Source of the DNA: Bacillota bacterium
Lineage (GTDB): Bacteria > Bacillota > Sulfobacillia > JACIYH01
Direction: 5' to 3'
Length of the DNA stretch: 64,000 nucleotides
Assembly (NCBI GenBank): GCA_030019365.1
Contig: JASEFA010000008.1
Coordinates: 1-64,000, forward strand
Shown: positions 1 through 64,000 of the stretch, piece by piece
Layout: every line of letters starts with the position of its first letter
How positions within the stretch are numbered: position 1 is the stretch's first letter
The notes under the pieces: generated by a model
The model's database searches: none
Seen by the model: only the letters and a program-made list of their open reading frames with translations
What the model was told of the DNA's origin: nothing
Position numbers and translations under genes: made by a program

Positions 1-81
1 CAACCCCCGTTTTCATCGGCGGTGGCGACGGCAGGCCGTCATGAGTGACTCTCTTGAAGCGGCTGGAGGTGGTGGTGTCGT

Positions 82-555
82 ATGCTGCCCCGGGCGGTGA
101 AGAAGAGGCTGTCCTTGTCTTTGAGCGGGCCGGGGTCGAGTGAAGGCTGGGCCCTGGCGGAGGTGGTCGTCGCGGGGGCGCTTTCCGCGCTGCTGTTCTT
201 TGCCCTCCTCGACGTCTCCTGGCGGGTGCCCGCCCTCTCCGCGCGGGCGCGGGCGGGGTTTGAGGAGGCTTCCTCGGCGCGCTCTGCTTTCCTGGCCCTC
301 TGCCGCGACCTGCGGGGGGCGAGGAGGGTGCTTGAGGTATCCGACGCCTGGCTCCGCCTTCAGGTGGGCGGGGAGGAGGTTTCCTGGTCGTTTTCGGGCG
401 GGGTCCTGGTGAGGTCGGCGGGCGGGGTCTCCAGGTCGTGGCGGTTTGCGGACGCGCGCTTCTCCCGGGAGCCCGGCGGTCCGGTGGCGGTGTTCCTCGA
501 CGGCCCCGCCGGCCCGCTGCGCACCGCGGTGATGGTCTACGAGGGGGGTGGTTAG
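82..555 (+). CDS. PilW/GspJ-like prepilin (minor pseudopilin)
   Basis: A 157-residue protein with a type III prepilin leader. After a basic N-terminus (KKR) comes a Gly22 followed by Trp-Ala-Leu-Ala-Glu, so Glu lies at mature position 5 as pilins require, then a hydrophobic helix to about residue 45. The rest is a small polar domain of the PilW/GspJ kind with no recognisable signature. It probably helps prime a type IV pilus in the membrane. ATG 82 is the first start after an in-frame stop at 55-57, with GGAGG at 65-69. It overlaps the next gene by 8 bases. Bases 1-81 hold no complete gene, although a frame closing at 42-44 could be the tail of an upstream operon member. Confidence 0.7.
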   Translation: MLPRAVKKRLSLSLSGPGSSEGWALAEVVVAGALSALLFFALLDVSWRVPALSARARAGFEEASSARSAFLALCRDLRGARRVLEVSDAWLRLQVGGEEVSWSFSGGVLVRSAGGVSRSWRFADARFSREPGGPVAVFLDGPAGPLRTAVMVYEGGG

Positions 556-1729
556 GGTGCGGCAGGGAGGCTACCTGAGCGTGCTCCTGGCTGCTGTCTT
601 AGCCCTGGCCGTGGCCACCGCGGCTTTCGGCGTGCACCAGGTGGGGGTGGCCTCGCGCCGGGCCTTTGCGCTCGACCTCGACACCGCGCAGGCGCGCCTG
701 GCGGCGGACGCAGGAGTGGAGCGGATCTTGCGCTACCTGGCCGCCCACCCCGCCTGGTCCGATGGCAGGGTGGCCGTGGGCCCGGTCGGCGACCGGGCGG
801 CAGTCGAGGAGGTGAACATCGAGCGGGAGGGCGACGTGGTGACGGTGACCTCGGTGGGGGTTTCCGGCCAGGTTGGTCCTGTGCGGAAGACGGTGACGGT
901 GCGGCTAAGGCTGGGCCTGGTGCCCCTGGTGGGTGCGTACGGGGGCGGGGTGAAGGCTCTGGGGGGCACCCCGCTGGAGGCACTGGGCAGCGCCGCCCTG
1001 TTTTCTGGCCTGCTTGTCTCCGGCGGGCTATCGGTTGGCGGCAGCGCCCGGGTGGGTTCCGACTCCGAGCCCCGGAAGGTTTACGTGTCAGGCGACATTT
1101 ACAGCCAGCAGCCCGCGGTCATCTGGGGCTCCGCGTACGCGACCGGGACCGTTTCCCCGGGCGCGGCCACCGGGGAGAACGTCTCCGGCTGGACCCCGCT
1201 CGAGGAGTTCCCCGACATCGGCCGGGTGGCCGGGATGGTCGAGCTCGGCCGCCTGCAGGCCCGGCTCCTCGAGGCGGCCACCGGGGTACAGCATTACTTC
1301 CCGGGGGACCGCACCTTCACCGCCGCCGACCTGGCGTCGATGGAAGGCGTGTACTTCGTGGAGGGCACGGCTTACGTGTCAGGCGGCTCCACCTCGGCCC
1401 GCGCCTCCCTCGTGTCAGGGGGAGACATAGTGCTCTATGGCTCGCTCGACGCCCCGCGGGTTTCCCTGGTTGCGGGGGAGGATGTGGTTACCCGCGACAG
1501 CTCTGCGGTCCACGTGGCCCTCATTGTGGCCGGGGGCGACGTCGGCTGGGGCGGGACCGGCGGCGGGAGCGGCGGCTTCCGCATGGAGTACGGGGCCCTG
1601 GCGGCGGCCACGGTGAACGGAAACAGGCTGCGGGGGAACATCACCCTGGAGCAGGACGACGAGGTGGACTTCGGCCTGGTCTCCGGGCCCGTGCACGTGG
1701 CCCAGATCCTGGAGAGGACGGGAGACTGA
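548..1729 (+). CDS. PilX-like pilus assembly protein
   Basis: A 393-residue protein starting at GTG. It has a short N-terminus ending in a Gly-Gly-Tyr-Leu site, a single hydrophobic segment (about residues 9-30), and then a long Gly/Ser/Val-rich region with repeated short beta-type strands such as VSGG, AGED and AGGD. That layout is typical of PilX-like proteins found with PilW in Gram-positive type IV pilus operons. It overlaps the PilW-like gene upstream and the PilM-like gene downstream (TGATG at 1727-1731), so it is translated within one operon. The exact role is inferred from context. No enzyme motif is visible. Confidence 0.6.
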   Translation: MVRVRQGGYLSVLLAAVLALAVATAAFGVHQVGVASRRAFALDLDTAQARLAADAGVERILRYLAAHPAWSDGRVAVGPVGDRAAVEEVNIEREGDVVTVTSVGVSGQVGPVRKTVTVRLRLGLVPLVGAYGGGVKALGGTPLEALGSAALFSGLLVSGGLSVGGSARVGSDSEPRKVYVSGDIYSQQPAVIWGSAYATGTVSPGAATGENVSGWTPLEEFPDIGRVAGMVELGRLQARLLEAATGVQHYFPGDRTFTAADLASMEGVYFVEGTAYVSGGSTSARASLVSGGDIVLYGSLDAPRVSLVAGEDVVTRDSSAVHVALIVAGGDVGWGGTGGGSGGFRMEYGALAAATVNGNRLRGNITLEQDDEVDFGLVSGPVHVAQILERTGD

Positions 1730-3066
1730 TGCTCAGGCGGTGCCTCGGTATATGGCGTTCCGAGGAAGAGGCGTTTGGCTGCCTGGCGGTAAGCACGCGG
1801 CGGGGCCCGCGCTTTCTCAGGTTCGCCCGCCAGCCCCTGCTCAGGCGCCCGGACGGGGTGGAGGAGGGCCTGGGGCGGCTGGTGGGGGAGCTGGGGCGGG
1901 CGCCCGTGGTGCTTTCCTGCTCCGGCCCCGACCTCGCCGTGCGTTGCCTGCGGGCACCGAAGCTGTCGCCGCGCGACCTCGGCTCGGCGGCCTCCTGGGA
2001 GATGGAACTCCTCCTCGGCGAGCGGAAGGGAAGGGCGGTCGTCCGGCACGCGGTGCTGGGCCCTTCTGGGGACGGCTTTGGCGTGCTCGCCTGCGCCGTC
2101 CCCGAGGACTGGCTGAGGGCTCTGGTGCAGCCTCTTTCCGGGCGGGTGAGGCTCCTTGCCGTGGACATTGAGGTGTGCGCCCTGTGGCGGCTTGTCTCCT
2201 TCGTCGGGGCCGTCCCCGGTCCCGACGGCCCGGTGGCCCTGGCGGCGCCGTCGGGCAGCGGCGCCGTGCTGGTGGCGGGGAGCGAGCACCTGGAGTTCGC
2301 CATCTCGCTGCCCGCGGCCGCGCCCCCCGACCTCGACCGGGCCGTGTCCTACTGGGAGTCGCAGCAGAGGCTGAAGGTGTCGGCGAGGCTGTGGGCGGGT
2401 CCTTCCCCGCCCGAGGGGTGGTCCCCCCTCTCCGTGCCGGACGTCCCGCCCGAGTTCCACCTGGCGGCCGGGCTGGCGCTGCACCCGTGGCTGGAGCCGC
2501 GGGTCGACCTCCTGACCCGGGAGATGCGGGAGGGGGCGCGGGCCAGGCGGCTCCTGCCCTGGCTACTCGTGGGCGTGCTGGCTGCCTCTTCGGCCGGCCT
2601 GGGCCAGGCGGCCCTGCACTACCGGACCGAGGCCGGGCGCGCCCGCCGGGAGGCCGAGGTGCTTGCCCCCGCGGCGTCAAAATCCGCGCGGCTTGCAAAG
2701 GATCTGAAGGAGGTCGCCTCCTGGGGCGACCTGGTGGCAGCGTTTTTAGGGCAGCTCCCCTCCCGGGCGCGCCTGGTCGACATGGTGGCCCGCTCGGTGC
2801 CCCCGGACGCCTGGCTGACCCGGGTGGATCTCTTGCCGTCCAGAGACCAGGGCCAGACCCAGGGGAAGGGCCCGGGGCTGCCGCCCGCCGGGAGCCAGCT
2901 CGTGGTGGAGGGGCGCTCGCTGTCGCTGGCCGCGCCCGGCGTGGTGCGGGACGCCCTGCGTGCCGCCCTGGGCTGCGAGGTGCGGGTGGCCAGGGTGGTC
3001 TGGGACGACTCCCTGGGCTGCTATTCCTTCCGTGTCGAGGCGGTCGTGGGGGGTGAGGGGGAGTGA
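1729..3066 (+). CDS. PilM-PilN type fusion (GspL-like) pilus assembly protein
   Basis: A 445-residue protein with three parts. Residues about 1-265 resemble the actin-like cytoplasmic PilM/GspL domain. There is one membrane segment at about 280-300 (LLPWLLVGVL). The outer part, about 300-445, resembles PilN/GspM, with the typical stretch around PPDAWLTRVDL and a closing alpha-beta domain. In most type IV pilus operons PilM and PilN are separate proteins, but here they form one chain like GspL of type II secretion. It would link the cytoplasmic ATPase to the PilO layer. ATG 1729 overlaps the previous stop, and the next gene starts within its stop codon region. Confidence 0.7.
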   Translation: MLRRCLGIWRSEEEAFGCLAVSTRRGPRFLRFARQPLLRRPDGVEEGLGRLVGELGRAPVVLSCSGPDLAVRCLRAPKLSPRDLGSAASWEMELLLGERKGRAVVRHAVLGPSGDGFGVLACAVPEDWLRALVQPLSGRVRLLAVDIEVCALWRLVSFVGAVPGPDGPVALAAPSGSGAVLVAGSEHLEFAISLPAAAPPDLDRAVSYWESQQRLKVSARLWAGPSPPEGWSPLSVPDVPPEFHLAAGLALHPWLEPRVDLLTREMREGARARRLLPWLLVGVLAASSAGLGQAALHYRTEAGRARREAEVLAPAASKSARLAKDLKEVASWGDLVAAFLGQLPSRARLVDMVARSVPPDAWLTRVDLLPSRDQGQTQGKGPGLPPAGSQLVVEGRSLSLAAPGVVRDALRAALGCEVRVARVVWDDSLGCYSFRVEAVVGGEGE

Positions 3067-3773
3067 TGAAGCTGCCTTCCTTGCGGTCCCGCGGCCGGGT
3101 CCTTTACGCGCTGTGCGTGCTGGCCGCGCTCGCCGCTGCTGCGCTTTCGGGCCGCTGGGCGGCCACCGAGGGGAAGCGCGCGCTGGAGGCCCGGCTGCAG
3201 GCGGTGCGGGTCTCGTCCGAGGCCGGAGCCCTGCGCGCGCGGGAGGCGCAGTGTGCCGCGGCGCTCGAGCGGTTCCGGGCGGCCGCCCGGCCGCTTGCCC
3301 GCGACCCCGAGGCGGGCCGGGTGCTCTCCGCGCTCGGGGACGCGGCCTCCCGCGCCCTGGTGAGGGTGGTGCTCCTTGAGCCCTCCCCGCGCGTGGAGGG
3401 CTTCTTCAAGGGACACCTGCGGGCCGTCCCGTACCGGCTGGAAGCGGTGGGCTCCGGCCCGGGGATGCAGGCGTTTTTGGCCCTGTGCGAGTCCCTCCCG
3501 TATCCCGGGGAGGTGCGAGTGTTTTCCCTGGCCGCGGACGACTCCCCCGGCGCCCCGCCAGGGCAGGTGAGGGCCTCGTGCCTGCTGCTCCTCTACTCGA
3601 CGAACCCCCCGCTGGAGGAGGACCTGCTCTCTCCTCCGCGGGCGCGGGCCGACGTCTGGCTGCCACCGGCCTCCTGGTCGCCGCCGGCGCCTGCCGGCCC
3701 CGAGCCTGCTTCCGGAAAGGAGGTGCCGCCTGTTGAGGGCGGAACTGGAGTCCCTGCTGAGGCTGGCCGTTGA
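3063..3773 (+). CDS. PilO-like pilus assembly protein
   Basis: A 236-residue bitopic membrane protein: a short basic N-terminus, a hydrophobic helix at about residues 13-30 (YALCVLAALAAAAL), an Ala/Arg/Glu-rich coiled-coil stretch to about 95, and then an alpha-beta domain of the PilO/GspM kind. It should pair with the PilN-like end of the preceding protein. The first two codons are GTG ATG, and either could be the start. The tail is rich in Pro, Ala and Gly. Its 3' end overlaps the PilT gene by 41 bases, a sign of coupled expression. Confidence 0.65.
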   Translation: MMKLPSLRSRGRVLYALCVLAALAAAALSGRWAATEGKRALEARLQAVRVSSEAGALRAREAQCAAALERFRAAARPLARDPEAGRVLSALGDAASRALVRVVLLEPSPRVEGFFKGHLRAVPYRLEAVGSGPGMQAFLALCESLPYPGEVRVFSLAADDSPGAPPGQVRASCLLLLYSTNPPLEEDLLSPPRARADVWLPPASWSPPAPAGPEPASGKEVPPVEGGTGVPAEAGR

Positions 3774-4896
3774 GATCGGCGCCTCCGACGTGCACTTCAC
3801 AGCGGGAGTTCCCGTGGTGTTCAGGTTGCACGGCAGGCTCTGGCGCCTGCCGGAGCTGGCGCGGAAGGGGCCCGACGCCGCGGCGTCCCGCGCGCTGGAC
3901 TTCTTGGCCTCCTCCCCCCAGTGGGAGGGGCCGCCTTCCCCCGACGACCTGGCCGGCCTCGCCCAGGCCGCGCTGACCAGGCCCGAGCACAAAAGGAGGT
4001 ACGAGGAGAAAGGTTCCTGCGATCTCGCCCTGTCCGTCCCCGGAGCCTCGCGGTTCCGGGTGAACGTATTCCGGCAGCGGGGCTGCGCCGCGCTGGCCTG
4101 CCGAAATTTGGCGAGCCGGGTGCCGTCACTTGACGAGCTGTTCTCCCACCAGCCCGGCCTGGCCGACGTGGTGCGGCGGTTGGCGCTGCTGCCGCGGGGC
4201 CTCGTCCTGGTAACCGGGTCCACGGGGTCCGGGAAGTCCACCACGCTTGCTGCGATGGTGGACCACCTGGTGGGGGTGGAACCGCGGCACGTGGTGACCC
4301 TGGAGGATCCCATAGAGTACCTGCTCAGGCACGGCCGCGGCGTGGTCAACCAGAGGGAGGTCGAAGAGGACGTGTCCGGGTTCGCGGAAGGGTTAAGGGC
4401 CGCCCTGCGGGAGGACCCGGACGTGATCGTGGTGGGGGAGATGCGGGACGCTGAGACGATAGGGGCGGCGCTGACGGCGGCGGAGACCGGACACCTTGTG
4501 CTGTCGACGCTGCACACCCGGACGGCGGTGGACGCGGTGACGCGGATCGTGGACGTGTTCCCGCCCCACCAGCAGGACCAGGTGCGGGCGCAGCTGGCCG
4601 GGTCCCTCCAGGGCGTGCTGGCGCAGCAGCTCCTGCCCCGGTCGGACGGCTCGGGGCGGGTGGTGGCGGTGGAAGTCCTGGTGGCGACGACTGCGGTGCG
4701 GGCGATGGTCCGGGACAGGAGGGTGCAGGAGATCCCCTCGGCGGTCCAGACCGGGGCCCAGCACGGCATGGTGCCGATGGACCGCGCCCTGGCCGACCTG
4801 GTGAGGGCCGGGCTGGTGGACCTGGAGGAGGCGCGCTCGCGGTCGGTGGACGGGCAGCTGTTCCAGGGGTACCTGGGGCTCGGGCCGCCGCGGTGA
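3733..4896 (+). CDS. pilT: Type IV pilus retraction ATPase PilT
   Basis: A 387-residue hexameric AAA-type ATPase that powers pilus retraction. The N-terminal part carries the family's ASDVHF motif at about residue 17. Walker A is GSTGSGKST at 162-170. The acidic box is TLEDPIEY, followed by the Walker B region VVGEMRDAET and the His box LSTLHT. These features fit PilT better than PilB, which would be longer and have a tetracysteine. The start is TTG at 3733, supported by AAAGGAGGT at 3716-3724. It ends the pilus operon and converges with the glycosyltransferase gene 34 bases away. The two-kinase context (a separate PilB-like gene near 61.6 kb) supports the retraction role. Confidence 0.92.
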   Translation: MRAELESLLRLAVEIGASDVHFTAGVPVVFRLHGRLWRLPELARKGPDAAASRALDFLASSPQWEGPPSPDDLAGLAQAALTRPEHKRRYEEKGSCDLALSVPGASRFRVNVFRQRGCAALACRNLASRVPSLDELFSHQPGLADVVRRLALLPRGLVLVTGSTGSGKSTTLAAMVDHLVGVEPRHVVTLEDPIEYLLRHGRGVVNQREVEEDVSGFAEGLRAALREDPDVIVVGEMRDAETIGAALTAAETGHLVLSTLHTRTAVDAVTRIVDVFPPHQQDQVRAQLAGSLQGVLAQQLLPRSDGSGRVVAVEVLVATTAVRAMVRDRRVQEIPSAVQTGAQHGMVPMDRALADLVRAGLVDLEEARSRSVDGQLFQGYLGLGPPR

Positions 4897-4930
4897 CGGG
4901 GCCTGGGGTCCCGCGGCCGGGGTGTTCCGG

Positions 4931-5560
4931 TCAGGCACGCAGGCCGTGCCAGATTATCTCCCAGTACATCCGCAGGCGGCGTGCGAACCCGGCCCAGAAT
5001 CCCAGCTTCTCTTCCTTCATCACCTGACTGAGCCCCGGGAGGGGAACTTCTTTCACCCGCAGGTGCTGGCGGCGGGCGTGGCGGGTGAGAGCCACCTCCA
5101 CCCCGTACCGCGTTACTTCCACCGCGGGCATCTCTGCGATCACCTGGCGGCGCATGGCCCGCAGCCCGGTGAGAAAAGGGGTGATGGCCTGGGCGAGATC
5201 GGTGGAAAGACGCCCCCCGGTGAAGGTGCCCATGGTCATGTCCGCTTCTCCCTGGATCACGGGAAGGACCAGATCGGTCACATGTTCCTCCCGCAGTCCC
5301 ACCAGGTCGGCGTCCAGGAATACCACCAAAGGGGCGTCCGTGGCCGCCACCCCGGCCGCCATGGCCGCCCCCTTGCCCCGGTTCGACTCGAGTTCCACGA
5401 CCTTGACTCCGAAGGAACGGGCCACCCGCGCGGTACCGTCCGTGGAGCCGTCGGAAACCACCACCACCTCGTCCAGACCCCGGCACTTAACCAGAACGGA
5501 GAGGACGGCTCCGATGGTACGCTCTTCGTTATAGGCGGGCACCACCGCCGCCACCTTCAC
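4931..5560 (-). CDS. Family 2 glycosyltransferase
   Basis: A 209-residue GT-A fold enzyme. The N-terminus VVPAYNEERTIG, a DGSTDGT loop and the metal-binding FLDADL (DxD) are classic GT2 motifs. It resembles short dolichol-phosphate-mannose-synthase-like and glucosyl-phosphoglycerate-synthase-like transferases, but the sugar and acceptor cannot be read from sequence. There are no membrane segments. A C-terminal aromatic and basic stretch may contact the membrane. It starts at GTG 5560 with GAGGGGGG just upstream and is the last gene of the minus-strand operon after proS, with 75 bases between. Confidence 0.85.
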   Translation of the reverse strand: MKVAAVVPAYNEERTIGAVLSVLVKCRGLDEVVVVSDGSTDGTARVARSFGVKVVELESNRGKGAAMAAGVAATDAPLVVFLDADLVGLREEHVTDLVLPVIQGEADMTMGTFTGGRLSTDLAQAITPFLTGLRAMRRQVIAEMPAVEVTRYGVEVALTRHARRQHLRVKEVPLPGLSQVMKEEKLGFWAGFARRLRMYWEIIWHGLRA

Positions 5561-5635
5561 CCCGCAGCCCCCCTCGTTTGCGCCAGCCCGGGGTAGGTGC
5601 CGCCCGGACGGCAGGCAGAGCCACCCTGCGTCTGG

Positions 5636-7069
5636 TCAGTAAGCACGGGCGAAGTAGGCCACCTGGTGGGCGGGCCCGCCACACAGGAGGCAGCGGCCTT
5701 CTCCCTGCTCGCCGAAGGGCAGGCAGCGGATGGTCGCTCCCGTCTCCTGCTTGATGCGCTCCTCGCACTCCGGCTTCCCACACCACAGGGCCCGGATCAG
5801 TCCCCGCGGCCCTTCCATGATGGACCGGAACTCGGCGTAGTCCTGTGCCTGGCGGGTGTTCGCCTCCCGGAACTCGAGCGCCCTGCGGTACAGCCCCTGG
5901 TGCACCGCCTCCAGGAGGTCGGACACGCCTTCTTCCAGCCCGGCCATGGGCACCGCCGTGCGCTCTCCGGTATCGCGCCTGGCCGCCGTCACCTGCTGGG
6001 CCGCCAGATCGCGCGGCCCCACCTCCAGGCGCAGCGGCGCCCCCCGCATCTCCCAGTCGTTGAACTTCCAGCCCGGGCTGAACTCGGGCCGCTCGTCCAG
6101 CCTCACGCGGAAGCGCCTGCGCAGCCGGTCGGCCACCTCCCGGCCGGCGGCCAGCACCTTCTCCGTATCCCGGCCCACGATGGGCACTATCACCACCTGG
6201 TAGGGCGCCACCGGAGGCGGCAGAACCAGGCCCCGGTCGTCTCCGTGCACCATGATGAGAGCCCCCACGATGCGGGTGGAAATCCCCCAGGAGGTCTGCC
6301 ACACATACTTGAGCTGGCCGTCCTCATCCAGAAACTTTATGTCGAAGCTGCGGGCGAAATTCTGGCCCAGGAAGTGGGAGGTGGCACACTGCAGGGCGCG
6401 GCAATCCCCCATGAGGCCCTCGATGGTGTATGTGCACTCGGCCCCGGCGAACCTCTCCCCCGCGCTCTTCTCGCCCGGGATGACGGGGATGGCCAGGTAG
6501 TCCTCCACGAAGCTGCGGTATACCTCCAGCATGCGCAGGGCTTCCTCCTCCGCCTCCCCGGCGGTGCGGTGGCAGGTATGCCCTTCCTGCCACAGAAACT
6601 CGGTGGTGCGGATGAAAGGGCGGGTAGCCTTCTCCCACCGCACCACATTGCACCACTGGTTGATGAGCACGGGCAGGTCGCGGTAGGACTGGATCCACCT
6701 GCTGTACATGACCCCGATGACGGTTTCGGAGGTGGGCCGCACCGCCAGCCGCTCGGCCAGGTCCTCGTCTCCCCCCCGGGTTACCCAGGCCACCTGGGGA
6801 GAGAACCCGGCCACGTGCTCCGCTTCCCGCCGGAAGAAGCTCTCGGGCACGAAGAGAGGGAAGTAGGCGTTGACGTGACCCGTCTCCTTGAAGCGACGGT
6901 CCAGCTCGGCCTGGATGTGCTCCCAGACGGTGTAGCCGTAAGGGCGGAATACGATGCACCCCTTGACGGGAGCGTAGTCTGCCAGCTCCGCCTTGAGCAC
7001 CACGTCCACGTACCACTGGGAGAAATCCTGCGCCCGTGGGGTGATGGCCTTAACGAACTCCTTCTCCAT
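5636..7069 (-). CDS. proS: Prolyl-tRNA synthetase, short archaeal/eukaryotic-like type
   Basis: A class II aminoacyl-tRNA synthetase of 477 residues that charges tRNA-Pro. It begins EFVKAITPRAQDFSQWY, has motif 2 around RTTEFLWQEGHT and motif 3 at GDDRGLVLPP, and lacks the large editing insertion of the usual bacterial form. The C-terminal region has a Cys set (WCGKPEC and later CLLC) typical of the zinc-binding tail of the archaeal/eukaryotic-like type, ending in aromatic FARAY. ATG 7069 is chosen because GGGAGG precedes it and the family starts here. The frame stays open upstream only because of high G+C. ispG ends 4 bases before. Confidence 0.95.
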   Translation of the reverse strand: MEKEFVKAITPRAQDFSQWYVDVVLKAELADYAPVKGCIVFRPYGYTVWEHIQAELDRRFKETGHVNAYFPLFVPESFFRREAEHVAGFSPQVAWVTRGGDEDLAERLAVRPTSETVIGVMYSRWIQSYRDLPVLINQWCNVVRWEKATRPFIRTTEFLWQEGHTCHRTAGEAEEEALRMLEVYRSFVEDYLAIPVIPGEKSAGERFAGAECTYTIEGLMGDCRALQCATSHFLGQNFARSFDIKFLDEDGQLKYVWQTSWGISTRIVGALIMVHGDDRGLVLPPPVAPYQVVIVPIVGRDTEKVLAAGREVADRLRRRFRVRLDERPEFSPGWKFNDWEMRGAPLRLEVGPRDLAAQQVTAARRDTGERTAVPMAGLEEGVSDLLEAVHQGLYRRALEFREANTRQAQDYAEFRSIMEGPRGLIRALWCGKPECEERIKQETGATIRCLPFGEQGEGRCLLCGGPAHQVAYFARAY

Positions 7070-7073
7070 CGTG

Positions 7074-8264
7074 CTACGTACCTCCCTCATCCGCCGCCGC
7101 ATGGTCGCGCGGCGTGGCTGCCGGAGCAGCGTCGTGCGGCGGCCCGTCCGCCGCTGAAGGGCCGCGGGCCGGCGGGCCGTGCCGCCCCTCGTCGCCCTCT
7201 GGCCGCACGGCCTCCGGGTCCAAAAGGGCCTGCACTTCTGCCAGCAACTCTTCCACCATGCGCCCCGCCGGCACGGTGCGGATCCTCTCGCCCCTGCGGA
7301 AGAGCACCGCCTTCCCCCGCCCGGCCGCCAGGCCCACATCCGCCTCGCGCGCTTCGCCGGGGCCGTTCACCACGCAGCCCATCACCGCCACCTTGAGGGG
7401 CGCCTCCACCCCGGCCAGGGCCTCCTCCACCCGGGACGCCACCGTCATCAGATCCACCTGGCAGCGCCCGCAGGTGGGGCACGCGATCAGCTCCACCCCC
7501 CGGGCCCGCAACCCGACTGCCCGCAGGATGTGCCAGCCCGCCTGCACCTCGCGCACCGGGTCTGCGTTCAGGGAGACCCGGAGGGTGTCGCCAATTCCAT
7601 CCAGCAGGAGGGCGCCCACGGCCACCGCCGACCGGATGGCTCCTGCCCAGGCCGTGCCCGCCTCCGTCAGGCCCAGATGCAGGGGATAGGGGCAGCGGGA
7701 GGCGACCTGACGGTACGCTTCCACCGTCGTGAGGACGTCCGAGGACTTCAGGGAGAGGACGATGTCGGAAAAGCCCACCGACTCCAGCACGTCGGCCTGG
7801 CGCAGGGCGCTTTCCACCAGGGCGCGCGCCGTGCGCCCGTATGTGCTCTCCAGTTCCTTTGCGAGGGAACCGGCGTTGACCCCTATGCGAATGGGCACTC
7901 CCCGCTCCCGCGCCGCCCGAGCCACTTCTTCAACCTTCCACCGGGAACCGATGTTGCCCGGGTTGATGCGCAGCTTGTCCACGCCCTGGGCGAGGGCCTC
8001 CAGGGCCAGGCGGTAATCGTAGTGGATGTCGGCCACCAGCGGCACGGCCGTCCGGCTCCCGATCTCGCCCAGCACCCGGGCCGCCTCCCCGTCGGGAACG
8101 GCCACCCTCACCAGCTCGCAGCCGGCTGCGTGCAGGCGCATAATCTGGGCCACGGTGGCTTCCACGTCGCGGGTATCCGTCTTGGTCATGGACTGGACCC
8201 GGACCGGGTTGCCCCCGCCCAGGACCAGATTCCCCACCTTCACCGGCCGTGCCGTCCTCACCAT
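7074..8264 (-). CDS. ispG: 4-hydroxy-3-methylbut-2-enyl diphosphate synthase (IspG/GcpE)
   Basis: This is the penultimate enzyme of the MEP isoprenoid pathway, reducing MEcPP to HMBPP with a [4Fe-4S] cluster. The 396-residue protein starts with RPVKVGNLVLGG, followed by the TIM-barrel residues VQSMTKTDTRD and INPGNIG. The cluster ligands are CPTCGRC near residue 268 and the Cys of GCVVNGPGEA near 305. The last 35-40 residues are a Pro/Ala/Gly-rich tail not needed in the family. ATG 8264 has GGGAG upstream and lies just past the rseP stop. Its neighbours dxr and uppS belong to the same lipid pathway. Confidence 0.97.
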   Translation of the reverse strand: MVRTARPVKVGNLVLGGGNPVRVQSMTKTDTRDVEATVAQIMRLHAAGCELVRVAVPDGEAARVLGEIGSRTAVPLVADIHYDYRLALEALAQGVDKLRINPGNIGSRWKVEEVARAARERGVPIRIGVNAGSLAKELESTYGRTARALVESALRQADVLESVGFSDIVLSLKSSDVLTTVEAYRQVASRCPYPLHLGLTEAGTAWAGAIRSAVAVGALLLDGIGDTLRVSLNADPVREVQAGWHILRAVGLRARGVELIACPTCGRCQVDLMTVASRVEEALAGVEAPLKVAVMGCVVNGPGEAREADVGLAAGRGKAVLFRRGERIRTVPAGRMVEELLAEVQALLDPEAVRPEGDEGRHGPPARGPSAADGPPHDAAPAATPRDHAAADEGGT

Positions 8265-8265
8265 C

Positions 8266-9285
8266 TCAGGCTCCCAGTCGGGCCAGATCCATATACGTGA
8301 TCACCAGAAAGAGGAGCATGAGCAGGGCGAAACCCACCAGGTGCACCAGGTTCTCCCGGGCGGGGTCCACGGGCTTGCCCCGCACCACTTCCAGCCCCAG
8401 AAACATGAGCCGGCTGCCGTCCAGGGCCGGGATGGGAACCAGGTTGAAGAGTGCCAGGTTGGCGGAGAGCACGGCGGTGAGGTACATGAGCTCGCGCAGG
8501 CCCATGCGGGCCGCCTGCCCGATGAGCTCGCCGATGCCCACCGGGCCCATCAGCCGGGCCTCTACCTTGCCGGTGATGGCCAGCAGTACCCCCCTGATCA
8601 GGAGAATGGTGACCCGGTAGGTCTCTTTCACGCCGGCCCACAGGGCCCCGGGCAGGGCATCCCGCTCGGCCCGCACCACCGGCGCCAGGCCCACGAATCC
8701 CACCCGCTGGTCGGTGGGGGAGCGCTCGGGGACCACCACCGCCTGTCGCCGGACTCCCCCTCGCTCCACCGTGAAGGCCAGGGGCCGGCCGGGAGAGGCC
8801 TGCACCATGGCCACCACCTGGTCCCAGGAGGTCATTCGCCGCCCGTCCACCTCCAGGATGCGGTCGCCCACCCGCAACCCCGCCCCCGCGGCGGGACCGC
8901 CCGGCAGCACCTGGGCCACCGTGAGGGTGGCCCGCCCGATCCCCAGCACGGCGAAGATGAAGGTGAACAGCGCCACCGCCAGCACCAGGTTCATGAGGGG
9001 ACCGGCGAATATGACGCCCGCGCGGGTGCGCACGGGCTTGCGGGAGAAGCCCTCGGGGTCATCCGCTTCCCCCGCCTCCATGCCGGCAATGCGTACTCCC
9101 GCACCCCACGGGATGACCCGGAGGGCGTAGTAAGTCTCACCCACGCGACGCCGGTAGAGGGCGGGACCGAAGCCGATGGTGAACTCGTGCACCTTGATGC
9201 CCGCCCGCCGGGCCGCCAGGAAATGCCCGGCTTCGTGCACCACTACCAGCAACCCCAGGACCAGAACTGTCACCAGGATGGTCAT
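8266..9285 (-). CDS. rseP: RseP/RasP site-2 membrane zinc protease
   Basis: A 339-residue intramembrane metalloprotease of the S2P family that trims anti-sigma factors and signal peptides. The zinc site HEAGH is at residues 17-21 in the first membrane helix. One PDZ domain lies at about 110-190 (AGLRVGDRILEVDG). The second active-site element is NLVPIPALDGSRL near 285, followed by the last membrane helices. ATG 9285 overlaps the dxr stop (ATGA at 9282-9285). The dxr-rseP-ispG order is common in Bacillota. Confidence 0.95.
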   Translation of the reverse strand: MTILVTVLVLGLLVVVHEAGHFLAARRAGIKVHEFTIGFGPALYRRRVGETYYALRVIPWGAGVRIAGMEAGEADDPEGFSRKPVRTRAGVIFAGPLMNLVLAVALFTFIFAVLGIGRATLTVAQVLPGGPAAGAGLRVGDRILEVDGRRMTSWDQVVAMVQASPGRPLAFTVERGGVRRQAVVVPERSPTDQRVGFVGLAPVVRAERDALPGALWAGVKETYRVTILLIRGVLLAITGKVEARLMGPVGIGELIGQAARMGLRELMYLTAVLSANLALFNLVPIPALDGSRLMFLGLEVVRGKPVDPARENLVHLVGFALLMLLFLVITYMDLARLGA

Positions 9286-10436
9286 CCGCCGTCCTCCCCG
9301 GCCGCCTCGGCCGCCCGCCGGCGGGCCCAGGCGGCCGCCGCCAGGATTTCCTCCAGGGAGCGCGCCGGGCCCGGGACGTGCTCGCTCATAACCCGCTCCA
9401 CCAGGCGGGCAATGCCGGGGAAGGAGATCTCGCCCCGCAGGAAACGTTCTACCGCCACTTCGTCTGCCGCACTCATCACCGCGGGCACAGTCCCCCCCAT
9501 TCTACCCGCCCGGTAGGCGTATTGCAAGCAAGGGAAGTCCTCCACCCGGGGGCGCTCGAAAGTCAGCTCGCGCCCGGCGAGCTCAAGAAGAGAGATGGGC
9601 GGCGAGACCCGCTCGGGGTAAAAGAGGGCGTAAGCGATGGCCAGGCGCATGTCCGCGGAACCGATCTGGGCCAGCACCGACCCGTCCTGCATCTCGAGCA
9701 GGGAATGGACGAGCCCCTGTGGGTGGATGAGCACTTCAATGCGGTCGTAATCCAGCCCGAACAGGTGGTGGGCCTCGATCACCTCCAGCCCCTTGTTCAT
9801 GAGGGTGGCGGAGTCCACCGTGATCTTGGGCCCCATGTTCCACACCGGGTGGCGGAGAGCCTCCCCGGGGGTGACATTCCGCAGGGCCCCGGCGTCCAGG
9901 GCGCGGAAGGGCCCCCCCGAACCAGTGAGGATGATGCGGCGCACGCCGGCCGGATCTTCCCCGCGCAGGCACTGGTGCACCGCCACGTGCTCGCTGTCGA
10001 CGGGCAGGAGCTCCCCGCCCCGAGCGGCCTGCATCACCAGGTGGCCCGCCGCCACCAGGGTTTCCTTGTTGGCGAGAGCCACCCGCTTCCCGGCCTCCAG
10101 GGCGGTGAGGGTGGGCACCAGGCCGGCCAGCCCGGCGCTGGCCACCAGCACGGTGTCCGCTTCCGGCCAGGAGGCCAGCTCCCGCATGCCATCATCGCCG
10201 GCCAGCACCACCGGCCCCGCTACTGCACCCAGCAGCTCCCTTGCCCGCCGGGCGGCCCCGGGATCGGCCAGGGCCACCACGCGGGGCCGGAACTCCCGCG
10301 CCTGCTCCGCCAGCACATCGATGCGACCGCCCGCAGCCAGCCCCACCACCTGCAGCCTCTCCGGATGCCGGCGCGCCACGTCCAGGGCCTGGCGGCCAAT
10401 GGAACCCGTGCTCCCCAGGATCACCAGGTGCCTCAC
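9282..10436 (-). CDS. dxr: 1-deoxy-D-xylulose 5-phosphate reductoisomerase
   Basis: The first committed MEP-pathway enzyme, converting DXP to MEP with NADPH. The 384-residue protein has the NADPH loop GSTGSIGRQALD at 8-19, NKETLV, the metal and substrate region PVDSEHVA, and SATLMNKGLEVIEA. The length is normal. The chosen start is GTG 10436, which overlaps the upstream stop (GTGA at 10433-10436). The open frame continues upstream without homology to the family. Confidence 0.96.
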   Translation of the reverse strand: MRHLVILGSTGSIGRQALDVARRHPERLQVVGLAAGGRIDVLAEQAREFRPRVVALADPGAARRARELLGAVAGPVVLAGDDGMRELASWPEADTVLVASAGLAGLVPTLTALEAGKRVALANKETLVAAGHLVMQAARGGELLPVDSEHVAVHQCLRGEDPAGVRRIILTGSGGPFRALDAGALRNVTPGEALRHPVWNMGPKITVDSATLMNKGLEVIEAHHLFGLDYDRIEVLIHPQGLVHSLLEMQDGSVLAQIGSADMRLAIAYALFYPERVSPPISLLELAGRELTFERPRVEDFPCLQYAYRAGRMGGTVPAVMSAADEVAVERFLRGEISFPGIARLVERVMSEHVPGPARSLEEILAAAAWARRRAAEAAGEDGG

Positions 10437-11485
10437 GCCCGCCCACCACCCCCGGGGCGGCCGCCCCCGGGTCCGCCGGGCGGCTCGCCGAAGGTGAGGA
10501 TACCGGCCTGCCTCATGGCAGAGAGCAGCATCACCACGAGCGGCCCCACCGCCAGCCCCAGGATGCCCAGCAGGCGGGCGCCCACGTACATGGAGACCAG
10601 GGCGGCCAGCGGATGAATGCCCAGCCTTTCCCCGATCACCCGGGGCTGAGCCACCTGCCTTACCACGGAAATGGCCAGGTATAGCAGGCCCAACCCCACC
10701 CCCAACCCCACCTTGCCCCAGATGAAGTTGTACAGCATCCACGGCACGAACAGCAGCCCGGGTCCCAGCACGGGCAGGATGTCAAGCAGTCCCGAGGCGA
10801 GCCCCAGCAGCAGGGCATAGGGTATCCCCAGGGCCGCGAGGCCGGCTATGGTGATGACGGTGGTGAGGACGATCAGAAGGAACTGGGCGAAGGCGAACTC
10901 CCCCACCGAGCGCATCAGCCGCCCGGCCAGGTTGGCCGCGTGTTCCCGCCATCCTCCGGGAAGCAGGCCGAGGAAGAAGGCCCCTATCGCTCCCAGGTCC
11001 CGGCTTATGAAGTAGGAGGCGATGGCCGCCACCAGGGTGATCAGGCCCACCTCGGGCAGGCCGGCCACGGCCAGGAGGGCTCCGGACAGCACCCGCCCGA
11101 GAAAGGCGTACAGCCTGGCGAGCTGCCCGTATATCTCCTCGGTGACCGTGGGAGGCAACGACGCCATGAACTGGCCCGCCCGCGCCGTGAGATCGTCCAC
11201 CACCTGGCGGGCGGTCTGGTAATACGTGGGCAGGGCTTCCACCAGCTTGGTGATCTCCACCACCAGGGTGGAAACCGCCCAGGTGACCAGGGCGAAGAAC
11301 AGCCCCAGCACCAGGGCGAGGGCCACCAGCACGGCCACGGACCGGGCCACGCGCAACCTCTGCAGGCCCCGCACCACGGGTTCCACCGCCAGGGCCAGCA
11401 GCAACCCCAGGACGAAGGGCCACAGGTAGGGCAGCAAGTAGCGCACGAAAACGTATGCCCCCGCCAGGACTCCGCCGGCCAGCAA
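10433..11485 (-). CDS. AI-2E/YtvI-family membrane permease
   Basis: A polytopic membrane protein of about 350 residues with the AI-2E/PerM/YtvI layout: two N-terminal helices, an amphipathic region (about 70-130), a further helical block and the conserved LLDILPVLGPGLLFVPW segment. YtvI members occur in spore formers, but the substrate is unknown. The Gly/Pro-rich tail is poorly conserved. The start is uncertain. TTG 11485 is the first standard codon but has no good ribosome site and trims the first helix. ATC 11509, preceded by AAGGA, would give a better N-terminus. It sits between cdsA and dxr, where most Bacillota have no gene. Confidence 0.8.
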   Translation of the reverse strand: MLAGGVLAGAYVFVRYLLPYLWPFVLGLLLALAVEPVVRGLQRLRVARSVAVLVALALVLGLFFALVTWAVSTLVVEITKLVEALPTYYQTARQVVDDLTARAGQFMASLPPTVTEEIYGQLARLYAFLGRVLSGALLAVAGLPEVGLITLVAAIASYFISRDLGAIGAFFLGLLPGGWREHAANLAGRLMRSVGEFAFAQFLLIVLTTVITIAGLAALGIPYALLLGLASGLLDILPVLGPGLLFVPWMLYNFIWGKVGLGVGLGLLYLAISVVRQVAQPRVIGERLGIHPLAALVSMYVGARLLGILGLAVGPLVVMLLSAMRQAGILTFGEPPGGPGGGRPGGGGRA

Positions 11486-11548
11486 GCACGAAGCTGCAAA
11501 GGGACTGATCGCCGTCCTTAACTCACATCCCCCCCATCCGTCCTCAAG

Positions 11549-12328
11549 TCACATCCCCCCCAGCATCTTCCACCAGTACAGGACGGGAGCGGCAAAGGCG
11601 AGGCTGTCGAACCGGTCCAGCACCCCGCCGTGCCCGGGCACCAGGCGGCCGGAGTCCTTGCGACCGGCGGCCCGCTTCAGGGCCGACTCCGCCAGATCGC
11701 CCACCATTCCCGCCACAGCCGCCCCCACACCCAGGGCCACCCCCACGGCCGCCCCCCGGTGCAGGAGCGGCCCGGCGGCCACCGCCCCGGCCACCGCCGC
11801 CGCCAGCACTCCCGCCAGCGCTCCTTCCCGGGACTTCCCCGGGCTCAGCCGCGGCACCAGGCGGTGGCGTCCCCGGGCCAGGCCCACGAAGTAGGCGGCT
11901 ATGTCGGCCGCCCAGACCGCAGCCAGCAGAAAGAGGCTCCACCCCAGGCCCTGCGCTCCCTGGCGCAGCAATACAAGGTGGCCCAGGCCCAGGCCGGGAT
12001 ACAGCACGCCCAGCAGCATGGCCGGAGCCCGCACTCCCCCCGGGTAAAGGGCGGCATCCAGGATCATCACCGCCAGCAGTACGGCGGTGGCGCCCAGCAG
12101 TAGCGGGAGTGGCACCAGGCCTCCCAGCAGCAAGACCAGGCACCCGGCCAGCACCGCCGCCACCCCCGCCGGCAGCCGGCGGCTCGCCTCTGCCATGGCC
12201 ACCGCCTCCGCGGCAGCCGCACCGGCCAGGAGGGCCACCGCCACCGCCCACACCCTGCCCCCATACCACAGGCAGGCCAGCAAGGGCGGGGCCCCGAGGA
12301 CGACGGTGAGGACCCGGGTTCTGAGCAC
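11549..12328 (-). CDS. cdsA: Phosphatidate cytidylyltransferase
   Basis: A membrane enzyme making CDP-diacylglycerol from CTP and phosphatidic acid. The 259-residue protein is mostly membrane helices. It carries the CTP-transferase signature SALKRAAGRKDSGRLVPGHG, followed by GVLDRFDS, near the C-terminus. GTG 12328 is preferred: it is preceded by a G-rich ribosome site and gives the usual length. An ATG at 12352 would overlap uppS by 20 bases. The next gene begins in the region just after its stop at 11549. Confidence 0.93.
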   Translation of the reverse strand: MLRTRVLTVVLGAPPLLACLWYGGRVWAVAVALLAGAAAAEAVAMAEASRRLPAGVAAVLAGCLVLLLGGLVPLPLLLGATAVLLAVMILDAALYPGGVRAPAMLLGVLYPGLGLGHLVLLRQGAQGLGWSLFLLAAVWAADIAAYFVGLARGRHRLVPRLSPGKSREGALAGVLAAAVAGAVAAGPLLHRGAAVGVALGVGAAVAGMVGDLAESALKRAAGRKDSGRLVPGHGGVLDRFDSLAFAAPVLYWWKMLGGM

Positions 12329-12332
12329 GCCC

Positions 12333-13118
12333 CTATCTCCCCTCGGCAGCATCCAGCCCGCCGAACCGGCGGCGCCGGCGCTGGTAGTCGGCCACGGCCT
12401 CCGCCAGATGGACCGGCCGGAAGTCGGGCCACAGCACCGGGGTGAACCAGAACTCAGCGTAGGCAGCCTGCCAGAGCAGGAAGTTGGATATGCGCAGCTC
12501 TCCGGAAGGGCGGATGAGCAGGTCGGGGTCCGGCAGTCCGGCCGTGTCCAGGTACGACGCGAACTTATCCTCATTCAGCTCCGCTTCCGTCTTCCCCTCA
12601 CGGATATCCCGGCCGAAGCGCTGGCAGGCATCGGTGATCTCGCGCCGGCCGCCATAGTTGAGGGCCACCACCAGCTGCAGCCTGTCTCCCGCCGCCGTGC
12701 GCTCCCTCACCCGCCCCAGGGCCTCCCGCACCCGGGCGGGCAGGTCCTCGGGATGGCCTATGATCCGCACCCGGACCCCATTCCTGGCCAGGGTGTCCAG
12801 CTCTCGATCAACGTAATCCGCCAGGAGGTCCATCAGCCCCTGCACCTCCTCGGGCGGCCGCTTCCAGTTCTCGGTAGAGAATGCGTACAGGGTGAGGACC
12901 TCGATGCCCAGTTCGGCGCACGCCTCCACCACCTGGCGGACGGACTCCAGCCCCGCCCGGTGCCCGGCCAGGCGCGGCAGCCCCCGCTGCCGGGCCCAGC
13001 GGCCGTTGCCATCCATGATGATGGCCACATGCCGGGGCACGAGTCCCCGCCGCAACTGGGCCTTGCGCTGCTCCCAGTCGCTATTTCCCCTCTTTCTTCT
13101 CCCGGACGTATTCTTCAT
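12333..13118 (-). CDS. uppS: Undecaprenyl diphosphate synthase
   Basis: A cis-prenyltransferase that builds the C55 lipid carrier for wall synthesis. The 261-residue protein has the substrate loop IIMDGNGRWA near residue 35, HRAGLESV, LYAFSTENWKRP and the C-terminal RPSGELRISNFLLWQ. ATG 13118 lies 38 bases inside the preceding small gene and has no strong ribosome site. Starts further in would remove residues that other members keep, so coupling to the upstream gene is likely. Confidence 0.96.
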   Translation of the reverse strand: MKNTSGRRKRGNSDWEQRKAQLRRGLVPRHVAIIMDGNGRWARQRGLPRLAGHRAGLESVRQVVEACAELGIEVLTLYAFSTENWKRPPEEVQGLMDLLADYVDRELDTLARNGVRVRIIGHPEDLPARVREALGRVRERTAAGDRLQLVVALNYGGRREITDACQRFGRDIREGKTEAELNEDKFASYLDTAGLPDPDLLIRPSGELRISNFLLWQAAYAEFWFTPVLWPDFRPVHLAEAVADYQRRRRRFGGLDAAEGR

Positions 13119-13356
13119 AAGCGTATATCAGGAGCAATCTCCCGGCATCGCCAACCCGCTGCCCCACCACCATGGCCCTTCCCGCCGGGTTACCCGGCCA
13201 GGGGGGCCGCGTGAGCACCTCCTCCACCTCCCAGCCCGCTGCCCGGGCCTGCGACCGGGCCTCCTCCCGGGAAAGGCCCCACAGGAGGGGCGGACCGGAC
13301 AGGGGACCGGACGGCGGGGGGGATGGGGGCGGACCGGACGGGGCCGACGGGGTCAA
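13081..13356 (-). CDS. Small conserved-position protein of unknown function, weakly PASTA-like
   Basis: A 91-residue protein between frr and uppS. It starts at TTG 13356, overlapping the frr stop (TTGA). Residues 1-25 are Pro/Ser-rich. The rest, about 28-90, looks like a single small alpha-beta unit (LSREEARSQARAAGWEVEEV, then VVGQRV and LLLIYAYEEY), which resembles a PASTA repeat in pattern. No membrane segment or signal peptide is present. Its overlap on both sides shows it is translated with the operon. The function is unknown. Confidence 0.6.
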   Translation of the reverse strand: MTPSAPSGPPPSPPPSGPLSGPPLLWGLSREEARSQARAAGWEVEEVLTRPPWPGNPAGRAMVVGQRVGDAGRLLLIYAYEEYVREKKEGK

Positions 13357-13902
13357 ACCTCCATGATCTCCTTTTCTTTCGCTGCCAGTATACGATCGAT
13401 CTCCCCAATGTACCTGTCGGTAAGCCTCTGTACCTGCTCCTGCCCCCGGCGCAGGTCGTCCTCGGTGATCTGCCCCTCGTCCTCAAGCTCCCTGAGCATT
13501 TCCATCGCCTCCCGGCGCAGGTTGCGGATGGCCACCCGCTGCTCCTCCCCCCACCGCCGGGCCTGCTTTACCAGCTCCTGCCTCCGCTCCTGGGTGAGCT
13601 GAGGGAGCACCAGCCGGATCACCGTCCCGTCACTGGCCGGCGTGACGCCCAGCTCCGACTTCATGATGGCTTTCTCGACGGCCGAGATCTGGGACCGGTC
13701 CCACGGTTGCACCACCATCAGCCGGGGTTCGGGGACGGTGATGGTGCACAGCTGGGTGATGGGCGTAGGGGTACCGTAGTAGTCGACTACCACCTTCTCC
13801 AGAAGCGCCGGGCTGGCCCGCCCCGCCCGCATCCCCGCCAGATCCTTCTGGAACAGCGTGCAGGTCTTCTTCATCTTCTCCTCGGTCTCCCGGTACACCT
13901 CA

Positions 13903-13910
<8 letters not shown>
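13353..13910 (-). CDS. frr: Ribosome recycling factor
   Basis: A 185-residue L-shaped protein that, with EF-G, splits the post-termination ribosome. The coiled-coil start (ETEEKMKKT), [32 protein letters not shown] and the C-terminal helices through KEKEIMEV are all typical, and the length matches the family. ATG 13910 overlaps the pyrH stop by 8 bases. Confidence 0.97.
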
Positions 13911-14631
<721 letters not shown>

Positions 14632-14644
14632 GCGGGATGCCTCC

Positions 14645-15235
14645 TCAGCTGGCCTCGCCCACGTCAAAGCGGGCAAAGCGCCTGATCACCACGTTTTCGC
14701 CCACCCGCGCTATGAGCTGTGTGAGGAGCTGCCCGACCGTGACCTGCCCGTCGCGGATGTAGGGCTGGTCGAGCAGGCAGGCCTGCTGGAAGAACTTGTC
14801 CAGCCGGCCCTGCACTATCTTCTCGGCCACATGGGCGGGCTTACCCTCCGCCTCCGCCTGCACCCGCAGGATTTCCCTCTCCCTCTCCAGCGCCTCCCCC
14901 GGGACCTGGTCCCGGGAAACGTAGGTGGGATTCATGGCCGCAATCTGCATGGCCACCTCGTGCACGAACTCCCGGAACTCCGCGGTGCGTGCCACGAAGT
15001 CAGTCTCGCAGTTGACCTCCACCAGTACCCCCAGGCGGGAGCCCGGGTGGATGTAGGCGTCGATCGCCCCTTCGGAAGCCTCCCGGCCGGCCTTCTTCGC
15101 CGCCAGGGCCAGCCCCTTCTCCCGGAGTATGCGCACGGCCCGTTCCAGGTCGCCTGCCGCGCTCTCCAGGGCCTTCTTGCAGTCCAGCAACCCCGCGCCC
15201 GTCATCTCCCGCAGCTGTCTGACCCTCTCGCTCAT
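14645..15235 (-). CDS. tsf: Elongation factor Ts (short form)
   Basis: The guanine-nucleotide exchange factor for EF-Tu. At 196 residues it is the short type with one core domain. It begins with the UBA-like helix and the signature [17 protein letters not shown], then [13 protein letters not shown], the second signature. ATG 15235 overlaps the rpsB stop (ATGA). Confidence 0.97.
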
Positions 15236-15957
15236 GCCCCTTCTTCCCTCACTTCCCCGGCGGGCAGCACCTGCACCCCCTGCAGGCCCTCCAGGACGGC
15301 GTCCGCCATCTTGCCCGTGATCAGCTTGACTGCCCGGATGGCGTCATCGTTGCCGGGGATGATGTAGTCCACCTCATCGGGATCGCAGTTGGTATCCACG
15401 ATGGCCGCGATGGGGATGCGCAACCGGCGGGCCTCCTTGACCGCGATGGCCTCCTTGCGCGGGTCCACCACAAACAACGCCGAGGGGAGTTCCTTCATCC
15501 CCTTGATGCCGCCCAGGTACTTGTCCAGCCTCAACCGCTCCCGCTCCAGGCGGGCGACTTCCTTCTTGGGCAGGCGCGCCAGGTAGCCGGACTCCACCAT
15601 CTCCTCCAGCTGCATGAGCCGCTCGATGCGCCGCCTGATGGTGGGAAAGTTGGTAAGGGTGCCACCCAGCCAGCGCTGGTTGACGTAGAACTGACCGCAC
15701 CGCCGGGCTTCCTCGGCCACCGACTCCTGGGCCTGCTTCTTGGTGCCCACAAAGAGCACCCTGCCTCCCTGGAAAACCACGTCCCGCAGGAACTCGTAGA
15801 CCTCGTCCAGCAGCCGGACCGTCTTCTGCAGGTCGATGATATAGATGCCGTTCCGCTCCGTGAAAATGTAGGGGCGCATCTTCGGATTCCAGCGCCTGGT
15901 CTGGTGCCCGAAGTGCACCCCTGCCTCCAGCAACTGCTTCATGGACAATACGGGCAT
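15232..15957 (-). CDS. rpsB: 30S ribosomal protein S2
   Basis: A 241-residue protein of the small subunit. Family blocks are [49 protein letters not shown] and [16 protein letters not shown] 15957 is chosen because GGGAGGT lies 6 bases upstream and the protein then starts as other S2 proteins do. The frame stays open much further upstream. It is the first gene of a 12-gene operon with its promoter about 235 bases upstream. Confidence 0.98.
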
Positions 15958-16191
15958 GATGCTACCTCCCGGTTGGCCTCCGCCTCCTTCACTCCGGGCA
16001 GATCCGGCCCCCGCGCCGGGCGCCCAAGCCACGCTGCTGGCGCGTGCTGCGGCGCTGGTGTGGTCGCGCGCGGCCCGGGCCCGGGCTGGGGAAACCGGCA
16101 CCGACTGCTCCGGTCGGGAGACGTGCGTGGTTTGCGCCCCCATGAGCCCGAGCCAGCCCACGCCTGCCCGGGTCTGCGGGCGCCGCCGCAA
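15958..16191 (-). other. Long 5' leader of the rpsB operon, no gene
   Basis: About 230 bases between the predicted start of transcription (near 16185) and rpsB. There is no credible gene; frames are open only because stops are rare at this G+C. The segment can fold strongly and could hold an S2 autoregulatory site, but I cannot match it to a known motif. Confidence 0.4.
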
Positions 16192-16220
16192 AGTATACCA
16201 CAACCTCCACCGGCCAGCAA
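16192..16220 (-). promoter_or_regulatory. Predicted sigma-A promoter of the rpsB operon
   Basis: On the minus strand, a -35 TTGCTG (16215-16220) and a -10 TATACT (16192-16197) are separated by exactly 17 bases. It is one of very few A/T-rich spots in the gap between the flagellar operon and rpsB and drives rpsB to proS. Confidence 0.7.
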
Positions 16221-16308
16221 CGAAACGCCGCCGCTGCGCAGCGCCCGGCGCCCGGCCCGGCAAGGCGGATGCACGCCCAGCGCACCCGGCCGGCTGCCGA
16301 GGGCCGGC

Positions 16309-16371
16309 GCCGGCGCACCAGAAGCCCGGTGAAGCCGGGTGAAGCCCGGGGCAGCCGCTGGCGCCGCCGGC
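16309..16371 (-). terminator. Compound inverted repeat after the flagellar operon
   Basis: Arms at 16309-16321 and 16358-16371 (GCCGGCG..CCAG against CTGG..CGCCGGC on the minus strand) can form a long imperfect stem that begins right at the stop of the last flagellar-operon gene. The loop holds three near-copies of GAAGCCCGGT (16321-16350), which can pair with themselves. There is no U-tract, so termination is only a guess. The rest of 16221-16308 shows nothing else. Confidence 0.35.
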
Positions 16372-16638
16372 TCAAACACGCACGTCGAGATGCGGCCCGG
16401 AGTCAGCGCCGTCTTTGCCTTCCTGGCGCCGGCGCTGCCCGCGCGGGCGCCCCTCCCGCCTGTCCCGGACGGCAGGAGAGCTGGTGGCGTCCTTCACCCG
16501 GGGAGCTCGCTGCTCCCGGGCCCGGGCCACCCGGTCCAGGTGTTCCTGAGCGGCCTGCCCCTGCACTTCAGCCGCCTGCTGTACCCGGCTTACCTCCGGC
16601 GATCGCGGGATGACGGACTGCCAGTCCATGGGCTTCAC
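16372..16638 (-). CDS. Small conserved protein at the end of the fla operon, function unknown
   Basis: An 88-residue protein directly after sigD. Its start reads MKPMDWQSVIPRSPEVSRVQ, the pattern I recall for a short, Gln/Glu-rich protein often found after sigD or rpsB-proximal fla genes in Clostridia. The rest is charged and probably helical or disordered. GTG 16638 has GGGGAGG 8 bases upstream. A GTG at 16647 overlapping the sigD stop is the alternative. No domain is known to me. Confidence 0.6.
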   Translation of the reverse strand: MKPMDWQSVIPRSPEVSRVQQAAEVQGQAAQEHLDRVARAREQRAPRVKDATSSPAVRDRREGRPRGQRRRQEGKDGADSGPHLDVRV

Positions 16639-16643
16639 CGCGT

Positions 16644-17447
16644 TCACCTCCCCTCGCGGGTGCCGAGGGTGCGCGATATGCCTTCCCGCTCGGCACGTTC
16701 CAGGCCGGCTCTAAGCCGCAGCATGGCCTGGGCGTGCAGCTGAGAAACCCGTCCGGGCGAGACGCCCAGCAGGCGGGCGATCTCCTTGAGAGTCAGCCCT
16801 TCATAGTAGAAAAGGGTGATGATGAGCCTCTCCCGCTCGGGCAGCCGTTCGATGGCCCAGGCCAGGACTTCCTTGCGTTCCTCCCACTCCGCCATCTCCA
16901 CCGGATCGGGCGCTTCCCGGTCGGGCAGGGAGGAAAGCACCGGCCCCTCTCGCTGCTCTGCCGCCCACAGGCCTTCCAGGGACACCAGGGAGGTACATGC
17001 CGCCTCGGTGATGCGCTGGGACAGCTCGGACGGGGTTACCCCCATTTCCGCCGCCACCTCTTCGTCAGTGGCCGGGCGCCCCAGCTGCCCTTCCAGCCGG
17101 GCATACACCCCCTGCAATTCCCTCACGCGCTGGCGGACGTGGGTAGGAACCCAGTCCAGGGCCCGCAACCCGTCCAGGATGGCGCCCCGGATGCGGGTCA
17201 CCGCATACGTCTCGAACTTCACCCCCCGGGAGGGGTCGAACTTGCCCATGGCGTCCAGCAGGCCCAGCACCCCGTATCCCACCAGGTCGTCCTCATCGAC
17301 GAAGGCGGGCAGGGTCATGCGCACCCGTCCCGCCACGAATTTGACCAGGGGCAGGTAGCCGACTGCCAGCTCCTCGCGGGCTGCCGGGTCCCCGGAGCCC
17401 TTGTACCGTTCCCACAGTTCCTGAACCCGGGCCTGGGCCCTCATCAT
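16644..17447 (-). CDS. sigD: Flagellar RNA polymerase sigma factor SigD/FliA
   Basis: A 267-residue sigma-28 factor for late flagellar and motility genes. Region 2 begins at about residue 27 (YLPLVKFVAGRV, DDLVGYGVLGLLDA, FETYAVTRIRGAILDGLR), with WVPTHVRQR typical of FliA/SigD. Region 3 follows, and region 4 holds the helix-turn-helix TLKEIARLLGVSPGRVSQLH. ATG 17447 overlaps the PilZ stop; ATG 17444 is equally possible. No anti-sigma FlgM gene is seen in the window. Confidence 0.95.
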   Translation of the reverse strand: MMRAQARVQELWERYKGSGDPAAREELAVGYLPLVKFVAGRVRMTLPAFVDEDDLVGYGVLGLLDAMGKFDPSRGVKFETYAVTRIRGAILDGLRALDWVPTHVRQRVRELQGVYARLEGQLGRPATDEEVAAEMGVTPSELSQRITEAACTSLVSLEGLWAAEQREGPVLSSLPDREAPDPVEMAEWEERKEVLAWAIERLPERERLIITLFYYEGLTLKEIARLLGVSPGRVSQLHAQAMLRLRAGLERAEREGISRTLGTREGR

Positions 17448-18202
17448 CCCGCCCCCCTGTCCCGCCCCGCGAGCCCCGCGCGCAGGAACTCCCGTTGCCG
17501 GGCGAATATGTACCGGATGATGGCCTCCCGGGAAGCGGGGGCGATGCGCGTGAACTCGAAGGCCACCCGCAGGCGGGGCGGCGTCCCCCGCCGGGCGGCA
17601 CACGCCCCTTCGGCACCCGGGATTTCCGGGCGCCATACCCGCACCACCCGGGCCATGGCCTCTACGACCTCCCGCAGATGGTCCGGGTGCAGGTAAAGCC
17701 GCACCCGCACCTCCTGACCCTCCTCCCACTCCCCCGGCAGGTTCGCCGCCAGCCCTCCCCCGCTCAGGTCCACCGCCCGTCCCTCCACTTCCCCGTCCCC
17801 GCCCGGGCCGGCCACCACCACGGGAAGGAGCACCGGCCAGCGCACGTGTTCCCGGCGCTGGACCTTGCGGATCTCGGCCGGGCGCATCACCGTGATGAGG
17901 GGAAGGTGGCCGGGACGGAAATCCTGCACCGTGGTCTGGAAGCCGTACATGCTGCCGTACCGGTGGTACTCCACTTCCACGCTGGCACCCGGTTCCAAGC
18001 ACACCACCTGGCCCAGGCAGATGGGCGCGGAGAGGACCAGGGCGTCTTCGCGTACCTCTTCGATCCTCACCACGTACATCCGGCCCTCGGTACCCAGCTT
18101 CAGGATGGCCCGCTGCCCCTCCCGCAGCACGTCCCCCTGCCTCGTGCGGCCTCCCTCGTGCACCCGGGTCCCATCAGGTGACTCCCGGGGGCCCCCGCCC
18201 AT
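17444..18202 (-). CDS. YcgR-like flagellar brake protein with PilZ domain
   Basis: A 252-residue two-domain protein. Residues about 25-110 look like the YcgR N-terminal domain (LREGQRAILKLG), and the PilZ domain follows. The c-di-GMP residues are intact: RRxxxR at 116-121 (QRREHVRW) and DxSxxG at 145-150. YcgR-type proteins bind c-di-GMP and then slow or stop the flagellar motor. It lies between flhF and sigD and overlaps both, so it is made together with the flagellum. Together with the riboswitch upstream of flgB this gives two c-di-GMP inputs to one operon. Confidence 0.88.
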   Translation of the reverse strand: MGGGPRESPDGTRVHEGGRTRQGDVLREGQRAILKLGTEGRMYVVRIEEVREDALVLSAPICLGQVVCLEPGASVEVEYHRYGSMYGFQTTVQDFRPGHLPLITVMRPAEIRKVQRREHVRWPVLLPVVVAGPGGDGEVEGRAVDLSGGGLAANLPGEWEEGQEVRVRLYLHPDHLREVVEAMARVVRVWRPEIPGAEGACAARRGTPPRLRVAFEFTRIAPASREAIIRYIFARQREFLRAGLAGRDRGAG

Positions 18203-19077
18203 CAGGCCGCCTCCCCCAGCAGTTGCCTGGCCAGCCGCTGGGGAGCGGCGGGCTCCAGGCCCTGCCACAGATCCTGAGAGCTGCACAGGTAGCTGAGGGG
18301 CAGCTCCGTCTTCGCCACCATTTCCAGGACCAGCCCCCACCGGCCGCTCTCGTCGAGCTTGGTGAAGAGCAGGGCGTCACAGCCCAGACCCCGGAGGAAC
18401 CCACCCCAGTGCAGGGCTTCCTGCCGCTCCATGGTCACCGGTATGACGCCCAGCAGGAGATGGGGCTTCAGGGCGCCCACCATGGCTTCCACCTGGGCCC
18501 GGTGGGAGTCCACCCGCGCGTTGCGTCCGGGCGTATCCACCAGCACCAGGTCGACCGCCTCCCACTCTCGCAGCAGGTCAGCCAGGTGGTCCACGTCGCA
18601 GGTCGCCGTCTCCAGATCCAGCATGCGGGCCACGGCCCGGGTCTGCTCCTGGGCACCCGGGCGCACGGTGTCCAGGTTCACCAGCCCCACCCGGCAACCG
18701 TGGCGCGAGCGGGCCCAGGCGGCCAGCTTGGCCAGGGAGGTGGTCTTACCCGCCCCGGTGGGGCCCACCGCCATCACCCGCCGGTCCCGGGGCCAGTCCA
18801 GCAGCCTGACCCGTCCCAGGCGTGCCCCCAGGGCCTGGGCGGGGTGGGGCGATAGAGCCAGCTCCAGGGCGAAGGAGAGGTCCACCCCGTGGGCCAGCAG
18901 GGCGGGCAACAGGCCCGGATCCCACGTAGGCCGCGGGCCCGGGAGGGCGAGCACCTCCACCTGCCTTCCCGCCGGTGCCCGCCGGGTTTCCAGGATGAGG
19001 GCATCGGGGCCCAGCTCACTGTTCACCAGGGCCAGGGCCTCGTGGGTGGTCGACGCCCGGAAAGCGCGGGCATGCAT
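18202..19077 (-). CDS. flhF: Flagellar SRP-type GTPase FlhF
   Basis: A 291-residue SRP-family GTPase that guides flagellar placement and export. It keeps the FlhF start (ARAFRASTTHEALALVNSEL, then GPDALILETR) and the G domain with GPTGAGKTTSLAKLA, VDTPGR and TKLDES. It is shorter than many FlhF proteins because the linker between the N-terminus and GTPase core is small. Its usual partner FlhG (YlxH, a MinD-like ATPase) is not next to it; the PilZ gene follows instead, sharing TGATG. Confidence 0.92.
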   Translation of the reverse strand: MHARAFRASTTHEALALVNSELGPDALILETRRAPAGRQVEVLALPGPRPTWDPGLLPALLAHGVDLSFALELALSPHPAQALGARLGRVRLLDWPRDRRVMAVGPTGAGKTTSLAKLAAWARSRHGCRVGLVNLDTVRPGAQEQTRAVARMLDLETATCDVDHLADLLREWEAVDLVLVDTPGRNARVDSHRAQVEAMVGALKPHLLLGVIPVTMERQEALHWGGFLRGLGCDALLFTKLDESGRWGLVLEMVAKTELPLSYLCSSQDLWQGLEPAAPQRLARQLLGEAA

Positions 19078-19092
19078 CTCATCACCTCCCGG

Positions 19093-21147
19093 TCAGCTCT
19101 CTTCAGAAAGGGTCACCGTGGCCACCGGCTCGATCTCGGCCTTCTCATCCAGCTCCGCATAGGAGAGCACGGTCATGCGGGGCACCAGCTTCTCCACCAG
19201 CCGGCGCACGTGGGGACGGGCCACCGCCTGGCAGAGCAGCACGGGAGGGTGGCCCCGCCCGGCCACCCGGGCTGCCGCGGCCGCCAGGGACCGGCCCAGC
19301 CCCTGCAACGAGGCTGCATCCAGCGCCGACAACCCTCCCCCCGCCGCCTCCACGCCTTCCAGGATGGCCTTTTCCGCGTCGGGGTGGAGGGTGGCGACGG
19401 GGCGAGGGCCGCGATCCAGGCCGAACTGGTGGGTGATGACCCGGGCCAGCGCCTGCCGGCACATCTCCGTGAGGAACTCGGTATCGCGGGTGGCACGGGC
19501 GTGATCGGCCAGGGTTTCGGCGATGAGCACCAGGTCGCGAATTGACACGCCCTCCCCCACCAGGTTGGCCAGCACCTTCTGCACTTCCCCCAGGGTAAGC
19601 AGTCCCGGAACGAGCTCTTCCACCAGGGCGGCATGGGTCTCCTTGAGGGCGTCCAGCATGTCCCGCACCTCCTGCCTGCCCAGGAGGAGGTGGGCGTTGC
19701 CCCGGATCACTTCCGTCAGGTGGGTGGCCAGCACGGCCGAAGGCTCCACCACCGTGTAGCCGGCCAGCTCGGCCCGATCCCGGTCCTCCCGGGATATCCA
19801 GAGGGCGGGCAAGCCGAAGGCCGGCTCCCGGGTGGGAATCCCCTCCAGGCTCTCCCCGGCCTCGCCCGGATTCATGGCCAGCAGGCGGTTGGGATACAGC
19901 TCGCCGCCCTGGATCTCCACGCCCCGCACCTTGATGCTGTACGAGTTGGGACCCAGGCCGCCGATGTTGTCCCGCACCCGCACGGGCGGGATCACCACAC
20001 CCAGCTCCAGGGCCACCTGGCGCCTGATCATGACCACCCGCTCCAGCAGGTCACCGCCCTGGCGGGCGTCCGCAAGGGGAATGAGGGAATATCCGAGCTC
20101 CACCTCCAGGGGGTCGACCCGCATCAGGCTGAAGATGCTCTCGGGCCGGCGCATGGCTTCCAGCTCTTCCTCCCGCTGGCGCCGCTCCTCCTCGGCCTCG
20201 TCCCGCCGGCGGCGGTTGCGGATGGTGACGGTCAGCCCTCCCAGGGCGGCACCCAGCGCCAGGAAGGGCAGGTGGGGGAGCCCGGGGACCAGGCCCATGA
20301 TGGCCACCACCACCGCCGCAATCCCCAGGGCGCGGGGGTATCCCAGCACCTGAGTCCCCAGCTCTTCCCCCAGGCTGGCCCCCGAGGCGGAGCGGGTTAC
20401 CACCATGCCGGCGGCAGTGGAGATGAGCAGGGCCGGTATCTGGACGGCCAGGCCCTGCCCCACCGTGAGCAGGGCATACAGCTGGAGGGCGTCCCCCGCG
20501 GCCATTCCCCTCTGCAGGACACCCACCAGCAGGCCGCCCACCACGTCGATCGCCATCACCACCAGGGCGGCGATGGCATCGCCCCGCACGAACTTGGAGG
20601 CACCGTCCATGGCGCCGAAGAAGTCAGCCTCCCGCTCTATCAGCCGCCGCCTTTCGCGCGCCTCCTCCTCGGTGATGTTGCCGGCATGGAGGTCGGCATC
20701 TATGGCCATCTGCTTGCCGGGCATGGCATCCAGGGTGAACCGGGCCGCCACCTCAGCGATGCGCTCCGCGCCCCGGGTGATTACCAGGAACTGCACCAGG
20801 ACCAGGATGAGGAACACCACGATGCCCACGGCCGGGCTGGCACCGATGACGAACTCGCCGAAGCGACCGATCACCTGCCCGGCCGCCCCGTGGAGCAGGA
20901 TGAGCCGGGTGGACGCCACGGTGAGGGAAAGCCGGAACAGGGTCAGCACCAGGAGCAGGGAGGGGAACGCGCCCAGGTCGAGAGGGCGGAGCAGGTAGGT
21001 GGTGGCCAGCAGGACCAGCAGGGAGAAAGCGAGATTGAATGAGAGCAGGAGGTCCAGCAGCAGGGGAGGCACGGGCACCACCAGCATGGCCAGTACCAGC
21101 ACCATGCCCGCGGCCAGGGCCAGGTCGCCCTGCTTAGCCATCGCCAT
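19093..21147 (-). CDS. flhA: Flagellar export gate protein FlhA
   Basis: A 684-residue core component of the type III export gate. Residues about 1-310 form membrane helices with the family block RFTLDAMPGKQMAIDADL, and the cytoplasmic domain carries GELYPNRLLAMNPGE and the late chaperone-docking region. ATG 21147 sits 8 bases after GGAGG and overlaps flhB by 14 bases. GTG and ATG codons slightly upstream are too close to the ribosome site. Confidence 0.97.
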   Translation of the reverse strand: MAMAKQGDLALAAGMVLVLAMLVVPVPPLLLDLLLSFNLAFSLLVLLATTYLLRPLDLGAFPSLLLVLTLFRLSLTVASTRLILLHGAAGQVIGRFGEFVIGASPAVGIVVFLILVLVQFLVITRGAERIAEVAARFTLDAMPGKQMAIDADLHAGNITEEEARERRRLIEREADFFGAMDGASKFVRGDAIAALVVMAIDVVGGLLVGVLQRGMAAGDALQLYALLTVGQGLAVQIPALLISTAAGMVVTRSASGASLGEELGTQVLGYPRALGIAAVVVAIMGLVPGLPHLPFLALGAALGGLTVTIRNRRRRDEAEEERRQREEELEAMRRPESIFSLMRVDPLEVELGYSLIPLADARQGGDLLERVVMIRRQVALELGVVIPPVRVRDNIGGLGPNSYSIKVRGVEIQGGELYPNRLLAMNPGEAGESLEGIPTREPAFGLPALWISREDRDRAELAGYTVVEPSAVLATHLTEVIRGNAHLLLGRQEVRDMLDALKETHAALVEELVPGLLTLGEVQKVLANLVGEGVSIRDLVLIAETLADHARATRDTEFLTEMCRQALARVITHQFGLDRGPRPVATLHPDAEKAILEGVEAAGGGLSALDAASLQGLGRSLAAAAARVAGRGHPPVLLCQAVARPHVRRLVEKLVPRMTVLSYAELDEKAEIEPVATVTLSEES

Positions 21148-22231
21148 CCTCATCACCTCCCATCCGGCGTCCCGTGAGCCGGTACACGAAGGCCAGCACC
21201 TCCGCCACCGCCTGGTAGAGCTGGGGCGGGATGGCCTGCCCCACGTCCACCAGGCGGTACAGGGATTGGGCCAGTTGCCTGTTTTCCACCACCGTCACCC
21301 AGTGCTTGCGGGCCAGGGCGATGATGCGTAGCGCCACGTGCCCCTTGCCCTTGGCCACCACCACGGGGGCGTCCATGCCGGCGGGGTCGTAGCGCAGGGC
21401 CACCGCGTAGGTGGTGGGGTTGCGCACCACCACATCTGCCCGGGCCACGTCGGACAGCATGCGCATGCGGCTGATCTCCCGCTGCCGGCGCCGGATGCGG
21501 GCCCGCAGCTCCGGGTTCCCCTCGGCCTGGCGGAGCTCTTCCTTGAGCTCCTGCCGGGACATGCGCAGGCTGACCTCGTACTCCCAGCGCTGATAGAACC
21601 AGTCGGCGACCGCCAGGACCACGAACCCACCCCCCGCCCACAGCACCATGCGGTACGCCATTTCGGCGGCGGCGCGCAGGGCTTCTCCCAGGGAGACCAG
21701 GGGCAGGGTGGCCAGGACCTCCCGCCGGGCGGAGACCGTGAGGTAGCACACGTACCCCACGATGGTCACCTTGAGGAACCCCTTCAGCAGCTCGGCCAGG
21801 CTTCGCCGGGAGAGCAGCCGCCCCAACCCGCGCACCGGGTCGAGCCGGCCGAGATCGAAGGAGAGGGGACCGCCGGTAAAGAGGAACCCCACCTGCCCCA
21901 GGTTCACCACCAGGCCCGCCGTGAGCGCCACTCCCATGAGGGGAAGCGCCCCCAGCGCCAGGACCTTCCCCGCTGGAACCAGCACCAGGCCCAGATTCTC
22001 CCAGCTCAGCTCGGGCAGGGGACGGCTCCACAGGGCGCGGACCATGTCCCGCCATGCCCGGGCCGTCAGGGGGAGAAGGTAGCGGCAGCTCACCAGCACC
22101 GCCACCGTCACGGCGGCAGCGGTGGCCTCCTGGCTCCGGAACACCTGGCCCCGCCTGCGGGCCTCCTGTCTCTTGCGCGGGGTGGCCGGAAACGGCCTGT
22201 CGTCGGCGAAAAGCTGCAGGTCGAAGGTCAC
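21134..22231 (-). CDS. flhB: Flagellar export switch protein FlhB with variant NPTT site
   Basis: A 365-residue export protein: four membrane helices (about 38-210), then the cytoplasmic linker and domain. Export switching in this family depends on self-cleavage between Asn and Pro in NPTH. Here residues 271-274 read Asn-Pro-Thr-Thr (RNPTTYAVAL), so the scissile Asn-Pro is kept and the His is replaced. Start GTG 22231 overlaps the fliR stop (GTGA) with GGGAGG upstream. All other family blocks look normal. Confidence 0.95.
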   Translation of the reverse strand: MTFDLQLFADDRPFPATPRKRQEARRRGQVFRSQEATAAAVTVAVLVSCRYLLPLTARAWRDMVRALWSRPLPELSWENLGLVLVPAGKVLALGALPLMGVALTAGLVVNLGQVGFLFTGGPLSFDLGRLDPVRGLGRLLSRRSLAELLKGFLKVTIVGYVCYLTVSARREVLATLPLVSLGEALRAAAEMAYRMVLWAGGGFVVLAVADWFYQRWEYEVSLRMSRQELKEELRQAEGNPELRARIRRRQREISRMRMLSDVARADVVVRNPTTYAVALRYDPAGMDAPVVVAKGKGHVALRIIALARKHWVTVVENRQLAQSLYRLVDVGQAIPPQLYQAVAEVLAFVYRLTGRRMGGDEDGDG

Positions 22232-23019
22232 GGCATTCCACCTCCCGGAGCGGGAGTCATCACCCGCAGCAATGCCTCCGCCACCCTTTGCTGCCAACCT
22301 CCGAAGGCTGACACATAGGCGGGCAGGGCGAGGGCCAGGAACAGCACCCCCAGCCAGCTCTTGAGGGGCAGGCCCACCACGAAGATGTTCATCTGGGGGA
22401 CCGTGCGCGAGACCAGTCCCAGGGCCAGGTTGGCCAGGAACATGGGCACCACCAGGGGGGCTGCCAGCTGGAGCCCCAGTACGAACATGGCCCCCGCCTG
22501 GACCACCAGGCCCTGTGCGGCCGCCGGAGTCAGCACCACCGCACCCGGGGGGATGATCTGCAGGCTGCGCACCAGGGCCGCCAGCAGGAGGTGGTGTCCG
22601 TCCGCCCCCAAGAAGACGACCAGGCACACGAGGTACAGGAAGGTACCGGCCACCGGCACGGGCGCCCCGAAGGTGGGATCGACCACGTTGGCGATGCCCA
22701 CGCCCAGCTCGAAGTCCAGATAGTATCCCGCCATCTGCACGGCGGCGAAGCACAGAGAGGCCGCAAATCCCGCCAGGGCCCCCCAGGCCAGCTCCCCGGC
22801 CCCGGCCAGGGCCAGAGGAACCGCAGATGCGGGCACGCGAGAGCCGTCCACCGTGGGGAGGAGGACGACGGCCAGAAACAGGCAGAGGGAAATCTTCACC
22901 GCAGCCGGGAACATGCGGCTCGACCAGAAGGGGGCGGCCAGGAAGAGCCCGGTCAGGCGCATGAGCACCAGGAAGAAGACAGGTATCCCGCCCGCCAGGG
23001 TCTCCAGCACCGCCACCAT
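22228..23019 (-). CDS. fliR: Flagellar export protein FliR
   Basis: A 263-residue polytopic export-gate subunit that forms the FliPQR pore. Hydrophobic helices run throughout, with FAAVQMAGYYLDFELGVGIA and the VDPTFG motif typical of FliR. ATG 23019 follows a good ribosome site (GAGGGGAGGGAG). Confidence 0.95.
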   Translation of the reverse strand: MVAVLETLAGGIPVFFLVLMRLTGLFLAAPFWSSRMFPAAVKISLCLFLAVVLLPTVDGSRVPASAVPLALAGAGELAWGALAGFAASLCFAAVQMAGYYLDFELGVGIANVVDPTFGAPVPVAGTFLYLVCLVVFLGADGHHLLLAALVRSLQIIPPGAVVLTPAAAQGLVVQAGAMFVLGLQLAAPLVVPMFLANLALGLVSRTVPQMNIFVVGLPLKSWLGVLFLALALPAYVSAFGGWQQRVAEALLRVMTPAPGGGMP

Positions 23020-23087
23020 GATCTCCCTCCCCTCGCCGGTCGCTTCCGCCGCGCCGCCCTCCCGGGCCTGGGCCCGGCGGCCCGGCT

Positions 23088-23114
23088 GCCACCACGCCCG
23101 CGGGCCGTGGTGGC
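23088..23114 (-). other. Perfect 9-base inverted repeat between fliQ and fliR
   Basis: GCCACCACG (23088-23096) and CGTGGTGGC (23106-23114) are perfect complements around a 9-base loop that can itself pair partly. It lies in the roughly 100-base gap between fliQ and fliR, the only sizeable gap among the export genes. No U-tract follows. It could stabilise mRNA ends or attenuate transcription. Confidence 0.55.
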
Positions 23115-23120
23115 GTGACT

Positions 23121-23387
23121 CTATGGGACTGCGCCCATCTGGGCGAAGGCCCGCTGCACGAATGCCACCAGCACCCGCAGCATCCATCCCCCGAATAGGA
23201 GGAATCCCACGAAAACCGCCACGATCTTGGGCACGAAGGCCAGAGTCTGCTCGTGGAGCTGGGTGGTGGCCTGGATCAGGCTGACCAGGAGACCCACCCC
23301 CATGCTCAGGGCGAACACGGGTGCCCCCACCAGCAGCACGGTCATCAGGGCATCCCGCCCTAACGCCATCGCCCACCCGTCGGTCAT
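23121..23387 (-). CDS. fliQ: Flagellar export protein FliQ
   Basis: An 88-residue two-helix membrane protein of the FliPQR export pore, with the block VSLIQATTQLHEQTLAFVPKI. ATG 23387 gives the usual length of about 89. GTG codons at 23393 and 23396 are alternatives. Confidence 0.95.
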   Translation of the reverse strand: MTDGWAMALGRDALMTVLLVGAPVFALSMGVGLLVSLIQATTQLHEQTLAFVPKIVAVFVGFLLFGGWMLRVLVAFVQRAFAQMGAVP

Positions 23388-23447
23388 GCGCACCACCCCG
23401 TCATCCGTCCGCGCCGCCCTGCCGCCGGCTGGCCTCCGGGCAGCGCA

Positions 23448-24554
23448 TCAGTGAAAGGAGGTCACCAGGGACCGCACCAGCAGGTCCCAGCCGTCCACCA
23501 GTACGAAGAGAAGGAGCTTGAAGGGCAGGGACACCATCATGGGGGGCAGCATCAGCATCCCCATGGACATCAAGGTGCTGGCCACCACCATGTCGATGAC
23601 CAGGAAGGGCACGAAGAGGATGAACCCCATCTGGAAGGCAGTCTTCAGCTCGCTGGTGGCAAAGGCGGGCACCAGCGTCCACAATGGTACGTCCTCGGGT
23701 CTTTCGGGCCGGGGCTGTCCTCCCAGCCGCAGGAAGAGCGACAGATCGGCCTGCCGGGTCTGGCGCAGCATGAAGTCCCGCAACGGCGCCTGGGCCCGGG
23801 TGAGGGCCTGGGTCTGATCGATCTCCCCCGCCAGATAGGGTTGCAGGGCATCCCGGTTCACGGTCTGCCAGACCGGGGCCATGATGAAGACGGTGAGGAA
23901 AAGGGCCAGGCCAATGAGCACCTGGTTCGGGGGCGTCTGCTGCAGGGCAAGGGCGCTGCGCAGGAAGGAGAGCACCACCACCACCCGGGTGAAGGAGGTC
24001 ACCATGATCAGGATGGCGGGGGCCAGCGAGAGCACGGTGAGCAGGAGCAGGATCTGCACGGTAAGGGTCAGGCCGCCCGGCCCGCCGCCGGGCTCGACCC
24101 CCACGGTGACCCGGGGGAAGGGCCAGCTGTCCTGATGCCCCGGCGCGGGAAGGGCCGGCTGGGCAAGGGCCACCCCCGGGCATCCCAGCACCGAACCCAG
24201 CACCACACCCCCTACGGCCAGCAGCACGAGTCCCAGCATCATACCCTGCCCCCGGTGAGAGACGAGCCGGCGCAGCATCTCGGCGAAGGGCCTGCCGGCC
24301 GGAGCGGGTGCCGTCTCTTCGCCGGCAGCGGTCTCCGCCAGGAGGGATACCCCGTCCCCCACGCCCAGCAGCATCCAGCGGTCCCCGAACCTCACCAGGC
24401 ACAGGTAGCGGTTGCCCCCCAGGGGCATGGTCTCCACCAGGCGCAGGTGGTTGCCCCGGGGGAGGTTCAGCCGCCCGAAGTAGCGGGCCGAAGCATACGC
24501 CAGTGCCATCACCAGCAGCGAAAAGACCACAAATTGCAGCAACGCCCACCCCAT
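23448..24554 (-). CDS. fliP: FliO-FliP fusion, flagellar export apparatus
   Basis: One 368-residue open frame that joins two normally separate proteins. Residues 1 to about 80 are FliO-like: a membrane helix, then LRLVETMPLGGNRYLCLVRFG and GVGDGVSLL. A short Ala/Pro linker follows. From Met105 the sequence is a full FliP, starting with a signal-peptide-like helix (MMLGLVLLAV), then the pore-forming helices with SFTRVVVVLSFLRSAL and MAPVWQTV. FliO normally helps FliP assemble. An internal ATG at 24242 with a G-rich stretch before it could also yield free FliP of 264 residues. No stop or frameshift separates them. ATG 24554 has AGAGGGG upstream. Confidence 0.9.
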   Translation of the reverse strand: MGWALLQFVVFSLLVMALAYASARYFGRLNLPRGNHLRLVETMPLGGNRYLCLVRFGDRWMLLGVGDGVSLLAETAAGEETAPAPAGRPFAEMLRRLVSHRGQGMMLGLVLLAVGGVVLGSVLGCPGVALAQPALPAPGHQDSWPFPRVTVGVEPGGGPGGLTLTVQILLLLTVLSLAPAILIMVTSFTRVVVVLSFLRSALALQQTPPNQVLIGLALFLTVFIMAPVWQTVNRDALQPYLAGEIDQTQALTRAQAPLRDFMLRQTRQADLSLFLRLGGQPRPERPEDVPLWTLVPAFATSELKTAFQMGFILFVPFLVIDMVVASTLMSMGMLMLPPMMVSLPFKLLLFVLVDGWDLLVRSLVTSFH

Positions 24555-24571
24555 CGGCCCCGCCCCTCTTT

Positions 24572-25030
24572 CTATCCACCCCGCTGGGCCCGCTCGGCCG
24601 GCACCGGGCCGACTGCACCGCCCACCGCCGCCCGGAACCTGCCCTCATCCAGCGGCTTCACCACGAAGTCGTCCGCACCCGCCTCCACCGCCGCCTGCAC
24701 CCACCGCGACTGCACCAGGGCCGAACACACCACCACCCGGCACCAGGGCACCTCGGCCTTGATGCGCCTGATCAGCTCCGTACCAGGCATGTCCGGCAGC
24801 GCCAGGTCGAGCACCACCAGGCCCGGCCGGTGGGTGAGCGCCATCTCCAGGCCCCGCCGGCCATCGCCCGCCGCACCCACCACCTGCCAGCCCGCCCGCG
24901 CCAGCTCGGAGACCAGCTCCTGGCGGAGGAAACGGGTCTGCTCCACCACCACAGCCAGGTTGTTGCCCGCCGCCGCGGCCAGGTTGTTGCCCCCCACCGC
25001 AGCCAGGTCGTTGCCCGCCGCGTAGCTCAC
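24572..25030 (-). CDS. CheY-like receiver protein with altered acidic pocket
   Basis: A single receiver domain of 152 residues, placed where clostridial fla operons have cheY. The phospho-acceptor Asp75 (LVVLDLALPDMPG), Ser103 and Lys125 (DFVVKPLD) are present. The usual acidic pair after the first strand reads Glu30-Gln31. The N-terminus holds three tandem copies of an eight-residue unit like GNNLAxxx, coded by a 24-base DNA repeat, the last copy being the first beta strand. GTG 25030 has GGGAGGG 7 bases upstream; ATG 25069 would add 13 residues. It may still bind FliM, but metal binding may be weakened. Confidence 0.8.
   Translation of the reverse strand: MSYAAGNDLAAVGGNNLAAAAGNNLAVVVEQTRFLRQELVSELARAGWQVVGAAGDGRRGLEMALTHRPGLVVLDLALPDMPGTELIRRIKAEVPWCRVVVCSALVQSRWVQAAVEAGADDFVVKPLDEGRFRAAVGGAVGPVPAERAQRGG
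24954..25025 (-). repeat. Three tandem 24-base repeats in the cheY-like gene
   Basis: Units at 24954-24977, 24978-25001 and 25002-25025 share GCCAGGTTGTTGCCCGCCG with a few changes (+ strand). They are in frame and code for GNDLAAVG, GNNLAAAA and GNNLAVVV, so the repeat duplicates the first strand of the receiver domain. Confidence 0.9.
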
Positions 25031-25099
25031 CCGCACGCCCTCCCACTCACCATCGGGTTCCTTCCCCATCCCACCCGGACCGCCCGCACCGCCACCCCA

Positions 25100-25462
25100 T
25101 CACTTGAGGGCCGACACCCGATCGGCGGTGGACACCACGTCCGTTACCCGGACCCCGAAGTTTTCGTCCACCACCACCACTTCGCCCCGCGCCACCAGCT
25201 TGCCGTTGACCAGGACGTCTACGGGCTCTCCCGCCAGCTTGTCCAGCTCAATGATGGAGCCCACCCCCAGGCTGAGGATGTCCCGCACCAGCCGCCGTGC
25301 CCGTCCCAGCTCCACGGTAACCTGCAGAGGGACGTCGAGCAGAAGGTCCAGGCTCACCCCTTCCCCGCGGCCGGAGGCAGGCGCCAGTTCCTCGAACTCT
25401 GCTTTCTCCACCGCCACCCGCTCGTCGGCCACCTTATCTTTCTGGCTCGAACCCTTACTCAT
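25100..25462 (-). CDS. fliN: Flagellar switch protein FliN
   Basis: A 120-residue C-ring protein. A charged start of about 35 residues is followed by the SpoA-type domain ([44 protein letters not shown]). Many Bacillota encode the longer FliY with a CheC phosphatase part here. This one lacks it, so CheY-P removal must rely on something else. It overlaps the fliM stop by 8 bases. Confidence 0.95.
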
Positions 25463-26444
25463 CGTCCTCCGCCTCCCTTGCTGCCAGCACCTTCACCACC
25501 TGCACCGCCGCCCGGTTTCCCACCCGGCCCGGCCGCACCCGGAAAGCCGGGCGGGTCCCCAGATACACGGTGAGCGGTTCACCCACCGGCTGGCCCAGCC
25601 TGACCACGTCTCCCCGCTCGAGGTTGAGCAGCTGGCCTATGGTGAGCGTGGCCTTCCCCAGTCGCACCGACATGTCCACCCGCACGTCCTGGAGGTTGGC
25701 CCCATTGGACGCTGGCGCCGCAATCTCCCCCCCTCCCGCCCAGCGGTGGGAAGTAAGCTGTCCCAGCACCGACTTCAGGGACGAGTACGGCAGGCACAGG
25801 CGCAGCGACCCCCCTGTTTCTCCCAGCATGGCGGTGAAGGTGATGACCGCCGCCACCTCGTTGGGCGGAATCACCTGGGCAAACAGGGGATTGGTTTCAA
25901 TGGAGTCCAGCCGTGGTTTCAGCGCCACCAGGCCCTGCCACGCCTCCGCCAGGGCCGAGAGCATGCCCCCAAAGACCCGCTCCATCACCGTCACCTCGAT
26001 GTCGGTGAGGGCCCGCTCCCCTGCCTCTCCCGCGCCCAGGCCCCCCAGCAGGCGATCGATGAGCGGGAAGGCCAGGGCGGGGTGGACGTCCACCATCTGT
26101 CGGCCCGGTAGGGGTTCCATGCTCACCAGGCACAGCACCGAGGGACTGCGCACAGAGGTGAGGAACTCGCCATAGGTGAGCTGCTCCACCGCATCCAGGG
26201 TCACCCGGGCCATGGTGCGCAAGTGGGCGGACAGAACGGTGGTCCACACGCGGGCGAAGTTCTCGTGCACCATCTGCAGGGTGCGCAGGTGATCCTTCGA
26301 GAACTTGTCCGGTCGACGGAAGTCGTACACCCGCACGGTCGGCCTGATGACGGGTCCTTCCCGCTGGGCCGGCTGGCCCCCCAGCTTCCCGGAGGCCAGG
26401 GCCTGCAACAGATCGTCCACCTCTTTCTGGGAGAGTACTTCCAC
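25455..26444 (-). CDS. fliM: Flagellar switch protein FliM
   Basis: A 329-residue C-ring protein. The N-terminal CheY-P binding peptide [10 protein letters not shown] is at residues 4-13. The CheC-like middle domain (around FKAxxx-type region to about 230) and the C-terminal SpoA domain from about 250 follow. GTG 26444 has GGGGGG upstream. The intact CheY-binding peptide shows the switch is meant to be controlled by a CheY even though the local CheY-like protein is odd. Confidence 0.96.
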
Positions 26445-26457
26445 CGTGCCCGCCCCC

Positions 26458-26901
26458 CTACTGAATCAGGAACTCGGTGAAGAAGATGCGCTGCACCTTC
26501 CCCGACTCCAGAATGCCGTTGATGCGGTCGGCCAGGTCCCGGGCCAGGCCCAGCATCCCGTCTTCACCTTCCAGCTCCCCGTACGTCTTGTCGCGCAGCA
26601 CGGATATGATGGTGTGCTCCAGCAGCACCTTCTTGCTCTCCAATTCCTTGCTCATGCGCCCGGTGGACAGCTCCAGGGTGATGTCCACGCTGATGTAGCG
26701 GCGCCCGCCGTTGTCCCGCAGGTTGGTGAGGTATTTCCCGGCATGGTAAAGCACCGCCTCTCCTGCCGTACTCGCCACCTGCCGGGGTGGGGACGCCACC
26801 AGGCGAGTCGCCACCAGATAGGAGACGCCCCCCATGGCTCCCAGGGCCACCACCCCCACCAGCACCCACATGACCAGCTTTCCCACGCGCGCCTTCCTCA
26901 C
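26458..26901 (-). CDS. fliL: Flagellar basal body protein FliL
   Basis: A 147-residue single-pass membrane protein near the stator. A short basic N-terminus (RKARVGK) and a helix (VMWVLVGVVALGAMGG) lead to a FliL domain with YLTNLRDNGGRRYISVDITL, ending FFTEFLIQ. GTG 26901 lies 10 bases after GGGAGG and just past the flbD stop. motA and motB, usually between flbD and fliL, are absent here. Confidence 0.9.
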   Translation of the reverse strand: MRKARVGKLVMWVLVGVVALGAMGGVSYLVATRLVASPPRQVASTAGEAVLYHAGKYLTNLRDNGGRRYISVDITLELSTGRMSKELESKKVLLEHTIISVLRDKTYGELEGEDGMLGLARDLADRINGILESGKVQRIFFTEFLIQ

Positions 26902-26908
26902 CGCCGCC

Positions 26909-27214
26909 TCACCTCCCTGCGCAGGGGCCGTCCGCCACCTGCTCCGCCTCCCCGGCCGGCGCCCGGGCACCCGCGACCGCCGCCCGGATGCGCGACCGCC
27001 TGCCCGCGACCGCCGGCCCGCTGCCCCACCACCTGCCCGCGACCCGGCGGCGGTAGGCCAGCACCCTCCTGGTTATCTCCGCGGGAGGTTCCCTCACCAG
27101 CACCTTGCGGCCGGTGGTGAGGGAGATGACGGTGTCGGGCGTCCCCTCCACCGTCTCTATGAGGTCCGCGTTGAGCACCATCTCCTGCCCGTTCAGCCTG
27201 GTCACCCGGATCAT
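26909..27214 (-). CDS. flbD: FlbD-family flagellar protein with extra tail
   Basis: A 101-residue protein. Residues 1 to about 62 match the short FlbD family (MIRVTRLNGQEMVLNADLIE, VISLTTGRKVLVRE), which always lies beside flgE. The remaining 40 residues are Arg/Ala/Gly-rich and coded by degenerate repeats of CCCGCGACCG, giving a low-complexity tail the family normally lacks. The function of FlbD is unclear. Confidence 0.85.
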   Translation of the reverse strand: MIRVTRLNGQEMVLNADLIETVEGTPDTVISLTTGRKVLVREPPAEITRRVLAYRRRVAGRWWGSGPAVAGRRSRIRAAVAGARAPAGEAEQVADGPCAGR

Positions 27215-27285
27215 CCCGTCACCCCCTCACCCGTTACCGCTGCCCGCCCCCGCACCGCCCTGGCCAACCGAGGCGCTGGGGTGCC

Positions 27286-28908
27286 TTACCGCTTGAGGTT
27301 CACCAGGTCCTGCAGCATCTCGTCCGCGGTGGTGATCACCCGCGAGTTGGCCTGGAACCCGCGCTCGGTGATGATCAGGTTGGTGAACTCCTGGGCCAGA
27401 TCCACGTTGGACATCTCCAGAGAACCCGGCGCGATGGTGCCGCGGCCGCCCGTCCCCGGATCGCCCACCTGGGGCTCACCGGAGTTGGCCGACTCCTGGA
27501 ACAGGGCCTCCCCCCGCTTCACCAGCCCCGCCGGGTTGGAGAAGCTGGCCAGGGCCACCTGCGCCAGCGGGCACGAAAGGGCGTTGGAGTACGACCCCAT
27601 CACCACCCCCTTGGTGTCCACCGTCACTGACATGAGCTCCCCAGGGCCGTAACCGTTCTGCTCCGAAGCCAGGGCGGTGTAGCCCGTGGCGTACTGGGTT
27701 AGCCCGTAGAAGTTCATGGTGACCGAGAGAGGAGCATACCCCGCCACCTGAAAGCCGAGCTGGTCCCCCGTGACCCGATCCACCTTCCCGGTGACATCGA
27801 ACACCACCTGACCCGACCCGGTACCGCTCGTAACCGGTATATTCTCACCGGCCGATCCCTTCACTGCCGCCGCCCAGTTCCAGACGTTGTCATCCACCTT
27901 GGTGAAGGTGGTGATCACGCTGTACGTCTCACCCTTGGCCCCTATGGCAGTGATGGAAGTCACCCTGCGGGCATCCGCATACGTGGCCGTGATCTCCTGG
28001 CTGGGAGCGTTGGTCCCGGATATGGTCCAGGACGTCTTGGCGCCCCCGGCAGGGAAGTTGATGTAGTCGAGGAGTGTAGGAGTGGCTGTGTCCGACACCG
28101 TGACGTCCGGTCTCCCATCGCCGCTCGAGTCCGGCAGGTTCGTACCGGCCAGATTGGTCACCCGATCCACTTGTCCGGCATCGTCGAACCAGATGTAGCC
28201 ATCGGCCTCGGAGAACTGGACACCGTCCCCGGCGAGGTGCCAGCGCCACTTGTTGAACTCACTGGTGGGACTGAGCTCGAAGGTGACTTTACGGGTGACG
28301 CTGGTGGTCCCATCGGACAGGGTGAGATTGAGGGAACTGCCGGACAGGGTGTAGGTGCCCATGTCGGAGGCGTCCAGGTTACGGGCGAACTTGATCTCGC
28401 CCGTGGTGCGGGCGGGGATGGACTGCACGTCGGACAGAGAGATGGGCTTGAGGTCCACGCCGGTGCGGCTGGCGGGGAGGGCGCCGTTCTGGGCCAGCCA
28501 GCCCAACACCTTCAGGCCCGAGGGGGTCACCAGGTTGTAGCTGTCGTCCCAGGAGAAGGCACCCGCCCGGGTGTAGAACCTCTGCTGGCCGTCGCTCACC
28601 ACGAATAAGCCGGCCCCGTCGATGGCCAGGTCGGTGGCCACTCCGGTGGACTCCAGGTTGCCCTGCTCGTGCAGGGTATCGATGGAGGCCAGGGACACGC
28701 CCAAGCCCACCTGCAGGGGATTGGTGCCTCCGCGGCCCTCCTGGGGAGCGGAGGCGGCGGAGAGCAGCTGGCTGAACATCTCCCGGAAGGTGGCCCGTCC
28801 CGCCTTGAACCCCACCGTGTTGACGTTGGCGATGTTGTTGCCGATCACATCCATGCGGATCTGGTGATTGCGCAGACCCGATACGCCTGCGAACAGGGAC
28901 CTCAACAT
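27286..28908 (-). CDS. flgE: Flagellar hook protein FlgE
   Basis: A 540-residue axial protein. The N-terminal rod-like motif LFAGVSGLRNHQIRMDVIGN, then NIANVNTVGFKAGRATF, and the C-terminal coiled coil (VDLAQEFTNLIITERGFQAN and the following VITTADEML) bracket a large variable middle domain rich in Thr, Ser and Asp that forms the outer surface of the hook. ATG 28908 is 9 bases after AAAGGAGG; ATG 28914 is too close. The codons are less G+C-rich in the middle part, as is usual for exposed hook domains. Confidence 0.96.
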   Translation of the reverse strand: MLRSLFAGVSGLRNHQIRMDVIGNNIANVNTVGFKAGRATFREMFSQLLSAASAPQEGRGGTNPLQVGLGVSLASIDTLHEQGNLESTGVATDLAIDGAGLFVVSDGQQRFYTRAGAFSWDDSYNLVTPSGLKVLGWLAQNGALPASRTGVDLKPISLSDVQSIPARTTGEIKFARNLDASDMGTYTLSGSSLNLTLSDGTTSVTRKVTFELSPTSEFNKWRWHLAGDGVQFSEADGYIWFDDAGQVDRVTNLAGTNLPDSSGDGRPDVTVSDTATPTLLDYINFPAGGAKTSWTISGTNAPSQEITATYADARRVTSITAIGAKGETYSVITTFTKVDDNVWNWAAAVKGSAGENIPVTSGTGSGQVVFDVTGKVDRVTGDQLGFQVAGYAPLSVTMNFYGLTQYATGYTALASEQNGYGPGELMSVTVDTKGVVMGSYSNALSCPLAQVALASFSNPAGLVKRGEALFQESANSGEPQVGDPGTGGRGTIAPGSLEMSNVDLAQEFTNLIITERGFQANSRVITTADEMLQDLVNLKR

Positions 28909-28910
28909 GG

Positions 28911-29369
28911 TCATGCCCTCCTTTCTCCGGCGGCCTCCCATGCGGGTCCAGCCCCGGAGAGATTATCCTCGCTGCTCACGAAGGCAGCGCTGTCGATGTT
29001 GGTGAAGACCTGCTCCCGCATGCGCGCGGCAGGAACCATGGTGATGAGAGTGCGGTTCCTCACGCTCACCAGGAAAGCAGCGTCCCTGTACATGACCAGG
29101 GACTCCCGGCTGCCGTGGGCGGCCAGCTTCTCCACCGCCCGGCCCACCGGCTCCAGGTCATGGGGGTCCATCCCGGCCGAACGCAGGCGCTGGCGGGCGT
29201 GCTGGGATATGCGCAACCCGGCCGCGGTCTCCGCCAGTACCCGGGCGAAGGAAGGCGACCCGGGCGCCGCGCCCGCATCCCCCGCCCCGCCGGCGCTACG
29301 GGTGGGTGCCGGCCGGGCGACCGGCGCTGTGCTCTGCTGTGGCGCCCCTTCCGTTCCGCGCACGTTCAC
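28911..29369 (-). CDS. TIGR02530-type flagellar operon protein
   Basis: A 152-residue protein found between flgD and flgE in Bacillota. After a Pro/Ala-rich start the core reads RISQHARQRLRSAGM, then LEPVGRAVEKLAAHGSRESL, FLVSVRNRTLITMVP and QVFTNIDSAAFV, which matches the family I know as TIGR02530. Its exact task in hook building is unknown. GTG 29369 overlaps the flgD stop. Confidence 0.88.
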   Translation of the reverse strand: MNVRGTEGAPQQSTAPVARPAPTRSAGGAGDAGAAPGSPSFARVLAETAAGLRISQHARQRLRSAGMDPHDLEPVGRAVEKLAAHGSRESLVMYRDAAFLVSVRNRTLITMVPAARMREQVFTNIDSAAFVSSEDNLSGAGPAWEAAGERRA

Positions 29370-29758
29370 GGGTTGGCCACCTCCGTCCCGGCCAGGGCTG
29401 CGGCCAGCCTGGCCAGGTGGTCCTCGATACGCCGCAGGGTTTCCAGGCTGGCCCGGATCTCCTGGAGGCTCTGACTGCCGGCCTCCAGGCGACCGAGGAT
29501 CTGCTGGCCCGCCGCGGCCAGGGCCTGCTCGGCCCCGCCCAGGGACGCCAGACTGGCCTCCATGCGGTGCAGGGAGTCCAGGGTGCTGAACTGGGCGAGC
29601 TGCGTCATGAAATCCCTGTCCTTCAACGGTTCCAGGGGGTTCTGGTGCTGCAGCTCCGCCACCAGCAGGCGCAGGAACTCCCGGCTACCAAGCTTCTCCG
29701 TGACCCCGGAGGAGATGCTCACCACCTCCCGGGGATCACCCACACCGCTTACCTGCAC
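29366..29758 (-). CDS. flgD: Flagellar hook capping protein FlgD (short form)
   Basis: A 130-residue FlgD with only the N-terminal region (FLRLLVAELQHQNPLEPLKD, then DFMTQLAQFSTLDSL) plus a helical tail. The Ig-like part of enterobacterial FlgD is missing, as is normal for Bacillota (B. subtilis FlgD is also about 140 residues). GTG 29758 follows AAAGGTGG. It caps the growing hook. Confidence 0.9.
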   Translation of the reverse strand: MQVSGVGDPREVVSISSGVTEKLGSREFLRLLVAELQHQNPLEPLKDRDFMTQLAQFSTLDSLHRMEASLASLGGAEQALAAAGQQILGRLEAGSQSLQEIRASLETLRRIEDHLARLAAALAGTEVANP

Positions 29759-29772
29759 AGTCCCACCACCTT

Positions 29773-31404
29773 TCACATGAGCACGTCGAGCGCGCCCCTC
29801 CCAACGGCCGTGGGCCGGACCACTCCGCCCGCTGCCCGGACCGAAACCGAGGGGGCACGCGACCCCCGCGCCACCGATCCCGCGCCTTCCACCCGGGAAG
29901 GCTCCCGTCGACCGGGAGAGAACCGGCGGCCCCGGTCGGTCCCTCCGCCCAGGGAAACCTCGAGCTGACCGGCCACCAGCCCCGCCTGTTCGAGCCGGGT
30001 CTGCAGCTCGGGCATGTTGCGCTGCAGCAGGTACGACGCGGTGCCCTCCTCCACCACGAACCGGGCGGCCACCGTGCCGTGACGCTCCGCCACCCGCACG
30101 GTCACCGGCCCCAGGTCCCCGGCATCCACCTGCACTTCCACTTCCGCCGGCCGCTGCCCGGGCCAATGGGCGTCCCGAACCGGTCCCGAGACGTTCCGTC
30201 CGTCAATCGCCGCCTCCCGTGCCGGCACAGCCCGGTCACCGTTCCGGTCGGGGGAGGGAGCCACATCCTGTCCCGTCCGGCTCGAGGTCACTGCCGCGGG
30301 ATCGAGGTCGCCCCGGCGCAGATGCTGTCCGGGTCCGTCTCCACCAGGGAACCCCAGCGTGCGGGACCCCTCCGTGCGGGACCCCTCCGCGCGGGACCCC
30401 TCCGCGCGGGACCCCTCCGCGCGGGACCGCTCCCCGCCGGGCTTCTCCCCACGCGCTACATCCCTCTGGTCTACCACGCTACCGCGCGTCGATTCCCCGC
30501 TCTCCTCCGGCCCGGCCGTCCGGTCCGGACCGGCCGGCGGCACCTCGCCCTTCCCCGGCCGGGGGGCACCCGCACCAGCCGCAACGGGTCCGTCGGGCCC
30601 GGGCGCGCCTACATGCACCGTCCGGGACGGCAGAGCGACCCCCGCTGCCTGCCCACCGCCAGGATGAGCAGGATCGGGCGGCGGAAGGGCAGCAGCCGCA
30701 GCAGGGTGACCGGAAGCCCGGGTAGTCCCAGCGGGAGCCTGCGGCGCAGCCGGGGCGGGAGCCTGCGCCGGAACCGCGTTGACCGGGGACGCCTCCTCAC
30801 CCACGACCTGCACTCCCGGCGCCGCCGGCGCGGGTCCCTCGCGGACGTCCATGCCGACCGCCGGGGAGCCGGGCTGCGGCGCCACGGGGGTAAAGACGGT
30901 GATGCGCACCGTGGCCGCGGGCATGTCCCCCCCCGCCGTCACTGCCGCAGGCCGGCTACCACCGGTGTCGCTCTGCCCTGCCAGCACGCCCCCGCCCGCA
31001 AGCGTGAGTTGCAGGCCCCCAGGCACGGACAGGCCCGCGTCCCCGGGCGGGGAGAGCGCCGGTTCGGCAGCGCCGAAGAGTTGGAGGTTTCCCGGTCCGG
31101 CAGGTGCCGGTGACGCGGCAGCGTGCGCCTGTGCGCTAGCCGGTGGCGGGCCGGCGTGAGCCTGCTGGGCAACCGGAGCCGGTGGGACGGGCATACCCAG
31201 GAGGGCGGCCAGGGCCAGGGTGAATTCCGCCCCCGGGGTGCTCGACCGCCCCGGCCGCATCGATGCGGGAGCACCGGCGGCATAAGGCGCATCGGGGGAT
31301 GAAGGAGCCGCCAGGGCCGGTCCCGCCGGGGCCCCGGGCCCCGGTGCAGCGGGAGGGGAACCCGGCAGCGCGGCCGCCAGCTGGGTCGTCAAGATCGAGT
31401 CCAA
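29773..31404 (-). CDS. fliK: Flagellar hook-length control protein FliK
   Basis: A 543-residue secreted ruler protein. The first 420 residues are Pro/Ala/Gly-rich and likely unfolded, fitting a molecular ruler. They include five Arg-Ala/Thr-Glu-Gly-Ser units near residue 325. The C-terminal hook domain (VEVQVDAGDLGPVTVRVAER, LLQRNMPELQTRLEQAGL) contacts FlhB to end hook export. The start is TTG 31404, backed by an exceptionally strong AAGGAGGTGA seven bases upstream. As its target FlhB has NPTT instead of NPTH, the switching pair is of interest. Confidence 0.9.
   Translation of the reverse strand: MDSILTTQLAAALPGSPPAAPGPGAPAGPALAAPSSPDAPYAAGAPASMRPGRSSTPGAEFTLALAALLGMPVPPAPVAQQAHAGPPPASAQAHAAASPAPAGPGNLQLFGAAEPALSPPGDAGLSVPGGLQLTLAGGGVLAGQSDTGGSRPAAVTAGGDMPAATVRITVFTPVAPQPGSPAVGMDVREGPAPAAPGVQVVGEEASPVNAVPAQAPAPAAPQAPAGTTRASGHPAAAAALPPPDPAHPGGGQAAGVALPSRTVHVGAPGPDGPVAAGAGAPRPGKGEVPPAGPDRTAGPEESGESTRGSVVDQRDVARGEKPGGERSRAEGSRAEGSRAEGSRTEGSRTLGFPGGDGPGQHLRRGDLDPAAVTSSRTGQDVAPSPDRNGDRAVPAREAAIDGRNVSGPVRDAHWPGQRPAEVEVQVDAGDLGPVTVRVAERHGTVAARFVVEEGTASYLLQRNMPELQTRLEQAGLVAGQLEVSLGGGTDRGRRFSPGRREPSRVEGAGSVARGSRAPSVSVRAAGGVVRPTAVGRGALDVLM
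30361..30435 (-). repeat. Five tandem 15-base repeats in fliK
   Basis: Unit GCGGGACCCCTCCGC (+ strand) is repeated five times with single-base changes. In frame it codes for Arg-Ala/Thr-Glu-Gly-Ser blocks in the ruler part of FliK. Copy-number change would alter ruler length by five residues per unit. Confidence 0.9.
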
Positions 31405-31408
31405 GGTA

Positions 31409-31867
31409 TCACCTCCTTTCTGCCGGTTTCCTTAGCTTACCGGTGAACTGGATGGCTACTTCGTCCACGTGCTTCTGCTCTTCCCAGTTCTCCCGGTACA
31501 GGTGAGCCGAACGCCTGCGCTCGCGCAGCTTCTCCACCACCCGCCGGGCCCGGGTCGCCACCACCAGATCCTCCCTGCGCCGCGATGCCTCCCGGGCCGC
31601 TTCCCGGGTGTGCTCGGCCCGCTCCCGCAGGCACCGGGCGGTGGCTTTCATCCCCGCTTCCAGCAGCAGCACCCGGGAGATGTCGCCTTCCGTCCTCGCC
31701 GCTGCCATGGCATCGAGGGCGTCCCGGTGTTCGCTGCGGGCGCGTTCCAGGGCACTCTCCGCCGTGCGCCAGGCCTTCAGGGCAAGGACAAACCGGCTGC
31801 GGCTCGACTTCTCCCTGGCCTCCCGCACGTGCAGCACTTTCTGAAAGCGGAAGCGGAAGGGGCTCAT
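31409..31867 (-). CDS. fliJ: Flagellar export chaperone FliJ
   Basis: A 152-residue, strongly charged coiled-coil protein that activates the export ATPase and shuttles chaperones. It starts PFRFRFQKVLHVREAREK, as FliJ does. ATG 31867 lies 7 bases after GAGGAG; the frame is open a few codons upstream. It follows fliI closely. Confidence 0.85.
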   Translation of the reverse strand: MSPFRFRFQKVLHVREAREKSSRSRFVLALKAWRTAESALERARSEHRDALDAMAAARTEGDISRVLLLEAGMKATARCLRERAEHTREAAREASRRREDLVVATRARRVVEKLRERRRSAHLYRENWEEQKHVDEVAIQFTGKLRKPAERR

Positions 31868-31878
31868 GGCGACACTCC

Positions 31879-33216
31879 TCACTCAGGTGCGTCCTTCAGC
31901 ATTTGCACCAGGCTGGCCCGGGCTTCCAGCGGACCGGCCTTCTCGCGGGTCCCCTGGCGCAGGAAGGCGCGCACCGCGGCGATGCGGCTGCGGGCGTAAT
32001 CGATGGCAGGGTTGGAGCCGGGCACATACGCCCCGATGTTGATCAGATCCTCAGCTTCTCTGTAAGTGGCCAGCACCGACTTGAGCCGGGAAACCGCCCG
32101 CTGGTGCTCCTCGTCCTGCAGGTCACCGGCCAGACGGCTCACGCTGGTCAGGACGTCCACCGCCGGGTAGTGACCCTGGGTGGCCAGGTCCCGCGAGAGC
32201 ACGATGTGCCCGTCCAGGATGCTGCGTACCTGGTCGGCCACCGGCTCGTTCATGTCGTCCCCTTCCACCAGGACGGTATAGATGCCGGTGATGCTCCCCC
32301 GCGCCGAGGTCCCCGACCGCTCCAGCAGGCGGGGCAGCAGGGCAAAGACGGAGGGGGTATATCCCCTGGTGGCGGGTGGCTCGCCGATGGCCAGCCCCAC
32401 CTCGCGCTGGGCGGTGGCAAAGCGGGTCACCGAATCCATGAGGAGGAGCACATCCTGCCCCTGGTCCCGGAAGTATTCGGCAATGGCGGTGGCCACGAAG
32501 GCGGCCCGAATGCGCACCAGGGCGGGCTGATCCGAGGTGGCCGCCACCACCACCGATCGGCGCAGGCCTTCCGGTCCCAGGTCCTTTTCCAGGAAGTCCT
32601 TCACCTCCCGGCCCCGCTCTCCCACCAGCCCGATCACACTGACCTGCGCCCGGGTGTTGCGGGCCAGCATGCCCATCAGCACGCTCTTCCCCACGCCGCT
32701 GCCGGCGAATATGCCCACGCGCTGTCCTTTGCCGCAGGTGAGCACGGCGTCGATGACCCGTACCCCCACCCAGAGGGGTTCGGTGATGCGGCGCCGCTCC
32801 AGGGGTGGGGGAGCACTGGCCATCACCGGATAGCTGGTTTCCCCGCGCAGGGGCCCCTTGCCGTCCATGGGCCGGCCCAGCCCGTCCAGCACCCGCCCCC
32901 GCAGGCCGGGTCCGACCTCCACCTCCAGGGGCATCCCCACCGCTTCGATCTCGCATCCCGGCCCGATGCCCCTCAGTTCGCCCAGGGGCATGAGCAAGGT
33001 GCGCCCCTGCCGGAAGCCCACCACCTCTGCCCGTACGGGAGGCTGGCTGCCCCCGGGGTAAAGCAGGCACACTTCACCCACCGGCACTCCCGGCCCGTGT
33101 CCTTCCACGGTGAGCCCCACCACCTGGGTGACCACCCCCACCCGGCGTACGGGGTCGGAGCGCCTGACCAGCTCTCGCAGTTCCTCCCACGGCAGGCTAG
33201 CCGGCATCCTGGCCAT
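31879..33216 (-). CDS. fliI: Flagellar export ATPase FliI
   Basis: A 445-residue F1-beta-like ATPase. Walker A is GSGVGKS, Walker B lies in VLLLMDSVTRFA, and GDDMNEPVAD, a FliI-type loop, is present. It unfolds cargo for the export gate. ATG 33216 is preferred, with GGGGGGTGA upstream, and overlaps fliH by 20 bases; ATG 33234 is possible. Confidence 0.97.
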   Translation of the reverse strand: MARMPASLPWEELRELVRRSDPVRRVGVVTQVVGLTVEGHGPGVPVGEVCLLYPGGSQPPVRAEVVGFRQGRTLLMPLGELRGIGPGCEIEAVGMPLEVEVGPGLRGRVLDGLGRPMDGKGPLRGETSYPVMASAPPPLERRRITEPLWVGVRVIDAVLTCGKGQRVGIFAGSGVGKSVLMGMLARNTRAQVSVIGLVGERGREVKDFLEKDLGPEGLRRSVVVAATSDQPALVRIRAAFVATAIAEYFRDQGQDVLLLMDSVTRFATAQREVGLAIGEPPATRGYTPSVFALLPRLLERSGTSARGSITGIYTVLVEGDDMNEPVADQVRSILDGHIVLSRDLATQGHYPAVDVLTSVSRLAGDLQDEEHQRAVSRLKSVLATYREAEDLINIGAYVPGSNPAIDYARSRIAAVRAFLRQGTREKAGPLEARASLVQMLKDAPE

Positions 33217-34123
33217 TGCCGTCACCCCCCGCATCGGGGTGCTCCCGACCGTCGCCTTCCCGTCCCTCTTCTTCCTCTCCCGGATCGGGCAGGCTCCCCG
33301 TCCAGTTCAACAACGCTTCCCCCAGCCGGCGCAGCTGGCGGTCCAGCCGGCCGTCCAGGTAGCCGTGCTCGGTCTCCACCATGACCCCGCCCCTGCCCAC
33401 CGCGGGGTCGGCCACCGCGTCCAGCGATGCGCCGCAGGCCCCGGCCAGCTCGGGCAGCCAGGGCTGCATGACAGCCACGTCATCGGGGTGGACATGTAGA
33501 GTGGCTTTCTCCCCGTGCTCGAACCGGCCCAGGAGGGCAGCCGCCTGTTCCCGCACCACCTCCGGGGAAAGGCTGACCTCCCGCTCGAGGATGCGGGCCG
33601 CCAGGTCCAGGGCCATGCGCACCGCATCCTGCTGGGCCTGGCGGAGTATGACCAGGCGTTCCCGGCGGGCGTCCTCGAGGAGGGCAAGAACACCGTGCAG
33701 CGTTTCCTCGGTCTCCCGGCGCGCCAGAGCCCGGCCCTCCTCCTGGCCCGCCGCAAACCCCGCCTCCCAGCCTTCCCTCTCCGCCCGCTCCCGCACCTCC
33801 CGCTCCAGGCGCCCGGCCTCGGCCCGTACCGCCTCCAGCATGGCCGCCACCTCCGCGGGCACCTCCCCGTCTCCTGACCCCGGGACAGCTATCGCAGCCC
33901 CGTTATCCGCAGAGGCAGGCACCCCCACGCGGGTCTCCAGCGTGGAGCCCTGGGCGTCCGGCCCCGACGTGACGTCGATCCGGGGCCCGGTGCCATCTCC
34001 CCAGGACTCCCCTGCTTCCTCTGCGGGCAGGGTTACCTCTGCAGGGGGCAGAGACACCACCTGCCGGGAACCGACCAGGGCGGCCACGTGCCTTTTGATG
34101 AGGGTGGTGCTGGCCCTAAACAA
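33197..34123 (-). CDS. fliH: Flagellar export stator-like protein FliH
   Basis: A 308-residue regulator that anchors and restrains FliI. A disordered N-terminal third leads to a long Arg/Glu-rich coiled coil (around REGWEAGFAAGQEEGRALAR) and a C-terminal domain like the V-ATPase E subunit (VHPDDVAVMQPWL, GGVMVETEHGYLDGRLDRQL). The start is TTG 34123, overlapping the fliG stop. The length is within the family range. Confidence 0.9.
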   Translation of the reverse strand: MFRASTTLIKRHVAALVGSRQVVSLPPAEVTLPAEEAGESWGDGTGPRIDVTSGPDAQGSTLETRVGVPASADNGAAIAVPGSGDGEVPAEVAAMLEAVRAEAGRLEREVRERAEREGWEAGFAAGQEEGRALARRETEETLHGVLALLEDARRERLVILRQAQQDAVRMALDLAARILEREVSLSPEVVREQAAALLGRFEHGEKATLHVHPDDVAVMQPWLPELAGACGASLDAVADPAVGRGGVMVETEHGYLDGRLDRQLRRLGEALLNWTGSLPDPGEEEEGREGDGREHPDAGGDGNGQDAG

Positions 34124-35123
34124 CGATCTCCTCGCCTCCTCCGCGGGCGATCACCACTTCGCCTTCCTCCTCGAGCCGGCGGATGACGTTGACGATTTTC
34201 TGCTGGGCCTCCTCCACCTCGCGCAGGCGCACGGGACCCAGGTAATCCATGTTCTCCTTCAGGTTCTCCACGGCGCGCTTGGAGAGGTTGCGGAAGATCT
34301 TGTGTTTGACCTCCTCGGAGGCCACCTTGAGAGCCATGGGCAGGTCGCGATTCAGGTCCACTTCCCGCAGGATGCGCTGCACGGACCTGTCATCCAGGGT
34401 GACGATGTCCTCGAACAGGAACATGCGCTTCTTGATTTCCTCTGCCAGCTGGGGGTCGTTGATTCCCAGGGTCTCCATGATGGACTTCTCCGTGGAACGG
34501 TCGACCCGGTTGAGCACCTCCACCACCGCCTCCAGCCCACCCGCGGCAGCGAAGTCCTGGGTGGTGAGAGAGCTGAGCTTGCGTTCCAGCACCCTCTCCA
34601 CCTCGCGGATGATCTCGGGGGAAGTGCGATCCATGAGGGCGATGCGCCGGGCCACGTCCGCCTGCAGCTCCGGAGGGAGGGCGGAGAGGATGGCCGCTGC
34701 CTGTTCTGCCTGCAGGTAGGCCAGCACCAGGGCGATGGTCTGGGGATGCTCGTTCTGAATGAAGTTGCGCAGCTGGCCCGGGTCTGTCTTGCGGGCGAAG
34801 TCGAAGGGGCGGACCTGCAGGGTGGCGGTGAGGCGGTGCAGGATGTCCAGCGCTTTCTGCGCCCCCAGGGCCTTCTCCAGCAGCTCCTTGGCGTACTCGA
34901 TACCGCCCCGGGCCATGTACTCCCGCGCGTAGGACATCTGCATGAATTCCTCGAACACCCGCGCCCGCGAATCGGGAGACACCTTGCGCACGTTGGCGAT
35001 CTCCAGGGTGAGCTGCTCTATCTCCTCCTCCCGCAGGTGCCGAAAGACCTGGGCCGATATCTCCGGTCCCAGGGAGATGAGCAGCACGGCTGCCTTTTGC
35101 CTGCCCCCGGGGGTCCTGAGCAT
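34116..35123 (-). CDS. fliG: Flagellar motor switch protein FliG
   Basis: A 335-residue rotor protein that meets the stator. It has the N-terminal FliF-binding domain (KAAVLLISLGPEISAQVFRH), the middle EHPQTIALVL motif that contacts FliM, and the C-terminal torque helix region with charged residues (DLPMALKVASEEVKHKIFRN). ATG 35123 has GGAGGAG upstream, 3 bases after fliF. Confidence 0.97.
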   Translation of the reverse strand: MLRTPGGRQKAAVLLISLGPEISAQVFRHLREEEIEQLTLEIANVRKVSPDSRARVFEEFMQMSYAREYMARGGIEYAKELLEKALGAQKALDILHRLTATLQVRPFDFARKTDPGQLRNFIQNEHPQTIALVLAYLQAEQAAAILSALPPELQADVARRIALMDRTSPEIIREVERVLERKLSSLTTQDFAAAGGLEAVVEVLNRVDRSTEKSIMETLGINDPQLAEEIKKRMFLFEDIVTLDDRSVQRILREVDLNRDLPMALKVASEEVKHKIFRNLSKRAVENLKENMDYLGPVRLREVEEAQQKIVNVIRRLEEEGEVVIARGGGEEIVV

Positions 35124-35126
35124 GGC

Positions 35127-36644
35127 TCACTCCTCCGCCATCCAGGCCCTGATGAGCTGGGCCACCGCATCCGGCGACTTGCGCGCCAGCTTCTCTACTT
35201 CCACCCGCAGGCGTGCCTCGTCGGCGAGCACCTCCGGTTCCTCAGACGGCACCTGAGCGGCGACCGCTTCGGCTGCCGGTGCCGGCGCGGGAGCGGATAC
35301 CGCTTCGGGCACGGCCGCCCGCCGGCGCCGGCGCCGTCCCCGCCACCACAGGACAAGCAGCAAGGCCAACCCACCCCCTCCGGCTGCCAGATAGCGCCAG
35401 TCGGGGATAGGGGAGGAAACCGGCGGGGTGGGGGGCTTCTCCCCCAGATCCACTCCCCGGGCGGCGAAGGGTATCCCCAGTACGGTGATCTGGTCCTGGC
35501 GGGCCGGGTCGGACCCGATAGCCGCCGCCACCAGGCGGCTGATGGCTTCCTGCTGGGCGGACTCCAGTTCCCTGTTCACCACCACCGCCACGGAGAGCCG
35601 TTTCACGCTCCCGGGCATCACCACTGTGTGCTCCCGTACCTGCCCCACTTCCAGGTTGCGGGTAACCTCCCGGCGCTGGTAGGAGGAGGGTCCGCCCTGG
35701 CCGCCCGCCTGGTACCCGGGGATGTTACCGTCGGTGGGCGGCAGGCTCCCGGCCGGACCGGAGAACGTCTCCTCCAGTTGCTGAATGCTCCGCACCACGC
35801 CATCGGGGGAGCCCGGTTCGAACAGTTGCCGCTCCACGGTACGGCTGTCGAAGTTCAGCTCCGCCGTCACCCGGGTCGCCACGTTGCCGATCCCCAGCAC
35901 CTGCTCCAGGAGGGACTGCAGCCGCCGCTCCAGGTCGGACTGGAACTGGTGCTGCACGTCGAGCAGGCGGCCCGCCGCACCCGAGGGTGTGTTCTCTTCC
36001 TCCAGGCGGGCAGACAGAACCCGCCCCAGCTGGTCCACCACGGAAACGCCATCCGGACGCAGCCCCTCCACGCTGTGGGTCACCAGGTGGACGATGCCGC
36101 CTACCTGTTCCCCGTTCAGTTCGGCGCCGGGACGCAGCTTGAGGAAGACGGCGGCGGTGACGGGGCGCTCCTGAGCCGCAAACAACTGGGGCTCCGGCAC
36201 CACCACGTGCACGCGGACCTGCTCCACCCCTTCCACCTGGGCGATGGTACGCGCCAGCTCTCCCTGCAGCGCCCGCAGGTATGCCAGCCGCCGGTCGGCT
36301 TCGGTGGCACCCAGGGGAGGCTTGTCCAGGATCTCGAACCCCACCGTGCCCTGTCGTGGCAGTCCCTGGGCGGCCAGATTCAGGCGGGCCTGGTATACCT
36401 GCTGGTCGGGGACCAGCACCGTGCGCCCATCGTCCTGGAGCCGGTAGGGGACCCCCTGCTCGGACAGCTTCTGGGTGATCCCGGCGGCATCGGAGATGTC
36501 CAGCCCGGTATAGAGAGGGACAAAACGGGGCTGGCTGAGAAACATCATCAAGGCGCCCCCCAGCACCGCCGCCACCACACCCAGGCCGAGCATCGTGCGG
36601 GCGCCGGGCAAGAGCCCCCGCCACCAACCCAAACCCCTGTTCAA
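35127..36644 (-). CDS. fliF: Flagellar MS-ring protein FliF
   Basis: A 505-residue ring protein with two membrane helices (about 20-40 and 418-435) around a large outer part with RBM domains (FVPLYTGLDISDAAGI, VRVHVVVPEPQLF). The C-terminal tail binds FliG. TTG 36644 is chosen: GGGAGGG lies 5 bases upstream and the protein then starts MNRGLGWWRG, like B. subtilis FliF. GTG 36665 is the alternative. Confidence 0.95.
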   Translation of the reverse strand: MNRGLGWWRGLLPGARTMLGLGVVAAVLGGALMMFLSQPRFVPLYTGLDISDAAGITQKLSEQGVPYRLQDDGRTVLVPDQQVYQARLNLAAQGLPRQGTVGFEILDKPPLGATEADRRLAYLRALQGELARTIAQVEGVEQVRVHVVVPEPQLFAAQERPVTAAVFLKLRPGAELNGEQVGGIVHLVTHSVEGLRPDGVSVVDQLGRVLSARLEEENTPSGAAGRLLDVQHQFQSDLERRLQSLLEQVLGIGNVATRVTAELNFDSRTVERQLFEPGSPDGVVRSIQQLEETFSGPAGSLPPTDGNIPGYQAGGQGGPSSYQRREVTRNLEVGQVREHTVVMPGSVKRLSVAVVVNRELESAQQEAISRLVAAAIGSDPARQDQITVLGIPFAARGVDLGEKPPTPPVSSPIPDWRYLAAGGGGLALLLVLWWRGRRRRRRAAVPEAVSAPAPAPAAEAVAAQVPSEEPEVLADEARLRVEVEKLARKSPDAVAQLIRAWMAEE

Positions 36645-36746
36645 GATGTCCCTCCCACCCGGCACGCGCCCCGCCCCCTTGCCCGGCTCGCCCCCGGTGT
36701 CACCCCGTGTGTGGGGTTCACACCGGCATCCCCGACTCCGCCTGCA

Positions 36747-37121
36747 TCACACCGGCATCCTCATGATCTCCTGGTAAGCCTCCACCGCCCGGTTGCGCAG
36801 CTGCACGGCCAGATCCAGGGCCAGCTGAGCCTTCTCGGTGGCGATCACCACCTCGTGCAGCTCTACCGGCTCGCCCTGGGCCAGCCGGGCGGTGAGCATG
36901 TCGGCCCGGTTCTCCAGGGAGGAGAGCTCGTCCAGGGCCCTACCCAGCAACCCGCCGAAGGACCCTGTGGCCGGGCCCCCTTCGGCGGGCCCCTGCCCCA
37001 CCGCCGGCGCCTCTGTCCCACCCCCACGCGCCACTTCCGCCCGCGACGCACCCGGGAAACTGACCCGGTCCACAACGAAAGGTCGCCCTCCCGCCGGCGA
37101 TATCCCGCCCACTCCGGTCAC
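36747..37121 (-). CDS. fliE: Flagellar hook-basal body protein FliE
   Basis: A 124-residue junction protein between MS ring and rod. The N-terminal half is Pro/Gly-rich. The C-terminal half has the FliE core (FGGLLGRALDELSSLENRAD, VELHEVVIATEKAQLALDLA, QLRNRAVEAYQEIMRMPV). GTG 37121 is 7 bases after GGAGG. Its last codons are copied in the spacer downstream: TCACACCGGCATCC (+ strand) occurs at 36747-36760 and again at 36718-36731. Confidence 0.93.
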   Translation of the reverse strand: MTGVGGISPAGGRPFVVDRVSFPGASRAEVARGGGTEAPAVGQGPAEGGPATGSFGGLLGRALDELSSLENRADMLTARLAQGEPVELHEVVIATEKAQLALDLAVQLRNRAVEAYQEIMRMPV

Positions 37122-37185
37122 AGTCACACCTCCTCACGGTCACCCGCGGGCCCCCGCGCCCCGGGACCGACGCGTCCCCAGGTGC

Positions 37186-37659
37186 TCACCGCCCCAGGTC
37201 CAGGGTGCGCTGAGCCATGGACTTGGCGGTTTCCAGGGCAGCCAGGCTGGCCTCGTATGCGCGGCTGGCGGCGATCAGCTCCACCATCTCCAGGGCCGGG
37301 TTGACGTTAGGAAGCTGCACGTAGCCCGACGCGTCCGCATCGGGGTGGCCGGGCCGGTACTCCCGGCGCAGGGGAGTGCCGTCTTCCTGTATGCCCAGCA
37401 CCCGCACTCCTTCTCCGCCCACCGCTCCCCCCGCCCGATCGGGCATGCCGGCGGCCACGGCCAGCGATCGTCCCCAGCTCTCTCCCCGGGGGGGAGCGGG
37501 GCTGCGCTCACCCAGCCGCACCAGCCGCCGGCGGTAGGGTCCGCCCTCGGCAGTGCGGGTGGATTCCGCGTTGGCCAGGTTCGCTGCCGACACCTCCATG
37601 CGGAGGCGCTGGGCCGTCAACGCAGAGGCACTCACGTCCATGGCCCGGAAGAGCTTCAT
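37186..37659 (-). CDS. flgC: Flagellar proximal rod protein FlgC
   Basis: A 157-residue rod protein. The N-terminal coil (LFRAMDVSASALTAQRLRME, ANLANAEST) and the C-terminal coil (NVNPALEMVELIAASRAYEA) are both typical. ATG 37659 has GGGAGGA upstream, directly after the flgB stop. The open frame runs on into flgB in another phase but has no homology there. Confidence 0.95.
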   Translation of the reverse strand: MKLFRAMDVSASALTAQRLRMEVSAANLANAESTRTAEGGPYRRRLVRLGERSPAPPRGESWGRSLAVAAGMPDRAGGAVGGEGVRVLGIQEDGTPLRREYRPGHPDADASGYVQLPNVNPALEMVELIAASRAYEASLAALETAKSMAQRTLDLGR

Positions 37660-37660
37660 G

Positions 37661-38056
37661 CTACTTCCTCCCTTCCGTGATCGCGGTGCGCCACATGGCG
37701 AACCTGGCCCCCAGCTGGCGAATGAGAGTCTGGTACCACAGGCCGTTTTCCGCCAGGGAGGCCAGCTCGAACTCGATGTCCACATTGTTGCCGTCGGGCC
37801 TGCCCGTGGTGGTTTCGCGGACCACGGGCGTGACGGCCGCCGGCCGGGGACCGGGAAGGTGAGCGGGATCGGTCCTCGCCAGAGCGAGCTTTTCTCCGGC
37901 CCGCCGCAATTCGGTGGCAAAAGGAACATCCTGGCGTTTGTAACCGGGGGTGTCCGCATTAGCCACGTTGTCCGCCAGCGCCTCGTTGCGGCGCACGGCA
38001 GCCTCCAGGGCTCTCTCCAGCCCCCGTACCTGCCAGGTTGAGAAGGGTTCACCCAT
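37661..38056 (-). CDS. flgB: Flagellar proximal rod protein FlgB
   Basis: A 131-residue rod protein, first gene of the fla operon. It shows ALEAAVRRNEALADNVANAD, then TPGYKRQDVPFA and NNVDIEFELASLAENGLWYQ. ATG 38056 is chosen over 38113 because the longer version would be coded by the terminator hairpin of the riboswitch, and because the family starts here. A G-rich ribosome site lies 4-13 bases upstream. Confidence 0.95.
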   Translation of the reverse strand: MGEPFSTWQVRGLERALEAAVRRNEALADNVANADTPGYKRQDVPFATELRRAGEKLALARTDPAHLPGPRPAAVTPVVRETTTGRPDGNNVDIEFELASLAENGLWYQTLIRQLGARFAMWRTAITEGRK

Positions 38057-38080
38057 TTTGCCCGCCCCCGCTTTTGAACG

Positions 38081-38106
38081 AAAAATGCTTCCGCCGGTGC
38101 GGAAGC
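38081..38106 (-). terminator. Intrinsic terminator of the c-di-GMP riboswitch
   Basis: A perfect 8-base stem GCTTCCGC/GCGGAAGC (38099-38106 and 38087-38094) with a 4-base loop is followed by ATTTTT (38086-38081) on the minus strand. It lies between the aptamer and flgB, so it is a switchable terminator. Its upstream arm, extended to 38111, pairs at 11 of 13 positions with the 3' strand of aptamer helix P1 (38122-38134), giving an antiterminator. Confidence 0.88.
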
Positions 38107-38120
38107 AGCCCAAAGAATTC

Positions 38121-38225
38121 AGGGCTCCTTCGGCAGCCCGGCCGTCGTAGCTCCGCAGAGCTGTAGACCCGTGGGCTTTGCGTCCCCGCCTTTCGGCGGG
38201 TTTGCCTTTGTCGGGTTAGCCCCAT
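38121..38225 (-). promoter_or_regulatory. Cyclic di-GMP-I (GEMM-I) riboswitch
   Basis: Read on the minus strand. P1 is closed by GGGCU (38223-38219) and AGCCC (38126-38122). The conserved GGCAAACC is followed by hairpin P2 with a GAAA tetraloop (CCCGCC-GAAA-GGCGGG) and the hallmark GACGCAAAGCC. P3 has the stem AGCTC/GAGCT, then GGGCTGCC leads back to P1. This matches the c-di-GMP-I consensus, for example Vc2. Binding of c-di-GMP should stabilise P1, free the terminator arm and stop transcription before flgB. The same arrangement, a c-di-GMP-I off-switch before flgB, is known in Clostridioides difficile. Confidence 0.93.
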
Positions 38226-38351
38226 ATATATCTGTCTTGGTCGTCACTATTCTACATCGCTGCCCAAATTCCTCCTCTCCTGCCACCCTCAAACCAAAAT
38301 TTTCGTCGACCAGACGCGCTCGCTATAGGGGGCTCCCGCCATAGATGGCAA

Positions 38352-38377
38352 CCGGGGCGGGGATGCCCCCGCCCCGG
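38352..38377 (-). terminator. Probable terminator after codY
   Basis: An 11-base perfect stem CCGGGGCGGGG/CCCCGCCCCGG with a 4-base loop lies about 25 bases after the codY stop. The following bases (TTGCCATCT) are a poor U-tract, so termination may be partial. It would insulate the flagellar operon from the xerC-codY operon. Confidence 0.65.
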
Positions 38378-38402
38378 CGATGTCATCCCGTGCCCCCGGG
38401 GG

Positions 38403-39194
38403 TTAGCCCCGCTGGGCCTTGATGCGATTCAACTCCTCCAGCAGGCGGTCGTTGAGAACCCTGATGTAGGTGCCCTTCATCCCCAGCGAGCGCGACTCGA
38501 TGACCCCGGCGCTCTCGAACTTGCGCAGCGCGTTCACGATCACCGACCGGGTGATGCCCACCCGATCCGCGATCTTGGAGGCCACCAGAAATCCTTCCCG
38601 GCCCTTGAGCTCGTCGAAGATGTGCCGGATGGCCTCCAGTTCGGAGAAGGAAAGGGTGCCAATGGCCACCTGCACCGCCGCCTTCTTGCGCGCTTCCTCC
38701 TCCAGGGCCTCGGACTTGGCCCGCAGCATCTCCATAGCCACCACGGTGGCCGCGTACTCGGCCAGGACCAGATCCTCGTCGGTGAACTCCTCCCCGTAGC
38801 GGGCCAGGAGCATGGTGCCCAGGCGTTCCCCGCCTCCATTGATGGGCACGATGGTGGTGACCTTCTCTTCGTAGATGCACCCTTTCTCCCGGTTGAACAC
38901 ACACCGGCGCTGACCCTGGCGGATGTTGGGAGAGGTCTCCTCGATCTTCAGGATCTTGTCGTTGTAGTCTTCCGGAAACCGGTCCCGGTCAAGGACCTCG
39001 TCCCTCAAGATCTCGCACTCGAACTCGTGCATGAGCCCGTGGCCCAGGATGCGTCCCTGCCGGTCCACCACGTACACGTTGCACGAGATGAGGTCCGACA
39101 GGGCTTCGGCCATATCCCGGAGGTCGACGGGCCGACCCGCTGCCTTCTGCAGCATGCGGTTGACCTCCCGGGTTTTGGCCAGCAAACTGCTCAT
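38403..39194 (-). CDS. codY: Global nutrient-responsive regulator CodY
   Basis: A 263-residue DNA-binding regulator that senses branched-chain amino acids and GTP. Residues 1 to about 155 form the GAF domain ([13 protein letters not shown], with [12 protein letters not shown]). The C-terminal winged helix contains [23 protein letters not shown] 39194 follows AAAGGGGAG. It ends the xerC-hslV-hslU-codY operon, the classic Bacillus order, and lies directly upstream of the flagellar operon. Confidence 0.97.
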
Positions 39195-39222
39195 CCGTCC
39201 TCTCCCCTTTCCCCATTCTGTG

Positions 39223-40620
39223 TTACAGGATATACCGGCTCAAATCGGTGTCCTTGACCAGGTCAGCCAGCTTCTGCCGCACATAGTCGCGATCGATGAC
39301 CACCCGGTGGGGACCCGCTTCGCCCGCTTCGAAAGAGAGATCCTCAAGTAGCTTCTCCATTACAGTGTGCAGCCGCCTGGCCCCGATGTTCTCGGTCTGC
39401 CCGTTGACCTGCCAGGCCAGCTCAGCTATCTCGTCCAGGGCTTCCTGGCGGAACTCCACCTCCACCCCCTCGGTGGCCAGCAGGGCGCGGTACTGCTTGA
39501 CGAGCGAGTTCTGCGGCTCCACCAGGATGCGCTTGAAATCCTCCTTGGTGAGAGCTTTCAGTTCCACCCGGATGGGGAAGCGGCCCTGCAGTTCCGGGAT
39601 GAGGTCCGACGGTTTGGAAATGTGGAATGCCCCAGCGGCGATGAACAGCATGTGGTCCGTCTTCACGGCGCCGTACTTGGTGTTGACCGTGGAGCCCTCC
39701 ACGATGGGGAGGATGTCCCGCTGCACTCCCTCCCGGGAAACGTCCGGCCCCACCCCGGCCTCCCGCCCCGCGATCTTGTCGATCTCATCGATGAAGATGA
39801 TGCCGTACTGCTCTGCCCGGTAGATGGCGTCGGCTACGGCGGCATCCATGTCTATCAGTTTCTGGGCTTCCTCCTGAGCCAGGATGCGCCGGGCCTGGGC
39901 CACCGTCACCTTCCGCTTCTTCCTGCGCTTGGGCAAGATGCCTCCGAGCATGTCCTGGAAGTTGATGCTCAGCTCTTCGGCCCCGGCCGCGGAAAAGATG
40001 TCGACCATGGGAGACGAGGTGTCCTCGACCTCGATCTCCACCAACTCCCCTTCCAGCTCGCCCCCGGCCAGCCGCCTTTCCACGATGCGGCGCTCGGCCC
40101 GGGCCTGGCGCAGCCGCTCTTCGAAATCGCCGGGCTCGACCCGCTCGTGGGTAAGCTGCCCGAACAGGGCCTCCAAGGGGTTGCGGGGCGCGGGTTCGCG
40201 GTGAGGCAGAGGGGCCAGGATCTCCAGCAACCGCTCCTCGGCCAGCTGCTCGGCCCTCTCCTTCACCTCTTCCATGCGTTCCTGCTTGACCATGCGGATG
40301 GAAGCCTCCGCCAGGTCGCGCACCATGGCGTCCACGTCGCGGCCCACGTACCCCACCTCGGTGAACTTGGTCGCCTCCACCTTCACGAAGGGGGCATTGA
40401 CCAGCCTGGCCAGGCGGCGGGCGATCTCGGTTTTGCCCACCCCCGTGGGCCCGATCATGAGGATGTTCTTGGGAGCCACTTCCTCCTGCAGTTCGGGCGG
40501 TAGCCGGCGCCGCCGCATGCGGTTGCGCAGAGCGATGGCCACCGCGCGCTTCGCCTCGTCCTGCCCGATGATGTACCTGTCCAGCTCAGCCACTATCTGG
40601 CGGGGAGTGAGATCGTCCAC
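39223..40620 (-). CDS. hslU: ATPase subunit HslU (ClpY) of the HslVU protease
   Basis: A 465-residue AAA+ unfoldase. The start [20 protein letters not shown], Walker [10 protein letters not shown], the pore loop GYVGRD, the I-domain (about 110-240), Walker [11 protein letters not shown] and the C-terminal LSRYIL that docks into HslV are all present. GTG 40620 has AAGGGGG upstream. Confidence 0.97.
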
Positions 40621-40689
40621 ACCTGTGCCCCCTTGCCGCTGCCCGTCACACCCATTGCTGTCCCGTCATGGCCCGCGCGGGCTCGCCCC

Positions 40690-41244
40690 TCATACCGTTT
40701 CCACCACGATCTGCTCGTTGGTATATACGTCGATGGAAGCCGCAATGCGCATGGCCTCCCGCGCAATCTCGGCCGGCCCCAGGTCGCTGTGCCGTACCAG
40801 GGCCCGGGCTGCAGCCAGCGCATAGGGACCCCCCGACCCGATGGCGGCAATGCCGTCGTCAGGCTGGACCACCTCCCCCGATCCCGATAGCAGGAAGAGG
40901 TGGTCGGCGTCCATCACCAGCAGCAGCGCCTCCAGCCGACGCAGCACCCGGTCGGTACGCCAGTCCCGGGCCAGCGCCACCGCAGCCCGGGCCAGGTTGC
41001 CGTGGGATTCCTGCAGCTTCCCCTCGAACTTCTCGAAGAGGGTGAAGGCATCGGCTACCCCGCCCGCGAACCCGGCCAGCACCCGACCCTCGTAAAGACG
41101 GCGGATCTTTTGCGCCCCGTGCTTGACCACCGTGGGGGTCGCCCCCGGCAGGGTTACCTGGCCGTCGCCGGCCATGGCCCCCTGCCCGCGGTGTCGCACG
41201 GCCAGGATGGTGGTACCCATCATGGTGCTGCCCGCCCGACTCAT
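40690..41244 (-). CDS. hslV: Peptidase subunit HslV (ClpQ)
   Basis: A 184-residue proteasome-like peptidase. The core starts [20 protein letters not shown], with the normal catalytic Thr-Thr, and includes [20 protein letters not shown] and [12 protein letters not shown]. The chosen ATG 41244 gives ten residues ([10 protein letters not shown]) before Thr-Thr, like the Met-Ser extension of B. subtilis ClpQ. ATG 41223 or 41220 would leave only Met-Met-Gly or Met-Gly. Either way a few residues must be removed to expose Thr. Confidence 0.95.
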
Positions 41245-41319
41245 CTCCCGCTCATCCCCCCGTCCATCCCGCGTTCCACCCCGGGCATCCACCCACTCCC
41301 GTCCGCCCCGTCCATCTGC

Positions 41320-42282
41320 TCATTCCTTCCCGGCCCGGGGGTGGGCCCGCTCGTATACCTCCCGCAGGCGGGAGGAGTCGACGTGGGTGTAAATCTGCGT
41401 GGTTTTCACGCTGGCGTGCCCCAGCATCTCCTGCACCGAGCGCAGGTCGGCTCCTCGCTGCAGGAGGTGGGTGGCGAAGCTGTGCCGCAGGGTGTGGGGG
41501 GAAACGCGCCCGCCCACGTCCGTCCGGCGCACGTACCCCTCCACGATACGCCTCACGCTCCGGTCCGACAACCGCCCGCCCCGGCGGTTCAGGAACAGGG
41601 CTGCCCTGGCCGTGCCCCGGGATGCGCTACCCGTACCGCGTGCTTCCCCGGCCGCGGCCCGGGCACGAACCAGTGCCGGCCTGCCCCGGCTCAGGTACTC
41701 GTCCAGCGCAGCGATGGCCTGTGATCCAAGAGGGACGAAGCGTTGTTTCTTCCCCTTCCCCCGCCTGACCAGCACGAACCCGTCGGAGTAGTCGACATCG
41801 CCCACGTCCAGAGCCACCAGCTCTGACACCCGCAGGCCGCAGGCGTACAGGACTTCCAGCAGGGCGCGGTCCCGGAGGCCCAGAGGAGTGGTGGCGTCGG
41901 GCATCCCCAGCAGCCGCGCCACCTCCGGTATGCCCAGGTACGAGGGAAGTCGCCGCTCCCTCCGGGGAGAGAGCAGATCCCGGACCGGGTTTTGGGGGAC
42001 AGCCCCTCGCCAGCACAGGAACCGGAAGAACGAGCGCAGGGCGGACAGCTTGCGGTGGACCGTGGCGCGGTCGTAACCCGCTCTCATCATCCAGCCCAGG
42101 AACTCTCGCACCAGGTTCCTGTCCACCCCATCGAGCGCGGTAACCCCGCGCTGGGAAGCCAGCGCCGCGAACTGGGAGAGGTCGGTCGCATACGCGGTCA
42201 CCGTATGGCGAGACCCTCCGCGGGCGGAAAGGCAGTACGCCAGAAACTCATCCTGCCACCGGTCCCAGTCAGCCCGAGACAC
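41320..42282 (-). CDS. xerC: Tyrosine recombinase XerC
   Basis: A 320-residue site-specific recombinase that resolves chromosome dimers. The SAM-like N-domain (FLAYCLSARGGSRHTVTAYA) precedes the catalytic domain with Arg in YACGLRVSELVAL, the HTLRHSFATHLL box and GHASVKTTQIYTHV with the Tyr nucleophile. An Ala/Arg/Gly-rich insert of about 20 residues lies before LFLNRRGG. GTG 42282 has AGGGGG upstream. It begins the operon with hslV, hslU and codY. Confidence 0.93.
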   Translation of the reverse strand: MSRADWDRWQDEFLAYCLSARGGSRHTVTAYATDLSQFAALASQRGVTALDGVDRNLVREFLGWMMRAGYDRATVHRKLSALRSFFRFLCWRGAVPQNPVRDLLSPRRERRLPSYLGIPEVARLLGMPDATTPLGLRDRALLEVLYACGLRVSELVALDVGDVDYSDGFVLVRRGKGKKQRFVPLGSQAIAALDEYLSRGRPALVRARAAAGEARGTGSASRGTARAALFLNRRGGRLSDRSVRRIVEGYVRRTDVGGRVSPHTLRHSFATHLLQRGADLRSVQEMLGHASVKTTQIYTHVDSSRLREVYERAHPRAGKE

Positions 42283-42454
42283 AGCCAACCCCCTAAGCCT
42301 GAACACGCACAATACTACCATAACTTCAGAATTGATTCCAGTGCATAACGCTTGTCACGCGTGCAACGGTTGCCAGAGCTTGCTATGCCGGCATAACCAA
42401 AATACCCGGCCCCAGAAACCAATTGTCCCGTGGCCAGAGCAGCTTGCCGCCGCG
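42283..42454. other. A/T-richer gap upstream of xerC with a palindrome
   Basis: About 170 bases after the HEPN gene. It holds a perfect 12-base palindrome TATGCCGGCATA (42384-42395), whose core recurs in the topA promoter, and two near-copies of GCCAGAGC..TTGC (42371-42382, 42433-42447). A -10-like TAGTAT lies about 40 bases upstream of xerC but has no clear -35. No gene is seen. Confidence 0.5.
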
Positions 42455-42934
42455 TCAGGCCTCTCCCTCGCGGGCTGCCTCTTCCGCCGGGTCGCTATCT
42501 TCGTGGGCCGGTCGCGGTGGTGCGGGCAACGGGATGACCTCGCCTGCGGCCAGCACCACCGCACGCGACTCGCGAATCGCCCGCTCCGCATCGTCGCGGG
42601 TATACTCCGCCGTGGGGACAAAATCCACGTCGCCATAAAAGGCCAGTTCCCGCTCCTTGCGGAGCCACTTCGATGTGCCGGCCAGGGTCTCTGCCTGAGC
42701 TCGCACCCCATCCGGGAGGAGGTCTCTGAACTCGAGGAGGAGCCCGCCCACATCATGCTGCTTGGGTGGGTCGATCCCCAACTGACGGAGAATGGCCTTG
42801 AGGGCGAGTTCCACTACCTCCTGAGCCTCCCGCACAACGTCCGAATAGGCTTCCTCATCTAGCAACACCCCGAGGATCTTAAGACGAGCCCTGGCCTTGA
42901 TAAGGTAACTCTGGGCGAGAGTGAGTGGGGTCAT
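42455..42934 (-). CDS. HEPN-domain protein, toxin-like partner of MNT
   Basis: A 159-residue all-helical HEPN protein: SYLIKARARLKILGVLLDEE, then AQEVVELALKAILRQLGI and QHDVGGLLLEF. The usual RNase motif R-x4-6-H is replaced by Arg95...Tyr100 in RELAFYGD, a form common in HEPN proteins that pair with MNT enzymes. The tail is acidic and low complexity. ATG 42934 overlaps the MNT stop. In known HEPN/MNT systems the MNT protein adds AMP to the HEPN protein to neutralise it; here that is inference from family and gene order. Confidence 0.85.
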   Translation of the reverse strand: MTPLTLAQSYLIKARARLKILGVLLDEEAYSDVVREAQEVVELALKAILRQLGIDPPKQHDVGGLLLEFRDLLPDGVRAQAETLAGTSKWLRKERELAFYGDVDFVPTAEYTRDDAERAIRESRAVVLAAGEVIPLPAPPRPAHEDSDPAEEAAREGEA

Positions 42935-43422
42935 GCCCGAATCACGTCCTTCCAGTCGAAATGGGGGGTAAGATCCCAGTACCACGCGCCCCGCCAGCGT
43001 ACCTTGCGCGCTCCCGTCCGGGCCAGACTCCGCCTCAGTTTCGCCAGGTAGTCCGAAAGGAAGTGTCCCCGGTCGAAGAGGATGCGGGCCTCTTCCACCA
43101 TGTCGAGGAACAGGGGACTCCCGATCAGGACCTCCGCTGGCGTCTTGAAAACAGGGGCCAGGTCGGTGTGAATGCCCTGGCGAACGAGCGGGCGGATCTC
43201 CCCCCCCAGCCGCTCCTCAATGGCCTGGAATTCCTGAACGCGCCTGACTCTGCCGGCGGGAAGGGGATCGGCTACCACCAGCAGGTCCACGTCGGAGAAA
43301 GGGCCGGGCGTGCCCCGTGCCACCGACCCGAACACGGCCAGCGATACCAGCCGCTCGCCGTAGTGCCGGCTGATTTCTTCTCCTGCCCTGCCCACCAGGT
43401 GCTCAAAGGCTTCCCGCATCAT
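42931..43422 (-). CDS. MNT-type nucleotidyltransferase, antitoxin-like
   Basis: A 163-residue DNA polymerase-beta-like minimal nucleotidyltransferase. The active site reads FGSVARG (Gly32-Ser33) and SDVD (Asp44, Asp46), then a third acidic strand near HTDLAPV. It is the first gene of an overlapping pair with the HEPN gene, has its own promoter, and ATG 43422 follows GGGGAG. The pair sits between topA and xerC, which are neighbours in many Bacillota, so it looks like an insertion of a defence or toxin-antitoxin unit. Confidence 0.88.
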   Translation of the reverse strand: MMREAFEHLVGRAGEEISRHYGERLVSLAVFGSVARGTPGPFSDVDLLVVADPLPAGRVRRVQEFQAIEERLGGEIRPLVRQGIHTDLAPVFKTPAEVLIGSPLFLDMVEEARILFDRGHFLSDYLAKLRRSLARTGARKVRWRGAWYWDLTPHFDWKDVIRA

Positions 43423-43438
43423 GCTGAACTCCCCAGCG

Positions 43439-43467
43439 ATCCTACCACAACCTGGGTGTGATGCCAA
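43439..43467 (-). promoter_or_regulatory. Predicted promoter of the MNT-HEPN pair
   Basis: A -35 TTGGCA (43462-43467) and -10 TAGGAT (43439-43444) are 17 bases apart on the minus strand. The start of transcription would fall about 10 bases before the MNT start, leaving only the ribosome site. The spacer contains CACA and TGTG in inverted order, a possible operator. Confidence 0.65.
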
Positions 43468-43506
43468 GCAGGCCCGCAGGCGGTACAGCGGGTCCGGGAG
43501 ATGGAA

Positions 43507-45678
43507 TCAACGGGAGGCCCGGTCGGACGGTGGCTGCGGGGTTCCGGCGGGGGGACGGGTGCGGTAGCCGCAACGGGCCCCGCACTGCAGCACCGTCCCG
43601 CCCTTGCGGCCCACTTCCACCAGGAAGTGACCACAGCGCGGGCATTTCTCGGGGACGGGTTTGTTCCAGATGACGTAGCGACACTCCGGGTACCGTTCAC
43701 AGCCCCAGAAAGTGTGACCCTTGCGGCTCCTTTTCTGCACCAGTTCGCCCCGGCCGCACTCGGGGCACGTCACCCCGCTCCTCGCCACCAGAGGCTGGGT
43801 ATGGGTGCACTCCGGATATCCGGAGCAGGCCAGGAACTTGCCATAGCGCCCCCGCCTGATGACCAGTGGTCGACCGCACACCGGACATGTCTCCCCGGTT
43901 TCCTCCTCCGGTAGCTGCACCCGGGGCATGTCTTTCTCAGCCTGCTCCAGGGAAGCCGAAAATGGTTTCCAGAAATCCTCCACCACGTCCCGCCAGGAAA
44001 CCGCCCCCTCCTCCACCCGGTCCAGGCGCTCCTCCACCCGGGCGGTAAAGTCCACGTCCATGATGCCCGGGAAGTGCTCGCGGAGCAGATCCACCACCAC
44101 CATGCCCAGGTCGGTGGGAACCAGGCGTCCCCCCTCCCGCTGCACATACTCCCTTTCCTGCAGGATGCTCAGGATGGGAGCGTAGGTGCTGGGTCGCCCG
44201 ATTCCCTTCTCTTCCAGGGTCTTCACCAGGGTGGCTTCGGTGTACCGGGGCGGCGGCTGGGTGAAGTGCTGGGCGGGCTCCAGGGAAACCAGGCTCACCA
44301 CCTCTCCCTCGGCGAGGGGCGGCAACTCTCCTTCTTCTTCCTCGGCGGGCGCTCCCTCGTCCCGGCCCTCACTGTAAAGCACGAGAAACCCGGGAAAGCG
44401 CAAGGTTGACCCTGCCGCCCGGAACTGGTGAGTATCCGCCTCCAGCTCCACCAGAACCTGATCGTAGACGGCATCGGTCATCACCGAGGCCAGGAACCGC
44501 TCCCAGATCAGCCGGTAGAGCCGGTACTGCTCGGAGGTCAGATAGGGGCGCACCGAATCGGGATCGCGCTCCAAGGAGGTGGGGCGGATTGCCTCATGGG
44601 CACCCTGCTCCCCGGGCCTGCGTGTGCCCGACCGGGCCCTTCCCGCCGCGAAGTCCTCCCCGTAGCGGCTCCTCACCAGGGCGGTGGCGGCCCGCACCGC
44701 CTCCTCGGCCACCCGGGTGGAATCCGTGCGCATGTAGGTGATGAGACCGGTGTGCCCCGCCGGCCCCAGATTCAGGCCCTCGTAAAGCTGCTGGGCCACG
44801 GCCATGGTGCGTCGCACCGCGAACCCCAGCTTGCGGAAAGCCTCCTGCTGCAAGGCGCTGGTGGTGAAGGGCGGTGCCGGGCCACGCCGCCGCTGGCGCC
44901 GGGTGACCTTCGCCACCCGGAACACCTGCCCCGCCACGGCCTCCATGACCGCTCGCGTATCGTCCTCAGAGCGAAGCTCCACCTTCTCGCCCGCCCGGCC
45001 CCAAAAGCGGGCGTCAAAGGGACGGTCGCCCGCCGTCTTCAGGTGGGCGACCAGGGTCCAGTACTCCTCGGGTCGAAACTGCTGGATCTCCCGCTCGCGG
45101 TCCACCAGCAGGCGCAGGGCCACCGACTGCACCCGCCCCGCCGACAGCCCCGCGCGCACCTTCTCCCAGAGCAGGGGGCTGAGCTTGTACCCCACCAGCC
45201 GATCCAGGATGCGGCGGGCCTGCTGTGATTCCACCCGCTTCATGTCCAGGGGACGGGGCTGCCTGATCGCTTCGCGAACCACCTGGCGGGTGATTTCGGG
45301 GAACTCCACCCGCAGGGCCTCGCCGTCCTTCAGGGAGAGCAGTTGGGCCAGGTGCCAGGAGATGGCTTCACCCTCCCGGTCGGGGTCGGTGGCCAGCACC
45401 ACCTGCGGCGCCCGCGAGGCTTCCCGGCGCAGGGCTTCCACCACCTCCCCTTTGCCCCGGATGGTTATGTAACGCGGGGTGAAGCCGTGCTCCACGTCCA
45501 CCCCCAGCCGGCTGCGGGGCAGGTCCCGCACGTGGCCCATGGACGCTATCACCCGGTACTGTCTGCCCAGGAACTTCTCGATGGTACGGGCCTTGGCCGG
45601 CGACTCCACTATGATCAGGGGGCGTCCCCTGTCTGACCCCTGCTGCCGGCCGGCCCCACCGCCGCTGCTCTTCGCCAA
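43507..45678 (-). CDS. topA: DNA topoisomerase I
   Basis: A 723-residue type IA enzyme that relaxes negative supercoils. The TOPRIM domain has IIVESPAKARTIEKFLG and ATDPDREGEAISWHLA, and the nucleophile Tyr is in GLITYMRTDSTRV. The C-terminus has three four-Cys zinc elements (CPVCGR..CSGYPEC, CPECGR..CERYPEC, CPRCGH..CGARC), as expected. The start is TTG 45678 with GGGAGGGGG upstream. It has its own promoter. Confidence 0.97.
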   Translation of the reverse strand: MAKSSGGGAGRQQGSDRGRPLIIVESPAKARTIEKFLGRQYRVIASMGHVRDLPRSRLGVDVEHGFTPRYITIRGKGEVVEALRREASRAPQVVLATDPDREGEAISWHLAQLLSLKDGEALRVEFPEITRQVVREAIRQPRPLDMKRVESQQARRILDRLVGYKLSPLLWEKVRAGLSAGRVQSVALRLLVDREREIQQFRPEEYWTLVAHLKTAGDRPFDARFWGRAGEKVELRSEDDTRAVMEAVAGQVFRVAKVTRRQRRRGPAPPFTTSALQQEAFRKLGFAVRRTMAVAQQLYEGLNLGPAGHTGLITYMRTDSTRVAEEAVRAATALVRSRYGEDFAAGRARSGTRRPGEQGAHEAIRPTSLERDPDSVRPYLTSEQYRLYRLIWERFLASVMTDAVYDQVLVELEADTHQFRAAGSTLRFPGFLVLYSEGRDEGAPAEEEEGELPPLAEGEVVSLVSLEPAQHFTQPPPRYTEATLVKTLEEKGIGRPSTYAPILSILQEREYVQREGGRLVPTDLGMVVVDLLREHFPGIMDVDFTARVEERLDRVEEGAVSWRDVVEDFWKPFSASLEQAEKDMPRVQLPEEETGETCPVCGRPLVIRRGRYGKFLACSGYPECTHTQPLVARSGVTCPECGRGELVQKRSRKGHTFWGCERYPECRYVIWNKPVPEKCPRCGHFLVEVGRKGGTVLQCGARCGYRTRPPAGTPQPPSDRASR

Positions 45679-45723
45679 GACATCCCCCTCCCGGCAGCGT
45701 CGGAGGTGCCCTCCGCGCCGCTA

Positions 45724-45750
45724 ATTATACACTATGCCGGCATCTGTCAA
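45724..45750 (-). promoter_or_regulatory. topA promoter with short 15-base spacer and palindrome
   Basis: A perfect -35 TTGACA (45745-45750) and perfect -10 TATAAT (45724-45729) are only 15 bases apart on the minus strand. The spacer holds the 10-base palindrome ATGCCGGCAT (45734-45743). Short spacers are known to make promoters depend on supercoiling, which would suit topA. The palindrome could be an operator. Confidence 0.7.
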
Positions 45751-45765
45751 TCCCCGCGGAGGTCC

Positions 45766-46770
45766 TCACCAGGTGCGCACGTAGACCTGGCCGGGCAACC
45801 GGCGGACCAGTCCTTTGAGTTCCAGGGACAAAAGCACCGCCCCGAGATCTCCTGCCGCCAGCTGACTACGGGAGTGTAGCCGATCGTAGCTGGAACCCTG
45901 CTCCAGCAGGTCCCAAACCAGTTGTTCCCTGGGCTCCATCTCCGGTGGCCCGGCAGGCTTCACCCCCTCGGTGCCCAGCACAACCAGGATATCTTCCACC
46001 CCCTCCACCAGGTGGGCCCCGTCCCTGATCAGGCGGTTGCACCCCGCGCTCTCCTTGCGGGTGATGGGGCCGGGAACGGCCATCACCGGCCGCTGCAGCT
46101 CATCAGCACAATCGGCGGTGATGAGGGCGCCGCTCCGCAGGGGCGCCTCCACCACCACTACCCCCTGCGCCAGGCCGGCGATGATGCGGTTGCGGGTGGG
46201 GAAATGGTGGGGAAGAGCATCGGTACCGGGTGGGTACTCGCTCAGAACCGCCCCCCGGGTGGCAATGTGCGCGCACAGGGGCCGGTTTTCCGCCGGATAC
46301 ACCCGGTCCAGCCCCGAACCCAGCACCGCTATCGTCCGCCCGCCCGCGGCCAGCGCTTCCCGGTGGGCGCAGGTGTCGATGCCGCGGGCCAGCCCCGACA
46401 CCACCGTGAGCCCCGCCCGGGCCAGGTTACGGACCAGGCGCCCCGTCACCTCCACCCCGTAGGTGGTAGGATGCCGGGTGCCCACCACCGCCACCGCTTT
46501 CTGGTCCTCCGCCCGCACTTCGCCCCGGCAGTAGAGGATCAGCGGGGGATCGGGCATCTGCCGCAGCCAGGGAGGATACTCCCGGTCCCAGCGGGAGAAC
46601 ACCCGGTATCCCAGCCGCCAGGCCCGCTCCACGTGCGGGGACGGACTGGTGAGGCGGGGGGGATGGGCCAGGATGGCCGCAATCTGCTCTTCGGGCACGC
46701 CCAGCTCCCGCATGCGGGCCGGGGAGGCCTCCCAAACCGCCCGGGCAGACGACACCGCCCCCCGCAGCAC
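45766..46770 (-). CDS. dprA: DNA processing protein DprA/Smf
   Basis: A protein that loads RecA on incoming single-stranded DNA in transformation. The Rossmann fold has VAVVGTRHPTTYGVEV, SGLARGIDTCAHREAL and GSGLDRVYP, followed by FPTRNRIIAGLA, and a C-terminal winged helix. GTG 46770 is the first standard start, but family-like sequence (HYLAELLRLPGVSRRWLQ) continues about 19 codons upstream without any ATG, GTG or TTG. An ATT at 46827 or a CTG is therefore the likely true start, unless a frame error is present. GGGGAGG is at 46847-46853. Confidence 0.9.
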   Translation of the reverse strand: MLRGAVSSARAVWEASPARMRELGVPEEQIAAILAHPPRLTSPSPHVERAWRLGYRVFSRWDREYPPWLRQMPDPPLILYCRGEVRAEDQKAVAVVGTRHPTTYGVEVTGRLVRNLARAGLTVVSGLARGIDTCAHREALAAGGRTIAVLGSGLDRVYPAENRPLCAHIATRGAVLSEYPPGTDALPHHFPTRNRIIAGLAQGVVVVEAPLRSGALITADCADELQRPVMAVPGPITRKESAGCNRLIRDGAHLVEGVEDILVVLGTEGVKPAGPPEMEPREQLVWDLLEQGSSYDRLHSRSQLAAGDLGAVLLSLELKGLVRRLPGQVYVRTW

Positions 46771-46873
46771 CTGCAGCCACCGCCGGGAAACGCCGGGCAG
46801 CCGCAGCAGTTCCGCCAGGTAATGAATGTCTTCCGCGGCACCCGCACCTCCCCGGGGTGACCCGTCGCCGGAG

Positions 46874-48175
46874 TCAACGGAGACGTTCGTCGATAAGAGA
46901 CCAGATCTCAGGGACCTCCGTGCCCAGCCGCCAGATGGTGATGCCGCCCAGCCCCAGCTCCTTCACCAGATCCAGCTTGGGAGCCAGGGAGTACTCATTC
47001 TCGTAGTAGACAACCCGGCTCGACCCGGCCCGCACGTACTCGTAGTAGGGCGCCTGGGCCCAGTCGTCCCACTGGTGGTAAGCGCCGCTTTGAACCGCCA
47101 GGTAGCGGGCCCGGAAGGCAGGCAGCGCCACACCCCGGCTGGTCCCGGCCAGCCACTCGTAGCCGTACGCGGCCAGCCCCAGCCACACCTTCTCCGGGCC
47201 GGCCGCCCGGGCAGCGTACGAGGCCACCTGCCGTACCCACTCCAGCGGGGCCACCGCCCCGGGCACGCTGCCCGCCCAGTGATAGTCGTAAGCCATGGGG
47301 GCGATGAAGTCCGCGAGGCGGGCCAGCGCCGGGTAATCGTAGGCACCGTTCCAGGCCGGATCGTCGTCCCCCGTCTTGGGGGGAAGGGCCAGGGCCACCT
47401 GCCTCCCCGCCATATGTAGAGCCTGCGCAACCTCGCCGACGAACAGGGCGAGGGCCGAGCGGTCACCGGGCACCACGTTCTCCAGATCCAGGATCACGCC
47501 CGTGTACCCGTGCTTCAGGCACAGGTCCTTCAGTGACCGGGCTGCCCTCTGCCGCGCCGTACTGGAAGACAGCAACTGGTGGGCCAGCCGGGCGTCGAAC
47601 CCCTGGGGGCTCTCGTTGGTCACCACCATCCAGCCCCGGGTTCCCGTCTGGCGGCAGAAGGCGAGCACATCGGGATCAGGGTCGCCCGACACGTACCCGT
47701 AGGGATTGAGCCGGAAGGAGAAGTCGCCCACCGCAGTGAGATGGTTCCCGTATGACCGGAGGGATTCCGGGGCGCCCGGCCCGTAGAAGTACCCCAGCAC
47801 CACGGGACCCCCGGCGGTCACGTCCCGGAGAGCGGCCCGGGTGACAGGTCCCACGATGCCGTCGACCGTCAGGCCGCGGGAGCGCTGGAACGCCCTCACC
47901 GCCCCCGCAGTCCGGACTCCAAACATCCCGTCGACCGGGCCCGGGTCGAACCCCGCCCGCTGCAGGCTCTCCTGCAATTCCACCACATCGGTGCCGCTGG
48001 CACCCTGCGCCAGCAGGTGAGCTGCCAGCGCAGGGGGCGTTCCCCCCAGCACAGCGACCACCGCTGCCACCAGCAGCCACCGCAGCGCCACGCGCACCGC
48101 GTGCTCCATCGTCAGCGGGCGCCTGGCACCCACCACCTCCGCCCCGGACCCCCTGCCGGTTCCTGTCGCTTTCAT
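46874..48175 (-). CDS. Secreted peptidoglycan-binding GH18 protein
   Basis: A 433-residue exported protein. A signal peptide (hydrophobic 28-50, likely cut after Ala52) is followed by one PG_binding_1 domain (about 55-117, LQRAGFDPGPVDGMFG). From about 125 it is a GH18 TIM barrel like the spore-cortex YaaH/SleL proteins. The catalytic acid motif appears as VILDLEN, and the late blocks are APMAYDYHW, WLGLAAYGYEW and GGITIWRLG. It probably acts on cell-wall or spore glycan. ATG 48175 lies 9 bases after GGAGG; the signal peptide would also allow ATG near residue 23. Confidence 0.85.
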   Translation of the reverse strand: MKATGTGRGSGAEVVGARRPLTMEHAVRVALRWLLVAAVVAVLGGTPPALAAHLLAQGASGTDVVELQESLQRAGFDPGPVDGMFGVRTAGAVRAFQRSRGLTVDGIVGPVTRAALRDVTAGGPVVLGYFYGPGAPESLRSYGNHLTAVGDFSFRLNPYGYVSGDPDPDVLAFCRQTGTRGWMVVTNESPQGFDARLAHQLLSSSTARQRAARSLKDLCLKHGYTGVILDLENVVPGDRSALALFVGEVAQALHMAGRQVALALPPKTGDDDPAWNGAYDYPALARLADFIAPMAYDYHWAGSVPGAVAPLEWVRQVASYAARAAGPEKVWLGLAAYGYEWLAGTSRGVALPAFRARYLAVQSGAYHQWDDWAQAPYYEYVRAGSSRVVYYENEYSLAPKLDLVKELGLGGITIWRLGTEVPEIWSLIDERLR

Positions 48176-48250
48176 ACCCGTGTTCCTCCATTGCTGCTGT
48201 ATGGTGACCAGAAATGGGTTCCGCGACAATATCTGGGACTATCCGACAGG

Positions 48251-48279
48251 ATTGTACATGCCTGGGGCTCCGCTGTCAA
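48251..48279 (-). promoter_or_regulatory. Predicted sigma-A promoter of the GH18 gene
   Basis: A perfect -35 TTGACA (48274-48279), a 17-base spacer and -10 TACAAT (48251-48256) on the minus strand, about 75 bases before the GH18 gene. Beside it, GCGCGCCGTCAC is repeated (48282-48293, 48296-48307), overlapping the etfA stop. A sigma-A promoter argues against purely sporulation-time expression. Confidence 0.8.
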
Positions 48280-48303
48280 TAGCGCGCCGTCACGCGCGCG
48301 CCG

Positions 48304-49506
48304 TCACGACCTCCTTCGCTTTATACCCTCGATGAGAGCCGGGATCACGGCAAACAGGTCTCCCACGATGCCGTAGTTGGCCACCTTGAAGATGGGGGCC
48401 TGGGGGTTCTTGTTGATGGCCACGATGACGTCGGCAGAATTCATCCCCGCCAGGTGCTGGATGGCACCGGAGATCCCCACCGCAATGTACACTTTGGGTG
48501 CCACCGTCTTGCCCGTCTGGCCCACCTGGTGGTAGTAGGGGATCCACCCCGCGTCTACCGCCGCCCGCGAGGCCCCCACCGCCCCGCCCAGCAGGCGCGC
48601 CAGCTCGAAGAGTAACTGGAAATGCTCGGGCCCACCCAGGCCCCGTCCCCCAGACACGATGATGTCGGCGTCCTCCAGCTTCACCGTCTCGATGACTTCC
48701 TCGGCATACTCCAGCAGGCGGGTGCGTCCGAGGAGCCGGGACCCGTCCACCGGGAAGGTGACCACCTCGCCCTGCCGGGAGGGGTCGGGGGCCAGGGAAC
48801 GGAACACCCGGGGACGGGCGGTGGCCATCTGGGGCCGGTGGCGCGGGCACACCACCACCGCCATGAGGTTGCCCCCAAAGGCGGGCCGTGTCTGCACCAG
48901 TACGCGGCGCTCGGGGTCGATGTCCAGCCCCGTGCAGTCGGCGGTGAGCCCCGTGCCCAGCCGGGCGGCCAGCCGGGGGGCCAGGGAGCGCCCCAGGGCA
49001 GTGGCGCCGAACAGGAAGATCTCGGGCTTGCGTTCCCCTACCAGGTCCGCCAGGGCGGTGGTAACCGGCTCCTCGCGCAAATCACCCAGGGCGGGGTCCT
49101 CCACCACCAGCACCCCGTCCGCCCCCCGCGCGACCAGTTCGGCCGCCAGGGGGGCCACGCCCTCCCCGGCCAGTATCGCCGTCACCTGCGTCCCCAGGCT
49201 TTCCGCCAGGCGGCGGGCCTGCCCCAGCAGCTCATACACCACCGGGGCCACCTGGCCCCGCCGGTGTTCCACGAACACCCACACCCCCTGGCCTTCGCCC
49301 ACTTCCCCCCGCCCCGTCACCACCACCTCGATGGCTTCCGCCGGGCAGGCGGACACGCAGGCCCGACACAGGTTGCAGGCGTCACCGATGCGGGCAGTCC
49401 CCTCCCGCATCTGGATGGCCCCCGTGGGGCAGACTCCCACACAGGCCTCACACCCGGTGCAGAGGTCGGCCAGCACCCGGATGAGATCGCTCATGTCTCC
49501 CGCCAT
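48304..49506 (-). CDS. etfA: Electron transfer flavoprotein alpha subunit with ferredoxin-like head
   Basis: A 400-residue EtfA. The first 60 residues add two [4Fe-4S] motifs (Cys16, 19, 22, 26 and Cys44, 47, 50, 54; [12 protein letters not shown] and [12 protein letters not shown]). The rest is a normal EtfA with the FAD domain ([28 protein letters not shown], then [20 protein letters not shown]). EtfA proteins with such heads occur in anaerobes, for example caffeyl-CoA reductase CarE and lactate dehydrogenase complexes. It is co-transcribed with etfB and an acyl-CoA dehydrogenase. ATG 49506 follows GGGGGTG. Confidence 0.93.
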
Positions 49507-49518
49507 CAGCAGCACCCC

Positions 49519-50304
49519 CTATAGTACACCGACCGATTGCAGCCGGGAGAGCAGGACCTCTGCCACTTCCTCGGGGGAACCCTCGATCATCTCGCCCCGC
49601 CGCTCCACCTGGGGGACAAATATCTTCTCCACCGTGGTGGGGGAACCGCGCAGCCCCAGCACCTCCTCGGGGAGACCCACGTCGGCCGGGGTCCACACCG
49701 GAATGGTGGTGCGGCGCGCCTTCATGATCCCCTTCAGGGAGGGGATGCGGGGCTGGTTGATATCCTTCACCACCGTGATCAGGCCAGGCAACGACATCTC
49801 CACGGTTTCCACAGCACCCTCCACCATGCGTTCCAGCACGGCGCGCCCGGGCTCCAGTTCCCTGATCCTGCGCACGTAGGTGACGTGGGGGATGTCCAGG
49901 AGCTCTGCCACCTCGGGACCCACCTGGGCGGTGTCGCCGTCGATGGCCTGCTTGCCGCAGATGATGAGGTCATACGGCTCCAGCCTGCGCACGGCCGCCG
50001 CCAGCGCCCGCGAGGTGGCCAGGGTGTCGGCTCCCGCGAAGGCCCGGTCGGAAAGCAGGATGGCCTCGTCCCCACCCAGGGCGATGGCATCCTGCAGGGC
50101 CTCCCGCGCCTGCGGCGGGCCCATGGTCATCACCACCACCGTGCCCCCCAGGCGCTCCTTAATCAGCACGCCCTCCTCCAGGGCATAGGTGTCGAAGGGG
50201 TTGACGACGCTCTTCACCCCTTCCCTGATGAGGGTGTTGGTTTCCGGGTTGATGCGCACCTCGGTGCTCTCGGGAACCTGCTTGATGAGAACGATGATCT
50301 TCAC
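49519..50304 (-). CDS. etfB: Electron transfer flavoprotein beta subunit
   Basis: A 261-residue EtfB. It has the start IIVLIKQVPESTEVRINPET, the NPFDTYALEEG block, and the nucleotide region LIICGKQAIDGDTAQVGPEV, followed by the EtfB loop VEMSLPGLITVVKDIN. It binds AMP or, in bifurcating forms, a second FAD; which one cannot be told. It lies between the dehydrogenase and etfA genes, with 6 and 12 base gaps. Confidence 0.95.
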   Translation of the reverse strand: MKIIVLIKQVPESTEVRINPETNTLIREGVKSVVNPFDTYALEEGVLIKERLGGTVVVMTMGPPQAREALQDAIALGGDEAILLSDRAFAGADTLATSRALAAAVRRLEPYDLIICGKQAIDGDTAQVGPEVAELLDIPHVTYVRRIRELEPGRAVLERMVEGAVETVEMSLPGLITVVKDINQPRIPSLKGIMKARRTTIPVWTPADVGLPEEVLGLRGSPTTVEKIFVPQVERRGEMIEGSPEEVAEVLLSRLQSVGVL

Positions 50305-50310
50305 CGCGGG

Positions 50311-51468
50311 TCACCCCTTCCGGGCGCTCTCGCGCAGCAGTTCCTGGGCGATCACGTTACGCTGGATCTGGTTGGTGCCCTCGTAGATCTGGGTGATCTT
50401 GGCGTCCCGCATGAGCTTCTCCACGGGGTAGTCGCGCATGTAGCCGTAACCGCCCAGGATCTGGACGGCATCGGTGGTAACCCGCATGGCCACGTCGGAA
50501 GCGAAAAGCTTGGCCATGGCCGATTCCTTGGCGAAATCCTTCACCCCGGCGTCGACGGTGCGGGCCGTGGCGTACACGAGGGCCCGGGCCGCCTCAACCT
50601 GGGTGGCCATGTCGGCCAGCATGTGCCCGATGGCCTGGAAGGTGATGATGGGCTTGCCGAACTGCACCCGCTGGCGGGCATAGGCCAGAGCCCGGTCCAG
50701 GGCCCCCTGGGCCAGCCCCACCGCCTGCGCCCCCACGCCCGGCCGGGCCCGGTCCAGGGTGCGGATGGCGATGGCGAAGCCCTGTCCCTCGCGGCCCACC
50801 AGCTGAGTGGCCGGGACCCGGCATTCGGTGAAAACCACCTCTCGGGTGGCGGAAGCCCGGATGCCCATCTTCTTCTCCTTGCGACCGAATCCCAGTCCCG
50901 GCGTACCCTTCTCCACCACAAAGCAACTGGCCCCCCGCGGCCCCTTTTCGGGGGCGGTGAGGGCGATGACGGTGTAGATGTCGGCTTCACCGCCGTTGGT
51001 GATCCACTGCTTGGTGCCTTCCAGCACGTAGAAGTCTCCGTCCCGCCGGGCGGTGGTGCGGATGGCTCCCGCGTCGGACCCCGCCTCCGCCTCGGTGAGG
51101 CAGAAGGCGGCCAGCTTCTCCCCCCCGGCGACGGCGCGGATGTACCTCTGCTTTTGCTCCTCGCTGCCCGCCAGCAGGAGGGGCATGATCCCCAGCCAGT
51201 TGGCGGCATAGGACGTGGCCACGCCCGGGCAGGCCCACGATATCTCTTCCACGGCCAGGCACGTCTCCAGCACCCCTCCGCCCAGGCCGCCGTACTCCTC
51301 CGGGATGGCCACCCCCATGAGGTCGGTTTCCCCGAACCACTCCCGCAGCTGGGACGGGAACTCCTCCCGCTCGTCCAGCTCGGCCGCCACCGGCAGGATG
51401 CGCTCCCGGGCCACCCGCCGGGCCAAATCCTTGATCATCTTCTGTTCGTCAGTGAGGAAGTACTCCAC
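50311..51468 (-). CDS. Acyl-CoA dehydrogenase
   Basis: A 385-residue flavoenzyme. The signatures [15 protein letters not shown] and [18 protein letters not shown] are present, and the catalytic base is the Glu in [14 protein letters not shown]. It removes hydrogen from, or in reverse reduces, an acyl-CoA and exchanges electrons with EtfAB encoded next door. The chain-length preference is unknown; butyryl-CoA and caffeyl-CoA type enzymes share this pattern. GTG 51468 has GGAGGTGA upstream, inside the 3' end of selA (34-base overlap). Confidence 0.93.
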
Positions 51469-52865
51469 TGGCTCACCTCCGCGTTCAGCACCGCCGCCAC
51501 CTGGTCGGCCACACCCGGCAACTCCCCGTCCGCCAGGGTGCGCACGTCCAGCAGGACCTGCTCTCCCTGCACGCGCCCCAGCACGGGCACCGCGGCGCCC
51601 CGCAGCGCCTCCGCCAGCCGGGAAGCCCCCCGCGGGGAGCAGACGGCCACGGCATAACCCGGCAATTCGACGCCCGGAAGCGATCCTCCTCCGGGCGTGG
51701 ACCGCGCCGGTACCACCCTCAGCTCACCGGGGGCACCCGGCAGGAGACGCCGCCGGATGAGGCGGCGCAGGCGCTCTGCCCGCCTCCGCAGGCGGTCGGG
51801 GTCGGCTCTCAGGCTGGCCAGCACGGGGATGTTTGCGGCGGGATCGGGCTCCAGGTAGAGGGCCAGGGTGGCGGAGAGGGCGGCCAGGGTCATCTTGTCC
51901 ACGCGCATGGCCCGCAGCAGGGGATGGCTGCGCAGGCGGGCCACCAGCTCAGCCCGGCCCACGATGATGCCGGCCTGGGGACCCCCCAGCAGCTTGTCCC
52001 CGCTGAAGGTGACCAGGTCTCCCCCCCGGGCCACCACCCGTGGCACCACGGGTTCGTCGCCCACCCCCTCCCCCGCCAGGTCGAAGAGGCAACCCGAACC
52101 CAGGTCGAACATCACCGGAATGCCCCGGGATCGCCCCAGTTCCACCAGTTCGGGCCACTCTACCTCGGAGACGAAACCCTCCATGCGGAAGTTGCTGCGG
52201 TGCACCTTGAGCAGGAGTGCCGTCTGCGGGCCGATGGCCCGCTCGTAGTCCCCCCGCCGGGTGCGGTTGGTGGTGCCCACCTCCACCAGGTGGGCGCCGC
52301 TCTGGGCCATCACCTCGGGGATGCGGAAACCTCCCCCGATCTCCACCAGCTCGCCGCGCGAGACCACCACCTCGCGGTCGCGGGCCAGGGCAGCCAGGCA
52401 GAGCAGCACGGCGGCGGCGTTGTTGTTCACCACCAGGGCGTCCTCCGCCCCCGTGAGCAGGCGCAGCAGCCCCACCGCGTGCACGTAGCGGGTCCCCCGC
52501 TCCCCCGCCTCCAGGTCGAACTCCAGGTTGCAGTACCCGGTGGCGGCGGCCGTTACCGCCTCCAGGGCGGAAGGGGCCAGGGGCGCCCGGCCCAGGTTGG
52601 TGTGCAATACCACGCCGGTGGCGTTGTAAACCCTGCGCAGGGGGAAGCGGGCACCGCGCAGGGCGGCCGGCAACCGCCCCCTGATCCAAGCGGCGGGGTC
52701 GGCCACCTGCTCCCCCCGTTCCAGTTCCTCCCGCAGGCGCGCGGCCAGTTCCCCCAGCACGCGGGACACCAGCAGCTGCGGGTAACCCCGGGCCGCCTCC
52801 TTCACCCCGGGATCGGCCAGCAGGCTCCCCACGGCCGGGATCAGGCGCCGGGCGTCTTCTCCCAC
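51435..52865 (-). CDS. selA: L-seryl-tRNA(Sec) selenium transferase SelA
   Basis: A 476-residue PLP enzyme that turns Ser-tRNA(Sec) into Sec-tRNA(Sec). It shows [39 protein letters not shown] and the PLP lysine in [13 protein letters not shown]. The start GTG 52865 follows GGGGGAATGAG. selB and selC (tRNA-Sec), often adjacent, are not in the window. If the host is a selenocysteine user they must be elsewhere. It overlaps the acyl-CoA dehydrogenase gene. Confidence 0.95.
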
Positions 52866-52888
52866 CTCATTCCCCCTTCCGCTGCCAG

Positions 52889-52918
52889 ATCATACCACGA
52901 TGGACCGGTCAGTGCCAG
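52889..52918 (-). promoter_or_regulatory. Possible promoter of selA-acd-etfBA
   Basis: A -35 CTGGCA (52913-52918), an 18-base spacer and -10 TATGAT (52889-52894) on the minus strand, about 20 bases before selA. The -35 is only fair. Confidence 0.5.
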
Positions 52919-52954
52919 GTTCTGCTGCCGGACCCGGTGCGTCCCGCGCTCGCC

Positions 52955-54208
<1,254 letters not shown>

Positions 54209-54310
54209 GTTGCGCCTCCTGGGGTGGGATACGCTCAGCCGCGATGGGCTCCGTTCCCTGGTGTGATGCGGGTCAACCACGTTGCATTTCGCTGCGCGGA
54301 CGACGTTCCC

Positions 54311-55885
54311 CTACCGGGCCGCGGGCGGGTCTGCGAGCGCTTGCCCGAGCTCCCCGGGGGCCGCCTCCGGGCGCAGGAAGGCCGGGCAGCGGAACTGGAG
54401 GGCCTGCCCCACGTGTTCCACGCCCACCTGCGCCCGCCCGTCCAGGTCGGCCAGGGTGCGGGCCACCTTCAGCAGGCGGTAGTAGCCGCGGCCAGTCAGC
54501 CCCAGCCGGGCGAAGCCCTCGGCCAGCACCTTCTCCGCCTCGGGAGTGAGCCGGCAGAAGGCGGACACCTCGCGGGGACCCATCTCCGCATTGAGACGCT
54601 TGCCCGCCGGCCGCAGGCGGTGGGCCTGGCGCTGGCGGGCCAGGAGGACCAGGGATCCAACCTCCCGGGAGGGGGGACCACCGGGTGCGTCACGCCATTC
54701 GTCCCAGGCCATGCGCCGGACCTCCACCTGGAGGTCGATGCGGTCCAGGAGGGGACCGGACATACGGTCCCAGTACTGGTGCACCTGCTGGCCGGTACAG
54801 GTGCAGGGGTACTCGGGGTCGCCCAAGCGGCCGCAGTGGCAGGGGTTCATGGCCCCCACCAGCATGAAGCGGGCTGGGAAGGTGACCCCCTCGCCCAGCC
54901 GTCCCAGGGTGACCCGACCCTCCTCCAGCGGGCCCCGCAGCGATTCCAGCAGGGGACCGGCGAAACGGTTCATCTCGTCCAGGAAGAGCACCCCCAGGTG
55001 GGCCAGGCTCACCTCCCCGGGTCTCACCGGGTGCCGGCCCCCTCCCACCAGGGCGGCCCGCCCCAGGTGGGGGTGGGGGGCACGCCAGGGGGGCTGGTAG
55101 AGCAGACCTCCCTCTCCCCCCAGCAGCCCGGCCACACTCCAGATCCGGCTCACCTCCAGAGACTCCTCCCGGGAGAGGGGAGGCAGGAGCCCGCGCAGGC
55201 AGGAGGCCAGCACCGTCTTGCCCGCCCCCGGGGGCCCCACCAGGAGCAGGTGATGCCCGCCGGCCGCCGCACACACCAGCGCCCGCTTGGGCAGCTGGTG
55301 GCCGCGCACTTCCACCAGGTCGGGGGCTTCCGCGGGCGTTACCTCAGACACCTGCCGGGGAGGCACCGGCAGTTCCCTTTCTCCCCGCGACCAGGCCACC
55401 AGGTCGGTAAGGCGGTTCAGGACGAGCACCTCAAGCCCGTCCACCACCGCCGCCTGCCCGGCCCCGTCGGCGGACACCACCAGCCCCCTGCCCAGCCGGG
55501 CGGCCGTGATGGCCATGGGCAGGATGCCGTCCACCGCCCGCACCCGCCCGTCCAGGCCCAGCTCCCCCACCAGGAACCAGGAACCCAGATCGCGCGCGCC
55601 CAGCTGGCCGGAAGCGGCCAGGATGGCGGTGGCCACGGGCAGGTCGAGCCCCGGGGACCCCTTATGCACGTCGGCCGGTGCCAGGTTGACGGTGATGCGC
55701 CGCAGGGGGAAGTCCAGCCCGGAGTTACGCACTGCCGAGCGCACCCGCGCCGTGGCTTCCTTCACCGAAGTCCCCGGCAGCCCCACGATCTGAACGCCGG
55801 GCAGTCCCGCCCCCACGTCGCACTCCACCCGCACCGGCACGGCGTCCAGGCCGGTGAGGGTGCAGCCCCAGGTCTTTCCCAGCAC
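54311..55885 (-). CDS. comM: ComM/YifB-family Mg chelatase-like AAA ATPase
   Basis: A 524-residue protein. The N-terminal Lon-like/ChlI domain (CDVGAGLPGVQIVGLPGTSV) is followed by an AAA+ core with Walker A GPPGAGKT and Walker B GVLFLDEM, and the Mg-chelatase C-terminal domain. A Cys set (CHCGRLGDPEYPCTC) is typical of the family. It helps branch migration in natural transformation, which fits with dprA and pilus genes in the same window. GTG 55885 is directly after the PHP gene stop. Confidence 0.92.
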   Translation of the reverse strand: MLGKTWGCTLTGLDAVPVRVECDVGAGLPGVQIVGLPGTSVKEATARVRSAVRNSGLDFPLRRITVNLAPADVHKGSPGLDLPVATAILAASGQLGARDLGSWFLVGELGLDGRVRAVDGILPMAITAARLGRGLVVSADGAGQAAVVDGLEVLVLNRLTDLVAWSRGERELPVPPRQVSEVTPAEAPDLVEVRGHQLPKRALVCAAAGGHHLLLVGPPGAGKTVLASCLRGLLPPLSREESLEVSRIWSVAGLLGGEGGLLYQPPWRAPHPHLGRAALVGGGRHPVRPGEVSLAHLGVLFLDEMNRFAGPLLESLRGPLEEGRVTLGRLGEGVTFPARFMLVGAMNPCHCGRLGDPEYPCTCTGQQVHQYWDRMSGPLLDRIDLQVEVRRMAWDEWRDAPGGPPSREVGSLVLLARQRQAHRLRPAGKRLNAEMGPREVSAFCRLTPEAEKVLAEGFARLGLTGRGYYRLLKVARTLADLDGRAQVGVEHVGQALQFRCPAFLRPEAAPGELGQALADPPAAR

Positions 55886-56752
55886 CTAGCATCCCCCGCC
55901 CCCGCCGGGAAGGGGCAGCCCCTCGGGCCGCCTGCCGCGGAAGAAGTACACCTCCCGGAAGCCCAGGTCGCGCAACATGCCCGCCACCGCCGGGAACTCC
56001 CAGGCCAGCTGCGCAGCGCGGTGGGCGTCCGACCCCAGGGTGATCAGGCTACCCCCCTTGCCCCGGTAAGCAGCCAGGGCAGACGCCCCCGGGTGAGGAT
56101 GTCCCACCCCGTGGCGGAAGCCCGAGGTGTTCACCTCGATGGCTACCCCGACCCGCACCGCCAGGTCGAGGACCTCCCCCATGCGGCCCTCCCCGTCCCT
56201 GTCCACGCTCCGCCACATGTCGGCTCCCAGGCGCAGGAACACGTCGATATGCCCCAGCACGTCGAAGAGGCCGCTCTCCACCGCGGCCCGCATCTCGTCA
56301 AAGTAAGCGCCCAGCACACTCCGCGGGTCAAACCCGCCGCTCTGCAGGACCGCGCGCCCACGGGGATCGGAGCAATCCACACCCCCCACCTGGTGCAGGG
56401 AGCCCATCACCCCATCGAACTCCTTGCCCCGCAGGAACTCCCGGACCTCCCCTTCCAGGGACCGCAGGTAGGTCACCTCCACCCCCAGGCCCAGGTGCAG
56501 CCCGGGGTACTTCTCCCGGGCCGCCTCCACCGCGCGCCGGGCGGCGTCGTAATCGTACATCCGGTACCTCTTGCCATCCGGATCTAGCTCCACATGATCG
56601 GTGAATACGATCCCGCCCAGCCCCAACTCCAGGGCCCGGCGGCAATAGGCGTCTACGGGATCGCTACCGTCCCAGGAGTGGGCGCTGTGCACGTGGTGGT
56701 CCACTGCCCACCCCAGGTCGGGGACGTTCGTCGCGTTCTCGCTCAATGGCAT
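55886..56752 (-). CDS. PHP-domain phosphatase, HisK-like
   Basis: A 288-residue PHP metal-dependent phosphoesterase. Metal-binding blocks are VDHHVHSAHSWDG, VFTDHVELD, GSLHQV, LGHIDVFL and LGSDAHRA. It is most like histidinol-phosphatase of the HisK type, but this place between rnhB and comM has no histidine genes, so another substrate is possible. ATG 56752 follows GAGGAGG and overlaps rnhB by 10 bases. It ends in a Gly-Gly-Gly-Gly-Cys tail. Confidence 0.85.
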   Translation of the reverse strand: MPLSENATNVPDLGWAVDHHVHSAHSWDGSDPVDAYCRRALELGLGGIVFTDHVELDPDGKRYRMYDYDAARRAVEAAREKYPGLHLGLGVEVTYLRSLEGEVREFLRGKEFDGVMGSLHQVGGVDCSDPRGRAVLQSGGFDPRSVLGAYFDEMRAAVESGLFDVLGHIDVFLRLGADMWRSVDRDGEGRMGEVLDLAVRVGVAIEVNTSGFRHGVGHPHPGASALAAYRGKGGSLITLGSDAHRAAQLAWEFPAVAGMLRDLGFREVYFFRGRRPEGLPLPGGGGGC

Positions 56753-57375
56753 AGGTCCTCCTCGTCGTCTTCTCCGGACGCGCGCGGGGAGGAGAGAAAG
56801 CTCAGGCGGTGACAGGGGGAGGGCCCCAGCCGGGCCAGGGCGGCGCAGTGGTCGCGGGTGGCGTATCCTTTGTGGCGGGCGAAGCCGTATCCGGGGTAGC
56901 GGGCGTCGAGTTCCCGCATGATGGCATCCCGGTGCACCTTGGCCAGCACCGAGGCGGCGGCCACCGAGCAACAGAGGGCATCCCCGCGGATGACCCCCCA
57001 CTGGGGCTGCTCGACCCCGGGCAGCACGCCCCCGTCCACCAGCAGGAAGGAGGGGCGCAACGCCAGCCCCACCACCGCCCGGCGCATGGCCCGGTAGGTG
57101 GCCGCCAGGATGCCTTCCCGTTCTATGTACTCCACCTCCACCACTCCCACGGCCCAGGCCAGCGCCCGCTCCCTCACCAGGGCGGCCACCCGCTCCCGAC
57201 GGTCGGGGACGAGCTTCTTGCCGTCATCCAGCCCGGGGATGACCAGCCCGGACGGGAGGACCACCGCCGCCGCCACCACGGGCCCCGCCAGCGGGCCCCG
57301 GCCGGCCTCGTCCACCCCGGCCACCGGACCCCTGCCCTCCGAGAGGGCCAGCTCGAACCTGTAATCGGGAGCCAT
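56743..57375 (-). CDS. rnhB: Ribonuclease HII
   Basis: A 210-residue enzyme that cuts RNA in RNA-DNA hybrids, including single ribonucleotides. The active site block VAGVDEAGRGPLAGPVVAAA is at about 18-37, with the later SVLAKVHRD and GYGFARHKGYAT. ATG 57375 overlaps the rbgA stop (TGATG). The tail is acidic. Confidence 0.97.
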   Translation of the reverse strand: MAPDYRFELALSEGRGPVAGVDEAGRGPLAGPVVAAAVVLPSGLVIPGLDDGKKLVPDRRERVAALVRERALAWAVGVVEVEYIEREGILAATYRAMRRAVVGLALRPSFLLVDGGVLPGVEQPQWGVIRGDALCCSVAAASVLAKVHRDAIMRELDARYPGYGFARHKGYATRDHCAALARLGPSPCHRLSFLSSPRASGEDDEEDLCH

Positions 57376-58241
57376 CAGCTTCCCCCCCGGCACACCTCTC
57401 CCGTGCCTTCCGGGCCCGGAGCCCGCTCCAGGGTGATGCGGCCCAGCCTTCCCGCCTGGAAATCGGCGAGCAGGGCCCGGGCCGCCCGCTCCGGGTCGGG
57501 AGCCCCCCCGGCGCCCAAAAACCCCCGCCGCCGCGCGATGGCGGCCAGCGCCTCCTCCGCCGCTCCCCATTCTACCCCGTAGCGCTCGCGCAGCGCCAGC
57601 CGGCCCCGCTGCGGGAGGGCCTCGAGCAGGCAGGAGATGACCCGTGGGTAGGGCACCTGGCCCCAGGGCAGCACCCCGATGGCCACCAGCGTGGTGGCGA
57701 CCTCCGGCTCGGGCCGGGGAGGGAGGAGCCCGGGCAGATCCAGGGCCTCCACGCCCCCGCCCGGCCCGTCCGCCACCCGCACCCACTGCTCTCCTCTGGT
57801 GACCCCGGGCAGGGCGCCCGTGCGCGCCACGCGCTGGCCGGTGAGGCGATTGAGCAGGGAGGACTTGCCCACGTTGGATACTCCCACCACCACCAGGCGC
57901 AGGGGGCGGTGCCAGGACCGGTGCGCCAGCTTCCCCCGGCGCCCCTCCAGCCAGGCACGTACCCCTTCCAGGCCCCGCCCCGTCCGCACGTCCACCGCCA
58001 CCGCCTCCTCGCCCCGGGTGGCCAGATGCGCCACCCACCCGCCGGTCGAGGCCGGGTCGGCCAGATCGCTCCGGGCCAGTACCAGCAGCCGGGGGCGCGC
58101 CTCCACTAGCTCTACCAGGAGCGGGTTGCGGGAGGCCGCGGGGGCGCGCGCGTCCGCCACCTCGAGGACCACATCCACCAGGCGCATCCTCTGCCTGAGC
58201 AGCCGCATGGCCCTGGCCATGTGGCCCGGGTACCAGCTCAT
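57375..58241 (-). CDS. rbgA: Ribosome biogenesis GTPase RbgA (YlqF)
   Basis: A 288-residue circularly permuted GTPase that helps finish the 50S subunit. The start WYPGHMARAMR is typical. G4 is seen as LARSDLAD, G1 as GVSNVGKSSLLNRL and G3 as LDLPGLL. ATG 58241 has an AGGTGGGG site. It is the first gene of an operon with rnhB and has its own promoter. Confidence 0.95.
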   Translation of the reverse strand: MSWYPGHMARAMRLLRQRMRLVDVVLEVADARAPAASRNPLLVELVEARPRLLVLARSDLADPASTGGWVAHLATRGEEAVAVDVRTGRGLEGVRAWLEGRRGKLAHRSWHRPLRLVVVGVSNVGKSSLLNRLTGQRVARTGALPGVTRGEQWVRVADGPGGGVEALDLPGLLPPRPEPEVATTLVAIGVLPWGQVPYPRVISCLLEALPQRGRLALRERYGVEWGAAEEALAAIARRRGFLGAGGAPDPERAARALLADFQAGRLGRITLERAPGPEGTGEVCRGGS

Positions 58242-58373
58242 CTTCCCCACCTCAATACGGGCGGCGAGAGAGGCCCTTTGCCCGGGCCGTCCCCGCGCCT
58301 GCCGCCTGTTCCCTTGCCGTCCGGGTCCCTGCTGCCTGCCCACCGCCGGCGGCCGGGGCGCCGGCCCGGCCAG

Positions 58374-58402
58374 ATCATACGATACCTGCCCGGTCCTGGC
58401 AA
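58374..58402 (-). promoter_or_regulatory. Predicted sigma-A promoter of rbgA
   Basis: A -35 TTGCCA (58397-58402), a 17-base spacer and -10 TATGAT (58374-58379) on the minus strand, about 130 bases before rbgA. The leader between is very G+C-rich and holds no gene. Confidence 0.75.
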
Positions 58403-58470
58403 TCGCGGCGCGTGGGGTAGGGTGGGGGCGGGGCCTGGGGTGGCCACCGCCCTCCGTGGTGGCAGCAGGT

Positions 58471-61155
58471 CTATCGCCGCGCCAGGCGCACGCTCTCCAG
58501 ACGAGCGGATTCCTCCGCCAGGAAGATGGCCTTCACCTCCAGGTACCTGCCGGGAGGAAGATCCGCCGGCTCCGGAGCGGCTGACGTCCAGTGAAGCCCA
58601 TCGGAGGAGGCGCGGAAGCTGAGCGTCACCCCCGTCCCCCTCACCTCCGCCAGGCGCCAGCGGGTGTTCTCTTCCCCTTCCAGGCGCCAGATCACCTCCG
58701 GACGGGGCACCACCTCCAGCACTCCACCCCCGTCCGCCACCAGGTAGATCAGGCCGTCCACCACCACTGCCGTCCCGCAGGCGGGCGCGGGCAGGGGGCG
58801 GGGCATCTCCCGCACGGCGGAGCCGCCCGGCTCCACCTCCAGGATGCGGGCGGAAAGCCCTTCCCGGCCGACCCCGCCCATCACGTAGAGGCGATCCTGC
58901 CACAGGACCGCCGCCGCCCTCTCCAGGGGCAGGGGGAGATGGGCCACCTGCCGCAGGGAACCATCCACCGGGCAGAACAGCAGGACTTCGTCCAGCAGCC
59001 CTGCCGGACTGCGGCCTCCCACCAGCCATATCCCCTCCGGTGCGCTTACCGCCACCGCCTGCCCGCGGGGGGACGGGAGCCTCACCGGCAGTTCCTCCCA
59101 CGAGAAGGCGACCGGATCGAACCGCAGGATGCGGTCGCTGGAGCCGGCGTCCGTGCACCCGCCCAGGACGTACACCGCGTCGCCCCAGGCCGCCGCTGCC
59201 GAACCTTCCATGGCCCGGGGCAGGGATGCCACCGCCCGGGCGGTCCCGCTGTCCAGATCCACCATGGCTATGGTGCTCAGCCTGCCTCCCACCAACGCGT
59301 GGCGGTTACGCCCGCCAAAGGTGAAAATGCGATTTCCCACCCGGGCGCAGGGGGCGTTCATGATCCGTCCGGGCAGCGTGAATCCCAGCACCCGTTCCTC
59401 CCGGTCGCGCAGGGTCAGCCGGCGAATCTGCTCCGTGGCCCAGATGCCGGGGGCCCCGCCCACCACGTAGATGTCGCCGCCCCTCCCCGCCACCACCCCC
59501 GCGTAGGTGAGGGGAGCACCCAGGGTGAGTACCGGCCGCGGGCTGCCCGGCTCCCGGCGCAACCGCAGCACCCTGGCCAGCTCGACCGCAGGGCTGCTCG
59601 ATCCCCCGCAGAAATACGCTTCACCACCCCGGACGACGCCCGCCGCGCCCCAGCACCCGGGGGCGAAGGAGAGGGCCGGAGTGAGCCGATCCACGCCCCG
59701 TTCGGGGGTGTATGACCACAGGGTGTTCAGGGCAGCGGGATTCCCCGGGTTCCCCGCCGCCCCGCCCAGCAGGTACACCACCCCCTCCAGGACAGCCGCA
59801 GCGGATCGAGCCGCGCCTGCGGGCAGGCGATGCCTGGTATCCTCCACCACCCCGCTCCGGGGTGAGTACCTCAGGATGCGGTCCGACCAGCCCCGGGGCG
59901 TCTGGCCCCCGAACAGGTAGATATACTCGCCCAGCGCCACCGCCGGGGCCCCCGCCAGGGCCGTGGGGAGGGTGGTGGGGAGCTGGTCGATGGCCTCCGC
60001 GCCGGGGTCGAACGCGAAGATGGCCGGGGAGGGCGCGCCTCCCAGATAGCCGCCGAACACGTAGACCTTACCCGCGTGAGCACACGCGGTGGCTCCCGTG
60101 AGGGGGGCGGGAAAACTGCAGTTCAGCCTGCGCAGCGGTTTCCCCACTCCCTCGTACGCCCAGACCTCCTGCCCGGCCTCCCCGGGGCCGCCCCCCAGGA
60201 GATAGGCCCTATCGCCCACGGTAGCCACCGTCGCCTCCGGAGCCTCGTAGGGCAGGCGGGTTGGCAGGAGCTGCCACTCTTCGTCGGGGCCAGGCTGGTA
60301 CAGGATGCCGTCGGCATTGCCCCGGCCTCCCAGCAGGTAGGCTCCCCCCGCCACCAGGGCGGCGCCCGCTCCCGACACCGGCACGGGCAGGGAGCAGCCC
60401 GGCCCCAGGGTGGGACCGTGCTCGGGGACGAGGGCACCTTCCCGCTCCCGGACACCCGCGCAGGAGAAGACCGCATCGGGCGCCGCCACCCCGACCCCCA
60501 GCTGAACGGTCTCCCCTCCTCCGGTCCCGGAGGACTCTTCCCCGCCCGCCGGAGGTCGCTGTCCCTCCCCGGGCACCTCCCCTTCCCCGGGTGACTGTCC
60601 CTCCCCGGGCGGCTGCCCATCGTCTGACGATTCCTCTCCCTCACGGCCCTGCCCGGGAGGGGTCTCCCTGGGGAATCCCGTTCCCAGGGGCGCGCCCCCC
60701 GGTTCCTCGGGCAGGAACACGATGGTGTCCGCCGCCCATGGCGGCGCCGCCGTGGTGGCAAACACCCGGCCCAGGCGGTTGATGCCGTAGTACAGCGGGA
60801 GCGGTTCACCGCCCAGGCCCGCCTGGACCGCGTCGCCGGCCGGCAGGGAGCGCAGGCCGGCCGCAAAGGGTCGCCCATCGCCCCCGGTCGCCCCTAGGTC
60901 GAGGAGAGAGGCCAGGGGCCCACCCTGCGGAAGGGACCCGCCGCGGGGGGCCTGGTCGGCCACGGGATATCTCCCCCAGAGAGCATAGAAAAGGTCGCAC
61001 GCCGACTGCAGCCCCCTCATGCTGCCGCGCCAGGCCTGTACGCGGGCCCGCGGGAACATACCCGGCATGGCCCCGGCCACCACCGCGGCCAGCAGCGCCA
61101 CGATGGTCACCGCCGCCAGCACCTCCACCAGAGAGCTGCCCCGGTTATTCTTCAT
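58471..61155 (-). CDS. Giant Kelch-repeat pseudopilin
   Basis: An 894-residue protein that joins a pilin to a beta-propeller. Residues 1-30 are a prepilin start (KNNRG, cut after Gly6, then SSLVEVLAAVTIVALLAAVV with Glu at mature position 5). Residues 30 to about 155 resemble the major pilin two genes upstream (compare LPAGDAV..YYGINRLGRVF with its MPTGDAV..YWGLVRSGLVF). A Gly/Glu/Pro linker follows (about 160-215). From about 265 to 800 there are twelve Kelch-type units, each with a hydrophobic strand and Gly-Gly (for example AYLLGG, VYVFGG, IYVVGG), enough for one or two propellers. The last 95 residues form a beta-rich domain. ATG 61155 overlaps the ATPase gene. It is probably a tip or minor pilin that binds something outside the cell. 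Confidence 0.85.
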   Translation of the reverse strand: MKNNRGSSLVEVLAAVTIVALLAAVVAGAMPGMFPRARVQAWRGSMRGLQSACDLFYALWGRYPVADQAPRGGSLPQGGPLASLLDLGATGGDGRPFAAGLRSLPAGDAVQAGLGGEPLPLYYGINRLGRVFATTAAPPWAADTIVFLPEEPGGAPLGTGFPRETPPGQGREGEESSDDGQPPGEGQSPGEGEVPGEGQRPPAGGEESSGTGGGETVQLGVGVAAPDAVFSCAGVREREGALVPEHGPTLGPGCSLPVPVSGAGAALVAGGAYLLGGRGNADGILYQPGPDEEWQLLPTRLPYEAPEATVATVGDRAYLLGGGPGEAGQEVWAYEGVGKPLRRLNCSFPAPLTGATACAHAGKVYVFGGYLGGAPSPAIFAFDPGAEAIDQLPTTLPTALAGAPAVALGEYIYLFGGQTPRGWSDRILRYSPRSGVVEDTRHRLPAGAARSAAAVLEGVVYLLGGAAGNPGNPAALNTLWSYTPERGVDRLTPALSFAPGCWGAAGVVRGGEAYFCGGSSSPAVELARVLRLRREPGSPRPVLTLGAPLTYAGVVAGRGGDIYVVGGAPGIWATEQIRRLTLRDREERVLGFTLPGRIMNAPCARVGNRIFTFGGRNRHALVGGRLSTIAMVDLDSGTARAVASLPRAMEGSAAAAWGDAVYVLGGCTDAGSSDRILRFDPVAFSWEELPVRLPSPRGQAVAVSAPEGIWLVGGRSPAGLLDEVLLFCPVDGSLRQVAHLPLPLERAAAVLWQDRLYVMGGVGREGLSARILEVEPGGSAVREMPRPLPAPACGTAVVVDGLIYLVADGGGVLEVVPRPEVIWRLEGEENTRWRLAEVRGTGVTLSFRASSDGLHWTSAAPEPADLPPGRYLEVKAIFLAEESARLESVRLARR

Positions 61156-62149
61156 CACGACGCAGGCCCCCCTTGCGCTCGTCCACCGGGAACTGCCGCA
61201 TCCCGGGCAAACCCCGTACCAGCCGGGCCAGGGCACGGCGGCCCTGCCAGCCCCGGCTTCCGCACTCCGGACAACCCGCCCCCTGGCAGTCCCCGCACGG
61301 TCTCCTCACCAGCCTCTGCTCCAGGATGCCACAGAGGGCTACGGTCAGATGGCGCCGGTCCGCCCCCATTTCCACCAGGCGCTCGACGGCGCCCGCGGCA
61401 CCCCCGGCGTGTAACGTGCAGAGCACCAGGTGCCCTCCCAGGGCGCACCTCACGGCGGCCCGGGTGCTCTCCTCGTCCCGCACCTCGCCTACAGCCAGCA
61501 CCCGGGGGTCGTGCCGCAGCGCCGCCCTCATGGCCGCCAGGAACCCGAACCCCGCCCGCGGCTGCACCTGCACCTGGGTGACCCCGGGAATGGGCTGCTC
61601 CACCGGGTCCTCGACGGAAATGGTCGACTTGCCGCTTTCGGCCACCTCCTTCAGACAGGCGTATAGGGTGGTGGTCTTGCCGGAACTGGCCGGCCCGGTG
61701 ATGGCCAGCAGGCCGCTACCCTCGAGCAAAGAGCGCACCTCTGCCACCACTTCGGGTTCCAGTCCCAGGTCCTCCAGCCCGGAGGCAGGCAGCCCGCCCT
61801 GAAGGCGGAGCGTGACCCTTTCCCCCTGCACGCAGGGCAGCAGGGCCACCCGCCAGGTATGCCCGTTGACCGGCAGGACACCGTCCTGGGGGCGCAGGCC
61901 GTCCAGCAGGTCCAGCCCGGCCAGCAGCTTGAGCACGCCCACCAGCCGCGGCCAGTCCCCCCCGCCCAGCGGGCAAACCTCCCTCAGTTCGCCGTCCACC
62001 CGATACCGTACCCGCACCACCCCCTCGCCCGGCTCCAGGTGGACGTCCGACGCCCCCTGCCCGGCGGCATCCTCCAGCAGGCGGTACAGGGTGTGCTCCA
62101 TTCCCTTTTCGCTTTCGACCTTCGCGTCCCGCGACCGGTGAAGCCACAT
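61145..62149 (-). CDS. Short PilB/GspE-type assembly ATPase
   Basis: A 334-residue secretion ATPase. It has ASDVHLEPGEG, Walker A GPASSGKTTT (152-160), SVEDPVEQ, the Walker B region AVGEVRDEES and the His box CTLHAGGAAGAVERL. The four-Cys zinc element CGDCQGAGCPEC near residue 285 marks it as the extension (PilB/GspE/ComGA) class, not PilT. It lacks the usual N-terminal 100-150 residues that dock to the inner platform. ATG 62149 has AGGGGG upstream. It lies between the platform gene and the Kelch pilin. Confidence 0.9.
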   Translation of the reverse strand: MWLHRSRDAKVESEKGMEHTLYRLLEDAAGQGASDVHLEPGEGVVRVRYRVDGELREVCPLGGGDWPRLVGVLKLLAGLDLLDGLRPQDGVLPVNGHTWRVALLPCVQGERVTLRLQGGLPASGLEDLGLEPEVVAEVRSLLEGSGLLAITGPASSGKTTTLYACLKEVAESGKSTISVEDPVEQPIPGVTQVQVQPRAGFGFLAAMRAALRHDPRVLAVGEVRDEESTRAAVRCALGGHLVLCTLHAGGAAGAVERLVEMGADRRHLTVALCGILEQRLVRRPCGDCQGAGCPECGSRGWQGRRALARLVRGLPGMRQFPVDERKGGLRRDEE

Positions 62150-62174
62150 GACGGTACCCCCTTTCGCAGCCCGG

Positions 62175-63170
62175 TCAGGGCAGGTGAGCCAGGGCGAGGT
62201 ACAGCGGCTGCACCACGGCCAGTGCCACCAGGGCCACCACGCTGGCGGCCAGCAGGGTGAGGACCGGCTCCAGCAGGGACAGGGCGAGCCTCTCTAACTG
62301 GCGTTCCCGGGAGCGACAGTAAGCAGCCAGGTCGTGGCAAACCGTGGCTGCCTCCCCGGCGGCTTCCGCCCCCGCCAGCTGGGCGGCCAGGGCGGGGGGC
62401 AGCCCACCCGAACGGGCGATGGCTTCCAGAGCCGGGGCCCCCGCCCGCACATCCCGCGCCGCCCGCTCCAGCCTCCGCCGCAGGTAGCCGTTTCCGCAAC
62501 CTGCTGCCAGGCACCCCACTGTTTCCCTGGTCAGCCCTCCTGCCCTGCTCAGCCGGCTCAGCGAATCCAGCAGCCGGGCCCGCTCCCGCCACATCAGGAC
62601 GCGCCCCATCCCGGGGAGAGCCAGAGCCGCCCGGTCGCCCACCGGGCCGAGCTTCCCCGCCACGGACAGGGTCATACAGGCCGCGGCAAGGGCCGCCACC
62701 CCCAGCCCGGCCTGCCACCGGGGGGCGGCCCACAGGAGCAAGCGGGTGGCGAGAGGCAGCCCGGTCAGCACACCCACCAGTTGCAGCGGGGGCAACAGCG
62801 CCGGCAGGAGGAACAGGCCCACCAGCGTGGCCGCCGCTCCGCCCAGCCCGACCACCAGCAGCGGGTACACCAGGCCCGCGCGCTGCTCACCCGTGCGGGT
62901 GGCGCGGCCCAGGCCTTCCTCCGCCATCTCCCCGAGCATGACAGCCCCCCGCCCGGCCCGGACTGCCTGCTCCAACCGGGCCGCTTCCCACGGCGAGGAC
63001 ACGCCGCACGCCCGCAGTGCCTCGGCCAGGGTGTGGCCCTGCCCCAGCCGCTTCCGCAACCTCCCCGCCATCTTTCCCGGCAACCGCTCCAGCACCGGGC
63101 CTGCGGGCAGGCCGGCCCGCGCCGCCACCTCGACTTGCCGGCACCAGGCCCACACCTCCGCCTGCCTCAT
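62175..63170 (-). CDS. PilC/GspF-type platform membrane protein
   Basis: A 331-residue polytopic protein with two GspF-like halves, each ending in membrane helices (about 115-170 and 295-330). The second half has LSRLSRAGGLTRETVGCLA and the charged loop before the last helix, as in PilC/GspF/ComGB. It is the inner-membrane base for pilin assembly. ATG 63170 overlaps the pilin stop (ATGA). Confidence 0.85.
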   Translation of the reverse strand: MRQAEVWAWCRQVEVAARAGLPAGPVLERLPGKMAGRLRKRLGQGHTLAEALRACGVSSPWEAARLEQAVRAGRGAVMLGEMAEEGLGRATRTGEQRAGLVYPLLVVGLGGAAATLVGLFLLPALLPPLQLVGVLTGLPLATRLLLWAAPRWQAGLGVAALAAACMTLSVAGKLGPVGDRAALALPGMGRVLMWRERARLLDSLSRLSRAGGLTRETVGCLAAGCGNGYLRRRLERAARDVRAGAPALEAIARSGGLPPALAAQLAGAEAAGEAATVCHDLAAYCRSRERQLERLALSLLEPVLTLLAASVVALVALAVVQPLYLALAHLP

Positions 63171-63709
63171 CGGGACATGATCTCCGCCAGGGATCGCCCC
63201 TCCAGGGCGTCCAGGGTGTGGATGCGGATCGCCCCGTCGGCCCAGGCCCCCTGGTCCGGAGGGACCTGGGTGCAGAAGACCAGGCCGCTCCTCACCAGCC
63301 CCCAGTAGACCCGCCCGCCCAGCGCGGGATCCAGGCCCAGCGCCACGGCGTCGCCGGTGGGCATGAACTGGACGTAATTTCCCAGGAAATGGCGGTCGGG
63401 TTCGCCCGGACAGGCAGCTTCGGGGCGGACTTCCACCGCCGTATGAGGGTCGGGCTGCGATGCCGGCACGTCGCCCGAATAGGTGGGGTAGACGTTGCTG
63501 TCGGAATAGAAGCGATCCACCGCACCCTGCAGGGCGGAGAGGTTGGCGGACAGGGCACTGCGTTTGGCCCGCGCCACGGCGTCGGGCACCGTCTGCACCA
63601 CCACCGTGGCGAGCAGACCCAGGATCACCACCACCGCCATCAGTTCCACCAGCGTGAACCCCGGGGAGGAACCCCGCCAGAAACGACGACATCTCTCCCT
63701 AACGGTCAT
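63167..63709 (-). CDS. Type IV prepilin / GspG-like major pseudopilin
   Basis: A 180-residue prepilin. The leader MTVRERCRRFWRGSSPG is cut before Phe-Thr-Leu-Val-Glu (SPG/FTLVEL), followed by a hydrophobic helix (MAVVVILGLLATVVV) and a globular part with SALQGAVDRFYSDSNVYPTY, like GspG. It heads the four-gene cluster and shares its middle region with the Kelch pseudopilin. ATG 63709 has GGGGGG 7 bases upstream; a start at 63748 would only lengthen the leader. Confidence 0.9.
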   Translation of the reverse strand: MTVRERCRRFWRGSSPGFTLVELMAVVVILGLLATVVVQTVPDAVARAKRSALSANLSALQGAVDRFYSDSNVYPTYSGDVPASQPDPHTAVEVRPEAACPGEPDRHFLGNYVQFMPTGDAVALGLDPALGGRVYWGLVRSGLVFCTQVPPDQGAWADGAIRIHTLDALEGRSLAEIMSR

Positions 63710-63761
63710 GATCGCACCCCCCTGACCGTCTTGCGTCCCAACCTTCAAATGCGAACCCGGA

Positions 63762-64000
63762 TCAGAATGCGTCTCGAATAAGGCGGACTTCGGGCTCTTC
63801 GCCCTCCGTCACCGTCACCACGTCGAAGCGGCACACGAAGTGCCACCATCCCCGGTTACCGAGGAAATCCGCCGCCGTCCGTGCCAGGCGGTCCCGCTTG
63901 GTCCTGCCCACCGTCTCGGCAGGATGGGCCAGACTGCGGCTGTTCCGCCGCCTGACCTCCACGAATGCCAGCACCGGCCCGTCCCGGGCTATGATGTCGA
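63762..64000 (-). CDS. YraN/UPF0102-family protein (cut by the window edge)
   Basis: The C-terminal part of a restriction-endonuclease-fold protein of unknown role. The reading frame enters from beyond base 64000 with DIIARDG, followed by LAFVEVRRRNS and later GNRGWWHFVCRFDVVTV, as in YraN. In many Bacillota yraN lies close to rnhB and comM; here the pilin operon lies between. The start is outside the window. Confidence 0.9.
   Translation of the reverse strand, partial: DIIARDGPVLAFVEVRRRNSRSLAHPAETVGRTKRDRLARTAADFLGNRGWWHFVCRFDVVTVTEGEEPEVRLIRDAF

Follow-up and report, generated by a model that had tools for sequence, protein, structure and literature searches.

In Clostridioides difficile, the flgB operon of 29 genes, sigD among them, is controlled by a class I c-di-GMP riboswitch that acts as an OFF switch (PMC11477304 and PMC6366702, both in part). 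The anatomy by which such switches can be told from their ON counterparts is set out in sections of PMC9262584: in Cd1, the OFF case, the terminator is independent of the aptamer strand, and the antiterminator takes that strand and unfolds the ligand pocket; in pilM, the ON case, it is the terminator that recruits the aptamer strand, so that the two structures are mutually exclusive.

The flgB leader described here lies in a window of 64,000 nucleotides (the whole stretch of DNA analysed; contig JASEFA010000008.1 of a Bacillota bacterium, GTDB lineage Sulfobacillia; JACIYH01), and it is very probably a c-di-GMP class I riboswitch exerting transcriptional OFF control over a flgB flagellar operon (Table 1). 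With Cd1 (Cdi-1-3) it shares the class I aptamer, the position in the leader of an early flagellar operon, the presence of a flagellar sigma factor gene, a terminator compatible with the aptamer and an antiterminator drawn from the aptamer 3' strand over the pocket cytosine (PMC9262584, PMC11477304 and PMC6200980, each in part). It differs in belonging to another class of Bacillota, in being GC-rich, in its shorter expression platform and in having codY directly upstream, and its direction is a prediction.

Table 1. Coordinates of the flgB leader, its surroundings and its copy on contig C19 (window positions unless a locus is named)
Feature	Position	Strand	Basis or remark
Remaining flagellar operon, flgC to FliA/WhiG sigma factor (predicted extent)	16644..37660	-	Pfam/NCBIfam
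flgB, first gene of the predicted operon	37661..38056	-	TIGR01396, 96.8 bits
Intrinsic terminator	38081..38107	-	9-bp hairpin 38107-38086 and U tract 38085-38081
Switching strand, proposed antiterminator 3' half	38099..38111	-	overlaps upstream arm of terminator
P1 3' strand including C92, 5' half of proposed antiterminator	38122..38134	-	11/13 pairs with 38111-38099
c-di-GMP-I (GEMM-I) aptamer	38128..38215	-	G20=38206, A47=38179, C92=38133; cmscan RF03167 and RF01051
P1 outer helix, 5' strand GGGCU	38218..38222	-	pairs with 38126-38122; sequence and forced-structure fold
Upstream block GGAGGAATTT ... TAGAAT, also written GGAGGAATT-N11-GTAGAAT	38249..38275	-	present in each of the genus's three flgB leaders (alignment)
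codY, directly upstream in the same orientation	38403..39194	-	PF06018, 219.8 bits
Copy of the flgB leader before pilin-gspF-gspE	L011:3963-4226 (G000:C19)	-	81-83% identity to the flgB leaders of all three congeners

When the whole window was scanned against Rfam, a single match reached its gathering threshold: the minus-strand segment 38215-38128, under RF03167, the c-di-GMP-I-GGC variant (74.2 bits, E 9.6e-16; gathering threshold 59 bits). The same segment reaches 83.5 bits with RF01051 (c-di-GMP-I), aligned over model positions 1-87 of 87 and well above the gathering threshold of 35 bits. This covariance model search confirms the GEMM-I membership proposed in the initial annotation, and the remark made there that all hallmarks of the family are present was a fair call, save that the top label in Rfam is the variant family. 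The residue scan finds the canonical G, A and C at specificity positions 20, 47 and 92; the numbering of G20 and C92 is in part what we take it to be, C92 having been placed by alignment together with this presumed numbering. A47 is identified as the first A of GCAAAG because the contact list for the Vibrio aptamer names C46, A47, A48, A49 and G50 (PMC7288161, in part).

Could the RNA belong to the GGC variant and sense something other than c-di-GMP? RF03167 is preferred by cmscan in clan competition (E 1.1e-17 versus 6.5e-17 for RF01051), and the overall fold is shared, but the family consensus reads GCGAA where the window RNA reads GCAAA, with G in place of A47, and the bit score is higher for RF01051. 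The name GGC presumably stands for G20/G47/C92, and all five c-di-GMP-I family copies in the window genome have A at 47. As G20, A47 and C92 are kept and the G of RF03167 at 47 is absent, we file the RNA as an ordinary c-di-GMP-I aptamer and reject membership in the variant, which makes a different ligand on this account highly unlikely.

The expression platform of this ordinary aptamer is compact. The terminator (38107-38086 on the minus strand, nine pairs followed by TTTTT) begins 22 bases past the aptamer end and ends about 25 bases upstream of flgB; it is the strongest of six terminator-like matches in 37000-39000, where 1.2 are expected, so that its earlier description as perfect is fair. 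The antiterminator proposed in the same annotation is exact: 38134-38122 pairs with 38111-38099 at 11 of 13 positions, C92 included, with one C-C and one G-G mismatch. When the 41-base stretch is shuffled with its dinucleotides kept, 7 of 3,000 sequences pair as well. At low c-di-GMP, the aptamer 3' strand with its ligand-pairing C92 would engage the latter segment and sequester the upstream arm of the terminator, permitting read-through into flgB and about 25 further genes, a FliA-type sigma factor gene among them. When c-di-GMP is abundant, the 3' strand would stay within the liganded aptamer and P1, the terminator (38107-38081) would form and transcription would end.

In stepwise folding, the antiterminator appears when the upstream arm of the terminator has emerged. 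For the 142-base transcript, the free fold with the antiterminator has an energy of -56.6 kcal/mol versus -46.3 kcal/mol for the forced aptamer with P1, a gap that could plausibly be offset by ligand binding as tight as the affinities of such aptamers. At full length, both the free and the aptamer-forced folds contain the terminator, and switching must therefore be kinetic. We also computed an ensemble OFF signature, the gain in sequestration of the terminator arm when the aptamer strand is released (in kcal/mol, against shuffled controls); in the window leader this gain is 5.4 kcal/mol, a value reached by 5 of 150 shuffles.

What can be said about the direction of the switch? Near-identical GEMM-I aptamer folds act in either direction (PMC9262584 and PMC6366702, in part), and sections of the C. 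difficile work in PMC6366702 warn against extrapolating direction between species, so that an ON switch, in which ligand binding prevents termination as in Geobacter pilM or Bacillus Bc2, has to be weighed. The pilM terminator uses the aptamer strand, whereas the terminator in the window, with its 22-base gap, incorporates none of it and coexists with the forced aptamer; the competing strand in this leader is the antiterminator, which in silico covers the pocket cytosine. A pilM-like design is thereby rejected, and an ON switch of any kind appears unlikely. As the window leader has the published OFF anatomy of Cd1, OFF is the best-supported direction, and the Cd1-like switch suggested in the initial annotation finds support in silico, with both the folding and the OFF/ON distinction of PMC9262584 (in part) falling on the OFF side. 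The four GGDEF domain matches in the window genome also count in favour of a c-di-GMP OFF switch. The reading of the flgB leader as a Cd1-type flagellar OFF switch, a kind already known, is well supported.

The predicted target is large. From flgB to the end of a sigma factor gene at 16644, about 26 flagellar genes, the number given in the initial annotation, follow one another without a change of strand, and rpsB comes next. Pfam and NCBIfam matches order the run as flgB, flgC, fliE-K, flgD, a Flagellar_put protein, flgE, flbD, fliL, fliM and fliN, continuing with a receiver-domain protein, fliO, fliP, fliQ, fliR, flhB, flhA, flhF, a PilZ/YcgR protein and the FliA/WhiG sigma factor. Terminator-like matches inside the run (minus strand, 18300-38299) lie at 37100, 28629, 23925 and 22996, and none of them has as many pairs as the terminator at 38107. 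The PilZ/YcgR-like protein (17444-18340) belongs to the riboswitch-led run, and c-di-GMP may therefore act on RNA and motor alike.

Transcription might start at the upstream block listed in Table 1, which resembles a sigma-H promoter with the consensus as we assume it to be. No sigma-70 promoter was found in scans of 37000-39000 and of the minus strand over 18300-38299, and some class I copies of C. difficile are non-functional (PMC6200980, in part). Both points would suit a constitutive leader, in which aptamer and terminator are remnants and flgB is driven by a promoter further downstream. Such decay is hard to reconcile with conservation: the aptamer-to-terminator core is 91-92% identical among the flgB leaders of three congeners despite only 76-79% identity of FlgB between the window genome and the other two, and an aptamer match lies directly upstream of flgB in at least 30 of the 44 genomes of the class with FlgB above cut-off (by comparison of coordinates). 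We regard a non-functional leader as very improbable.

The survey covered 61 genomes, of which at least 58, the window genome included, contain RF01051 matches, and 44 have FlgB above cut-off. Three genomes were scored as lacking the flgB leader: G012, where the aptamer is degenerate by eye, and G024 and G055, where the upstream match is about 2.5 kb away from flgB. The leader table holds 24 of the at least 30 flgB leaders, those of G006, G013, G019, G041, G044 and G059 being outside it. A terminator-like hairpin is present in all 24; for G028 the automatic choice looks wrong, with a nearer U-tailed hairpin visible, and this leader was kept in the counts. G20, A47 and C92 are retained in 23 of the 24, the exception being G021 with A at 20.

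The OFF signature averages 4.5 kcal/mol over the 24 leaders versus 2.4 kcal/mol in shuffles (Wilcoxon p 0.006). It exceeds 3 kcal/mol in 16 leaders and falls below that value in eight; in nine of the 24, no more than 10% of the shuffles made from the leader itself score as high. One of the two congeners, G002, fails to show it (0.9 kcal/mol, with 65 of 150 shuffles as good). Own and foreign antiterminator strands do not differ among the flgB leaders (-12.4 versus -12.5 kcal/mol), and pairing of the aptamer 3' strand with the terminator arm alone exceeds neither shuffled arms (p 0.18) nor the reversed strand (p 0.43), in a test that omits the GGGC before the arm used by the antiterminator of the window and skips leaders whose terminator lies less than 7 bases from the aptamer end. 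In a second set, 18 leaders ahead of flgF/G-type rod genes, the signature is weaker (p 0.07). One leader of this kind in the window genome, L012:3401-3486 (G000:C3:107900-107985), precedes an flgF/flgG-type gene pair, and its conservation extends to the two congeners and to several further families of the class.

We also compared 80 CodY loci of named genomes, among which the window organism was not seen; the nearest named CodY relatives include two bins, one from Bacillota and one of a Symbiobacterium sp., and Firmicutes UBA3570. Eight of these loci have a c-di-GMP-I family match, with flgB just downstream in all eight, Carboxydocella thermautotrophica among them; flgB occurs anywhere in the stretch in 20 of the 80. 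The Cd1 arrangement is widespread in a distant and largely uncultured class of Bacillota, and whole-operon control of flagella by a riboswitch is therefore no speciality of C. difficile.

A few leaders of the class depart from the common pattern. Two flagellar GEMM-I leaders, L047 (G021, ahead of flgB) and L156 (G018, flgB-like), carry at position 20 the A that is characteristic of 3',3'-cGAMP riboswitches, and for these two the substitution makes a change of ligand at the flagellar operon possible; L043 (G059) has A at this position too. The cGAMP riboswitches, which have the same fold and were originally annotated as c-di-GMP switches (PMC9262584, in part), raise the question of whether the window RNA, too, prefers 3',3'-cGAMP as a GEMM-Ib member. 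Its G at position 20, shared with the flgB leaders of the table other than that of G021, leads us to reject this preference, which is barely credible for the c-di-GMP switch of the window. Tandem c-di-GMP-I aptamers stand upstream of flgB in L062 (G003), each with its own U-tailed hairpin, and, judged by coordinates, at G019:C69:52907-53158. In the c-di-GMP-I family hits L028, L097 and L101 (G034, G009 and G034), a pattern scan gives C or G in place of A at position 47, and their genus has no FlgB match.

The flgB switch is of a kind already known from C. difficile; what is new here is its pilus twin, which lies outside the window and is absent from the initial annotation. The top-scoring c-di-GMP-I copy of the window genome, on contig C19 (4060-4146, minus strand), is followed by a pilin gene (N_methyl, T2SSG), gspF and gspE, the last encoding a protein with an MshEN domain that also scores 63.9 bits with the NCBIfam MshE-related c-di-GMP-binding model (cut-off 38). 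Its similarity to the flgB leaders begins upstream of the aptamer, with shared AAAA...TTGG, GGAG and TAGAAT blocks (part of the block at 38249-38275 is present, with a shorter spacer), spans the terminator, the ribosome site, the start codon and about nine flgB codons, and then ends; with this remnant of the first flgB codons begins a short ORF in the leader, about 62 codons long. Over the 143 columns of the aptamer-to-terminator core, the pil copy shares 91-93% identity with the three flgB leaders, a divergence no greater than that among the orthologous leaders, and it seems to date from around the species split. With 13 of the 143 columns differing from the window leader, an assembly repeat of that leader is an unlikely explanation for the copy. 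Contig C19 is assigned to the genus through its sulfite-reductase gene, which has 95% and 91% identity to its counterparts in the congeners. The pilin operon was found in one of the three genomes of the order.

A single changed antiterminator position in the pil copy converts the G-G mismatch into a G-U pair, and its OFF signature, 8.9 kcal/mol with 0 of 150 shuffles as high, surpasses the one in the window leader. In another family, G026, G045 and G057 carry class I leaders before prepilins, with OFF anatomy and signatures of 8.6-11.6 kcal/mol, which no more than 1 of 40 shuffles reaches; they look independent, since neither the terminators nor the 3' ends of the aptamers are like those of the flgB leaders in the same genomes. 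We give roughly even chances to the reading in which the whole flgB control module (upstream DNA, aptamer, terminator, ribosome site and first codons) was duplicated in the genus and now drives pilin-gspF-gspE, one kind of OFF-type switch turning off both flagella and a pilus/type II-secretion-like system, with this same-sign wiring having perhaps arisen more than once. Should the duplication reading be true, transcription and assembly would share one signal, as GspE carries the MshE-type c-di-GMP-binding domain.

Switches at pilus genes have precedents of other designs. The pilM GEMM-I of Geobacter metallireducens resembles the C19 twin in its aptamer fold and in acting on pilus genes through transcription termination, but it has cGAMP as ligand, the ON direction and a terminator that uses the aptamer strand (PMC9262584, in part). 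Cdi-2-4, at the type IV pilus operon pilA1 of C. difficile, is likewise a c-di-GMP riboswitch at a pilus operon but has an unrelated class II aptamer and acts as an ON switch, whereas the C19 copy has a class I aptamer and OFF anatomy (PMC6366702 and PMC6200980, in part); here a leader related to that of flgB precedes pilin genes, which in C. difficile stand under a class II ON switch. By title and abstract, the open-access literature yielded no matching case of class I switches at pilin operons or of duplicated riboswitch modules. The C19 copy would be a visible recruitment of a riboswitch to a new operon through duplication of a complete promoter-riboswitch-terminator module. The joint shut-off of flagella and pilus system by c-di-GMP, predicted from the anatomy of the two leaders, would be the reverse of the flagella-off, pili-on arrangement of C. 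difficile and of the ON switch of Geobacter pilM, and it would contradict the usual motile-to-piliated picture.

Two further c-di-GMP-I leaders of the window genome, L013 (G000:C1:35885-35969) and L014 (G000:C14:17371-17455), lead into genes for secreted proteins that carry TPR and copper-amine-oxidase-N (Cu_amine_oxidN1) domains. Adjoining the riboswitch locus on C14, L014:5531-7039 encodes a protein with DUF2399/JetD C-terminal (Wadjet-type defence) matches.

Follow-up and report, generated by a model that had tools for sequence, protein, structure and literature searches.

The last gene of a four-gene pilus operon in the window (the whole 64,000-nucleotide stretch of Bacillota DNA analysed here) encodes a type IV pilin that carries a large head of Kelch repeats in the same polypeptide. 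As far as its sequence tells, the predicted product is a modular type IV pilin, combining a leader, a homologous pilin module, a fused non-pilus domain and a location in a pilus-gene operon. We consider it probable that its leader is cleaved, that it enters the filament made of the operon's pilin with its head most likely at or near the tip, and that propellers formed by the Kelch repeats bind a ligand.

The gene (58471..61155, minus strand) starts at ATG 61155, which is preceded by a purine-rich stretch, and shares its first 11 bases with the 3' end of the PilB gene. It encodes 894 aa followed by a stop, with no internal stops across the 894 residues. The N-terminus bears a prepilin leader peptide, MKNNRG (residues 1-6; 61138..61155, minus), evident in the sequence and detected by PF07963 (N_methyl), which scores 23.8 bits on residues 1-26 against a cut-off of 21.2. 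The predicted cut site, MKNNRG/SSLVE, lies before SSLVE and places Gly at -1 and Glu at +5. The pilin module (residues 1-157; 60685..61155, minus) is defined by PF07963, by homology to pilins and by a pilin-family profile (A4), which matches the module with E 3.6e-56 and of which the Kelch pilin is a member by construction. The module matches the first pilin of the operon at 33% over 137 residues (E 1.5e-10), bearing out the resemblance proposed in a preliminary description of this DNA, and pilins in other families of the class at 36-41%.

A Gly/Glu/Pro-rich linker of ~90 residues (about residues 158-248; 60412..60684, minus), fast-evolving, length-variable and always in frame, connects the pilin module to a head of ~640 residues. 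Several Kelch families match the head far above their cut-offs (PF24681, E 6.7e-36; PF13964, E 6.9e-28; PF01344, E 1.2e-27). Laid out by eye, the repeats form twelve units from residue ~250 to ~822-825, on average about 48 residues apart, with a double-glycine motif that is degenerate in the twelfth unit (VADGGG). From this layout and the predicted structures, units 1-6 are assigned to propeller 1 (about residues 255-551; 59503..60393, minus) and units 7-12 to propeller 2 (about residues 552-822; 58690..59502, minus). The preliminary description gave the same coordinates and the same count of twelve units, both of which are correct on the minus strand, and its proposal that pilin and Kelch repeats share one frame holds. 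Its "beta-rich end" is a short segment of ~72 residues (823-894; 58474..58689, minus) that has no Pfam match and is modelled with low confidence.

The operon is tightly packed, in the order pilin, PilC/GspF, PilB/GspE, Kelch pilin. The first gene (63167..63709, minus; 180 aa from ATG 63709) encodes a GspG-like pilin, presumed to be the major one, with PF07963 above cut-off and a match to TIGR01710 (E 1.8e-12) below cut-off. Its stop overlaps the start of the gene for the PilC/GspF-type platform protein (62175..63170, minus; 331 aa from ATG 63170; PF00482 in two stretches, E 1.6e-23), followed by that for the PilB/GspE-type assembly ATPase (61145..62149, minus; 334 aa; PF00437, E 1.4e-71), a short form lacking the N-terminal domain. 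Two congeneric species, G002 (70% identity) and G001 (61-62%), also have full-length, in-frame fusions, and both conserve Gly-1 and Glu+5 of the prepilin motif. The G002 copy corresponds to the public record JACIYH010000058.1 from a Bacillota MAG, the only one returned by a contig scan for Kelch pilin orthologues. G001 keeps the whole run trmD, lepB, yraN, pilin, PilC, PilB, Kelch pilin, ylqF, rnhB, and G002 has the same run and neighbours split over two contigs. Housekeeping genes in conserved order thus flank the pilus operon, with yraN on one side and ylqF-rnhB on the other (L034 44-9829 in G001; L027).

The four-gene operon itself has no gene for a prepilin peptidase, PilM/N/O or PilT. Such genes lie elsewhere in the genome: a single A24 prepilin peptidase was detected, on contig C16; one PilM-like gene was found, on C9; and two PilT-family retraction ATPases score above cut-off, one in the window (C8:3937-4845, plus strand), far from the Kelch operon, and the other on C9. 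The pilus machinery is therefore probably shared between loci. Two other type IV filament clusters, C9 5135-14992 (PilM, PilB, PilT and pilins) and C19 339-3745 (PilB and one pilin), are possible donors of shared parts. No match to the secretin family PF00263 was found in the genome, which is 97.8% complete, while control genomes were positive; the envelope is probably one without a secretin-bearing outer membrane.

In the pathway that we propose, the leader would be cleaved after Gly6 by the single detected prepilin peptidase, and PilB and PilC from the same operon would drive the pilin module into the filament of the operon's first pilin. The ~640-residue head, held on its flexible linker, would then lie at or near the filament tip, the most likely location because the filament core has no room for a head of this size. 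The propellers may bind a surface polymer, a glycan or a partner protein. By analogy with PilY1, with the RCC1-headed PilX2 of Saccharibacteria and with the adhesive modular pilin PilB of Streptococcus sanguinis, the Kelch pilin is most likely an adhesin exposed at the tip, a single polypeptide that would fill the role played jointly by PilY1 and minor pilins in diderm pili. Insertion at scattered positions along the shaft is possible, since the Kelch pilin retains Glu5, a residue often missing from tip minor pilins such as PilX (PMC7541494).

The lack of PilM/N/O in the operon, with the sole PilM-like gene on another contig, means that the system may borrow parts or form only a short pseudopilus. 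In an alternative reading, the pilin part would be only a membrane anchor (or build a very short pseudopilus), and the propellers would act as scaffold or receptor on a cell surface that bears no long pilus. Besides the missing PilM/N/O and the absence of a detectable secretin in the genome, such a role would fit the surface display of Kelch propellers that is common in the class, where many stand-alone Kelch proteins start with a signal peptide, a lipoprotein-like segment or a membrane-anchor segment. Against it, purifying selection acts on a complete pilin module that extends beyond an anchor helix, and in three species the gene stays linked to those for pilin, PilC and PilB; we regard the anchor reading as unlikely, though worth keeping in view. 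It is improbable that the operon builds a minimal, cargo-exporting pseudopilus of the T2SS type with the Kelch head as its cargo-binding tip: among NCBIfam models the first pilin and the ATPase score best on GspG and GspE, below cut-offs, but the genome has no secretin match and no linked cargo candidate was found in the four-gene operon. The Kelch pilin itself fails the GspG equivalog model (19.7 bits against a cut-off of 88.85). With this failure and no detectable secretin in the genome, the term "type IV pseudopilin" used in the preliminary description stands as regards "pilin", and "pseudopilin" is not established.

Structure prediction addresses the Kelch head. A two-row alignment gave a full-length model of low overall confidence (pLDDT 52, pTM 0.42), with very low confidence in the pilin module, which together with the linker is unusable. 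In this model residues 558-819 match the six-bladed Kelch propeller 7pvp (Z 32.0, rmsd 1.9, 253 aligned) and also the Keap1 and KLHL propellers (about Z 31). Propeller 1 was modelled alone as residues 234-552 (pLDDT 70, pTM 0.77), and residues 270-551 match 7pvp (Z 31.4, rmsd 2.4, 266 aligned); the first blade has low pLDDT, and ending the construct after six units biases it towards a six-bladed outcome. Foldseek on the full model blended the two propellers, and its result was left out. Sequence comparison with solved chains returned Kelch propellers only. A pair of six-bladed Kelch propellers is the best reading of these models, in line with the earlier suggestion for the twelve units. The two six-bladed matches, one from the construct cut at the six-unit border, disfavour a single 12-bladed or a 5+7 arrangement. 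An origin of the two halves by duplication of six blades at once was also considered and set aside, as the blade comparison gives no special six-unit offset.

The head might instead be a pilus-displayed enzyme of the mutarotase or oxidase type, to which partial NanM-like matches point (PF24996, E 5.3e-19; TIGR03548, E 3.6e-14). The scores are at a level typical of generic Kelch repeats and far below cut-off (TIGR03548, 52.6 against 243.2; TIGR03547, 48.1 against 256.4), arguing against identity with the known Kelch mutarotase NanM, and we judge an enzymatic head very unlikely.

The evolution of the gene bears on whether it encodes one protein at all. Among the three species of the genus, dN/dS is 0.22-0.34 for the pilin module and 0.21-0.31 for the Kelch region, and identity across orthologues falls to only 39-50% in the linker, where all indels preserve the frame. 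Purifying selection acts on both the pilin and the Kelch parts; the linker alone drifts. A merger of two adjacent genes by a frameshift error in assembly or annotation, for which no support was found, is practically excluded, because both parts are under purifying selection and the full-length fusion recurs in three species from separate assemblies, including JACIYH010000058.1, with linker indels that never break the frame. An internal start giving a soluble Kelch protein is ruled out by the three-species fusion and the selection on both parts, and the overlap of the ATG with the PilB gene and the purine-rich stretch before it also speak for the full-length start; the two outcomes named in the preliminary description as evidence for separate proteins, a frameshift or an internal start, were thus looked for and did not appear.

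A homologous operon with the same order (pilin, PilC, PilB, second pilin) is present in G040, a member of another family of the class. RCC1 repeats form a propeller family unrelated to Kelch, and it is these that make up the head of the second pilin in G040 (525 aa; L032:3996-5570 in G040:C26, minus; PF00415, E 2.5e-74; PF25390, E 1e-99). This RCC1-headed pilin resembles the Kelch pilin in its slot after PilB and in its pilin module of the same family, and differs in its head and in having Gln in place of Glu5, which the Kelch pilin retains. As an RCC1 fusion occupies the same slot of a homologous operon, the slot looks like one for a propeller-headed pilin whose head seems exchangeable between Kelch and RCC1. 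A tree of the pilin modules neither shows nor rejects a single origin of the second pilins (Kelch, RCC1 and G015; p-AU 0.25).

In a profile search, full-length members of the pilin family were found in few genomes of the class, namely three species of this genus, G040, G015, G052, G109 and G019; elsewhere in a 398-genome phylum sample the matches are partial only and mostly cover the N-terminal helix. The homologous pilus operon of G015 (G015:C447, L031) has an unassigned, secreted-looking 414-aa protein after PilB (7362-8603) and a second pilin (L031:11482-11988) whose Pro-rich end is truncated where the contig stops. In the type IV pilus cluster of G019 (G019:C34, L135 about 10151-12388), a third propeller type stands beside pilus genes, unfused: a secreted-looking protein of its own combines a PQQ-type beta-propeller (PF13360, E 4.3e-33) with a PKD domain. 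No further Kelch pilin was found in the class (154 genomes) or the 398-genome phylum sample, where inspection covered the best-matching loci; the other Kelch proteins there stand alone, and a prepilin leader is absent from those inspected. Other genomes of the phylum contain Kelch-repeat frames about 4,500 residues long (L139, L141; G424:C51, G330:C15).

The most interesting part of these results is the propeller-for-propeller difference between homologous operons. A plausible, if still tentative, generalisation is that the class has a minimal pilin-PilC-PilB operon in which one position is reserved for a tip pilin with a propeller head, Kelch and RCC1 having been swapped there, giving an independently arisen, fused counterpart of PilY1 in monoderms. 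The source of binding specificity is poorly known in pili without PilY1, above all in bacteria without a secretin, and the presence of a Kelch pilin in one operon and of its RCC1 counterpart at the equivalent place in a related one suggests that evolution has settled on beta-propellers as tip heads more than once. In addition, the fusion gives a measure of the head size that one pilin may bear, and offers a compact one-gene system for testing propeller-headed tips.

Modular pilins as such are already known, as is a pilin with an RCC1 propeller (PMC8179133; PMC12206443); the Kelch version appears to be new. No Kelch-headed pilin was found in the searched literature, consistent with the preliminary description, a result that falls short of proving absence as the search did not extend to the architecture data set of PMC8179133; the other side of that novelty claim is narrowed by PilX2, a propeller-headed pilin already published (PMC12206443). 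Modular pilins are widespread, with 264 architectures catalogued, and the main text of that catalogue does not name Kelch (PMC8179133). In Streptococcus sanguinis, PilB is an adhesive modular pilin with a grafted vWA module and PilC carries a lectin (PMC8179133). These share with the Kelch pilin a leader and pilin module, a bulky non-pilus domain attached via a linker, linkage to pilus genes and an origin in Bacillota, but their heads are vWA and lectin rather than two predicted Kelch propellers.

PilX2, a minor pilin of Nanosynbacter lyticus TM7x (Saccharibacteria), carries an RCC1 propeller of seven blades; T4P-2 function requires PilX2 but none of the other minor pilins, and PilX2 is the proposed T4P-2 adhesin (PMC12206443). 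It is like the Kelch pilin in having a C-terminal beta-propeller on a pilin and in the proposed adhesin role, and differs in having one seven-bladed RCC1 propeller and no predicted PilD signal, whereas the Kelch pilin has a clear leader and, as modelled, two six-bladed propellers. In the PilC/PilY1 system, the beta-propeller protein PilY1 forms a pilus-tip complex with minor pilins (PMC7541494). The Kelch pilin would share with it a beta-propeller for adhesion at the pilus tip, and no PilY1-type family is among its Pfam matches at E up to 1. PilC/PilY1 is not a pilin and has a type I signal peptide and a PilY1 domain, whereas the Kelch pilin is itself a pilin with a prepilin leader.
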